This document shows positions 1-43,145 of a DNA stretch of 43,145 nt, one piece after another. Each line of letters begins with the position of its first letter. The stretch's first letter is position 1. This DNA is from Bacteroidaceae bacterium (GTDB taxonomy: Bacteria; Bacteroidota; Bacteroidia; Bacteroidales; Bacteroidaceae): positions 1 to 43,145 of the forward strand of contig JAKSLL010000024.1 in the NCBI GenBank assembly GCA_024401215.1, read 5' to 3'. Both the position numbers and the translations under genes were made by a program. The notes under the pieces are model-generated. The model searched no databases, was not told where the DNA came from, and saw only the letters and a program-made list of their open reading frames with translations.

Positions 1-60
1 TAAATGTTCAAATTTTCCTCGCGAAAGCTTGGAAATTATCACAGTATCTTGAATAAATAT

Positions 61-268
61 ATTTAAGTTTTTAAGTTTTTGAGTTTAAGTTCACGAACTT
101 TAAGTTTGTAAGTTTGTGAGTTTTTAAGTTTTTGAGTTTAAGTTCACGAACTTTTAAGTTCTTAAGCGAACAAACAACTCACAAACTCACGAACTCAAAA
201 ACTCAAACTCACAAACTCAAAAACTCAAACTCACAAACTCAAAAACTTAAAAACTCAAAAACTCATAC
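61..268. repeat. Imperfect long palindrome of aagttt/aactca units
   Basis: The first half (about 61-165) repeats units such as aagtttttgagttt and aagttcacgaac. The second half (about 170-268) repeats their reverse complements (aactcacaaactc, aaaactcaaac). The whole could fold into a long A/T-rich hairpin. A shorter stretch of the same type lies at about 7330-7400. I see no spacer structure and no coding potential. It resembles low-complexity intergenic filler that has expanded by slippage. Confidence 0.75.
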
Positions 269-375
269 CCCCCTTTAAAGCATTGGAGGCGCCTCATTTC
301 ACAATGGGACGCCTTCTTACTTCAATAGGTATTAGTTTTTTTAAGGTAAAAAGATTGTTTTCAGGATAACGGATG

Positions 376-407
376 CAAAGTTAGTGCATTTTATTATAAG
401 CTCCAAA
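376..407 (-). promoter_or_regulatory. Leftward promoter, TTTG-N20-TAACTTTG
   Basis: Read on the minus strand, TTTG (404-407) is followed after exactly 20 nt by TAACTTTG (376-383). This matches the Bacteroidota sigma-ABfr consensus. Transcription would start near 369 and run left out of the window. The leader would be at least 350 nt long and would include a GC-rich hairpin (about 289-315) and the palindrome at 61-268. The gene itself is not in the window. The rest of 408-782 shows no gene. Confidence 0.65.
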
Positions 408-782
408 GTTTTTGAGCGTGAATTTTGTCATAATTGTTAAAAATATGCTAAAAAGCAGACGTTATTGCTCAAAACCACTGCATTTTGTGCCACATTTTCC
501 ATAAAACGAGGAGTTGTAAAGTGGGGTTTAAAAACGAAAATGATTGAGAAGCGACAAATTTGTAGGACAAACTTATCAAAGAATTGTACAATCTTGTAGT
601 CGGCGTGATGGGCGGAGTCTCTTTTTGCTTGAACTGTATGTGGAGTATGATGCAGGTGCTGTCAGTTGTTGTAGCCGCTTGGAGGTGAAAACGGAAGGTT
701 GACGCAGGACATTTCGAGTATATTATAATATGGGCGTGGCGTTTTTTGATGAGTTTATTATATTTGTATAGAAAAAACTTCG

Positions 783-790
783 TAAATTTG
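783..790 (+). promoter_or_regulatory. Putative -7 element (TAAATTTG) of glnS
   Basis: TAAATTTG at 783-790 fits the TAnnTTTG -7 box and lies 44 bp before the glnS ATG. A second match, TATATTTG, is at 759-766. Neither has a well-spaced TTG -33 box, so the start site is uncertain. Confidence 0.5.
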
Positions 791-834
791 CAAAAAATTT
801 ATTCATTGCTAACACATAATTATAATAAATCAAT

Positions 835-2616
835 ATGAGTGCAGAATTTTCCGGAGAAATCAAGGAGGAAGAAGGACGCGAGAAATCGCTCAATTTTATT
901 GAGGAGCAGATAGTGAAAGATCTTGCGGAAGGAAAGAACGGAGGCAAGGTCCAGACTCGATTCCCGCCAGAGCCTAATGGCTATTTGCATATCGGTCACG
1001 CTAAGGCTATTGCCCTTGACTTCGGTGTTGCACAGAAATATGGTGGTGTCTGCAATCTCCGCATGGACGACACAAACCCTCAGAAGGAGGACACTGAGTA
1101 TGTTGAGGCTATCAAGCGCGACATCGAGTGGCTTGGCTTTAAGTGGGGCAAGATTCTGTATGCCAGTGACTATTTCCAGCAGCTGTGGGATTTGGCTGTC
1201 GAGTTGATAAAGCAGGGCAAGGCGTACATTGACGAGCAGTCGGCTGAGCAGATTGCAGAGCAGAAAGGTACGCCGACACAGGCAGGTACGGACTCTCCAT
1301 ATCGTAACCGTCCTGTTGAAGAGAGCCTTCGCTTGTTTGAGGAGATGAACTCAGGTAATGTTGAGCCAGGCAAGATGGTGCTTCGTGCCAAGATTGACAT
1401 GGCAAGTCCGAACATGCATTTCCGTGACCCAATCATGTACCGAGTGCTTAATATGCCTCACTGGCGCACAGGCAATAAGTGGAACGCATATCCGATGTAC
1501 GACTACACTCACGGACAGTGTGACTATTGGGAGGGAGTGACACATTCTCTCTGCACTCTTGAGTTTGTGAGCCACCGTCCATTATATGATTTGTTTGTGG
1601 ACTGGGCTAAGCAGGTCAGCGGCGATGACCAGCCGCTCGATGACAACAGGCCTCGTCAGACAGAGTTCAATAAGCTGAACCTCACCCATATCCTGCTTTC
1701 AAAGCGCAACCTTCTCATCCTTGTTAAGGAGGGTGTGGTGAATGGATGGGACGACCCTCGAATGCCTACAATATGCGGTTTCCGCCGTCGTGGATATAGT
1801 CCTGAGGGCATTGTCTCTTTCATCGACAAGATAGGATACACAAAGTTTGACGCCCTCAACCAGATGTCGCTCTTCGAGTCTGCCGTTCGTGACGACTTGA
1901 ACAAGAGAGCTCAGCGTGTGAGCGCTGTCATCAACCCTGTGAAGCTTGTGATAACGAATTTCCCTGAAGGGGAGGTTGAGACATATACAGCAGTCAATAA
2001 CCCTGAGAATGAGGCTGACGGCACACACGAGATTGAGTTCAGCCGCGAGCTGTGGATAGAGAGAGAGGACTTTATGGAGGATGCTCCAAAGAAGTTCTTC
2101 CGCCTTGGTCCTGGCAAGGAGGTGCGCCTGAAGAATTCTTATATCATACGCTGCTCGGAGAATGTTGATGAGTGTGTAGTGAAGGATGCTGACGGCAATA
2201 TCGTGGAGATACATGCAGAACTCATCCCTGACACGAAGACAGGACAGCCAAACAGCAACATGAAGATTAAGGGCAAGACAATCCATTGGGTCAGCTGCAA
2301 TCATTGTGTTGAGGCTGAGGTGCGCAACTACGACCGCCTGTGGATGGTGGAGAATCCTCGCGACGAGGTGGCAGCTTATTCCAAGGAGAATGGCGACATC
2401 CGCGGCATTGAGGCTATGCGCCCATTCCTCAATCCTAACAGCCTTGAGGTGAAGAAAGCATACGTAGAGAAATGGCTCTTGACGCGTAAGCCAATGGACT
2501 ATCTCCAGTTCCAGCGCATCGGCTACTATAATGTGGATCTCGATTCAACACCTGAGCATCTTGTGTTCAACCGAACTGTCGGTCTCACAGATGCCTGGAA
2601 GAAGATAAATAAATAG
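835..2616 (+). CDS. glnS: Glutaminyl-tRNA synthetase
   Basis: This is a class I aminoacyl-tRNA synthetase that charges tRNA-Gln with glutamine in the cytoplasm. The 593-aa length is slightly above the E. coli enzyme. The HIGH signature lies in PEPNGYLHIGHAK (HIGH at residues 52-55). The KMSKS-equivalent is LLSKR at 287-291, the form typical of GlnRS rather than GluRS. The catalytic core also shows LRMDDTNP (about 75-82) and NPQKED. The C-terminal half matches the anticodon-binding beta-barrels. The ATG at 835 follows TAnnTTTG boxes and an A/T-rich leader. A 98-bp gap separates it from the next gene, so co-transcription is possible. Having GlnRS means the cell need not rely only on transamidation for Gln-tRNA. 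There is nothing irregular in the frame. Confidence 0.97.
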   Translation: MSAEFSGEIKEEEGREKSLNFIEEQIVKDLAEGKNGGKVQTRFPPEPNGYLHIGHAKAIALDFGVAQKYGGVCNLRMDDTNPQKEDTEYVEAIKRDIEWLGFKWGKILYASDYFQQLWDLAVELIKQGKAYIDEQSAEQIAEQKGTPTQAGTDSPYRNRPVEESLRLFEEMNSGNVEPGKMVLRAKIDMASPNMHFRDPIMYRVLNMPHWRTGNKWNAYPMYDYTHGQCDYWEGVTHSLCTLEFVSHRPLYDLFVDWAKQVSGDDQPLDDNRPRQTEFNKLNLTHILLSKRNLLILVKEGVVNGWDDPRMPTICGFRRRGYSPEGIVSFIDKIGYTKFDALNQMSLFESAVRDDLNKRAQRVSAVINPVKLVITNFPEGEVETYTAVNNPENEADGTHEIEFSRELWIEREDFMEDAPKKFFRLGPGKEVRLKNSYIIRCSENVDECVVKDADGNIVEIHAELIPDTKTGQPNSNMKIKGKTIHWVSCNHCVEAEVRNYDRLWMVENPRDEVAAYSKENGDIRGIEAMRPFLNPNSLEVKKAYVEKWLLTRKPMDYLQFQRIGYYNVDLDSTPEHLVFNRTVGLTDAWKKINK

Positions 2617-2714
2617 AATACAAGTTTCTTTCTGCGAAAGCGCAAGCGATAACGCAAGCTCCACTTTTACTCTACGAACGAGCAAGTTGAAACCTGCGAA
2701 AGTTGAATTAATAA

Positions 2715-4244
2715 ATGAATAGCAAGTATTTCCAAACAGAAGAATTTCGCTCCAACTTGGCTTATTATGAGTCAAAAATGCAGAATGGCGAGAGTGTCTA
2801 TCTTGACGAGGATGATTTTGCGGATATAGCAGACTACTATATGAGCGAAGACAGGTCAGAAGACGCTATGATTGCTGCTGATATGGGACTGCTTGCTCAT
2901 CAGGGCAGCGAAGGCCTTCTCACGGTCAAGAGCTCTGTGTATATCTTCCAGCGTGAACTGGAGCTCGCAAGTTCTATCGTTGACAAGCTCGACAGCGACA
3001 ACTCTGATGTTTACTACCAGAAATGCCAGCTGAAGTATGCTCTCGACATGGATTCTGCTGAGGCTGACCGCATGTTTCGCAGATGGATGAAGATGGACAA
3101 CGGGCAGTCGCCTTCCGAACAGATGAGGCGCGAGGCTTATGTGCATGTCATCTCGTCGTTTGTTGAACTTCGTGGCATGGATGACGAGACAGGTGAGAGG
3201 GTGTACGACGTGGAGCTGACAAGACGTTGGGTTGAGGAGTATATCGAGAAGTTTCAGCCGCTCGGCTCTTACGATGAGGATGTGCAGATTGTTGACATCT
3301 GCCGAGAATACGGAATCACCGACCTTGCGGTGAAGGGGCTCGTTCAGGTTCTTGACGAGCGACCTTATCTGCCAAGGGGCTGGTCACATCTTGCTTTGAT
3401 GTATTATACATTGGAGATGTATGACAATGCAAACGAGGCATGTGACTTTGCGCTGGCGATAGACCCTGAGGATATGGAGACGATAGTGACTAAAGGTCAT
3501 GTGCTCTATGAACTTGGCGACAAGGAGGGCTGCATTCCATACTTTGAGGATTATCTGGAAAAGGGAGGAAGAGTGCTTCATGTGTTGCCGCTTGTTGACG
3601 CTCTGTTCTCGTCAGAGATAAACGGCATTGCCACTTTGAGAAAGCTGGTTCGCCTGCTGTCAGCATTGTACAATGAGGAGGAGCTTGACAACCCTTTTAT
3701 GTCACGAAACGAGAAGATGGCAATCAACTATATGTTTTGTGATATCGGTAATGTCCTGTTCCGTAACAAGAAATACAAGAGGGCCATGGTGTTTTACCTT
3801 AAGGCGCTGCAGTTCGACAGCACCAATTATGATACGTATTTCATGATGGGCTCTATCTGTGCCATGACAGGCAGCCCTGAAAATGCGCAGATGCTGTTTA
3901 TGGAGGGTTTGGAATACAGCGAGGACAAGGTGGGGTATTGCATTGATATGGTTGTTGCCTATGTCTTAGGAGGCCTCTATGACTGCGCTGTCGAGGTGCT
4001 TGACTCCATCGACAGTCCTGACAATGGCGATTGTTTCGCCAGCAGCACAACGCCGGCGCGTGCATTCGTGGATCTTGCTGTGGGAGATAAGGAGCAGTTC
4101 CTCCTGGATTTCAGAAAGGCGCTCACGATAAATAAGGACATGACACAGAGCTTGTTTGTGAGCATCATGCCGGAAGGCATGCCTGTGGATGAGTGGTATG
4201 ACTATTCAGAAAAAGAATTTTATACATTGCAAAAGAAAATTTAA
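2715..4244 (+). CDS. TPR-repeat protein, unknown partner
   Basis: This 509-aa acidic protein has no signal peptide and is probably cytosolic. It contains tetratricopeptide-type helical pairs, for example around residues 222-275 (WSHLALMYYTLEMYDNANEA, then ALAIDPEDMETIVTKGHVLYE) and 335-400 (IGNVLFRNKKYKRAMVFYLK, then ALQFDSTNYDTYFMMGSICA). TPR domains are protein-binding scaffolds, and no catalytic motif is visible. Its partner cannot be read from the sequence. It lies 98 bp after glnS and 14 bp before dapA, so it is probably co-transcribed with dapA. Base composition and codon use resemble the housekeeping neighbours, which argues for a resident core gene of the group. Confidence 0.85.
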   Translation: MNSKYFQTEEFRSNLAYYESKMQNGESVYLDEDDFADIADYYMSEDRSEDAMIAADMGLLAHQGSEGLLTVKSSVYIFQRELELASSIVDKLDSDNSDVYYQKCQLKYALDMDSAEADRMFRRWMKMDNGQSPSEQMRREAYVHVISSFVELRGMDDETGERVYDVELTRRWVEEYIEKFQPLGSYDEDVQIVDICREYGITDLAVKGLVQVLDERPYLPRGWSHLALMYYTLEMYDNANEACDFALAIDPEDMETIVTKGHVLYELGDKEGCIPYFEDYLEKGGRVLHVLPLVDALFSSEINGIATLRKLVRLLSALYNEEELDNPFMSRNEKMAINYMFCDIGNVLFRNKKYKRAMVFYLKALQFDSTNYDTYFMMGSICAMTGSPENAQMLFMEGLEYSEDKVGYCIDMVVAYVLGGLYDCAVEVLDSIDSPDNGDCFASSTTPARAFVDLAVGDKEQFLLDFRKALTINKDMTQSLFVSIMPEGMPVDEWYDYSEKEFYTLQKKI

Positions 4245-4258
4245 CAACATATATTTTT

Positions 4259-5149
4259 ATGGTACATAATAAATTCAAGGGCTTGGGCATCGCTCTCATC
4301 ACTCCTTTCAAAGGAGGCGAAGTCGATTATACGGCTCTTAGGCGATTGCTCGATTATCAACTTTCAAACGGTGTTGATTTCCTCTGCATTCTTGCTACTA
4401 CAGGCGAGACTCCATGTCTCTCTGCTGAAGAGAGAAAGCAGATTAAAGATATAGTGGTTGAGAAAGTTCAAGGCAGAATACCAATCCTTATGGGTTGTGG
4501 TGGTAATAACACAAACGCTGTTGTACAAACTCTCAAGACAGAAGATTTCACAGGTATTGACGGCATTCTCTCTGTCTGCCCATACTACAATAAGCCTTCT
4601 CAGGAAGGTCTTTACCAGCACTTCAAGGCAATAGCGGCAGCTACGGAGCTTCCAGTTGTCCTTTACAATGTGCCAGGCCGTGTTGGTGTGAATATGACTG
4701 CCGAGACAACTCTTCGCCTCGCCAACGACTGTGAGAATATCGTTGCCATAAAGGAGGCTTCTGGCGATTTCACGCAGATTGACGACATCATCAAGAACAA
4801 GCCAGAGAATTTCGATGTCATCTCTGGTGACGACGGCATAACATTCCCGCTCATCACCCTGGGTGCTGTGGGTGTCATCTCTGTCATTGGCAATGCGCTC
4901 CCTAAGGAGTTCTCTCGCATGGTGCGTCTTGCGCTCAATGGCGATTACAGCAATGCGCTCACAATTCATCATCAGTTTACTGAACTCTTCAAGCTTCTTT
5001 TTGTCGATGGCAATCCTGCTGGTGTGAAGGCTATGCTCAATTCTATGGGACTCATCGAGAATGAGCTTCGTCTTCCTCTTGTGCCTTCTCGCATTTCTAC
5101 ATTCGAGAAGATTGCAGCTATCATAAAGGAGCTGAACATCAAGTGCTGA
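4259..5149 (+). CDS. dapA: 4-hydroxy-tetrahydrodipicolinate synthase
   Basis: DapA condenses pyruvate with aspartate semialdehyde, the first committed step of lysine and meso-diaminopimelate synthesis. The 296-aa length is normal for the family. The Schiff-base lysine is K165 in AIKEASGD. The proton-relay tyrosine is Y136 in VVLYNVPGR. The TTGE motif is at 47-50, and the GG/NNTNA stretch (81-86) belongs to the same TIM-barrel fold. The ATG at 4259 lies 14 bp after the TPR gene, and a good intrinsic terminator follows at 5206. The neighbouring genes are not lysine-pathway genes, so the pathway is dispersed here. Confidence 0.97.
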   Translation: MVHNKFKGLGIALITPFKGGEVDYTALRRLLDYQLSNGVDFLCILATTGETPCLSAEERKQIKDIVVEKVQGRIPILMGCGGNNTNAVVQTLKTEDFTGIDGILSVCPYYNKPSQEGLYQHFKAIAAATELPVVLYNVPGRVGVNMTAETTLRLANDCENIVAIKEASGDFTQIDDIIKNKPENFDVISGDDGITFPLITLGAVGVISVIGNALPKEFSRMVRLALNGDYSNALTIHHQFTELFKLLFVDGNPAGVKAMLNSMGLIENELRLPLVPSRISTFEKIAAIIKELNIKC

Positions 5150-5205
5150 TTTGAGCCTCCTCTAACTCCCATGGGGAGAAGGAATAAGGAGTACAACCAT
5201 AAAAC

Positions 5206-5238
5206 CGCAGGGCACGTCTGTTGCTCTGCGTTTTTTTT
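5206..5238 (+). terminator. Intrinsic terminator after dapA
   Basis: CGCAGGGCA (5206-5214) pairs with TGCTCTGCG (5222-5230): 9 bp with one G-U pair and a 7-nt loop. Eight T residues follow at 5231-5238. It lies 57 bp after the dapA stop and closes the TPR-dapA unit. Confidence 0.85.
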
Positions 5239-5260
5239 GTAACTATTTAGAGAATGTTTG

Positions 5261-5428
5261 TGACTACTCAGCGAATGCTTTTTTTTCAAACAAGGATTCT
5301 ACCAAATTCAACCTAATTAGAGCCTTTGGGCTCTGTGAATTTTCTTAATTGAATAGCAATCCTCTTAAAAATTAGGTAGAATTTGGTTGAATCCTTGTTT
5401 AAAAGTAGCATGGCTGAGTAGTTACGGA
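5261..5428. repeat. Palindromic repeat B, copy 1
   Basis: The outer inverted ends are actactcagc (left) and gctgagtagt (right). The inner arms begin AACAAGGATT and end AATCCTTGTT, spanning 5289-5399 (111 nt). The centre carries a small AGAGCC/GGCTCT hairpin. The reverse complement of the 111-nt core equals the core at 39024-39134 except for one base. The right flank (5400-5428) is shared in the same orientation by both copies. A diverged, interrupted copy is at 12071-12395. No ORF is present. The rest of 5150-5558 holds only the terminator and the promoter of the next gene. Confidence 0.85.
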
Positions 5429-5507
5429 CTAATCGCTGTGTAGTTGCCGTTTTTTTTGTAAATCAAAGTTTTTCATCACAAAACTTTCATATCTAATCAT
5501 TTATGTG

Positions 5508-5515
5508 TAACTTTG
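5508..5515 (+). promoter_or_regulatory. Putative -7 element (TAACTTTG) of the ABC-F gene
   Basis: TAACTTTG matches TAnnTTTG and lies 43 bp before the ATG at 5559. The -33 region (about 5484-5488) is only weakly similar to TTG. Confidence 0.55.
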
Positions 5516-5546
5516 CAGCATCATTTGTTTTTTTAAGGTATTTTGA

Positions 5547-7169
<1,623 letters not shown>

Positions 7170-7428
7170 TTTGAAGTTGTGACCCACAAAACGAGACGAG
7201 CTAAGGGGTAGATGCTTTGGCTCGTTGACTACCGTTGCTTTGGCTCGTAGAGTATAGATTCTTTTGCTCGTCACGCATATAGATTCTGAAAGGCATTGTT
7301 TTGCACAGTGATTAGCAGAAGTTGATTAACTTGAGTTTTTGAGTTCTTGAGTTTGAACTCACAAACTTACAAACTTAAAAACTCACAAACTTAAGAACTG
7401 AAGGATAGAGTGGGGTATATCCAGTTAG

Positions 7429-7480
7429 GAATTTAAAATTGTAGCCAGCCATTTTTATGGCTGGCTACAATTTTAAATTC
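7429..7480. terminator. Perfect 22-bp hairpin between convergent genes
   Basis: Positions 7429-7450 pair perfectly with 7459-7480 around an 8-nt loop (ATTTTTAT). The stem core is GTAGCCAGCC/GGCTGGCTAC with A/T-rich outer ends on both sides, so it can terminate in both directions. It sits between the convergent ABC-F gene (ends 7169) and the VWA gene (ends 7671). Upstream, 7170-7428 holds no gene. It contains three copies of a CTTTGGCTCGT-like word (about 7210-7275) and a short aactca/gagttt palindrome (about 7330-7400). Confidence 0.8.
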
Positions 7481-7620
7481 AACTTTCGCTTTACAACTTT
7501 CTCAGTTTGGGGAGTAAAAATGGAGTTATCGCTTCGCTGGAGTTAAAGGGACGTTTGCCATATACTGACATTCGTCACTTTAACTCCTCTTTAACTCCTC
7601 TTTAACTACCCTTTAACTCC
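7480..7620. repeat. Intergenic repeat C, copy 1
   Basis: The segment begins CAACTTTCGCTTT and continues through GGAGTTATCGCTTCGCT and ACGTTTGCCAT. It ends in tandem TTTAACTCCTC/TTTAACTACCC words. The inverted complement of the same series occurs at 26654-26805 with moderate divergence. A reduced relative (CTTTCTCTGTTTGGAGAGTTAAAG) is seen near 28657. I see no ORF. Confidence 0.8.
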
Positions 7621-7670
7621 TTGTATTTTTCATGCCTCATGCATCTTCATCTTTTTCGGATTTTTGTCGT

Positions 7671-8933
7671 TCATAGAATCATTGTGCATACTCTGCCGTA
7701 CTTTCGCATCCATTCATAATGCTCTTCATAGTTTTGCCTGTTATTGCAAACCCATAATATTCGTGTGTGAAAGATTGGAGGAAGGACGGGGCGATCGGCA
7801 TAGCCGTCTGTGAAGATTATCAAACCGTCATAGCATTTCTTCTCTGCAACAAGGTCGATGACAGGTTGAAAGTCGGTTCCTCCACGCCCCTTGACACAAA
7901 TATCTCTTGACGCCTTTTTTATAGGTTCAATGGCTCCCGGCACACTGTCAAACTGTACTGCGTCAATGTTTTCAACGCCATATCGGAAGAATCTGTTGAT
8001 GACACTATAGAAATGACGTAGCGTGTCACTTGATATTGAACCGCTTACATCTACTGCGACAATTATATTTGTACGAAACTTATACACACTGCCCATGTTC
8101 TGGAACTCTGTGCGCCGATTAGGTCGCATCCTCGTCAAGTTGCGCTTGGATGATAACACCGAAGCGCAGAAACCTGCCAATATCTTTCTGTAGTCAACGT
8201 GTGCCTTGGTGTTGGCAATGATACGCTCAACAAGATCTCCAGGTACAGAACCCCATTGGTGAATGTTTTCTACAGTCTCATTTATCTGTACCTGCATCAG
8301 TTCGTCTTCTTCCCATAACTCCGACATGCCTGCGAATTTGTTCTGGGTAGAGGAAGAGGAGTCTTCATCCATGGATGAGGTGCCATCGCCATCGTCTTGT
8401 CCTTCGTCTTTAGCATCGTCGTTCTGTGAATCTTCTTCTCCTGTCTTGCCTCTATCCTTGTTTTGCCTGTCGTCAGTATTGCCAGGGTTTGCTTCGTCAT
8501 CTTGGTCTGCCTCATCCTCTTTGCTTTGCAGCATCTTCTGGATATTGATGGCGTACCATTCGTAGGTCTGCATTTTAGGTAAAGAAAACATTGACGGATT
8601 GATGAAGTTGACACCCTTCCATGAATAGTAAGATGTAAGTACACATTCACTTCCCATGCCACATGCTGCATCACAACAGTCAGAAGGTTTACGTTCATAA
8701 GGATGCTTCAACAGTATTCGGATGACTTCTGCTTTCAAAAACTCTTCGACAGTATTTTCCGGCATGCCTTGTAGCAGGAGAGGATTGTACTCGATGTGAC
8801 CTTTTCCTGAACGCATGGCGCACGTCATGTTTGGGTTCTCCAACATGCCGTGTGTGCAGTAAATGGCAAAGAGTGCCGGCTCCGAGAGAAACCAGCGTTC
8901 TGCTATTGATTGAAAGGTCTTTGCAAATTCCAT
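7671..8933 (-). CDS. VWA-domain protein of a MoxR-VWA pair (DUF2201-like)
   Basis: The C-terminal VWA domain has a complete MIDAS: DVSGS (D295, S297, S299), T353 in GGTDF and D376 in FTDG. It can therefore bind a metal and a partner. The N-terminal domain (about 1-130) resembles the DUF2201 metallopeptidase-like domain. The expected HExxH position reads KAEVIRILLKH (68-78), so the catalytic residues appear lost. A very acidic, Asp/Ser-rich linker (about 137-197) joins the halves. The gene starts 6 nt after the MoxR gene and is last in the leftward operon 11878 to 7671. In characterised MoxR-VWA pairs such as RavA-ViaA and NorQ-NorD, the VWA protein links the AAA+ ring to its client. The client here is unknown. 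Confidence 0.87.
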   Translation of the reverse strand: MEFAKTFQSIAERWFLSEPALFAIYCTHGMLENPNMTCAMRSGKGHIEYNPLLLQGMPENTVEEFLKAEVIRILLKHPYERKPSDCCDAACGMGSECVLTSYYSWKGVNFINPSMFSLPKMQTYEWYAINIQKMLQSKEDEADQDDEANPGNTDDRQNKDRGKTGEEDSQNDDAKDEGQDDGDGTSSMDEDSSSSTQNKFAGMSELWEEDELMQVQINETVENIHQWGSVPGDLVERIIANTKAHVDYRKILAGFCASVLSSKRNLTRMRPNRRTEFQNMGSVYKFRTNIIVAVDVSGSISSDTLRHFYSVINRFFRYGVENIDAVQFDSVPGAIEPIKKASRDICVKGRGGTDFQPVIDLVAEKKCYDGLIIFTDGYADRPVLPPIFHTRILWVCNNRQNYEEHYEWMRKYGRVCTMIL

Positions 8934-8939
8934 GATTAC

Positions 8940-10016
8940 TTAGATGGAAGATATGAAATCCATTATCTTGCTATAAACATCAGGTGCTTCAGTCATCACA
9001 AACATTATTGCGTTTGGATAGGTTGAACTCTCAAACACAGAACAGAAATGTGCCATAGCTTCACGTTTGTCTCCTTCCAGCAGCAGGCCAACATAATCTA
9101 TCAAGGCATTCTTTGCTGCCGTCTTGTCCTTTGCCTTCAGTTTTTGTGTCTCCAGGAATCGGAATATGGAATCGTTGACAGATGACAGTTGATGAATCTG
9201 GTATGTTAGCAGCTTTTCCCTGCACTTGTCAAAATGCAGGAGTACGTCTTTTCCTGTCAGTATATTTGTGTTGGCAGCAAAGGCAACAAACTTGCTTGCA
9301 GCCTGTGCGCCGACTATTCCAGCCAGCTGTTTATGATGCAGTTTGGTAAGTTCGGACACGTTCTTTATACAGTCGGAAACCTTATGCCATGCACGTCTGT
9401 CAGGCGACTTGTCAAGTCCTGAGTCGAGTTGGTTGGCAGACTTCTCGTCACCGTCAAGGAAGAATGGGGAGTCTTGGATAAAGTCGAGCACACGTTTGTC
9501 AAGTCCTGCCTGCACGCCCCAAAGCAGCCATTCCTCGGCAGTAGGTCTGAAGTTATAGACGTTAAAGCGTGAAACAAGCGCAGGATCCAGTTCCGTCAGC
9601 TGGTATTCCTCGCCGTCATTAACAGCCGAAATGATACGGCTGCCCTCAGGCAATGGACGCCCTGCCAATTTACGGTTGAGGGCAAGATCCATGATTGTCT
9701 GAAGAACCTCCGGACGCGCACGGTTCAGTTCGTCGAGGAAGAGGACTACAGGGGAGCCGTCTAACGGAAACCAGTAGGGTGGCATGAAGTCGGTCTTCCC
9801 CGTCTTCTCATTTTTCACAGGCAGGCCGATGAGGTCTCCAGGGTCACTCATCTGGCCAAGAAACAAAGAGATGACCGGCATTCCCTTTTCAGAGAAATAC
9901 TGGGTGAGAATCTGTGATTTTCCTATGCCATGACGCCCCACGAGCATCACATTCTGAGATGAAGGTGTTGAGTCAAGAATTGACTTCAGTTCTGTAGTGT
10001 TTATATTTATTGCCAT
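8940..10016 (-). CDS. MoxR-family AAA+ ATPase
   Basis: This 358-aa protein has Walker A GRHGIGKS (27-34), Walker B VLFLDELNRA (91-100), sensor 1 AVND (131-134) and the arginine finger LVSRF (148-151). This arrangement is typical of MoxR AAA+ proteins. The segment DPGDLIGLP (58-66) matches the conserved MoxR N-terminal region. MoxR proteins form rings that remodel partner proteins, usually together with a VWA protein, which is encoded directly downstream. Upstream, the 262-aa protein ends 4 nt before this ATG, so the genes are translationally linked. The first residues, MAINI, follow an A/T-rich leader. The specific client is unknown. The two paralogous proteins upstream are the obvious candidates for adaptor or substrate. 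Confidence 0.92.
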   Translation of the reverse strand: MAININTTELKSILDSTPSSQNVMLVGRHGIGKSQILTQYFSEKGMPVISLFLGQMSDPGDLIGLPVKNEKTGKTDFMPPYWFPLDGSPVVLFLDELNRARPEVLQTIMDLALNRKLAGRPLPEGSRIISAVNDGEEYQLTELDPALVSRFNVYNFRPTAEEWLLWGVQAGLDKRVLDFIQDSPFFLDGDEKSANQLDSGLDKSPDRRAWHKVSDCIKNVSELTKLHHKQLAGIVGAQAASKFVAFAANTNILTGKDVLLHFDKCREKLLTYQIHQLSSVNDSIFRFLETQKLKAKDKTAAKNALIDYVGLLLEGDKREAMAHFCSVFESSTYPNAIMFVMTEAPDVYSKIMDFISSI

Positions 10017-10020
10017 ATCA

Positions 10021-10809
10021 TCACTTGTTCCATATAATTGTTGAATCTATTTTCTTTATCTTTATTGTCATGTCAGTTTCATCAATCATCTTCTTTATTG
10101 ACGTGACACTGTTGATGACGGTATCTATCTGCGAGATGAAGTTCTTGTGCGACAGGTACATCTCAATCATTATGTTGTGCCCGACATTAAAATATACCTT
10201 TACTCGCAATTTCTGTTTTACCGTAGAATAAGAAATGCCTGTACCCTCCATTTTGGATTTCAGAAGAACTTCTATGGTATTTTCACTCAAGCTCTTCTTC
10301 TTTGCCCTCTTTTGTGCTTCGAGAACAGTTTTTTTCCATAGCTCTTCTTTCCATGAAGGGATAAGCTCGTCTATTTTGCGCAGTACGGCGACAACATCCT
10401 CCGGATCGACTTGAAAGAAATACACAGAGTCGTAAATTCCCTCTATGTATAAGCGAAATCCTTCTGTTGTGGAGCCATTTGCAACGCCCTGTGCTTTGCA
10501 AAACTGCATGACGTAATTCTGGAACTTTACATTGAATATGTTTGAATAAGCTGAGCGTCTCCTGCTTACTGTCGGGAAAATGATGTCAGACCTGCTTATA
10601 CCAGAATTTGTTAACGCCAATAAGAAATCATCTAATGTGCAGGTTCTGTCTGTTGTCTCAAACTTATACTTTTTCAAGCTTTCAAACACTATAGTGTTCA
10701 GCCATTCGCTGTATATTGAATTTGGAATAGACTGGCCACGTGAAAAGGCTCCGACAATTTTGTTCATTAGCGCACGGCCGGTCTTTGGCTTTATATCTTC
10801 TTTCTTCAT
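10021..10809 (-). CDS. Unknown protein B of the MoxR-VWA cassette (paralogue of A)
   Basis: I do not recognise this 262-aa protein. I start it at the ATG at 10809 (MKKEDIKPK). A longer TTG-initiated frame exists, but its start lies inside the end of the repeat at 10813-11182. The C-terminal third (NTIEV, then KMEGTGISY, then LSHKNF) aligns by eye with the 232-aa protein encoded at 11180-11878 (NTVSN, TLEGTGIEY, LPYKDF), and both end in a helix rich in I/M and in K-I-K. The N-terminal region CTLDDFLLAL also parallels FTLNDLVEAL. The two are therefore diverged paralogues. It has no signal peptide or membrane segment. It lies 4 nt upstream of the MoxR gene. Confidence 0.82.
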   Translation of the reverse strand: MKKEDIKPKTGRALMNKIVGAFSRGQSIPNSIYSEWLNTIVFESLKKYKFETTDRTCTLDDFLLALTNSGISRSDIIFPTVSRRRSAYSNIFNVKFQNYVMQFCKAQGVANGSTTEGFRLYIEGIYDSVYFFQVDPEDVVAVLRKIDELIPSWKEELWKKTVLEAQKRAKKKSLSENTIEVLLKSKMEGTGISYSTVKQKLRVKVYFNVGHNIMIEMYLSHKNFISQIDTVINSVTSIKKMIDETDMTIKIKKIDSTIIWNK

Positions 10810-10812
10810 ATC

Positions 10813-11182
10813 TAAGTAGGTAATCAAAATTATTTATAAGTTCATCCTCGTAGGTGTGTTCTTAATATCTATACTCTCTTTTGAAACACCCTTGCGCTTA
10901 TCGCCTTCTCGTTCGCCTTCATTCTTTGGCTCCGACAAGTCGAGCGCTGCGCCCCGAGTCTTCGAAATCGATATTTAATCGATTCCTTGCCTCGTCTTAC
11001 TACTTCATCTTCAGTCACTATGCCCGCATCTGTCCGTCCTCAACAATAGCACTTGTTTCGGTCGCTTCCTAAATCGTGACATTTAGTCACGCTTCTTTAC
11101 GGGCGCTACCTTCAGCTGAAGATAGTAATCTGTATCAAAATAGAGTATATCTATTATAAAACTAATTTTGATCACCTACTTA
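10813..11182. mobile_element. MITE-like element A1 inside the cassette
   Basis: The ends are inverted: TAAGTAGGTAATCAAAATTA at the left, and the reverse complement of the right end is TAAGTAGGTGATCAAAATTA, with 19 of 20 matching. The interior has no credible ORF. It shares short blocks with element A2 (31249-31548) in inverted orientation: GATGCGGGCAT, TCGGGGCGCAGCGCTC and TAAGCGCAAGGG. The right end begins with the TAA stop codon (11180-11182) of the upstream gene, and the left end lies 3 bp from the ATG of the downstream gene. It splits the cassette without breaking either frame. No transposase is present, so it would be moved in trans. Confidence 0.78.
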
Positions 11183-11878
11183 TTGTCTTCCCTTTATGCG
11201 GATTGGTTGACCTATTATGTCCATTAACTCGTTAAGCTGATGTACCATATCCTCTACATGCTTAATCTTAGACATGAAATCCTTGTATGGCAGTCGGACC
11301 TTAGTTTCAAGTTTATGGTTGAGATAAAGTGTAAGGAACGCTTGCTGCTTATACAGATCCAGCTTGTACTCTATACCCGTACCCTCCAATGTGGTCTTTA
11401 CAATGTTTGAGACAGTGTTCTGGTTTATCTCAAGAATTTTCTCTTTCTTCCGTATGTTCTTAACATAATTCATGCCTCGCTCCACTAATTTAGGCATGTC
11501 AGAATCAAGTTTGACAAAGAAGTCCACCAATCCCATAAGTGTATATCTGTTTGATGGCGCCCATATTCTTGTCCTGTAGCCGGCAATTGTTATTTGAATG
11601 TCGTTTCTTGCACCTTCGAGCATGAAATCATAGTTAGTCATTCTTAACACCTCATGCTGATCTCCATAATAGTAGTATCTCGTATAATGCCTTGCAAGTG
11701 TTTCTTCATCTGTCAAACGTACAGCCCCCTTGGCAATAAGAGCTTCAACCAGGTCGTTCAAGGTGAATTCGTCATACTCCTTAGTTTGAGCATCATTGAT
11801 CAAATGCGTTGCCTCGTAAACTATCCACCTTATTACTTCTGGATCTATATTATAATCTAATCGTGTTTGCATAAGCAT
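11180..11878 (-). CDS. Unknown protein A of the MoxR-VWA cassette (paralogue of B)
   Basis: This 232-aa protein belongs to no family that I recognise. It is first in the leftward cassette and follows a well-formed promoter at 11945-11975. The C-terminal 90 residues (NQNTVSNIVKTTLEGTGIEY and onward to LPYKDFMSKIKHVEDM) are similar to those of the 262-aa protein two positions later. Both have a charged middle helix before the EGTGI-Y block. A second ATG two codons in (11872) is possible. Its stop codon TAA is the first triplet of repeat A1, so the last residues may have been altered by that insertion. It is predicted soluble. An adaptor or client of the MoxR-VWA machine is a guess based only on position. 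Confidence 0.8.
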   Translation of the reverse strand: MLMQTRLDYNIDPEVIRWIVYEATHLINDAQTKEYDEFTLNDLVEALIAKGAVRLTDEETLARHYTRYYYYGDQHEVLRMTNYDFMLEGARNDIQITIAGYRTRIWAPSNRYTLMGLVDFFVKLDSDMPKLVERGMNYVKNIRKKEKILEINQNTVSNIVKTTLEGTGIEYKLDLYKQQAFLTLYLNHKLETKVRLPYKDFMSKIKHVEDMVHQLNELMDIIGQPIRIKGRQ

Positions 11879-11944
11879 ATAACTAATGATGTTTTATTCG
11901 GTATTGTAATAAACCCGGAAAAAGGCTTGTTGTACAATCTTGTG

Positions 11945-11975
11945 CAAAAATAAGTACAATTTCGATAATTCGCAA
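11945..11975 (-). promoter_or_regulatory. Promoter of the leftward MoxR-VWA cassette
   Basis: On the minus strand, TTG (11973-11975) is followed after 20 nt by TATTTTTG (11945-11952), a clean TTG-N20-TAnnTTTG promoter. The start would be near 11938, leaving about 60 nt of leader before the ATG at 11878. Confidence 0.75.
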
Positions 11976-12070
11976 CAATAACTGCTCTTTTTCACTATTC
12001 TTCACCAAAAGAGCAGATGGCTACTGTGTAAGGGATGCGTGCTACAAGAGATAAACAATAACTTGTTGCT

Positions 12071-12395
12071 TTTAAACAAGGATTAAACCAAATTCGACCA
12101 AAATGTTGCAATGCTGTTGTTCTTACGGTTGAATTCCCAGAGCCAAAGGCTCTAACCTACATTATTCATGCTTCATAATGTAGGAGTTAATAGTTATAAG
12201 TTAATAGTTAAAAGTTGCCATTCGGAACCGTTTTTCCGCAAACTTGCAACTTTACAACTTAAAAACTCAACTTTTAACTTTTAACTATTAACTTTTAACT
12301 CCTGTATGAATAATACAGGCTAATTCGGTTGAATTTTGTTGAACCGAAGCTCGGCATAAGCCAATCTTTGTTTGAAAAAATATTCGCTGAATAGT
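12071..12395. repeat. Palindromic repeat B, copy 3 (diverged, with nested insert)
   Basis: The left arm reads AAACAAGGATTAAACCAAAT. The right end reads AATCTTTGTTTGAAAAAATA and is followed by GCTGAATAGTTAC, as in copies 1 and 2. The central AGAGCCAAAGGCTCT block is kept. An extra stretch is nested inside. It contains a hairpin (CCTACATTAT 12157-12166 with ATAATGTAGG 12175-12184) and a gttaatagtt/aactattaac palindrome (about 12186-12302). A 27-bp word at 12153-12179 recurs at 43069-43095. There is no ORF. Confidence 0.7.
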
Positions 12396-12520
12396 TACTA
12401 CTCTACAGGAGATTGTGTAAAAATGTTAAATTTAGGTGCCAAAACGGACTTTTTTTGCTGTTTTGTCATTTGTGATTGCATTTTTTTGACTGTTTTTGTT
12501 TGTTTTCAATGAAAAAGTAT

Positions 12521-12853
12521 TACTTTCGCAATATCTTTTACTTGCTGAAAGCCCCGTGGGTGGAAGGTGGGTATAGATACATATATACAAAAAGGCGTAC
12601 CTTTACGCTTTGGATTTGACGTTACTTGAACTTCGCAACTTCAAAAATTCCTGTCAAAAACAAAGCAACGGGAACGCCCCAAATAGGTGTATTGTATGCC
12701 ATCATTGGCTCACGGTGTTTCATATACCCTGTGCTGGTGTTGGTTCAATATACACGGCGTGGGGCTTTCAGCGTTGCTCGTTTCGACAGGAAGGGCAATG
12801 CGAAGGCCTAAGTAACGTGGGACGAGTAACAGGATAGGCTCCCACGTTTTTTT
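12521..12853 (+). ncRNA. Possible small RNA with promoter and terminator
   Basis: A TACTTTCG -7-like box (12521-12528) is preceded by TTTG at 12499-12502, 18 nt upstream. The segment ends in CGTGGGA (12816-12822) pairing with TCCCACG (12840-12846), followed by seven T residues. Between them lie about 300 nt with no convincing reading frame: two overlapping short frames of 61 and 75 codons show no domain. It does not match what I know of tmRNA, RNase P RNA, 6S or SRP RNA. The larger stretch 11879-13227 holds this, repeat B3 and the cassette promoter, and otherwise nothing I can identify. Confidence 0.35.
12816..12853 (+). terminator. Intrinsic terminator
   Basis: CGTGGGA and TCCCACG form a 7-bp stem closing a 17-nt loop, followed directly by TTTTTTT at 12847-12853. 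No annotated gene ends just upstream, so it implies a short transcript such as the candidate RNA at 12521. Confidence 0.6.
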
Positions 12854-13227
12854 GTCTATGTGTTAACCTTAAAATAATATCAAGAGAGACTATCGGGGAG
12901 TCTTAGTCATAGAAGAATCGGTATGATGTTTGAACTGTCTTCTATAACTAATAGCTCAATTTGCGGCAGACACGTCTGCTGTAATTTCGTGTGCCACTAC
13001 GTTTTGCAGACAATTCATCCTTTTGTGAAAGAAAAACACCAGCCATTATTCTATATAGATTCTATTCTCTTATTAGCTTTGTCGGGAATGTTTGCATCAT
13101 TATTATTCCAGCACTTCTGCACATAATGGGGTTGCTTGGGGTGATGATGTTACAAAAGACATTGAGAATTTTTCTCATGTTCTTGTGAAGATAAAATTTA
13201 AGTAGAATTTAAAACTGCAAAAAAGAC

Positions 13228-13437
13228 ATGGTTTTTGGAACAGCAAAATTCAAGTGTGACAACTGCGGTGAGCGATTTAATGGTCTTGCAGTTGAGTGGA
13301 ATGCGACAGCCTACATTGCACCAGTACGATGCCCTAAATGCGGAAGTATGCACACATATCCTGCAAATATAATGAATTTCGGTGGAGTGTTTGGTCCTCC
13401 TCCATTCTACAGAGCTATTTGGAAGAATCTTGAATAG
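13228..13437 (+). CDS. Small zinc-ribbon protein
   Basis: This 69-aa protein has two Cys pairs, C10-x2-C13 (FKCDNCGERF) and C35-x2-C38 (VRCPKCGSMH), spaced as in a zinc ribbon. The C-terminal tail is Gly/Pro/Phe-rich and carries no further motif. Small zinc ribbons bind nucleic acid or protein partners, and nothing indicates which applies here. The ATG at 13228 follows an A-rich leader (CTGCAAAAAAGAC). It lies 223 bp upstream of the dynamin operon on the same strand but has an intervening promoter-like box, so I do not include it in that operon. Confidence 0.7.
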   Translation: MVFGTAKFKCDNCGERFNGLAVEWNATAYIAPVRCPKCGSMHTYPANIMNFGGVFGPPPFYRAIWKNLE

Positions 13438-13622
13438 AAACTGATCTATAAAAGTAAATTGACAATTTAATACCTAAATCACATATAATTCAGATAATAT
13501 TATAAAAAAATGGACTTGGTTTCCTGCCTGATCAAGTTTGTAGACGCCATTAGATGAATTTATGGTGTTGACATCAATAAGATGGATGTTTAAATAGCTT
13601 AAATCTAGACGTAAAACAGTTA

Positions 13623-13630
13623 TAAATTTG
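13623..13630 (+). promoter_or_regulatory. Putative -7 element (TAAATTTG) of the dynamin operon
   Basis: TAAATTTG lies 30 bp before the ATG at 13661, giving a leader of about 25 nt. No TTG is well placed at -33, so the promoter may be weak or activator-dependent. Confidence 0.5.
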
Positions 13631-13660
13631 TATATATAAATTATAATCCCAGAATTTTCA

Positions 13661-15973
13661 ATGAATATTTCTACATATAAAGAGAATACATCGAAACTAA
13701 TGTCCATTGCTCAAAAAGCTTTGGATGAAAGGGTTATCTCCCAAGACGTTTATGACAATTTTGTTTCGCGTATTCAAAACAATGAATTCAGAATTACAAT
13801 AGTAGGTGAATTCTCATCAGGGAAATCGACTCTTATTGATGCTCTTATTGGTAAGGACATTCTGCCTCATTCTACTTCCGAAACAACGGCAACTCTTACG
13901 TATATTCACAGTATAGAACCTGGGCATGTAAAAGAGAATAAAGCTGAAATTTTCTTTTCTGATGGCAATACCAAATTAGTTGACTTTTCCACATTGAAGG
14001 AATATGTTACAGCATTTTCAAAAACTGTTGATGTGTTCTCGTCTATTGAATATGTAAATATTTATGTTCACATAGAGAACTTTGATAATAATATTGTTAT
14101 TGTTGATACTCCTGGGCTTAATGGAACGAATCACTACGAAGACCGTACTTTACAGGAAATAGCGAAAGCAGACGCAAGTATTTTTGTGTTCTCGCCTTCT
14201 GGAATTAAGGCAACCGAACAATCGTTCATGAAAGAAGAATTACTTAAACACCAAAAATCCTTCTTCTTTGTCATGAATCGTATAGATGATCTTCGCAAAT
14301 CAGAAGGAGAAAGCGTGGAGTCTAAATTGGATGAACTCGCAGATGATATTTCCCTTCGTTTTTTTGACGGGAAAAATGAAGTTACAAATATTTTTGGAGT
14401 GTCAGCATTAAAAGCTTTGGCGGCAAAAGATCATAGTATAGAGAAACTATATGTAGATGATTGCAATAACATTTCCGATGATGACCGTGCTCGTTTTTGG
14501 AAAGAAAGTCGCTTCGAGTTGTTCTTAAATAATCTGAAAGATTTTTTGGCTAATGAAAAGGAAACTGTATTTGTGAACAGCTTGTCAACACAATTGTCAT
14601 ACGAGTTTGATGATTGTCTTCAACGTATTGAACAAAGTCTTTTTGTTAACCAACCGAAAGAGGAATTACCTGCAGCAACAATTGTGAGGGATGAGATTAA
14701 CACTGCTAAATCACGTTTTGAAAACTATGAAAATGGTTTAGAGAAGAACGTTAATGCCCGAATGGACAATGTTGAGAAAAATCTCAAAATCAGTCTTGCT
14801 AATGTAGTTATGGCTGGTATGCAAAGGCTTGAAGAAGTTAAAAAACAAATTGATGGAATTAAAACTATAGACGAATTTTATAATACTTTTGGTGAAGATG
14901 GTTCAAAGGCTTCTTCAATTGTAAACAACTTCTACGATAGACATTATGAGGGTATAAACAGAAGTTTGGCAGACGAAATTATGTCTGTTAGAAACGAAAT
15001 GTTTTTGGAAATACGTAATTTGATTCCAAATATTGCTAATATAAAAAAAGCAAATGTGGAATCAGTAAATATTGGAAAAAAAACGTTCACTTATAATTCA
15101 AGCAATAACTCTTCCATGGCTCAGGCAAGAGTAAAGGAGTGTGAAGAAAGAATAGATCAATTGTACATAAAACAGGGTGAGTTTTTCAAAGAAAAAGCTA
15201 AAATTGATGATCAGTACAATTCATTAGAAAATCAAGCAAATAAATTAAGAAGTGATATTAATAGCGTTAACTATCGTATTAGCGCATTAGGAAGGCGTCC
15301 AGATGCTCAACTTGTTACTTGTTATAGGGAAGTTCGAGTTGAGCGTTCCAAGTGGAATCCACTACGATGGTTTGGAGATAAATACACAACAGAATCGGAA
15401 TCATATACAGATTATGACTATTCTGATCAAGAAGAGTATGATAGAAAAAAGAGTGATCTTAAATCCGAAAAGAGTTCGTTAAATCGCCAATTATCTGCAA
15501 TACAAAGGCAAATTGATGATCTACCAGACATGGAGTCTCAATTGCAAAGAATTGCAAGAGATATAGAACGACAACTCAAAGAAAAAGATTATCAACTTAA
15601 CGAAGTAAGAAAAGAAGAAGAAGCCAAGAGGAAGGAAATGGAAGCCGGTAGAGAAGCATTTTTGAATAGCCGTAAAAAAGCTCTAATCAATATGCTTCAA
15701 AGTATTCTGACTAATGAACAATCAGAATTACATCGCTCTCTTAAGAATGACTCCTTGCAATCACTCAAAGAACTTCGTGGCAATTTAGTTAGCATTATTC
15801 GTGATTATTTTAAGACAGAAAGCAGTAACTATATAAACCAACTGAATGTTATGCTAAGTAATATTTCTTCGGCGATGGAGAATGAAGAAATTGAACAAAA
15901 ACGGCACAGTCTTACTGTTAGTAAAAATAACTTACTACAATTGAAAAGTGAAATAGAAGCATTAACAATATAA
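13661..15973 (+). CDS. Dynamin-like GTPase 1
   Basis: This is a 770-aa dynamin-superfamily protein. The G domain is at the N-terminus: G1 GEFSSGKS (49-56), G2 threonines in SETTAT (73-78), G3 DTPG (149-152) and G4 NRID (206-209). Long, highly charged coiled coils follow (about 340-400, 485-550 and 590-770). Between the later coiled coils, residues 564-578 read KWNPLRWFGDKYTTE, an aromatic and basic patch shared with GTPase 2 at 572-587. It could be a coil tip that touches membrane or a partner. Dynamin-like proteins couple GTP hydrolysis to membrane tubulation, fission or fusion. Bacterial examples act in membrane repair and phage defence. It is first in the operon, with 12 nt to the next gene. 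It is more A/T-rich than the flanking core genes, which suggests transfer. Confidence 0.9.
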   Translation: MNISTYKENTSKLMSIAQKALDERVISQDVYDNFVSRIQNNEFRITIVGEFSSGKSTLIDALIGKDILPHSTSETTATLTYIHSIEPGHVKENKAEIFFSDGNTKLVDFSTLKEYVTAFSKTVDVFSSIEYVNIYVHIENFDNNIVIVDTPGLNGTNHYEDRTLQEIAKADASIFVFSPSGIKATEQSFMKEELLKHQKSFFFVMNRIDDLRKSEGESVESKLDELADDISLRFFDGKNEVTNIFGVSALKALAAKDHSIEKLYVDDCNNISDDDRARFWKESRFELFLNNLKDFLANEKETVFVNSLSTQLSYEFDDCLQRIEQSLFVNQPKEELPAATIVRDEINTAKSRFENYENGLEKNVNARMDNVEKNLKISLANVVMAGMQRLEEVKKQIDGIKTIDEFYNTFGEDGSKASSIVNNFYDRHYEGINRSLADEIMSVRNEMFLEIRNLIPNIANIKKANVESVNIGKKTFTYNSSNNSSMAQARVKECEERIDQLYIKQGEFFKEKAKIDDQYNSLENQANKLRSDINSVNYRISALGRRPDAQLVTCYREVRVERSKWNPLRWFGDKYTTESESYTDYDYSDQEEYDRKKSDLKSEKSSLNRQLSAIQRQIDDLPDMESQLQRIARDIERQLKEKDYQLNEVRKEEEAKRKEMEAGREAFLNSRKKALINMLQSILTNEQSELHRSLKNDSLQSLKELRGNLVSIIRDYFKTESSNYINQLNVMLSNISSAMENEEIEQKRHSLTVSKNNLLQLKSEIEALTI

Positions 15974-15985
15974 ATCTCATACATC

Positions 15986-18343
15986 ATGGAAGTAAACGAA
16001 TTGAAAGAACACAGTCAGATTAAAGAAAGTGTTATCACCCTCCTCGGTGAAGCCAAAGACATTTTTACTACGCATTTTGGCGAAACTAAAGAGGAAAATA
16101 TAAAAGCGTTCAATGAACTATCGGTAAAAACGAAAGAAGGACGATTTTCAATTATTGTTGTTGGAGAGTTTTCTGCAGGAAAGTCAACATTTCTTAATGC
16201 TTTGATGCGTGAGAAATATTTAGATTCATTCTCTAGTGAGACAACTGCAAACATAAATTTCTTGAAGTCTGTGAATGATTCTCCTTCAGGAAAACCGATG
16301 ATCAGAATTAACTATAAGGATGGAAACTGTGAAACTTCTGATGATGTGAGTTTTGAGAATATTCAGAAATATGTTAGCACCAAAGGAGAAAAAGATGTTG
16401 CTGCCAAAATAGAAAGTGTAGAGATATTTTTGGATTCTCCTTTCTTAAATGACGGAGTTGATCTTGTTGACTCTCCTGGACTTAATGGAGTTAAGGAGCT
16501 ACATGCTGATATAACAAAAAATCAGATGAAGGCTTCTCATGCTGCGATTTTTATGTTCCGAGCTACTCAGCCAGGGTCAAAGTCTGATTTTCAGACTCTT
16601 ATTGACTTAAAGAAATCGTGCAAGTCCATAATTGTTGTTCTCAATCGCATTGATGAAGCTGCGAAACAAGGTGAAGAAACTGTTGACGATATTGTAAATA
16701 AATTAAAAAACAGTTTCAAAGAAATGTTTCCTAATGAGAAGATTCCAGAGGTGTGGCCAATATCTGCATATAAGGCACTTGTTGCGCGAAGCAAAATGGA
16801 ATTGGATTATAATGAAAGAACAAAACACACTGATGAAGAGAAGCGTCATTATCTGGAAACTTCTCTTATAGAACCTTTTGAACACAGATTGTTACGTTAT
16901 ATTACAAAAGGCGAAAAAGCCAAGAACGAACTCCTGTCACCTATAGAAAAGGTCATTTCTGTTGCTGATGAAACTATTCAAGAATTAAATATTGAGAAAG
17001 AAACTCTCAATGGCAAGTTCTCTACAGATGAAATTAATGATCAGATAGATGCTGTCCAAACAGAAATTAAAGGTGTGAAGGACACAATTTCTCATAAAAA
17101 AGATGATGTTGTAAATGCTGTTGCAGATGCCATACGCAATGCAAGGAATAGCATCACTAGTGACACCAAAGATCTTAAAGACCAGACCCTTTTATGCCTT
17201 GATAATGAAACTGCACTTTCGGACTTAGAAAGTAATGTTCAATTATATGTTTCGCGTATAAAGTCTAAATACCAGTCTGTTTATAGCGATGCGTTAAGTA
17301 TGCTTGAGACAGAGTTCCGTAATGCCATTAGAAGAAATCTTGAGGGGTCAGTTGCTATTATAAACAAGCAATTAAGTTCTGTATGTGATAGCGAGAACTC
17401 GCTATTGTTCAAAGCTGTTGAAATAGACACATCTCATTTTAATGCAGATTTAGATTTGTCCAAATATGATTTGGACATTGCTTCAAAACAGGAAGAACGC
17501 AAGAATGTGTTAGAATCACAATATAAGGCAGAAGATGCTCAATACGACTGTGATACTATAAAGGCTAGAATTGTAAAGGTAGAAAACACTATGCAAGAAG
17601 CCAATGCTCAGTATACTACAGAAAAGACTACTATGCAAGATCCTGGAGTAACTATACGTAAGGAATGGCGTGAAAGAGAAGTCCGTACAACAAAACGTTC
17701 CATTTTTAATCCTATGAGATGGTTTGGAAGTAAGTGGAAAACAGAAATGCAGCAGTACCAAGAGGATGTTCCTGATTATACTGCACATAATTTTTATGTT
17801 CAGCAAAAGGCAGAACTCGAGAAACAGCATCAAGAACGAATGCATGAATTAGAAATGAAAAGAGAAAAGCTTGAAAATCAAATGTCTGAATTCGAAAGAA
17901 ATGCTCGTAATGCAAGAAAGTTCCAGATTGAACGAGAAGATCTTGAACGTCAAATAGAAGAACTACAAGCTGAACGAACCAAAAAGGTTGACAAGGCGAT
18001 TGAGAATCAACTTAAGAAAGCAAAAGTATACATAGAGGGCATATTCGAATCATTGGAAAAAGATAGCCGCTCTCAAGCACTAAAATCTATCAATGAGAAA
18101 GAAGATCAACTCACACAGCTGGCTATTGACATTCTTGAAAGTGAGATTGGAGAGGAACTGGAAACTAAGACCAAAAAGTTGGAGGCTTTGAAATCGAAAA
18201 TGACTCTCGCAGAACAAGATAAAAACGATCGTTTAATGAAAATTGATGAAGCACATTCTGCTTTGATTGGTCTTTTAGAAAAAGCAGAAGCTGTTCGTGC
18301 TGCTATTGATTCAATAGAAACTGATATAATCAAAGAACAATAA
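15986..18343 (+). CDS. Dynamin-like GTPase 2
   Basis: This 785-aa relative of GTPase 1 has G1 GEFSAGKS (60-67), G2 in SETTAN (84-89), G3 DSPG (162-165) and G4 NRID (220-223). The remainder is mostly coiled coil (about 325-400, 500-550 and 605-780). The block at 572-587, SIFNPMRWFGSKWKTE, closely resembles the patch in GTPase 1, and it is likewise preceded by a basic segment (REWREREVRTTKR) and followed by a Tyr/Asp-rich segment. The pair therefore probably arose by duplication and may form a hetero-oligomer, as in tandem bacterial dynamins. There is no signal peptide and no clear membrane span. It is followed after 1 nt by GTPase 3, so the two are translationally coupled. Confidence 0.9.
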   Translation: MEVNELKEHSQIKESVITLLGEAKDIFTTHFGETKEENIKAFNELSVKTKEGRFSIIVVGEFSAGKSTFLNALMREKYLDSFSSETTANINFLKSVNDSPSGKPMIRINYKDGNCETSDDVSFENIQKYVSTKGEKDVAAKIESVEIFLDSPFLNDGVDLVDSPGLNGVKELHADITKNQMKASHAAIFMFRATQPGSKSDFQTLIDLKKSCKSIIVVLNRIDEAAKQGEETVDDIVNKLKNSFKEMFPNEKIPEVWPISAYKALVARSKMELDYNERTKHTDEEKRHYLETSLIEPFEHRLLRYITKGEKAKNELLSPIEKVISVADETIQELNIEKETLNGKFSTDEINDQIDAVQTEIKGVKDTISHKKDDVVNAVADAIRNARNSITSDTKDLKDQTLLCLDNETALSDLESNVQLYVSRIKSKYQSVYSDALSMLETEFRNAIRRNLEGSVAIINKQLSSVCDSENSLLFKAVEIDTSHFNADLDLSKYDLDIASKQEERKNVLESQYKAEDAQYDCDTIKARIVKVENTMQEANAQYTTEKTTMQDPGVTIRKEWREREVRTTKRSIFNPMRWFGSKWKTEMQQYQEDVPDYTAHNFYVQQKAELEKQHQERMHELEMKREKLENQMSEFERNARNARKFQIEREDLERQIEELQAERTKKVDKAIENQLKKAKVYIEGIFESLEKDSRSQALKSINEKEDQLTQLAIDILESEIGEELETKTKKLEALKSKMTLAEQDKNDRLMKIDEAHSALIGLLEKAEAVRAAIDSIETDIIKEQ

Positions 18344-18344
18344 T

Positions 18345-20675
18345 ATGGAAATTCAACAGATACTTAATAATTACTTAGAAGTCTCTGAGGAGTTAGGGGA
18401 CGTTTCTGCTGTTAGTCTTATTCAAGACTTTGTTGATAAAAACTCTAATCAACGATACGAACTTCCTTTAATTGGTCAGTTCTCATCAGGTAAGTCTGCA
18501 ACTATAAATCATCTTTTAGGAAGAAATTTGCTTCCTACAAAGAGTATTGAAACGACAGCTTTTGCAACATTTATTTCGTATTCAGAAACGGAATACGCAA
18601 CGCTTGTACTTGAGGATGGTACAGTAGAAAATATTTCATTTGAAGAGATAAAGTTGTTAGACAATAATAAAGTCGTAGAAACAGGTAAGCAGATTAAATC
18701 ACTTAATATTGGTGTTAATTCAGATTTGTTAAAATCAGGCTTAACTTTTGTCGATACTCCAGGTGTTAATACAATAATTACAACACATATTGAAATAACG
18801 GAACGAATTCTTAAATCTGCTCAGTGCATAATCTATGTTGTAGCAAAGAATATAACTGACGAAGACGCTTTGATGATTCAAACAATTGAAGCTCAGAATA
18901 TTCCAGTGATATTTATTAGAACACATATTGATGATATCAAAAAAACAGAAGAGAACTGGGAAGCCACAATCCGTGAAAACGAAAAGAATATTTCAGATAA
19001 ATTAGGTCATCCAATACGTTTTTTTGCAATCTCAAATGACACATCAAGAAAGGAATTTGAAAGTAATTTTGAAATTCTTGTGACCTATTTGACAAAAGAA
19101 ATCGCATCCAATGTGAAAGAAGTGTTTGAAAAAGCTATTGTTGAAAGATTGGAACCAATAAAAGCAGAACTTGAAACAGCTATTTCAATACGTAAGAACA
19201 CTTTGATGCAGTCTATAGGCAAGTCAATACAAGACATTGAAAAGCAAAAATCACAGACTGAATCTTTGGTAAACAATTGGAGAGACAAGTTGCATGCACA
19301 ACAAACTCTTATCCAAAAAAGAGGCGATGAATTGAAGTCAGACGTTAAAAAATCAATTCGCAGTAACGCAGATGCTAAAGTTGAGGATTTTGGCATTGTC
19401 GCCAACAATTCCGAGGGAAGTGTAGAAGACTTAAATCGCATACTTAATGAGCGTCTTACAAAAGCATCATCAGCAATGAATTCTGCAGTAGAAAATCTTA
19501 TTCAAGAAGCTGCAAATTCAGTCTGCAAGCGTGTTGGTGAAGAGATGATGTCAATAGGGAGCGAATTGCAAACAATTGGCCTTGATAGTGATTGTACATT
19601 TGATATGAGTGTCGCTCGTGATTATACAGAAAGGCAAAAAAGCATAGATGAAGAATTTATGGCTAAGGTTGAACAAATAAATGAGATTAAAGAAAACGTC
19701 AACCTTCAGGAAAATCTGTCTAATCAAGCAAAAGCTGATATAGAATTGGCAATTTCAAAGGCAGAACAGGAAATTCAATCATATAAGTCAAATGTTGAAG
19801 CGATTACCAATAGTTATGAACCACAATATATTGACAGACAAAGTCAATTGGGTGCTATCGGCAGATCTATTGGGAATGTATTGGATATTGCAATGTTATT
19901 TATTCCTAGTACCGGCTGGTTGAAGGCTGGTAAATGGGTCTCTAAGATTGGTAAATCGGGAAGCACTATTCGAAAAGTTGGTGAGGCATTAGGTACAGGC
20001 GCGAAGATCCTCGCAAAGACAGATGCAGCTAAAGATGCAGCTACGCTTTTGGGCGGACTAAAGAATGCTTCGGATAGAGTGAATGGCAAAATGAAGAAGA
20101 CTAGTGTGTTCGATTACGTTTCTCTTTCTTATTGGCTTGAAAAAGCAGGTGAACAATTTGACCCTCCTACTTGTGAACTTGACACGCAATATGAACAGCA
20201 GTTTGAAACTCGTAAGAGTGAAGCAGAAGCCGTACTCAAAGATGCTCTTAAAAAGAAAATGGAAATGATTGCAAATCTTGCCATACTTAATGGTGATAAA
20301 TGGAAATCAGAACAAGAACTTGCTGAAGCCGAGAAAATGGAAAAGGCTTTAAATCGAGAAAAAGAAGCTATTAGGGCGAAGCTTGAGTCTGATAAAGTTA
20401 AGGCTATAAGAGCGTCTTTAATCTCTCAAGCTAAAAATCAATTTGAAAAGAGAATAAATGATTATGTAGTATTGTTGTCTAGTAGAACTTCTGATATGAT
20501 AGATACAGTATTCTCTTCAATCATAAATGCTGCTGATTTGAAAATCTCCACTCAGTTGAATTCTTTAACGGATCAACTCTCTGAAATAGCAAGAAATAGA
20601 GAAGAATACACTACAAACAGAGACATAAAGATTGAGCATTATAATGATCTGTTTTCAAAGCTTAAATTGCAGTAA
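18345..20675 (+). CDS. Dynamin-like GTPase 3 with a hydrophobic segment
   Basis: This 776-aa protein has G1 GQFSSGKS (44-51), G2 in IETTAF (68-73), G3 DTPG (137-140) and an atypical G4, THID (193-196), in place of NRID or TKxD. Coiled coil follows (about 265-345 and 430-490). A glycine- and hydrophobic-rich segment at about 505-560 contains LDIAMLFIPSTGWLKAGKW, then repeated GK/GA/AA residues. It could insert into or lie on a membrane, like the paddle of other bacterial dynamins. Another coiled coil ends the protein (about 615-775). It lacks the NPxRWFG patch of GTPases 1 and 2, so it is a distinct subunit rather than a third copy. It is 1 nt after GTPase 2 and 2 nt before the next gene. Confidence 0.88.
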   Translation: MEIQQILNNYLEVSEELGDVSAVSLIQDFVDKNSNQRYELPLIGQFSSGKSATINHLLGRNLLPTKSIETTAFATFISYSETEYATLVLEDGTVENISFEEIKLLDNNKVVETGKQIKSLNIGVNSDLLKSGLTFVDTPGVNTIITTHIEITERILKSAQCIIYVVAKNITDEDALMIQTIEAQNIPVIFIRTHIDDIKKTEENWEATIRENEKNISDKLGHPIRFFAISNDTSRKEFESNFEILVTYLTKEIASNVKEVFEKAIVERLEPIKAELETAISIRKNTLMQSIGKSIQDIEKQKSQTESLVNNWRDKLHAQQTLIQKRGDELKSDVKKSIRSNADAKVEDFGIVANNSEGSVEDLNRILNERLTKASSAMNSAVENLIQEAANSVCKRVGEEMMSIGSELQTIGLDSDCTFDMSVARDYTERQKSIDEEFMAKVEQINEIKENVNLQENLSNQAKADIELAISKAEQEIQSYKSNVEAITNSYEPQYIDRQSQLGAIGRSIGNVLDIAMLFIPSTGWLKAGKWVSKIGKSGSTIRKVGEALGTGAKILAKTDAAKDAATLLGGLKNASDRVNGKMKKTSVFDYVSLSYWLEKAGEQFDPPTCELDTQYEQQFETRKSEAEAVLKDALKKKMEMIANLAILNGDKWKSEQELAEAEKMEKALNREKEAIRAKLESDKVKAIRASLISQAKNQFEKRINDYVVLLSSRTSDMIDTVFSSIINAADLKISTQLNSLTDQLSEIARNREEYTTNRDIKIEHYNDLFSKLKLQ

Positions 20676-20677
20676 GT

Positions 20678-21652
20678 ATGACGTTACCAGAGGAAATAAT
20701 TTATAAAAGAGAACTTTTAATGTTTATAGGTGTGGAAAACCATTCCACACCTTATAATCCATGTCTCTATAATAAATTATGGGCTATTCCTGACAACATT
20801 CCACATAAAGATGTTTTAATAATACCCATACAAGGATTAGATTCTCCTTATTTACTTTTGGAAAACCAGGTGATGTGTTTTGGAAGATTGCTATGGATTC
20901 TCTATGTAGAGTCTTCTTTTCTAAATCATAATGTTATATTATTTGATTCGTTTCCCCAAACTGATGAAAACACTTATTTTATAGAGGAAACATTGTCTTT
21001 TTTGGGAAAATGTAATTGTTCTTGTGTTACTGTTTGCGATATTGGTATTTATAAGTCTCGATCTTTTGTTAATTTATTGAATTCTGCAATATCATCTTTA
21101 TGTACTCATAATATTTCTGTATGTTTAGCTACAATTTTAGGGTATAATTCTAGAGGGTATACAGATATAGAAACAGGAAAAGAAAATACAATTTACAATA
21201 AAAATTATTATTTACAACCGAGCATAGAGGTGTCAATACAGAGTGACAAATTTGAATTTATTCAGATTGATAACAAGTTCACTCTAGATGATATGTATAA
21301 ATTATGTAGTTTAACCAAAAATCCTGCAGATACAACGTTTCAGTTCATTAAAAAGAAAGCTGCTCCATATGAGAGTACCCTAAAGCCTCTTGTTGATTCA
21401 GGCGCTCTAAAATTGATATTAACAAGTTTCAATAAGAGTGATACTTTTGACTTCGTGTCGTTTACTGAATATTTGTCAAAAATAGGATTTAAGGGTGAGT
21501 TGATAGATAGTCAGTGGAATGTCGTCTATGAAAAAATGTGTAGCAGTATTAGAAATTCTAAAATCGAAGACAGAGAATTGATCGTACAAGAACTTATATC
21601 AGAGATAATAAAAAATATTAATTCAACAATTAGTTTAGTTAAATCCATATGA
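20678..21652 (+). CDS. Unknown protein of the dynamin operon
   Basis: This 324-aa protein matches no family that I recognise. It starts 2 nt after GTPase 3 and overlaps the next gene by 4 nt (ATGA), so it is surely translated as part of the operon. It is unusually rich in Cys for a cytosolic protein (for example GKCNCSCVTVCDIG at about 109-122), in aromatic residues and in Asn. It has no signal peptide and no nucleotide-binding loop. Alternating hydrophobic strands in the first 170 residues (VLIIPIQG, HNVILFDSF, CVTVCDIGIY, ISVCLATILGY) suggest an alpha/beta fold. The C-terminal part is helical. The gene is strongly A/T-rich. A specificity, sensor or effector subunit of the GTPase complex is possible but unsupported by motif. 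Confidence 0.8.
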   Translation: MTLPEEIIYKRELLMFIGVENHSTPYNPCLYNKLWAIPDNIPHKDVLIIPIQGLDSPYLLLENQVMCFGRLLWILYVESSFLNHNVILFDSFPQTDENTYFIEETLSFLGKCNCSCVTVCDIGIYKSRSFVNLLNSAISSLCTHNISVCLATILGYNSRGYTDIETGKENTIYNKNYYLQPSIEVSIQSDKFEFIQIDNKFTLDDMYKLCSLTKNPADTTFQFIKKKAAPYESTLKPLVDSGALKLILTSFNKSDTFDFVSFTEYLSKIGFKGELIDSQWNVVYEKMCSSIRNSKIEDRELIVQELISEIIKNINSTISLVKSI

Positions 21653-22695
21653 AAAAATCAATTATACTTGCAATCCTTGTTGCTGTCGTTTTTTTAGGAC
21701 TTGCTTTTTTTGAGTTTGTTCCAATGTATATTAGTGTGACCATATCTATTTGTGCGTTTATAACTTATCTTTCAACGTCTATAATTGCAGGCATTACAGC
21801 ATTACAAGAAACTATAAAAAATGAACAAAAAAACACTGTTGAAAGCATACTAAAACCGATAGGATCAATCATCAATAAATTAGATGTTTTAGTCCAAAAG
21901 ACTGAAAATATTAAACTCCAAAACGATTCTCTGCTTGTCCAAGTAGAAGAGAGTTCAAAGAATGTCGAGAATGTGATAAATGAACATAGTAGACAGTCTA
22001 ACAAGATTTTATCTGAGATTAATTCTCAAACAAACTTAAATATTCAAAGAATCGAGGAGGTGTCTAATTCATTAAAAGCATCTCTTTCAAATGCAACGAC
22101 AGAGATATCCAAATTCAATGAGTGTGTAAATCAAAATAGTAAAGAAACAAGAGATGCAATAAATGGATTTAAAACTATTGTAGAAAGGAGTTCTGATGAG
22201 TTTAGTAAGGCAATAGCTGACACCATTCATGATATGTCAACAAGCATAGGCACCTTTATGTCTAAGATTTTGGAATTGGAAAATATTGTCAATTCATACA
22301 CGAACGCATCAAATTCGCTTAAGGAAAGTAATGAAAAAACATGTTCTATTATTTCTGATTTAATTGGAAAGTTAAATGATTCTACTAACAATATTTTGCG
22401 TGGAAATCGTCAATTTGTGGAAGAGTTAAAAGAACTAACCTCAGATAATATCGAAGTACTCAAGAATACTTTACAGAATAATATTACGGAACAAACAGAT
22501 TCTCTAACTGAAAATGTAGAGGATTTACAAACAAGTATTAAAAATCTATCAAGAACCCTCTCTGTAAACCTCGAAAAGCTGGGGGTAGATGTTGATGCAA
22601 TATGCGCTTCTGTAGATGATATGAAACAAATGTCTCAGAATGTAGAAACATCTGACAAAGAGTTGCTCGCGAAGATCCTGAAATTAAATAAGTAA
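21649..22695 (+). CDS. Membrane-anchored coiled-coil protein of the dynamin operon
   Basis: This 348-aa protein begins with two adjacent hydrophobic segments: IILAILVAVVFLGLAFF (about 5-21) and MYISVTISICAFITYLS (about 26-42). Nearly 300 residues of heptad-like helix follow, rich in Asn, Ser, Glu, Lys, Ile and Leu, with no cysteine-rich or catalytic region. It looks like an inner-membrane anchor with a long cytoplasmic rod, comparable in general form to chemoreceptor- or RmuC-like coiled coils. I see no methylation or nuclease motif. Its ATG overlaps the stop of the preceding gene. The obvious inference is that it recruits the soluble GTPases to the membrane or forms a membrane-bound scaffold for them. 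Confidence 0.82.
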   Translation: MKKSIILAILVAVVFLGLAFFEFVPMYISVTISICAFITYLSTSIIAGITALQETIKNEQKNTVESILKPIGSIINKLDVLVQKTENIKLQNDSLLVQVEESSKNVENVINEHSRQSNKILSEINSQTNLNIQRIEEVSNSLKASLSNATTEISKFNECVNQNSKETRDAINGFKTIVERSSDEFSKAIADTIHDMSTSIGTFMSKILELENIVNSYTNASNSLKESNEKTCSIISDLIGKLNDSTNNILRGNRQFVEELKELTSDNIEVLKNTLQNNITEQTDSLTENVEDLQTSIKNLSRTLSVNLEKLGVDVDAICASVDDMKQMSQNVETSDKELLAKILKLNK

Positions 22696-22705
22696 TAAGT
22701 TTTTT

Positions 22706-23026
22706 ATGGATTATTGGAAAGAACTTAATAATTTTGAATCAATGATGCAAGAGGGTATTAACACTTACAATGTATGGGAGCTAAAATCATGTGCAGATAT
22801 TTGTTCGTCATTAATTGCAAATTCCAAATATGCAATGTGTGTTGGGAGAACAAATCGTGCTTGGGCATTATTACTAATGGCAAGATCGCATTGGAAAACT
22901 AATAATAGATGAAATGCTAAATTAGAGATTTTACATATTGATATTCCAAAAACAAAGCTGTTCAAATTGACTCCATCGTCCATTTCAGGGGCCAATCGTA
23001 ACGATTTCGTAATAGTGAAGTATTAA
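22706..23026 (+). pseudogene. Short reading frame interrupted by an in-frame TGA
   Basis: An ATG 10 nt after the coiled-coil gene opens a 68-codon frame (MDYWKELNNF to HWKTNNR) that stops at TGA, 22910-22912. The same frame then stays open for another 37 codons (NAKLEILHID to NDFVIVKY) and ends at TAA, 23024-23026. Both parts have ordinary amino-acid content, and the region is not covered by a better frame. The simplest reading is a roughly 106-codon gene broken by a nonsense mutation, or a functional 68-aa protein with a chance extension. Stop-codon readthrough is a less likely option. No domain is recognised. By position it is the last cistron of the dynamin operon. Confidence 0.5.
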
Positions 23027-23127
23027 CTTCGGAAGATTTTGCTGGTATTTTTTAGATAAGCTAGGAAAAACAATCGAAATATACTCATAAACAATATTGA
23101 ATAGATACTTACTTAATTGATTTGATT

Positions 23128-24129
23128 ATGAAAGAAACCGAATTCTTGGGAAATATCTTTAATGATTTTGGATTAGAAAAGACTCCATTAAATCCTCCTT
23201 TGCAACACATGAAATCTCTGATTGATGATTACTGTGGTGAACCGAATTATAATTGGGGGGAGCTCATTGGCATTTTCACGGCTTTCATAAAGGTTGTTAT
23301 TAAGAAATGTACGGATCCTGAGGTGTTGGTGGAGTTGATGAACCCGAATGGCGTGTTCTCAATTCCGGAGGCACCAAAGTTGATAATGAATGTTGTTAGA
23401 CGAAACATTGAGAAGGCCGAGGAGCAGCGTTCAATGATACATGGTGTACTGAGGAGCAATAGTCTGTATATGGAGGCGGCATATATTGCTAAGGATGTTT
23501 ATTCAAAGCAAGGAAGAAGATTGACAGGCGGCTGGGCAAGATCCAATGAGTTCCCTGAAATAACTTATTGGGATAAAGACAATACGGGTCTGGTATCTGC
23601 CTTGTATCACAGAATGAATGGTGGCAAGGATGAGTATATCTATGCAACGGCAGGAACGGATCCCGTAAACTCTCGTGACTGGCAAAATAATTTCTATCAA
23701 GTATGTGGCGATTCTTATCAATATGATTTGGCTTTGAAGAATGCCGTTACATTGTGTAGAAAAATCAAAGCGAAAGGGGGGACGCTAATGTTTGTCGGTC
23801 ATTCATTAGGTGGCGGATTGGCTACTAATAATGCTTTGGCTACTAATTGCCGAGCTATTGTATTCAACCCTTCTGGTCTGAGTGAGGAAACTAAGGCAAA
23901 GAATAAAATTGTTGTTTCTGATCATGGCATTTCAAGGTTGGTGGAGGTTGTTCTGTCTGACAATGATGTGCTTAATCTTCTGCAAGATATGATGCAAGAG
24001 TTTCCTGCCATCAAGAAGATTGTTCCTGCTTCGCAGGGGAAAAGGTATTATCTAAAAACCAGTGACATAAGTATGCCTTTCAGCCACACTATGGATAGTG
24101 TGATTGATATGATGAAGAGGCTGTGCTAA
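23128..24129 (+). CDS. Class-3 lipase-like alpha/beta hydrolase
   Basis: This 333-aa protein is started at ATG 23128; a TTG two codons earlier is less likely. The nucleophile elbow is GHSLGG with S226. H320 in FSHTMD is a good catalytic His, and D280 in SDNDVLN is the likely acid. The segment GTDPVNSRDWQNNF (176-189) resembles the region after the oxyanion strand in Lipase_3 enzymes. There is no signal peptide or membrane segment, so it acts in the cytosol or at the inner face of the membrane. The substrate is probably a lipid or phospholipid ester but is unproven. It begins about 100 bp after the dynamin operon on the same strand. Placing a lipid hydrolase beside membrane-remodelling GTPases makes an effector role worth testing. 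An unrelated housekeeping lipase remains possible. Confidence 0.8.
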   Translation: MKETEFLGNIFNDFGLEKTPLNPPLQHMKSLIDDYCGEPNYNWGELIGIFTAFIKVVIKKCTDPEVLVELMNPNGVFSIPEAPKLIMNVVRRNIEKAEEQRSMIHGVLRSNSLYMEAAYIAKDVYSKQGRRLTGGWARSNEFPEITYWDKDNTGLVSALYHRMNGGKDEYIYATAGTDPVNSRDWQNNFYQVCGDSYQYDLALKNAVTLCRKIKAKGGTLMFVGHSLGGGLATNNALATNCRAIVFNPSGLSEETKAKNKIVVSDHGISRLVEVVLSDNDVLNLLQDMMQEFPAIKKIVPASQGKRYYLKTSDISMPFSHTMDSVIDMMKRLC

Positions 24130-24286
24130 GGGTTGTCACAATATGACTATTAGATGAATTAACTGTGGTTGGTTGATGTTGTGTTCTCTTTTTTAATTAT
24201 TAAAGTCTTTGATGACGATGATAAGAAAGAAGAGGAAGGGAAAAAGACGAAGAGGAAAAGAAATAACACTATATTTTGATTAGGAT

Positions 24287-24694
24287 ATGCAGAAATCAAC
24301 ACTTGAATTTTCCCATAACGCTCGAACTGTCTATACAGCGGTCAAACATCTCTTTGAGATGAAGAGAACCAAGTTCTCAAGCGTTAAGTACAACGATGAT
24401 TTATTCATTGTTGAGGCTCGTCATGGTGCATGGCTGTCGCCTTTCACAGAGGATGTGAAGATAAAGGTGGTGGCGACAAGCAGTCGTGCATGCAAGGTGA
24501 CCATTGAGTCAAGTTCGCGGTCATGGCTCAACTTGCTCAACTTTGGAGCTAACAAGGACAACATCTCCGATCTCAGCGATTACATCAACAATGAGGTGTA
24601 CAAATTATGCCAGCCAGGTGAAATTCCTATGGCGAATCAAAAGAATGACCATTCGACGATAAGAATTGTTCCGCCAACAATTAGATATGAGTAA
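24287..24694 (+). CDS. Small conserved-looking protein, unknown
   Basis: This 135-aa protein is not recognised. The first 110 residues alternate hydrophobic and polar residues in short strands (FSSVKYNDDLFIVEARHG, then VKIKVVATSSRACKVTIESS) and end in a helix (ISDLSDYINNEVYKL). This suggests an alpha+beta fold such as a small SRPBCC-like or lipid-binding domain, but that is only a shape argument. The tail (about 112-135) is polar and likely disordered. There is no signal peptide. It lies 157 bp after the lipase gene behind an A/G-rich stretch. Co-transcription with the lipase is possible. The 290 bp after it hold only the promoter of the next gene. Confidence 0.6.
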   Translation: MQKSTLEFSHNARTVYTAVKHLFEMKRTKFSSVKYNDDLFIVEARHGAWLSPFTEDVKIKVVATSSRACKVTIESSSRSWLNLLNFGANKDNISDLSDYINNEVYKLCQPGEIPMANQKNDHSTIRIVPPTIRYE

Positions 24695-24926
24695 TGTGTT
24701 TTTGGACTTCATAATAAAGGTGCCCTCAAGACAAAGACCACAAACAGACGATTAACAGGAATTCCTCTAACTCATTGTAAACCATTGTACTTAATGCTAC
24801 CTTATTCATGAGAACAAAATAGTCTGAAATACAAGCCAAATCCTCTGAAATCATTATCTCGCCATTACTAAGCAGATTGAGGTGTAAAAAACAGGGATTT
24901 TTGCGCCATAGTTCATGAAAAAAATG

Positions 24927-24934
24927 TAACTTTG
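24927..24934 (+). promoter_or_regulatory. Putative -7 element (TAACTTTG)
   Basis: TAACTTTG at 24927-24934 lies 50 bp before the ATG at 24985. It excludes the GTG at 24934 as a start codon, because the -7 box itself overlaps it. TTTG at 24900-24903 is a possible -33 with 23-nt spacing, slightly long. Confidence 0.6.
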
Positions 24935-24984
24935 TGCTCAAGAGTGTTTTCTCGCTCGGATTTCACAACTTAGAAATTATCAAT

Positions 24985-26625
24985 ATGGGCACATACATTG
25001 ACAAAGGCAACCTTGCTTTCAAAAAGATTCTGAGAAGCAATTACGTTGACAAGACCAGTTTTATTGCGAGGGTTAATTCCACTATCGACACAGAGCGACA
25101 ATATATCTGTGCCACCCGTTGTCGTAGGTTCGGAAAGTCTATGATGGCAAAGACTCTATGTGCTTACTACGACAAATCGTGTGATTCGCGTGAACTGTTC
25201 AAGGGGTTGGCAATCGAAAAGGATCCTTCTTTTGAGGAGCACCTTAACAAGTATAATGTGCTTTATCTGGATGTGACCTCTTTTACAGCCAATACCCAAT
25301 TTCATGGACATGTCACAAGGAGCATCAATGAAGCTATGACAGAAGAGCTTAGAGAAAAGTTCTCTAATGTCAGATTTAAGGATGAAGCCGATTTAATGGG
25401 ATGCCTCCAAGATGTATTCAATCAGACAGGCGAACGTTTCTACTTCATTATTGATGAGTGGGATGCTATATGTCGTGAGTTCCCCGAAAGACGCAAGTTC
25501 AAGGATTCTCCGTCATCAGTAGAACCTACGGAGATGGACGAATACGTCATGTTCCTGCGCAGATTGTTCAAATCACAAGGGTCTGACGAAATTTTTGTAG
25601 GTGTTTATCTCACAGGCATTCTGCCTATGGTGAAGTTCAACACAGAGTCAGCGTTGAACAATTTTGACGAGTATTCCATGGTGCAGCCTTTTGCGGCAGC
25701 AGGCAGTTTTGGTTTTACAAGCGATGAGGTGAAAGCGCTGTGCGAGCAGCATAACATGGACTTTGATGAACTTGCTGCATGGTATGATGGCTACCAGATT
25801 GGCGATGAACCTTCTATGTTCAATCCGAGCTCAGTCATGAAAGCCATAAGCGCAAGGAGATGCAGCAGCTATTGGGCAGCAACAGGAGCATACGACAGAG
25901 TGACAAAGTACATCAACCTTAATTATGATGGGTTGAGAGATGAAGTTATAAAGATGCTGGGAGGTGGACGATGCTCTGTCGAAACCACAAGTTTTGGCAA
26001 TGACATGTCTGTGGTCAAGTCGAAAGACGATGTGCTCACAGTGCTGATTCACCTCGGTTATCTCGCCTACGATGATAAAACCAAGAAATGCTACATTCCA
26101 AACAAAGAGGTGGCAGGAGAATGGATAAATGCTGTCAAGGATAATCAATGGATGGAAATTGTTAACACCATTCAATCGTCAGAGAATCTGTTGAATCATA
26201 CACTCTCTGGTGATGCTGAGATGGTTGCAAAGGCAATTGATGCCGCACACGTTGAGAATACCAGCATACTCTCCTATAATGATGAAAATTCCCTGTCTTG
26301 TGTTCTCTCCATTGCCTATATATACGCAAAGAACGAGTACATCATTCATCGTGAACTTGCAACAGGCAAGGGCTTTGCAGACCTCGTGTTTATTCCTCGC
26401 AAGTTCAGCAACAAACCTGCAATGGTTGTTGAGTTGAAATGCGATAAGGATGCTGTTGCTGCCATTGATCAGATAAAGCAGAAGAACTATCCTGCCAAGG
26501 TTGCTGAGTATCTTGATTCACGTCCAATGGGGGAGGGCAGTGGAAATGAAATACTCCTTGTAGGCATCAACTACGACAAGGAGTCAAAGACGCATTCCTG
26601 CATCATTGAGAAATACCAGAAATAA
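24985..26625 (+). CDS. AAA-ATPase-like protein with PD-(D/E)XK C-terminus
   Basis: This 546-aa protein belongs to the family common in Bacteroidota that joins an AAA-ATPase_like domain to a PD-(D/E)XK nuclease-like domain. The N-terminal signature is Y-x-DKTSFI (20-27), followed by the P-loop variant RCRRFGKS (45-52). A Walker B-type FYFIIDEWD follows at about 154-162. The C-terminal nuclease-like core has GKGFADLVF and then VVELKCD (about 466-486), giving the D...E-x-K pattern. I start at ATG 24985, as the promoter box requires. These genes are often multicopy and of unknown function, and roles in mobile-element biology or defence have been guessed. It closes the accessory island just before repeat C2. 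Confidence 0.88.
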   Translation: MGTYIDKGNLAFKKILRSNYVDKTSFIARVNSTIDTERQYICATRCRRFGKSMMAKTLCAYYDKSCDSRELFKGLAIEKDPSFEEHLNKYNVLYLDVTSFTANTQFHGHVTRSINEAMTEELREKFSNVRFKDEADLMGCLQDVFNQTGERFYFIIDEWDAICREFPERRKFKDSPSSVEPTEMDEYVMFLRRLFKSQGSDEIFVGVYLTGILPMVKFNTESALNNFDEYSMVQPFAAAGSFGFTSDEVKALCEQHNMDFDELAAWYDGYQIGDEPSMFNPSSVMKAISARRCSSYWAATGAYDRVTKYINLNYDGLRDEVIKMLGGGRCSVETTSFGNDMSVVKSKDDVLTVLIHLGYLAYDDKTKKCYIPNKEVAGEWINAVKDNQWMEIVNTIQSSENLLNHTLSGDAEMVAKAIDAAHVENTSILSYNDENSLSCVLSIAYIYAKNEYIIHRELATGKGFADLVFIPRKFSNKPAMVVELKCDKDAVAAIDQIKQKNYPAKVAEYLDSRPMGEGSGNEILLVGINYDKESKTHSCIIEKYQK

Positions 26626-26653
26626 TTTATACAAGTTTCGCTCCACTTGTTGT

Positions 26654-26805
26654 GGAGTTAAAGGGTAGTTAAAGAGAAGTTAAAGGGTAGTTAAAGTGAC
26701 AAATGTCTGACATGGCAAACGTCTCTTTAACTCCGAGCGAAGCGATAACTCCTCTTTAACTCCACTTTAACTCCCCAAAACGAGCAAGTCGCAAAGCGAA
26801 AGTTG
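26654..26805. repeat. Intergenic repeat C, copy 2 (inverted relative to copy 1)
   Basis: The segment reads GGAGTTAAAGGGTAGTTAAAG and so on, through AGTGACAAATGTCTGACATG, GGCAAACGTCTCTTTAACTC and GCGAAGCGATAACTCC, and ends GCGAAAGTTG. Read backwards, it follows the same order of words as 7480-7620, with one extra TTTAACTCC unit. The two copies face each other across about 19 kb that holds the MoxR, dynamin and lipase genes. The 26626-26854 gap holds nothing else. Confidence 0.78.
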
Positions 26806-26854
26806 AATGATTTATAGAACACCCATCAAGTGATTCGTATTGGAGTCAACTGCA

Positions 26855-28249
26855 CTACTCTATGCAGTTGACTCTTTCTATATTGTATTTCTGTAATTCC
26901 TTCTTTGTGGTGCCAATATACAGCAATAACTCGTCGAAAGCAAGGTACGTTTTACCGTTCATCTGCATGGTGCCGATGTTGTCTCCTATCTGGATTCGCT
27001 CAAGCCCATCGTATGCGTCCTTAGGTACTTTATAGAACTCTCCTTCATTTTCGGATGGGATATATAGATGAGTCAGAGTGACAGCATATAGATTGGGATG
27101 GAACTTATACTCAAGATGTTGGAAAGGCTTGACTATTTCGCATCCATTGTTCAACCAACGCTCATATTGAGATATGACATTCTCGTCAGTACATCTTGTA
27201 AGATGAATGTCCTGTTGCCAGACATCCGAGTGCATGAGGCGGTGCAGCGGTAGCTCGTTTGGACATTCATCCAACCATTCTGTCTTATACCACACTTGGT
27301 CGGCATCCCCGTAGGTAAGTCCCTTCATCCTATGTTTAATTGCTTCAGGATGCAGCATGTAATAGACCAGATTCCCATCAGCACCTTCCATTATAAATAA
27401 TGTGTAGCGAGTGCCAGTCAGGCGGTTGTCTGCATCCTTATGCCAATAGGTCATGAAGTACGTCCCGTAGTTGAGGGCATCCTCTATTTGCCAGAAATCA
27501 GTGTATAGCAATTCTCCGTCGCATTCATTCCAATAGCCCACAATATCAAGGTCAACATGACTTGCCTTGATGTCATTTGCTGTATCATAGATATTTGTTG
27601 TGTCAGCATACGACTCATATATGTCAAGTATCTGTGAGACATGGAAAAGCAGCATCAACCTTGATTTGTTGGTTTCTTCTCTTGCACGCGTGATAGAAGG
27701 TAAAACGCTGAAGTCAGGATCATTGCCTATAAAGTTCTGCAGTAACGTCATTACACGTTCAAACTGCTGCGGCATGTCGTTTGCATCACCACCCTTAGAA
27801 TCATGCCCCGGTATAGATTTCATTAGCATGAGTATCAAGAAAGGAATATTGATGTCCTGCTCAATGATTTGCTGATAGATAGCTGCACGTTTGGCTCCGA
27901 TACCATTGCGAATGAATGGAGGGTAGCAGAAAGATAGAAGTTCGATAGCAACTTGCTCTGGGTTTGTTCTGCGATAGAGGTTGGCATGAAAGAAATCCCA
28001 TGCCTTATGATAATGCAGAAGCACTCTGTCGAGATTGATAATGCCATCTGTCATCAGCTCAACTTCCACCTTCAGGTCACGGTAAGCAGAGCGCATCTTC
28101 TGTTGGCTTGAAAAGCTGCGTTTGACGCCGTTGCCGTGAATCGAATAGGTGTCAAGCATGTTCTCCAGTTCATCCATAGTATTATAGATAAGGCGTGTGT
28201 TGGCTATTGTTGTCAGCCATTCTTCATACTGTGTAGGTTCTTGTATCAT
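26855..28249 (-). CDS. Unknown 464-aa protein
   Basis: I recognise no domain in this protein. It has no signal peptide or membrane segment. The first half is helical (for example YRDLKVEVELMTDGIINLDR and LLSFCYPPFIRNGIGAKRAA) and the middle carries an isolated His-Asp-rich turn (PGHDSKGGDAND). The second half is rich in Trp, Tyr and Asp with strand-like segments (GTRYTLFIMEGADGNLVYYM). The start at 28249 follows a TACCTTTG -7 box at 28272-28279. It is monocistronic and leftward, ending 50 bp from repeat C2. Composition is similar to the core neighbours. It could be a conserved hypothetical of this genus. Nothing in the context gives it a role. Confidence 0.75.
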   Translation of the reverse strand: MIQEPTQYEEWLTTIANTRLIYNTMDELENMLDTYSIHGNGVKRSFSSQQKMRSAYRDLKVEVELMTDGIINLDRVLLHYHKAWDFFHANLYRRTNPEQVAIELLSFCYPPFIRNGIGAKRAAIYQQIIEQDINIPFLILMLMKSIPGHDSKGGDANDMPQQFERVMTLLQNFIGNDPDFSVLPSITRAREETNKSRLMLLFHVSQILDIYESYADTTNIYDTANDIKASHVDLDIVGYWNECDGELLYTDFWQIEDALNYGTYFMTYWHKDADNRLTGTRYTLFIMEGADGNLVYYMLHPEAIKHRMKGLTYGDADQVWYKTEWLDECPNELPLHRLMHSDVWQQDIHLTRCTDENVISQYERWLNNGCEIVKPFQHLEYKFHPNLYAVTLTHLYIPSENEGEFYKVPKDAYDGLERIQIGDNIGTMQMNGKTYLAFDELLLYIGTTKKELQKYNIERVNCIE

Positions 28250-28271
28250 TGTTCAGCAGATTTTGTTTCTG

Positions 28272-28279
28272 CAAAGGTA
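28272..28279 (-). promoter_or_regulatory. Putative -7 element (TACCTTTG) of the 464-aa gene
   Basis: On the minus strand TACCTTTG ends 22 nt before the ATG at 28249, so the leader would be very short (about 15-20 nt). No strong TTG -33 box is seen. Confidence 0.55.
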
Positions 28280-28534
28280 TGTTTTTCTATTATAAATTAA
28301 GGCGTGATATGGATAATTATTGCAGTCGTACCCTTAAATAATGTATGCAGATTGTATTATATTACATAATGCAAGCAGTTTGATGCGTGTAATCTGTGTT
28401 GTAGGAGTTGAGGTTAATTGATAATTGTGATTGATAATGTGTAATTGGCGCAGGCATAATTGTCTTGTATCGTCTCCTGTAGGAACGATGCCTTTTAGAG
28501 TATAGATGCTTGACGGGGCAGAGCATTGATGCCT

Positions 28535-28574
28535 TGCCTCGCAAAGCATCGCGTGCTTGTGAGGCATCGTTTTT
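28535..28574 (+). terminator. Terminator-like hairpin on the plus strand
   Basis: TGCCTCGCAAAGCA (28535-28548) pairs with TGCTTGTGAGGCA (28554-28566) with one bulge and one G-U pair. TCGTTTTT follows. No plus-strand gene ends nearby, so it may end an unseen short transcript or be a repeat remnant. The rest of 28250-28730 holds the promoter of the 464-aa gene and the hairpin at 28594, and otherwise no gene. Confidence 0.4.
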
Positions 28575-28593
28575 GTGCCGTAAAATACGAAGA

Positions 28594-28643
28594 AAAAAGA
28601 CTGGCAGAAGATGGGTGTGTTACCATTTTCTGCCAGTCTTTTT
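28594..28643. terminator. Bidirectional terminator, 21-bp stem
   Basis: AAAAAGACTGGCAGAAGATGG (28594-28614) pairs with 28623-28643 through 21 bp, including one G-U pair, around an 8-nt loop. The arms end in A5 and T5, so it can act in either direction. It lies 88 bp past the end of the leftward secreted-protein gene (28731). Confidence 0.75.
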
Positions 28644-28730
28644 ATATGCCGCTTAACTTTCTCTGTTTGGAGAGTTAAAGAGGGGCTAGGAAAGCCGGAA
28701 AAACTAGAAAAACCAGAAATACTAGAAAAG

Positions 28731-29327
28731 CTACTTTATGTTCATTATTGCTGTGAAGGCGTTGAAGAGTTTTTTTGCTGCTTCTATGCTGCTTTCTCCA
28801 TTGTCGCTTTCGAAGTCGCCAGTAGGGTATGCTTCACCGCTCTCTCTTGATGTGAGTTTGAAATTGTTGGTGACAAACTTGCCTTTGTCGTCGAAATATT
28901 CGCGGTCCTCCATCCACACCTCGTCTTCTGCCCAGAATCCGCTTGTCTTGCTGTAGCAGAAGATGAGAGTGCCGTCCTTGTCGTTGAAGAGATATTCTCT
29001 GTATTTGATGCCCAATGCTGTTGGTGTTGCGTCGAGTTTTGTGCGGATGAAGAACGGACGGAAGTCAGGGGTGGTAGAATTCTCTTCATCATCGTTAGCG
29101 TCGAAAGCGAAGCATTCGAAAGTCTCGTCCACAGGGCCGATGGCAGGCAGGACGGTAGTCATCTTTGTTGTCGCATAGTTTGCTGCATTGCGTTCTTCGA
29201 GCATCATCTGCACTCGTTCGAGAGCTGCGGCATAGCGTTCGCGTATATTCTTTACTGTGCTGTTTTGTGCAAAGCACACCATCATTGACATGCAGAGCAT
29301 GGCGGTGAGGAAAAATCTCCTTTTCAT
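28731..29327 (-). CDS. Small exported protein, unknown function
   Basis: This 198-aa protein begins with a clear signal peptide, MKRRFFLTAMLCMSMMVCFA, with cleavage expected after CFA before QNSTVK. The mature part has no cysteine next to the cleavage site, so it is periplasmic or secreted rather than a lipoprotein. It starts with a helix (IRERYAAALERVQMMLEERN) followed by strand-rich sequence with Phe-, Tyr- and Asp-rich turns. No enzymatic motif is visible. It is a single leftward gene with its own terminator at 28594-28643. Many Bacteroidota carry small exported beta-rich proteins of this sort, but I cannot name the family. Confidence 0.75.
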   Translation of the reverse strand: MKRRFFLTAMLCMSMMVCFAQNSTVKNIRERYAAALERVQMMLEERNAANYATTKMTTVLPAIGPVDETFECFAFDANDDEENSTTPDFRPFFIRTKLDATPTALGIKYREYLFNDKDGTLIFCYSKTSGFWAEDEVWMEDREYFDDKGKFVTNNFKLTSRESGEAYPTGDFESDNGESSIEAAKKLFNAFTAIMNIK

Positions 29328-29440
29328 CTTTATTCAAGAATTAATTAAGTGACTGTTCAAAATTACGGTACAAAGATATTTCCTTTTTTTGTAACAACCA
29401 AATAAGTAGGTGTAAAATTATTCTACCTGTACGGTTAGAT

Positions 29441-29593
29441 GATTGACGCTGCGCGCAAAGAAAAAAATAAATAAAATATCGGAAAATAAATAAAAACGAT
29501 ACATGTTAGTTATGCCCTTCCTTTAGCAAAGTGTGTGTTTTTCCTATTTTTGTCTATTTTTATGTATTTTCTTTCATGCGCGCAGCGTCAATC
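29441..29593. repeat. Palindromic repeat with perfect 16-bp ends
   Basis: GATTGACGCTGCGCGC (29441-29456) is the exact reverse complement of 29578-29593. The similarity continues inwards through an A-rich AAAGAAAA/TTTTCTTT segment. The sequence before it (AATAAGTAGGTGT at 29401, then GTACGGTT) and the GCTGCGCGCAA core also occur in the same order at 42621-42672. It therefore belongs to the family that flanks element A3. The other parts of 29328-29802 hold the promoter of the next gene and no frame I support. Confidence 0.75.
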
Positions 29594-29737
29594 AATGCTG
29601 CTTGCAGTCCTTTGGCAATAGGCAAACACTTGGCAAATGATAGCTGCTGAGTGCATGAGGTTATAACGGAAAAAGTAGGAATAACGTCCAAATCTCACAA
29701 AAATACATAGATTTGGACGTTATTCTCACTTTTTCTC

Positions 29738-29767
29738 TTGTTTCCTCATTTTGTTTTAGTAATTTTG
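29738..29767 (+). promoter_or_regulatory. Promoter, TTG-N19-TAATTTTG
   Basis: TTG (29738-29740) and TAATTTTG (29760-29767) are 19 nt apart, a near-ideal Bacteroidota promoter. It lies 35 bp before the ATG at 29803 and shows that the longer TTG-initiated frame from 29713 is not the real start. Confidence 0.75.
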
Positions 29768-29802
29768 TAAACGAAATAGATAATACACCTAAAGATGATT
29801 TT

Positions 29803-31251
29803 ATGGACAAGTTAATCGGTCGTGAGCGCGAAATGCGCGAGTTAGATAGAGCATGTCAGTCGGAGCGTTCTGAGCTGATAATCTTGTATGGTCGCCGCCG
29901 CGTTGGCAAGACCTTTCTGGTACGTTCATATTTCCACGACACCTATGATTTCCATTTCGTGGGTGCGCACAATAAGAAGCCTGCTACTCAGTTGTCAAAC
30001 TTCCGCAAGGCATTGATACGCTATGGATATACCGATGCTCCTGTGCTGAAGGATTGGACGCAAGCATTTGACTGTTTGTCAGAACTGCTGGAGAGGAGTC
30101 AGTCAGAACGCAAGATTATCTTCATTGATGAAATGCCTTGGATTGACTCAAAGCAGAGCGATTTCCTGAGTTCGTTTGAATATTTCTGGAACGGATGGGT
30201 GGCAGAGCGTGATGATATTGTTCTGGTAGCATGTGGTAGTGCCACTTCGTGGATGAAGGAGAAGCTGGAACAGAATCAGGGTGGCCTGCACAATCGCAAG
30301 ACGCGTAAGATTTATTTGCGTCCATTCACATTGTATGAGTGCCGGGAATATCTGCAGAATCATGGTATTGACTGGGATGAGTATCAGATTACCCAATGCT
30401 ATATGGTGATGGGTGGGGTTCCGTATTATCTCAGTTTGTTGCGTCCAGAACTTAGCCTCCCTCAGAACATCGACGAGCTCTTCTTTAATCGCAATGCAGA
30501 TTTGCGTGAGGAGTTTAGTGAGCTTTATCCAGCACTCTTTAAGAAGGCAGACCGCTATATCACTGTAGTCCGTTTTCTGGCAACCAATCGTCAAGGTTTC
30601 CAACGTGGTGACATCGAGAAGGCAACAGGATTTGCTGGTGGTGGTCTGACTAAGATATTGCAAAATCTGGAAAGATGCGATTTCATCTCTACCTACAGTC
30701 AGTATGGATGTAACAAGAAGATGACCCTATATCGCCTGTGCGATTTCTATACCATATTCTATCTGAAATATGTTGAGAACGACAACTCACGTGACGAGCA
30801 GTATTGGTCACACCATTGCAATGACCGTGGTGTAGAGAGTTGGGAGGGGTTTACGTTCGAACAAGTCTGTCTGGCTCATCTCGACCAAATCAAACAGGGG
30901 CTCGGCATTTCTGGCATGGCTACCGAAGCTTCTGCGTGGCGTTATGTGGTCAAGAAAGACGAACAGGAAGAGGATACACGGAAGCGTGGTACACAGATTG
31001 ACCTTGTTATCAAGCGTGCAGACAAGATAGTTCATCTTTGTGAGATGAAGTTTGCATCATCGGAATATAGCATTACGGCAGACTATGCAGATAAACTGCG
31101 TTACCGTCAAGGCCTATTTATGAATGAGAACAAATTGAAGCATGGAGTCGTCTTCACTTTTATAACTCCGTACGGTGTTGCTAAGGGCAAGTATAGTGGT
31201 ATGCTTCATAGCGAACTGATGCTTCAAGATTTGTTTCGCGCGAAAGATTAA
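29803..31251 (+). CDS. ATPase_2-type P-loop protein with DUF234-like C-terminus
   Basis: This 482-aa protein starts MDKLIGREREMREL, the usual opening of the ATPase_2 (archaeal ATPase, STAND-related) family. The P-loop is GRRRVGKT (30-37), and the Walker B-type motif is IIFIDEMPW at about 105-113. A winged-helix-like segment follows at about 255-310 (GFQRGDIEKATGFAGGGLTK). The C-terminus has GTQIDLVI and LCEMKF (about 394-416), which fit the PD-(D/E)XK-like DUF234 domain. Members occur in many copies in Bacteroidota. Their function is not established. The stop TAA (31249-31251) is also the first triplet of repeat A2, so the original C-terminus could have been longer or differed slightly. Confidence 0.88.
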   Translation: MDKLIGREREMRELDRACQSERSELIILYGRRRVGKTFLVRSYFHDTYDFHFVGAHNKKPATQLSNFRKALIRYGYTDAPVLKDWTQAFDCLSELLERSQSERKIIFIDEMPWIDSKQSDFLSSFEYFWNGWVAERDDIVLVACGSATSWMKEKLEQNQGGLHNRKTRKIYLRPFTLYECREYLQNHGIDWDEYQITQCYMVMGGVPYYLSLLRPELSLPQNIDELFFNRNADLREEFSELYPALFKKADRYITVVRFLATNRQGFQRGDIEKATGFAGGGLTKILQNLERCDFISTYSQYGCNKKMTLYRLCDFYTIFYLKYVENDNSRDEQYWSHHCNDRGVESWEGFTFEQVCLAHLDQIKQGLGISGMATEASAWRYVVKKDEQEEDTRKRGTQIDLVIKRADKIVHLCEMKFASSEYSITADYADKLRYRQGLFMNENKLKHGVVFTFITPYGVAKGKYSGMLHSELMLQDLFRAKD

Positions 31252-31548
31252 GTAATGGTAAAATAATAACATCGGAAGATTTGGCTTGTGTTTTTAGGTT
31301 ATTTTGTCCTAATGAAGAGGGAGTGATGCGGGCATCATGACCGACGACATAATTACGAAACTAAATGTTTCGGAAGCAATGTCGGGGCGCAGCGCTCTTC
31401 TGGAAGGAGGCAACGATAGGAAGCCGAACTTGCAGAAGCTAAGCGCAAGGGGGAGGTAGTTGGGGCAAAAGAGCCAAAAAGACAAGTCAAAGCTGTTGTT
31501 ATTGATTGCTCGAGAAACTATAGGAAGTTATTATTTCACCATTACTTA
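31249..31548. mobile_element. MITE-like element A2
   Basis: The left end TAAGTAATGGTAAAATAATA (from 31249) and the reverse complement of the right end (31527-31548) agree in 21 of 22 positions. The interior lacks a credible ORF. It contains GATGCGGGCAT (31324), TCGGGGCGCAGCGCTC (31382) and TAAGCGCAAGGG (31440), shared with the interior of A1 on the other strand. The TAA at the left end is the stop codon of the ATPase gene, just as A1 supplies the stop of protein A. No transposase is present. Confidence 0.78.
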
Positions 31549-31630
31549 GCCTCGGCGTAGCCAAAACACATAAAACAGAAGACAACAGCAAAGATTCATC
31601 AAGTTATGGACTTGCTTTATTAGCTTGTGT

Positions 31631-31681
31631 TTTTCACGTTTTTGTCTCATTTTTGTGACTAAGAAATAGTCTATGAATATC
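31631..31681 (+). repeat. Relic of the IS1380 3' end
   Basis: These 51 bp match 34561-34611 with one mismatch. At the second site they form the end of a truncated IS1380 transposase frame (FSCFCLIFVTKK). Here no N-terminal part remains. The surrounding 31549-31961 shows no intact gene. It is scrambled intergenic sequence. Confidence 0.6.
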
Positions 31682-31961
31682 TACACCGAGAACCGCGCTT
31701 ATGCAAAACCCTTCAAAACGGAATTCGGATAAGAATCCTTTCTTTTAGGTTAGAATCTGCGTATTGCCTCAAGTCGCATGGTGGGATAAGGGGAAGATGC
31801 GCCATAACCATACAAATTTCCAACTCCTGGTAATCGAATTGTTATTTATAAGCATTTTATTACCCCAGATACTGCATTTGAAGATTACTTGCGGATTTGA
31901 GGCTAAGTACAATTGGCTGCGTCGAGCTATACCTTCTAAAATTCGGGATAAAGAAAACATG

Positions 31962-32080
31962 GCGCGATGAGAAGATTAACCACAGATTTTACTGATTGAA
32001 CAGATAGCTAGCGCGATGAGGAAGATTAACCACGAATTTTACTAATTTGACGAATGCTGGCGCAGTGAGAAAAGATAACC
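31962..32080. repeat. Tandem repeat, 49-bp unit, about 2.4 copies
   Basis: Units begin GCGCGATGAGAAGATTAACC (31962), GCGCGATGAGGAAGATTAAC (32011) and GCGCAGTGAGAAAAGATAAC (32060, partial). Each continues into CACRRATTTTACT-type sequence. It is non-coding and lies downstream of the secreted-protein gene. Confidence 0.75.
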
Positions 32081-32127
32081 TTTTTGCCTTCGTGTGCGAT
32101 AATTGACTAATGTCGCGACTACAACAA

Positions 32128-32170
32128 CATATTGCCCCCAGCTCTCACAGGGAGGACTGGGGGCAATATG
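32128..32170 (-). terminator. Hairpin after the 642-aa secreted-protein gene
   Basis: CATATTGCCCCCA (32128-32140) pairs perfectly with TGGGGGCAATATG (32158-32170): 13 bp around a 17-nt loop. It lies 44 bp past the stop at 32214. It lacks a strong T tract. Confidence 0.65.
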
Positions 32171-32213
32171 TTTACTTGGCAGGTGACAAACGAAAAGCAC
32201 ACTGCCAAAATTG

Positions 32214-34142
32214 CTATTCGTTAAGTTTCTTTATGAGGACAGCAAGGTCGTCGATTGAGAGCTTTCCGTCACCGTTGAAGTCGTAACGGTCAAGCTGCTC
32301 AGCCGTCCATGATGCACCTTGCAGCAAGCTGACGATAGTGTTCACGTCGGAAATGTTAAACTTAACTTCCTCACCTTTAATCTTTATCATCAGCTGCTTA
32401 GCGCCTCCCTCAAGCACGCCGGCAAGGTATGCGCGGAATGGGGCGAGCGACACCACCTCCTTGCCATCGAGGCTTACAAAACTGTCACCGTCGAGGATGT
32501 ATCCACTCTTGCCTGTCAGGTTTGCATTAGCGTATGCACCTGTCAGTTGCAGACCGTCGGCTGCCGATCCTCCAAGCAAATGACCTGTGACTGATGCGGA
32601 TACAGCCGAGAGTGTGAGAGTCGTCTTGCCGTCAATCATACGTACGATTACTGGTGTGCCAGCAGGGACAGCAGCTTCTATCTTAGAAATGGTCAGCACA
32701 TCTCCTTCGCACTTTGTTAATCCGTACAGTTCATAACCCGCTCCGCTTGGTGCAACACCGAATGGAACAACGAGCGATCCCCATTCGTTTGACATAGAAC
32801 GGCTGTAGATGATGCTTGCAGCGGTGAAATCAACAGGAGTCTGGAATGGCTTGCCATCTGCAAGAGTAACAGCGCCTGCCTCATACCTGCTGCCATTCTT
32901 TGTCAGTTCCAGAGTTGTTCCAGTGCCGTTGAAATCCTTGATGATGTGGTGGTCCTCGTTTGTGCCGCAGCCATTGTCGCAAACGTAAGCATAGAGGCCA
33001 TCGGTGCCAGCAGTGGCTGTCAGTTTCTTACCATCATAGGAGTGTCCAGTAGCAGCAATGCTCGTTACGTCCGTCTTCGCCGTGCATCCCCATACACAGT
33101 GTCTTGACTTTGAGCCCGGCTGTGTGCAGGTGGGCTGCACGTCGGTGGTGTATGAGCTGGAAAATTTGTGACCAGTAGCAGCAATGGTCGTCACATCCGT
33201 CTTTGCAGTGCATCCGCTGTATGTGCAGTGTCTTGACTTTGAACCATTTTGAAAACATGTAGCTGCTTGGTCAACGGAATAAGTACCGGAGAAGTTATGA
33301 CCAGTAGTAGCAATACTCGTCACATCTGTCTTTGCAGTACATCCGCTGTAAGTACAGTGCCTTGACTTTGAGCCCGACTGCATGCAGGTAGGCTGCACGT
33401 CAATGGTATATGAGCTGGAGTAGGTGTGGGTGGTATGTGTGTTGTCATCATTGTTATCACCTGGACGCTTAGGAGGGAATGGTGGGTTCTGCATCTCCTC
33501 TGGAAGCTGGTCTTTGACATCGTCAACGCTGGGGATATCTGGGTCAGGCTTGATACTGCGTTTATTTACAGTGTCGAAAAATACCTCATTGACATCATTG
33601 CCGCCACGTGTCGCTCTAAAGTAGTACACGTCCTCACCCTGCGTGCAGACAGTTACCATTACCTTGTTATCTTCGCAATGAGCCATGTTTTTGCCACCGA
33701 ACCAATAGTTATTGGATGTACCGCTTATTCCTTGGGCAAAGGCGGCATCCTCTGCCACCATGGTAAATGTATTACCGTCAGCATTCATCAGTTTGATTCT
33801 TAGATCACCTATCACGGCAAAGTTTAATTCGTATGGATCAGAATTGAAAGTGGTACAGCTTGCTGGAATATTTGCTTCCCACCATTGAGCAACTTCTCGA
33901 GATCCCTTTCTGCCAACACGCAGTGTCAGTTTGCCATTGGTACCGATGGTGATAACCTTACCTACGGATATGCATTCATCTGGATCCTGTCCTTTGGTAA
34001 TGGAATAGCTTTTGATAGTGAACGTGCCCTCACAGATTGTGAAGCCATCGAATCGTAGCATTATATCGTTGTCATGATACTTCATGGCGAACGATGTAAC
34101 ACACATCAAAATCATTAGAAACGACAAAACTATTTTCTTCAT
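32214..34142 (-). CDS. Secreted protein with Cys/His tandem repeats and a dockerin-like end
   Basis: This 642-aa protein has a signal peptide (MKKIVLSFLMILMCVTSFA). A beta-rich N-domain (20-200) is followed by a Pro/Asp/Asn linker. Three tandem repeats of about 43 aa follow (about 238-367), each carrying PTC or ATC, GSKSRHC, GCTAKTDVT and a closing TGH. Such Cys-rich units occur in BspA-like surface proteins. The next module (DGLYAYVCDNGCGT, HHIIKDFNGTG, VPFGV) is shared with the 1364-aa protein encoded divergently at 34772. The last residues (YDFNGDGKLSIDDLAVLI) form one dockerin-type EF-hand-like loop, with D, N, D and K in the expected positions. The likely location is the cell surface or outside the cell. 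DNA-level identity among the repeats points to recent duplication. A -7 box TAGTTTTG lies at 34172-34179. Confidence 0.85.
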   Translation of the reverse strand: MKKIVLSFLMILMCVTSFAMKYHDNDIMLRFDGFTICEGTFTIKSYSITKGQDPDECISVGKVITIGTNGKLTLRVGRKGSREVAQWWEANIPASCTTFNSDPYELNFAVIGDLRIKLMNADGNTFTMVAEDAAFAQGISGTSNNYWFGGKNMAHCEDNKVMVTVCTQGEDVYYFRATRGGNDVNEVFFDTVNKRSIKPDPDIPSVDDVKDQLPEEMQNPPFPPKRPGDNNDDNTHTTHTYSSSYTIDVQPTCMQSGSKSRHCTYSGCTAKTDVTSIATTGHNFSGTYSVDQAATCFQNGSKSRHCTYSGCTAKTDVTTIAATGHKFSSSYTTDVQPTCTQPGSKSRHCVWGCTAKTDVTSIAATGHSYDGKKLTATAGTDGLYAYVCDNGCGTNEDHHIIKDFNGTGTTLELTKNGSRYEAGAVTLADGKPFQTPVDFTAASIIYSRSMSNEWGSLVVPFGVAPSGAGYELYGLTKCEGDVLTISKIEAAVPAGTPVIVRMIDGKTTLTLSAVSASVTGHLLGGSAADGLQLTGAYANANLTGKSGYILDGDSFVSLDGKEVVSLAPFRAYLAGVLEGGAKQLMIKIKGEEVKFNISDVNTIVSLLQGASWTAEQLDRYDFNGDGKLSIDDLAVLIKKLNE

Positions 34143-34171
34143 ATATCTTATTTTATTTATCCTTAATTCCG

Positions 34172-34179
34172 CAAAACTA
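34172..34179 (-). promoter_or_regulatory. Putative -7 element (TAGTTTTG) of the 642-aa gene
   Basis: On the minus strand TAGTTTTG lies 29 bp before the ATG at 34142. The -33 region lacks TTG. Confidence 0.5.
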
Positions 34180-34329
34180 TAATTTAACTTTATTTATAAG
34201 TTCCTGAGCAACAAAAAGTTCTTTGCAAGCAAAGCGTCATAAATGCCGAGCAGCTCAGGACTTTGCCATGTCAGATTTTTCACTTATCTTAGTGTTGCAA
34301 TTCAAAACAAGCAAAAATCATAACAAGAC

Positions 34330-34599
34330 ATGGCAAAAGTACAAATAAAATCCGAGAAACTTACACCTTTTGGTGGTGTTTTTTCAATTATGGAGCAATT
34401 TGACTCCATGCTTTCACCCGTTATCGACTCCACTCTGGGACAGAGATGCAGCAGTATCATCGGATATCAGTTCAGCGAGATTGTACGCTCGCTGATGAGC
34501 GTGTATTTCTGTGGCGGTTCATGCGTGGAGGATGTGACATCACATCTTATGCGCCATCGTTTTTCATGTTTTTGTCTCATTTTTGTGACTAAGAAATAG
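34330..34599 (+). pseudogene. IS1380-family transposase, internally deleted remnant
   Basis: The first 75 or so residues (MAKVQIKSEKLTPFGGVFSI, then EIVRSLMSVYFCGGSCVEDV) read as the N-terminus of an IS1380-type DDE transposase, normally more than 400 aa. After HLMRH the frame jumps into RFSCFCLIFVTKK and stops. That last part corresponds to the repeat also found at 31631-31681. The catalytic core is absent, so it is inactive. It lies between two divergent secreted-protein genes. The frame keeps its own start and leader (AACAAGACATGG). Terminal inverted repeats of the IS could not be delimited. Confidence 0.8.
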
Positions 34600-34626
34600 T
34601 CTATGAATATCAATACGTTACAAGCG

Positions 34627-34658
34627 GCGTTGTCACGAAATAAAATTCATGACAACGC
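34627..34658. terminator. Hairpin downstream of the IS remnant
   Basis: GCGTTGTCA (34627-34635) pairs with TGACAACGC (34650-34658), 9 bp around a 14-nt A/T-rich loop, followed by TATTTTCG. It may terminate the transposase transcript. Confidence 0.5.
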
Positions 34659-34720
34659 TATTTTCGTCTCAAAACAGCACATTTTGGTCACTTGATAATG
34701 CCTGTTTCATGGCTTTTTAC

Positions 34721-34728
34721 TAATTTTG
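34721..34728 (+). promoter_or_regulatory. Putative -7 element (TAATTTTG) of the 1364-aa gene
   Basis: TAATTTTG lies 43 bp before the ATG at 34772. A weak TGTTT at about 34703 may serve as the -33 region. Confidence 0.55.
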
Positions 34729-34771
34729 CACCCGTATTACGTACGCTTAATTATAGTATAGAAAAGTCAAT

Positions 34772-37700
34772 ATGAAACAATCAAAACATTTCAAGCGAAT
34801 GGCGTTCACACTGAGCGCCAAATGGATGATGGGCGCCCTGCTGCTCCTCATCGCCATGCTCATGCCGCAAGGGGCGTGGGCAGGTACATGCGCCAATCTT
34901 CCAGATAGTAAAACCTATGAAGTCATGTCAGTTCATTATAATGGAACTGCCAGCAACTACAACGGCAGTGCCGACAACGATGTTCTGGGTTCGTTGAAGT
35001 TCAGGTACTGGCTCGACGTCTTCAACTATGATGGCGACAATGGCTACTGGGCAAAAGACCTCACCATGAAGATTGACGATGAGACCTTGACGTTCTACAC
35101 CGATTATGCCTGCACCACGAAGGTCTCTGCTGAATACAGCACTGTATTGCATGGCGTATGGCCTGTATTTGATAACTCAGACGAAGACCGCGCTACTATC
35201 GGTAAGAACAAGAGCGGAAGTGGTAAAAAAGCCTATTTCAAGACCAGTAGCGGTCTGACAGGCTATATCGACATCTTTAGCTTCTATGCCGCTTCCAACA
35301 AATGGACAACAATGAGGGTAGAGGTATTCATATATGACCTCTACGGCCACAAGGTATCTGTCTGCGGAACATACAAGAGAAAAGGTGCGAGTGACAAGGC
35401 ATATAACTTTGTATATTACCTTGGAGGTTGTCCACGCCCAAAGAATGTAACCACCAGCCGAAATACCACCACAAAGCAGGTAACTGTATCATGGCAGAAA
35501 GAGACATACTCCATACCAGCCAGCGATGCAGCTGGCGAGACACGCAGAGATGCCTTTAGCGTTATCGACAATGGCAGCTGGGGCGTGTATCGTAACAACA
35601 ACTATGCCACATCGATACAGACCGTTAGCAATACTACCACGTCTGCTGCAGATAATAGCGCAACTTGTTCATCCTCACCATACACATACTATGTATGCTA
35701 TGAGCCGGAAGCAACATACGGAAGTAAAAAGGGCACAAGCTTGCCAGGCAGCGAGACGCATAAGAGAGGTCTTGTAGGCTCCTCGTCTATCACTCTGAAC
35801 CATGTTTGGGGCGACGCGTCGTGGTCGTGGAAATGGGATGATGATGAACATTCAGCTACATGTACCCGTGCCTGTACCCAGTGTAGCCAGGGCGATGCCA
35901 GTAAAACCTCTGTAACTGTAACGCTAAATAAAGGCATCACATCTGCACAGCAAGTTGCTCCTACCTGCACCACAAAGGGAACCACTCGCTACAAAGCTAC
36001 AGCTACCGTGGCTGGTACTCAGTACACTTCCATCAAGGACGTAGATGATCTTGACGTCAAGAGTCACAACTACACCCAAAAGAGACAAACAGAACCCTAC
36101 CATAAAGATGATGCAACCTGTGGCGAAGCAGCCACTTATTGGTATAAGTGCTTAAACTGTGATGACAAGAGCTCAAAAGACTTCTTCTACAGCACAGATG
36201 CAAATGAACAGGCACACGGTAACCACACTTTTGCAGCAGACGACGCGGCGCATGGAGTATGTACTGTATGCGGACATGGTTTCCTTCGTTACACATCTGT
36301 AAAAAATGTTGTGGTTACACCATCAACTACTGCAAAATTCTATAATGGCAATACACAACTTACCATTCTTAGCAACAAAAATGGTGTCATAGAATTCAAC
36401 AAGCCACTGACAAAAATAGGTTATTCCGCATTTCAAAGCTGCTTTGATCTGACATCTTTAACATTACCAAGTACACTTACCGCATTAGAAGGATATGCGT
36501 TCGGCAATTGCTCGGGATTATCTGGTACTCTCACAATTCCAAGCTCTGTTACAAGCATAGGAGAAAATGCTTTTTCAGGATCAAAATATACTACTGTACG
36601 TTGCGAAAGCATAACTCCTCCAACATACGGTAAATACGTGTTTAATAGTCCAGGGTCAATGACGTTGCTTGTTCCTTATCCTGCTTTATCTGCCTACAAA
36701 GCAGCAAATGGTTGGAAAACATTCAAAAGCATAGGCGGCTACTGTATCGAACATAGCTACGATCAACAGTCAACAAATGACAAATACGCCGTAGCTGGTG
36801 CTGCTGTAACTTGTACCAAGACGGGCGAATACTATTATAGCTGTTTTTGTGGTCAAAACGAGCAGAACGCAGACCATACCTTTATGGTTGCAGCTCTCGG
36901 TCACAGCTATGGTAATGCTATATGGTTATGGGAAGACGATGGTCACTCTGCTACCTGCACACGTACCTGCACTCGCTCTGGCTGCACCACTAACACCACA
37001 GGGCATACATCTTCCAAGACTGTGACTTTGGGCAACGGCATAACAGATGAAATAATACGTAATCCGACTTGTACCACTAAAGGCCGTACTCGTTACGACG
37101 CCACAGCTACTGTGGAAAGCGTGGACTACAGCAATTCCTTAGAATTGGATAATATTGATATGTTCAGCCACTTGATGACCGGACATGCTGCCGTGGATGC
37201 TACCTGTGCAGAGGCTGGCAACCTGCTGTATTACACCTGCTCACGCCCTTGCTGTGAAGACAAGTATTATAAAAAAAGCGATGCACATACAACTGAGGCA
37301 TACGACAACCAGGCAGCAACGGTAGCAGTTCCACTCCCACACGATTCCGAATTACTTGTTAATTCAAGAACGGAAAATATCATGGGAAATTGGCAGGTCA
37401 CAAGGAATGAAGTTGCTGTCAGACCAACCGGAATTCAGTTTTCTAAATCTCTTTCAGGTGCACATCAGACTGTTGCAGTAAGTGGTGCCGAAGTCAAGCA
37501 AGTGCTTGTGTCGTTCGACTATCAAATAGTAAATGCTGGAAGTAGTGAAGGATGGGCACAAGTCTATGTTTCGATGCTGGACGAAAATAATAAAGAACTG
37601 TATACAAAGTATCTCCTCAACAGGATCGGTTCAAGTTTTGAAATGAGTTCTCCACAGAATGTGTCGATGCTAATATACTTGCCAGAGGATACGCGTTATG

Positions 37701-38866
37701 TGAAAATGATGCTTATCGGAAAGGATCAAAAAAATTTGACAGGTAATTATGGCCCTATATTCTCTAATATGTCCATAAAAAAGGTGGAAGCTTTGAAGAA
37801 AATAACATGTATGGATAAGGGAACAGTAAGCTATTCTTGTAAGCAATGTGGGAACGAGTACATACAGGAGAATGTGGCAACTGATCATTTATTCAATAGC
37901 AAGACCCTGACCGCATCCCCTGTAGAGGATGGTCTCTATGCCTATGCTTGTGACTATGGTTGCGGAACACATAACAATGACCATATCATCAAGGACTTTA
38001 AGGGGACAGGCAATCACCTTAAGCTGAAAAAGGATGAAGATGGATACTATACAGTCGAGAATATCACTCTCGCTGACAGTATTCCATTCGTTTCACCAGT
38101 TGACTTCTATGCCTATTACGGCGTGACATTCAACCGCAACTTCGTGAAGGATGGTGGCATGTATTCATTTATCGTGCCATTCGATATTCCTGCCAAAAAG
38201 GCTGCCGAACTGGGCAAGTTCTATAAGTACGATAATCATAGCGATGGCGCGGTATATTTTGTGGAGCAGACACAAGGCGTGATGGCAAATACTGCATACT
38301 TCTTTGAGCCTGCGAAGGACACCACTTCTATCTATTTAAAGGATATACAGATAAAGGCGGCAACATCTTTGCCTGACGCAGCGCATCCAGAGTTGTTTGG
38401 CATCTACGGCGCATACAGCCAGACAGCAATTCCTGAAGGCGCTTACGGCTATGGTGATAAAGGCTCGTTCGTAAATGCTGGCAAAGGCAACACTCTCAGC
38501 CCATACCGTGCATACCTCTGGTTAGGTGGCGGAGTTGTTGATGCTCTTAAGCAGACGGGGGATGTCAATGGTGACGGCAGCGTGAACATAGCCGACCTGA
38601 GCATGCTCATCGAGATTCTGAACGGTCGCGCCGACGACAAGACGGGAGCAGAACATATTGACAAGAAGGAAGGTGTGACAATCAACGATGTTGAGACTCT
38701 CAAAGACATCTTACTCGGAAAGATTGCCATCAAAGACTCTGATGGTCCTGATAGTCCTGATAGTCCTGATGGTTCTGTCACAAGAGAAGACACTTCAACG
38801 GGCTTCAGTATCAAGTACAAAGAAGGAGGTGTGCCAGCTGTATGGAATGTCATCTGGAACAGATAG
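34772..38866 (+). CDS. Large secreted BspA-like protein with LRR and dockerin-like modules
   Basis: This 1364-aa protein has a long signal peptide ending PQGAWA (cleavage near 37). A fibronectin-like segment appears at about 215-330. A module with WDDDEHSATCTR, PTCTTKG and TRYKATATV (about 342-440) recurs as WEDDGHSATCTR, PTCTTKG and TRYDATATV (about 715-800). Between them are BspA-type leucine-rich repeats (about 533-650: IGYSAFQSC, LTSLTLPSTL, YAFGNC, IPSSVTSIGENAF). The segment DGLYAYACDYGCGT, HIIKDFKGTG and VPFDI (from about 1045) is shared with the 642-aa protein. A dockerin-type pair ends the folded part (GDVNGDGSVNIADL near 1262, GVTINDVETL near 1300), followed by a DSPDSPDG spacer and a short tail. 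The location is probably extracellular or cell-surface, for host or polymer contact. The ligand is unknown. Confidence 0.87.
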   Translation: MKQSKHFKRMAFTLSAKWMMGALLLLIAMLMPQGAWAGTCANLPDSKTYEVMSVHYNGTASNYNGSADNDVLGSLKFRYWLDVFNYDGDNGYWAKDLTMKIDDETLTFYTDYACTTKVSAEYSTVLHGVWPVFDNSDEDRATIGKNKSGSGKKAYFKTSSGLTGYIDIFSFYAASNKWTTMRVEVFIYDLYGHKVSVCGTYKRKGASDKAYNFVYYLGGCPRPKNVTTSRNTTTKQVTVSWQKETYSIPASDAAGETRRDAFSVIDNGSWGVYRNNNYATSIQTVSNTTTSAADNSATCSSSPYTYYVCYEPEATYGSKKGTSLPGSETHKRGLVGSSSITLNHVWGDASWSWKWDDDEHSATCTRACTQCSQGDASKTSVTVTLNKGITSAQQVAPTCTTKGTTRYKATATVAGTQYTSIKDVDDLDVKSHNYTQKRQTEPYHKDDATCGEAATYWYKCLNCDDKSSKDFFYSTDANEQAHGNHTFAADDAAHGVCTVCGHGFLRYTSVKNVVVTPSTTAKFYNGNTQLTILSNKNGVIEFNKPLTKIGYSAFQSCFDLTSLTLPSTLTALEGYAFGNCSGLSGTLTIPSSVTSIGENAFSGSKYTTVRCESITPPTYGKYVFNSPGSMTLLVPYPALSAYKAANGWKTFKSIGGYCIEHSYDQQSTNDKYAVAGAAVTCTKTGEYYYSCFCGQNEQNADHTFMVAALGHSYGNAIWLWEDDGHSATCTRTCTRSGCTTNTTGHTSSKTVTLGNGITDEIIRNPTCTTKGRTRYDATATVESVDYSNSLELDNIDMFSHLMTGHAAVDATCAEAGNLLYYTCSRPCCEDKYYKKSDAHTTEAYDNQAATVAVPLPHDSELLVNSRTENIMGNWQVTRNEVAVRPTGIQFSKSLSGAHQTVAVSGAEVKQVLVSFDYQIVNAGSSEGWAQVYVSMLDENNKELYTKYLLNRIGSSFEMSSPQNVSMLIYLPEDTRYVKMMLIGKDQKNLTGNYGPIFSNMSIKKVEALKKITCMDKGTVSYSCKQCGNEYIQENVATDHLFNSKTLTASPVEDGLYAYACDYGCGTHNNDHIIKDFKGTGNHLKLKKDEDGYYTVENITLADSIPFVSPVDFYAYYGVTFNRNFVKDGGMYSFIVPFDIPAKKAAELGKFYKYDNHSDGAVYFVEQTQGVMANTAYFFEPAKDTTSIYLKDIQIKAATSLPDAAHPELFGIYGAYSQTAIPEGAYGYGDKGSFVNAGKGNTLSPYRAYLWLGGGVVDALKQTGDVNGDGSVNIADLSMLIEILNGRADDKTGAEHIDKKEGVTINDVETLKDILLGKIAIKDSDGPDSPDSPDGSVTREDTSTGFSIKYKEGGVPAVWNVIWNR

Positions 38867-38898
38867 CGCAATCGAATCTTGACAATTAGCAATAAACA

Positions 38899-38925
38899 GG
38901 GGCTGCAAGTCGTACTTGCAGCCCC
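38899..38925 (+). terminator. Perfect 12-bp hairpin after the BspA-like gene
   Basis: GGGGCTGCAAGT (38899-38910) pairs with ACTTGCAGCCCC (38914-38925) around a 3-nt loop, followed by TTATAT. It lies 33 bp after the stop codon. Confidence 0.75.
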
Positions 38926-39023
38926 TTATATGTCAAAACAGATAATTATTGGAAATGATATAGAACTTGATTTTTCAGCACAAGGATTGGCTTCGCCGAG
39001 CTGACGGTTCAATAATTATTTTG

Positions 39024-39164
39024 AACAAGGATTCAACCAAATTCTACCTAATTTTTAAGAGGATTGCTATTCAATTAAGAAAATTCACAGAGCCCAAAGG
39101 CTCTAATTAGGTTGAATTTGGTTGAATCCTTGTTTAAAAGTAGCATGGCTGAGTAGTTACGGAG
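39024..39164. repeat. Palindromic repeat B, copy 2
   Basis: The inner 111 nt (39024-39134) run AACAAGGATTCAACCAAATT and so on to AATCCTTGTT. They equal the reverse complement of 5289-5399 except for one base. The right flank (39135-39163, TAAAAGTAGCATGGCTGAGT and onward) is in the same orientation as in copy 1. The centre is thus inverted relative to the flank. Confidence 0.85.
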
Positions 39165-39258
39165 TTAGAGGGTCTCCATATCCTTTTTATTTATTTTTCG
39201 ATATTTTTATATATTTTTTTCTTTGCGCGTAGCGTATCTTGACCTCGTCCGAATGGCG
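39125..39258. repeat. 134-bp direct repeat, left copy
   Basis: The segment runs from AATCCTTGTTTAAAAG to GTCCGAATGGCG and is identical to 40117-40250. It contains the tail of repeat B, an A/T-rich middle and TTGCGCGTAGCGTATC. Together with the right copy it brackets the toxin-antitoxin pair. Confidence 0.92.
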
Positions 39259-39280
39259 ATCCTCCCCCTTGGGGGAGTTA

Positions 39281-39314
39281 GAGGGTGCGCGAGGGTGCGC
39301 GAGGGTGCACGAGG
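39281..39314. repeat. Three tandem 10-bp units (GAGGGTGCGC)
   Basis: GAGGGTGCGC occurs twice, followed by GAGGGTGCAC and a partial GAGG, next to a CCTCCCCCTTGGGGGAG palindrome. It is short intergenic DNA without coding potential. Confidence 0.8.
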
Positions 39315-39386
39315 GGGCTCTATGGTGCTAAATTACCGATAATTGTCAATAATTATTTCAAGAATTGATTACTTTGTGCCTATAAA

Positions 39387-39418
39387 TTTGTGCAGAACAA
39401 TAAAAAGCCGTACCTTTA
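39387..39418 (+). promoter_or_regulatory. Putative promoter of the toxin-antitoxin pair
   Basis: TTTG (39387-39390) is followed after 20 nt by TACCTTTA (39411-39418), one base from TAnnTTTG. The leader to the antitoxin ATG (39480) would be about 55 nt. A competing TAAATTTG is at 39383-39390. Confidence 0.5.
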
Positions 39419-39479
39419 CGACCAAAGATCGCGAATGACAAACGCAGCACTCATACAAACCCCCAAATAATAGAAGACT

Positions 39480-39704
39480 ATGTGTACCATAAATATGACA
39501 TTCGAGGTGCCGGACGCAAAGCACATAAACATCGAGGCATTGAAACAGAAGATAAATGCAATGGTAGTGCAGATTATAGCAAATCCAACTGCTGAAATGA
39601 TAGAAAAGGCCGATACTCCTCGACTTTCTCAACGTCTGCGTGGAATTGCAAAAGCTGTTCCTGCAGATTTTGATTACAAAGAGGAACTTAAATCCCGATA
39701 CTAA
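39480..39704 (+). CDS. Probable antitoxin of a PIN-domain pair
   Basis: This 74-aa protein precedes a PIN-domain gene with 10 nt between stop and start, the usual antitoxin-first order. The N-terminus (TINMTFEVPDAKHINIEALK) has a strand-helix pattern that could bind DNA as a ribbon-helix-helix or related fold. The C-terminus (ADFDYKEELKSRY) is a charged tail that could wrap the toxin. I do not recognise a named family. Antitoxins of this class usually repress their own promoter, and the promoter at 39387-39418 would be the target. The start ATG at 39480 overlaps no other frame. Confidence 0.75.
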   Translation: MCTINMTFEVPDAKHINIEALKQKINAMVVQIIANPTAEMIEKADTPRLSQRLRGIAKAVPADFDYKEELKSRY

Positions 39705-39714
39705 AGTTAGTGCG

Positions 39715-40116
39715 ATGAAACATTATCTCATAGACACAAATGTTGTAATCGATATGCTTACCGACCGTATCGGTTCGGAGGAGGCATGTGCCATCCTTGA
39801 CGGAGCAGAGCGAGGAGAATACGTCTTGTATCTCTGTTCTCTTTCGGTCACTAATATCTACTATTCCTTACGCAAAGCTCTGACGCACGAAGAGCGCATC
39901 AATGCTTTAGATGCATTATGTGAAGTAATAAATATACTTGCAGTTGACAAGCACGTTATCGCCGATGCATTGCATTCTGGTTGGAAGGATTTCGAAGATT
40001 CCGTGCAGTATCATTGTGCAAAGTCAAATCCTTTGATCTCTGGTATCATTACTCGCAACGTAAAGGACTTTCAACTATCAGACATAGAAATTATAGACTC
40101 ACTTACATTTCATTGA
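39715..40116 (+). CDS. PIN-domain toxin (VapC-like ribonuclease)
   Basis: This 133-aa PIN-domain protein starts at ATG 39715 (MKHYLIDTN). A GTG further upstream overlaps the antitoxin and is unlikely. The metal-binding acidic residues are D7 in IDTN, D92 and D95 in DFEDS and probably D118 in VKDF, with R114/N115 in ITRN. SVTNIYY (44-50) occupies the helix that often carries a second acidic residue. PIN toxins cleave RNA, often tRNA or rRNA, when their antitoxin is degraded. The target here is unknown. The stop codon TGA (40114-40116) abuts the right 134-bp repeat directly, so the operon and its upstream sequence fill the space between the two repeats. Confidence 0.85.
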   Translation: MKHYLIDTNVVIDMLTDRIGSEEACAILDGAERGEYVLYLCSLSVTNIYYSLRKALTHEERINALDALCEVINILAVDKHVIADALHSGWKDFEDSVQYHCAKSNPLISGIITRNVKDFQLSDIEIIDSLTFH

Positions 40117-40250
40117 AATCCTTGTTTAAAAGTAGCATGGCTGAGTAGTTACGGAGTTAGAGGGTCTCCATATCCTTTTTATTTATTTTTCGATATTTTT
40201 ATATATTTTTTTCTTTGCGCGTAGCGTATCTTGACCTCGTCCGAATGGCG
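40117..40250. repeat. 134-bp direct repeat, right copy
   Basis: This copy is identical in all 134 positions to 39125-39258. It begins immediately after the PIN-gene stop codon and is followed by GCTGAGTAGTTACGC, another copy of the outer end of repeat B. It also forms the 3' neighbourhood of the convergent helicase gene, which ends at 40275. Confidence 0.92.
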
Positions 40251-40274
40251 CTGAGTAGTTACGCAAATTTTTAG

Positions 40275-42542
40275 TCAGCACACGCCGCGCTTCCTCATGT
40301 CTGCAATGACAAACCTTATCTCGGCGTAAGTATAGTCGTCAGGCAGGCGTTCCTTGATGTCTGTAGCCGTAAATCCGTTGTCGATAGAGCGTACAATGCC
40401 CTCGATAATCTTGCGGTGCTGAGTTGTCACGAGGGTGCTGATGTCCAGTTCGCCGCTTTCCACGAAGAAAGCGAGGTGCCTCTCTATTGTGCCTTCGGTG
40501 AGCGAGCGCTGGACGGCGATGTCCTTTATTGTCAAGCCCTGCCTGAAGAGGCGCAGAGTCTCTGCTTTCGTGTCAACTTTCACCTTCTTTGGCTTCTCCT
40601 CCTTCGGAACTTTCTCCTTCTTCACCGCCTTCTCTATCTTCATGCCCTCCTTGCTGACCTTCACCTCATCGAGTGCGGCGAGAGCCTTGGCGTTGAGGTA
40701 TTCCTTGACAGAGAATCCCTTGAACATCTGCAGGCGGTTGAAGACTCCGATCTTAACTTTATATGACAGTGTGAAGGCTTCGAGGGCATTGTTGTAACGA
40801 GTTGCCACCTGCTTGTTGTTGATTTGCAGTTTGGTGCATGCCATGACGGGGTCGAGCAAGCCATGCAGGTGCTGCTCGAAATATGCCATAGCGGCATTGA
40901 GTCGCTCATGCAGTTTGGCGTCCTTGGCGAACTGTCCATTAGACTGGAACATCAGCTGCTGGTACTGTGCGCCAAACTTCACAGCAACATTCAGCACCTC
41001 CTCGTCAAGTCGCTCAACACTTGTTTTCAGAGTTGAGAAGAAGTCGGGATATTGAGTGCTGAGATGCTCGCCCACCACACGCGCCAGATGCTGGAGGTCG
41101 TTTTTGAGTGTGCGGAAGTCGAAGAGTTCGTTAAGCAGGGAGAAGTAATATTCGTATTTCATCTGAGGAAGCATGCCTTCTGTTTGTGCCGCCTCCTTCA
41201 GTTCCTTGTCTATGTAGGAGTTGACTGCAGCGTCTGTGATGACGGAGCGCAATGTGAGCGGACGGGCAAGCACCATGCCCTCGAGTGTGCGGCATCGTGA
41301 AAGAGCCACATACACCTGTCCGTGGGTGAACGAATAGTTGATGTCGAGCACGGCGTGGTCGAAAGTCAGGCCCTGGCTCTTATGCACCGTTATCGCCCAA
41401 GCAAGGCGGAGCGGGTATTGCGTGAAGGTGCCTTCCACCTCCTCGCGTATCTCCTTTGTGTTCTCGTCAATGACATAGCGTGTGTTGTCCCATCTCACCT
41501 GCGGCACAAGGATAGTGCGTCCGTCCTCCTTGCAGTACACGTTGATAAGCAGCTCCTCGCCATCGTCACTCCATTGCACACCTTTCACGATGCCAATTTT
41601 GCCGTTGTAGTACGATTTGCCGTTAGGGTCGTTCTTGATGAACATCACCTGGGCGCCAGTCTTGAGCAGGAGGGTCTCGTCGGCAGGGTAGCTGCTTTCC
41701 GGGAAATTCTTATGCACCTCAGCCTTGAACTTCATCATATCGCCACTCAGTGAGGCGAGCATCCTGTCGTTATACTCGCTCGCCATCCTGTTGTGGGTGG
41801 TGAGTCTTATCCAGTCCTCATTGGCCGGAGGGTTGAAATTCTCTATGTAACGTGTGTTGAGCGAGCGGATGACGGAGTCGTCAATATTGTTTGTGCGTAT
41901 CTTTGCGAGGATGTCGATGAACGAGGCGTCTTGCTGTCGGTAGATATGCTTGAGTTCGATAGTGACATACTGCACCTGCTGCAGGGCGCGGCTTCCGAAG
42001 AAATATGGTGTGCTGTAGTATGGGGAGAGGAGCGCCCAGTCCTTCTCTTGTGCCACAGGCGCCAGCTGCTGAAGGTCGCCTATGAGCAGCAGCTGCACAC
42101 CGCCGAAAGGTTTGCTGTGGTCGCGGTACTTGCGCAGTTCGGCATCTACGGCATCGAGGATGTCGCATCTCACCATGGATATCTCGTCGATGACAAGAAG
42201 GTCGAGAGTGCGGATGAGGTTTTTCTTGTCCTTGCCCATCTTATATGCCGACTTGCCTTGCATGTCGGGCAGCATAGGACCGAAAGCCAGCTGGAAAAAC
42301 GAGTGTATGGTCTGTCCCTGTGCGTTGATAGCGGCAACACCCGTAGGAGCGAGCACCACCATGCGTTTTGGCGAGAGTTCGCGCAGCTTGCGCAGGAAGG
42401 TGGTCTTGCCTGTACCTGCCTTGCCAGTCAGAAATACCGACACGTTGGTGTTGGAGATAAACTGCCAGGCAAGGTTCATCTCGTGGTTGTGCTCTTTGAC
42501 ATCCTCCGACACGAAGCCGAGGGCGTCGCTTTCTGAAGCCAT
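40275..42542 (-). CDS. PIF1/RecD-like superfamily 1 helicase with C-terminal HTH
   Basis: This protein is 755 aa from ATG 42542 (MASESDALGF). Another ATG five codons upstream (42557) is possible. A TTG further upstream is excluded because it lies in the -7 box. Motifs: Walker A GKAGTGKTT (40-48), Walker B LLVIDEIS (115-122), motif III LLLIGDLQQLAP, motif V/VI HKSQGLTFDHA and VALSRCRTLEG. These are typical of PIF1-like 5'-3' DNA helicases. The C-terminus has a Lys-rich linker (VKKEKVPKEEKPKKVKV) and then a helix-turn-helix region (RQGLTIKDIAVQRSLTEGTI), as in RecQ-C/HTH_40 tails. The role is probably genome maintenance, such as unwinding stalled forks or G-quadruplexes. It is a single gene with GC-richer, core-like codon use. 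Confidence 0.9.
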   Translation of the reverse strand: MASESDALGFVSEDVKEHNHEMNLAWQFISNTNVSVFLTGKAGTGKTTFLRKLRELSPKRMVVLAPTGVAAINAQGQTIHSFFQLAFGPMLPDMQGKSAYKMGKDKKNLIRTLDLLVIDEISMVRCDILDAVDAELRKYRDHSKPFGGVQLLLIGDLQQLAPVAQEKDWALLSPYYSTPYFFGSRALQQVQYVTIELKHIYRQQDASFIDILAKIRTNNIDDSVIRSLNTRYIENFNPPANEDWIRLTTHNRMASEYNDRMLASLSGDMMKFKAEVHKNFPESSYPADETLLLKTGAQVMFIKNDPNGKSYYNGKIGIVKGVQWSDDGEELLINVYCKEDGRTILVPQVRWDNTRYVIDENTKEIREEVEGTFTQYPLRLAWAITVHKSQGLTFDHAVLDINYSFTHGQVYVALSRCRTLEGMVLARPLTLRSVITDAAVNSYIDKELKEAAQTEGMLPQMKYEYYFSLLNELFDFRTLKNDLQHLARVVGEHLSTQYPDFFSTLKTSVERLDEEVLNVAVKFGAQYQQLMFQSNGQFAKDAKLHERLNAAMAYFEQHLHGLLDPVMACTKLQINNKQVATRYNNALEAFTLSYKVKIGVFNRLQMFKGFSVKEYLNAKALAALDEVKVSKEGMKIEKAVKKEKVPKEEKPKKVKVDTKAETLRLFRQGLTIKDIAVQRSLTEGTIERHLAFFVESGELDISTLVTTQHRKIIEGIVRSIDNGFTATDIKERLPDDYTYAEIRFVIADMRKRGVC

Positions 42543-42590
42543 ATCTATATAATTCATAACGCGAAGTGGGTGTTCAAAACTTTTCGCCGA

Positions 42591-42598
42591 CAAAGTTA
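42591..42598 (-). promoter_or_regulatory. Putative -7 element (TAACTTTG) of the helicase gene
   Basis: On the minus strand TAACTTTG lies 33 bp before ATG 42557 and 48 bp before ATG 42542. The TTG inside it therefore cannot be the start codon of the helicase. Confidence 0.6.
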
Positions 42599-42700
42599 CT
42601 CATTATAAATGATAATAAATAATAAGTAGGTGTTCAAAATTGTTCAAGCAGTACGGTTACGCTGCGCGCAAGAAAGAAAAATAGTAAAAATAATGGAAAA

Positions 42701-43035
42701 TAAGTAGGTGTTCATAATTATTTAATTCAAGTTTCGCACGTCGTGTTCTGGCTGGAAGCCAGTATCTTAGTAACCGGTTGCATCGACGAAGGAGATGCTG
42801 CCGGACACAAAGAACCACCCGACTCAGGTGCCTGGAGGGCACTACCTTGCCTAGCGAATGAGGTACTGCCCTCCAGGCAGATGTTACTTTGTATCCTGAT
42901 TCCGAGGGCGTTGCCCCCGGTTACTGACCGCCTCTACGAGGCTGTAGTGCGTTCTTTGCGAGCAAAGCGCTTCGCGATGACCAGGCACACGTGCGAAACT
43001 TGAATTACTTATAAATAATTTTGAACATCTACTTA
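42701..43035. mobile_element. MITE-like element A3 with a strongly structured, GC-rich centre
   Basis: The left end TAAGTAGGTGTTCATAATTA and onward to CAAGTTTCGCACG is inverted at the right (CGTGCGAAACTTG to ATCTACTTA), with about 40 bp of imperfect arms. The centre is GC-rich and contains a perfect 13-bp stem (TGCCTGGAGGGCA 42829-42841 with 42867-42879) extended by further pairs, plus GAGGGCGTTGCCCCC. I find no frame with protein character. A shorter relative of the left flank (AATAAGTAGGTGT, GTACGGTT, GCTGCGCGCAA) precedes it at 42621-42672 and recurs at 29401-29458. The window part 42599-43145 carries no gene. Confidence 0.75.
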
Positions 43036-43068
43036 AATAAAAATACTTGATATGGGAGTTAAGGAAGT

Positions 43069-43095
43069 TAACCTACATTATTCATGCTTCATAAT
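43069..43095. repeat. 27-bp word shared with 12153-12179
   Basis: TAACCTACATTATTCATGCT and the following TCATAAT are identical at both sites. At 12153 the word forms one arm and the loop of a hairpin. Here the second arm is missing or altered (it is followed by TAGTACTG). Confidence 0.8.
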
Positions 43096-43145
43096 TAGTA
43101 CTGATGCGATAAAATCGCACTGTTATTAAAATTCATCAAATAAAG

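Follow-up and report, generated by a model that had tools for sequence, protein, structure and literature searches.

An operon of three dynamin-like GTPases and two partner proteins in a Bacteroidaceae bacterium, with counterparts in the Planococcus family and on a Lysinibacillus plasmid

Introduction

Bacterial dynamin-like proteins (DLPs) are known mostly as pairs, and Eleos is made up of LeoA and LeoBC, as the names of the PADLOC models also indicate. Eleos has been called dynamin-like (PMC11811056), and LeoABC of enterotoxigenic E. coli amounts to two DLPs, since LeoB and LeoC are described as the halves of a single DLP (PMC4159319). In Campylobacter jejuni, two unlike proteins, DLP1 and DLP2 (5owv), are encoded in one operon and assemble into a membrane-tethering tetramer (PMC6104087). 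DynA of Bacillus subtilis carries two GTPase units, fuses membranes and delays phage lysis (PMC8844932).

Here we describe an operon in a Bacteroidaceae bacterium that resembles LeoABC and Eleos in its neighbouring DLP genes, and differs from them in encoding three full DLPs and, in addition, two further proteins (P4 and P5). Partial PADLOC matches to LeoA/LeoBC were obtained for DLP1 and DLP2 (LeoBC for DLP2, E 2.8e-26), and DLP3 had no match to the PADLOC Leo models. The NCBIfam LeoA model NF041922 (cut-off 325 bits) gave 27.5 bits for DLP1 and did not list DLP2 or DLP3, while the DynA model NF052648 (cut-off 1600 bits) gave 84.7, 43.5 and 46.6 bits for DLP1 to DLP3. Since the PADLOC matches were partial and the NCBIfam cut-offs were missed by far, the operon was not assigned to LeoA/LeoBC or DynA; the latter is a fused double DLP, whereas the present DLPs are separate genes of 770-785 aa. 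The C. jejuni pair shows weak sequence matches to these DLPs but consists of two proteins, and the accessible part of its report describes no third DLP or hairpin-rod partner (PMC6104087). Nostoc BDLP1 and mycobacterial IniA lie in other operons and are matched mostly in the G domain. Listings and abstracts of the open literature gave no account of three DLPs combined with partners of this kind.

Results

Operon organization

The window (the whole 43,145-nt stretch of DNA analysed) contains DLP1-DLP2-DLP3-P4-P5 as one operon-like block, with all genes in the same direction (Table 1). The ORFs and lengths given in a preliminary description of this DNA were reproduced, and the junctions were re-measured as 12, 1, 2 and -4 nt. 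GC content of the operon genes was 29.4-35.8%, against 38.8-53.1% for other window ORFs of at least 150 aa. Promoter-like patterns (43, shuffle mean 41.4) and terminator-like patterns (2, shuffle mean 4.3) were not in excess, and an Rfam search of the window returned no match.

Table 1. Genes of the three-DLP operon and the ORF that follows it (window coordinates).
Feature	Length (aa)	Position	Strand	Description
DLP1	770	13661..15973	+	dynamin-like GTPase, G1 = GEFSSGKS
DLP2	785	15986..18343	+	dynamin-like GTPase, G1 = GEFSAGKS
DLP3	776	18345..20675	+	dynamin-like GTPase, G1 = GQFSSGKS
P4	324	20678..21652	+	orphan; positional counterpart of the P4s of other operons
P5	348	21649..22695	+	N-terminal hydrophobic hairpin, then Pro/Gly-poor rod
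Possible P6	68	22706..22912	+	assigned by position only; 10 nt after P5

Relatives and distribution

The preliminary description regarded the five genes as a single system, and they do travel together: the set was found in seven further loci outside this genome, so that the lack of co-occurrence named there as a refutation was not observed. Gene order DLP1-DLP2-DLP3-P4-P5 (type A) is shared by the window, a Lysinibacillus plasmid, Planococcus and G892, a genome of the Planococcus family, which we take to be Planococcaceae. A diverged form (type B) was found in four Planococcus-family genomes (G937, G1108, G895 and G922), with DLPs of 688-699, 745-748 and 754-788 aa followed by P4, a small ORF and a hairpin-rod protein. 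Flanking genes vary between loci.

A tblastn search of the plasmid collection identified three consecutive DLPs on Lysinibacillus capsici pFN9A, a 110-kb plasmid typed as non-mobilizable. These are one-to-one best matches of the window DLPs in identical order, and are followed by ORFs of 389 aa, 581 aa (hairpin plus rod) and 89 aa. Planococcus sp. ISL-109, the one relative among seven stretches matched in a scan of genome contigs with a DLP1 fragment profile, carries all six genes.

A DLP3 profile was searched against 261 Planococcus-family genomes with at most three candidates scored per genome (a search of the order of G874 covered the same 261 genomes as that of its family). Among the matches listed, at least five covered most of the profile, all of them in triplets, and 16 further loci were fetched from the top of the match list. 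The 261 genomes hold at least two type A and at least four type B operons; these counts are lower limits, the DLP3 of G922 having been found only by reading its locus. Within a 398-genome sample of the Planococcus class, a full match was obtained in Planococcus only. No second orthologous set was recovered with DLP3 in a sample of the host phylum or with DLP2 in a sample of the host class (395 genomes each including the host, few candidates scored per genome), and no further full DLP3 match was found in the 44 other genomes of the host genus (45 including the host, again with few candidates scored per genome). Scans of viral contigs gave no relative.

The preliminary description also knew of no named system that combines three dynamins with these partners. 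Here a correction is needed, because three DLPs in a row are in themselves no rarity. Eight of the 16 further loci hold a triplet of a different kind (about 1000 + 645 + 585 aa), and a ninth holds a variant of it; among those eight, one has a fourth DLP and one has its third gene as two ORFs. The same kind occurs on pFN9B, the second plasmid of the same Lysinibacillus strain, an Escherichia albertii plasmid carries a triplet of 563 + 724 + 405 aa, and three relatives within the host genus carry different triplets. LeoA/LeoB/LeoC is a published case of three genes, though with two DLPs by its description (PMC4159319). In addition to any triplet present, many of the 261 genomes have an ORF of about 1200 aa, presumably DynA, that the DLP3 profile also matched. 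With other kinds of three-DLP operon this common, a triplet is not remarkable by itself. No ORF in the other-triplet loci fitted the hairpin-rod rule (see below), and what sets the present operon apart is the constant combination with P4 and the hairpin-rod P5.

The three DLPs

The G domains of all three DLPs were previously described as complete, and this was upheld: Pfam Dynamin_N (cut-off 27 bits) matched DLP1, DLP2 and DLP3 with 89.5, 87.2 and 73.5 bits (E 3.3e-25, 1.7e-24 and 2.8e-20), and intact G1, switch-I, G3 and G4 motifs were found in each. By this G-domain criterion (Dynamin_N with G1-G4) all three belong to the dynamin superfamily. The G4 motif of window DLP3 is THID, that of its Lysinibacillus orthologue TKLD. 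Identity between the window and Lysinibacillus proteins was 40.5% for DLP1 (274 aligned positions), 36.9% for DLP2 (499 aligned positions) and 26.6% for DLP3 (822 columns, E 8e-67). In sequence comparison and in the tree, DLP1 is nearer to DLP2 than either is to DLP3; the nearest solved structure for DLP1 and DLP2 is Nostoc BDLP1, and that of the DLP3 profile is IniA (E 4.6e-13).

Of the helical neck and trunk with membrane-binding tip that also characterise this superfamily, tip-like motifs were seen. Between its coiled arms DLP1 bears an aromatic tip motif, WNPLRWFG, at residue 565, and DLP2 bears FNPMRWFG at residue 574. The tip motif (residues 565-574) was present in seven of the eight type A DLP1 and DLP2 proteins, and its pattern also matched four other DLPs, one of them at the identical place. 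DLP3 has a hydrophobic motif, GNVLDIAMLFIP, at residue 510, which was found (residues 480-526) in 8/8 type A and B DLP3s versus 1/42 other DLPs. The tip, DLP3 and hairpin-rod patterns were composed after inspecting the proteins, and these counts, like those for the hairpin-rod rule, are therefore descriptive and not tests.

P4, P5 and the possible sixth gene

P4 was described as having no recognisable domain, in agreement with the lack of any Pfam, PADLOC or NCBIfam match. It occupies the identical position in all eight type A and B operons, at 389-396 aa in the type A relatives and 266-283 aa in type B. Window P4 had no detectable homology to the other P4s by BLAST (E 0.32) or hhalign, and in HMM comparisons 88 and 187 of 300 shuffles scored equally high. 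Searches with P4 recovered only the window's own copy from 151 host-family genomes and gave no match in the plasmid and phage collections; as homology of the window P4 to the other P4s was not detectable, the 151-genome search is blind to diverged copies. Nor was there a convincing match in the PDB (E >= 0.16).

By eye, the P4s of the relatives contain decayed P-loop-like stretches, LGDVGSERYALF in type A and GEPxVVY in type B. A degenerate GTPase was considered and rejected, six hhalign comparisons giving probabilities of only 0.2-0.7%. Eight profiles were also compared with eight proteins using 300 shuffles each (7 of the 64 cells being self-matches). The best non-self cell, G892 P4 against the DLP2 profile, was equalled by 1/300 shuffles, followed by Lysinibacillus P4 against DLP3 (2/300) and G892 P4 against DLP1 (3/300), all of them weak; for window P4, the best cell was equalled by 24/300 shuffles. 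That P4 might be a GTP-blind dynamin is thus a guess, to which the sequence tests gave no support.

For P5, two membrane segments and a rod had been proposed. Hydropathy agrees on both segments (residues 5-21 and 23-39), while a stricter scan passed the first only; the remainder reads, again by hydropathy, as Pro/Gly-poor. A hairpin-rod protein is the next gene longer than 150 aa after P4 in 8/8 type A and B operons, with sizes of 581 aa on pFN9A and 307-387 aa in type B. The fetched loci contain 405 ORFs in the size range 230-700 aa; the hairpin-plus-rod rule selected nine of these, eight of which are P5 genes. Three type A relatives have a sixth gene of 88-90 aa at the P6 position. The 68-aa window ORF was not significantly similar to these (40/1000 shuffles as high), and in the same comparison a type B small ORF ranked second among 401 background ORFs.

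Shared ancestry of the set

A tree was built from 47 G domains, 3 of the 50 DLPs being left out for want of the P-loop pattern. Every DLP position of types A, B and C forms one group, and every group but C3 is starred; groups A1, A2, A3, B1, B2 and B3 each lie on one side of a starred branch. Support was 100/97 for A1, 100/100 for A2 and 100/97 for A3. A2 and B2 are sister groups (85/91), whereas A1/B1 and A3/B3 fail to group, and long branches make the deeper branching order unsure. One clade per DLP position shows that the set is old and shared. Within A2, Lysinibacillus joins G892 (99/84), but within A1 and A3 it joins Planococcus, so that strict co-inheritance is not clean.

This discordance would suit a reading in which there is no joint machine and DLP genes cluster in islands and act separately, as would the many combinations in which DLP genes neighbour each other. 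We consider separate action highly improbable, as it sits poorly with three distinct groups in fixed order, accompanied in all eight operons by the hairpin-rod protein, and with the tight junctions of the type A operons.

Genomic context

The low-GC, island-like setting noted in the preliminary description was borne out. Of 40 other genomes of the genus, 37 encode a glutaminyl-tRNA synthetase with 84-93% identity to that of the window along almost the entire protein; the remaining three have it in two pieces, as a distant match only, or not at all. On this conservation, assembly contamination (7%) was rejected for the contig. The nearest matches of the synthetase in the plasmid collection, at 70-71%, are Phocaeicola, Bacteroides and Parabacteroides records, which points to a host among the Bacteroidales. 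In eight relatives, compared over 12-20 kb each beside the synthetase gene, synteny with the window takes in this gene and dapA, and none of the remaining window ORFs was matched there at >45% identity. The operon thus lies in accessory DNA and is low in GC. Elsewhere in the window, positions 29713-31251 match the PADLOC candidate defence gene PDC-S27 (E 1.2e-193) and 39640-40116 match a PIN domain. A VWA-domain gene (7671-8933) occurs in 3 of 41 genus genomes including the window's own.

Few clear defence genes surround the operons of the relatives. WYL-domain regulators lie upstream of three of the eight type A and B operons, at 49 nt in Planococcus, at 251 nt in G922 (type B) and at 1170 nt in G892 (type A), the last with ORFs of 189 and 71 aa intervening. 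Beside the window operon and the four others no WYL gene was found; a YafY-family gene is located on pFN9A about 5 kb downstream of the operon. Two further regulators precede other DLP loci, in G913 and on a Lactococcus plasmid. Four of the regulators share 35.8-73.7% identity, and a model built from four of the five recovered the other (L122 of G913) along with a sixth, weak match in L166, where it precedes a DLP pair. The model thus matched 6 of the 551 ORFs compared, which come almost wholly from DLP neighbourhoods. WYL regulators of the BrxR type are found alongside defence systems about half the time (PMC9122601). They have other roles too, so proximity of a WYL gene to the operon is a pointer only.

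These data also bear on a general membrane-stress repair module, an accessory function directed at pore-forming peptides, antibiotics or osmotic damage and not specifically linked to phage. DynA and IniA are examples of DLPs with a role in membrane stress (PMC6104087, PMC8844932), IniA is the structure nearest to DLP3, one type A copy has a TerD/TerF-like gene in its vicinity (L115:4327-5592), and phage-independent repair fits the parts equally well. Patchy spread, plasmid carriage and the WYL regulators are better suited to defence, and we regard stress repair as possible but rather unlikely.

We hold it improbable that the operon serves its element, be it by maintaining the plasmid or island, by excluding other elements or by vesicle export of the kind suggested for LeoABC. 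One copy does reside on a 110-kb plasmid, and vesicle fractions contained half as much Tat-GFP and OmpA after deletion of leoA, leoB or leoAB (PMC4159319); but flanking genes differ from locus to locus, and the Gram-positive carriers lack the outer membrane from which vesicles could bud.

Discussion

The explanation we prefer, at a probability of roughly 0.5, is that this operon has spread horizontally and encodes a machine of unlike DLPs, anchored in the membrane that it surveys and most likely directed against phage. The products would form one hetero-oligomeric dynamin machine at the cytoplasmic membrane, a shared site that we infer from carriers with and without an outer membrane. DLP1 and DLP2 may form a GTPase hetero-assembly, proposed on the basis of their mutual closeness and short aromatic tips, while the hydrophobic motif of DLP3 would insert into the bilayer. 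The P5 hairpin would anchor the putative five-part complex and its rod would act as scaffold. Divergence of P4 beyond recognition suggests a sensor-like role, and P4 may be a fast-diverging adaptor or sensor.

The anti-phage reading draws on the scattered distribution, carriage on a plasmid, low GC and partial similarity to LeoA/LeoBC, together with the WYL regulators beside some copies and PDC-S27 in the window. The machine would act on the membrane of the phage-infected cell, in either of two directions: the membrane could be tethered and sealed, with lysis delayed as with DynA, a precedent for a DLP protecting against phage (PMC8844932), or it could be damaged, killing the cell ahead of phage release. 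Against a role in defence stand the partial nature of the LeoA/LeoBC matches, the five of eight operons, the window's among them, beside which no WYL gene was found and the paucity of neighbouring defence genes; the non-mobilizable typing of the Lysinibacillus plasmid and the discordant branching inside A2 are further points against the preferred explanation.

A more specific version, which we put forward as doubtful, is an anti-phage machine that would merit its own name: three obligately different dynamins would sit on a rod anchored in the membrane, and P4, a degenerate, GTP-blind dynamin, would sense infection and gate assembly, in a cross-phylum system of at least two subtypes.

If the preferred explanation is true, the conserved trio with its dedicated anchor would mean that bacterial dynamins can be combined into machines whose several members share out the work. 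The set is compact and plasmid-borne, and could be moved into another bacterium to test the action of hetero-dynamins on phage.

Sequences flanking the operon

The inverted repeat, situated within a 1.8-kb stretch 5' of the operon (three dynamin-like GTPases, DLP1 to DLP3, followed by P4 and P5), looks like a small repeat element, and the VWA gene farther upstream was present in 3 of 41 genomes of the genus. On the downstream side, the first listed protein matched the NCBIfam SA1320 family below cut-off.

Features on either side of the operon (window coordinates)
Position	Feature	Details
7671-10827	VWA (DUF2201) and AAA_5 genes	with partner of 268 aa
12182-12303	Inverted repeat	36-nt arms, 89% complementary
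13228-13437	69-aa ORF	223 nt 5' of DLP1; weak zinc-ribbon matches
23122-24129	Protein 3' of operon	weak Lipase_3 similarity
29713-31251	AAA ATPase	PADLOC candidate PDC-S27 matched nearly full length (E 1.2e-193)

Dynamin-like GTPases at other loci

The sole phage record matched, MT836781.1 (8.8 kb, without annotation), aligned over its positions 7428-8498 with part of DLP2 (25% identity).

A second kind of three-DLP operon, encoding proteins of about 1000, 645 and 585 aa, was seen with its variants at loci L037, L121 and L123-L130; the hairpin-rod (P5-type) partner was not found at these loci. This type occurs repeatedly in the Planococcus family and also on pFN9B, a second plasmid of the Lysinibacillus strain whose pFN9A bears a type A relative of the window operon. 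Three further loci (L120, L122 and L134) encode two DLPs, then small proteins and one protein of about 1040-1076 aa, annotated in Lactococcus as ATP-binding; WYL-domain regulators accompany L122 and L134. These two-DLP loci may represent another DLP-based system.
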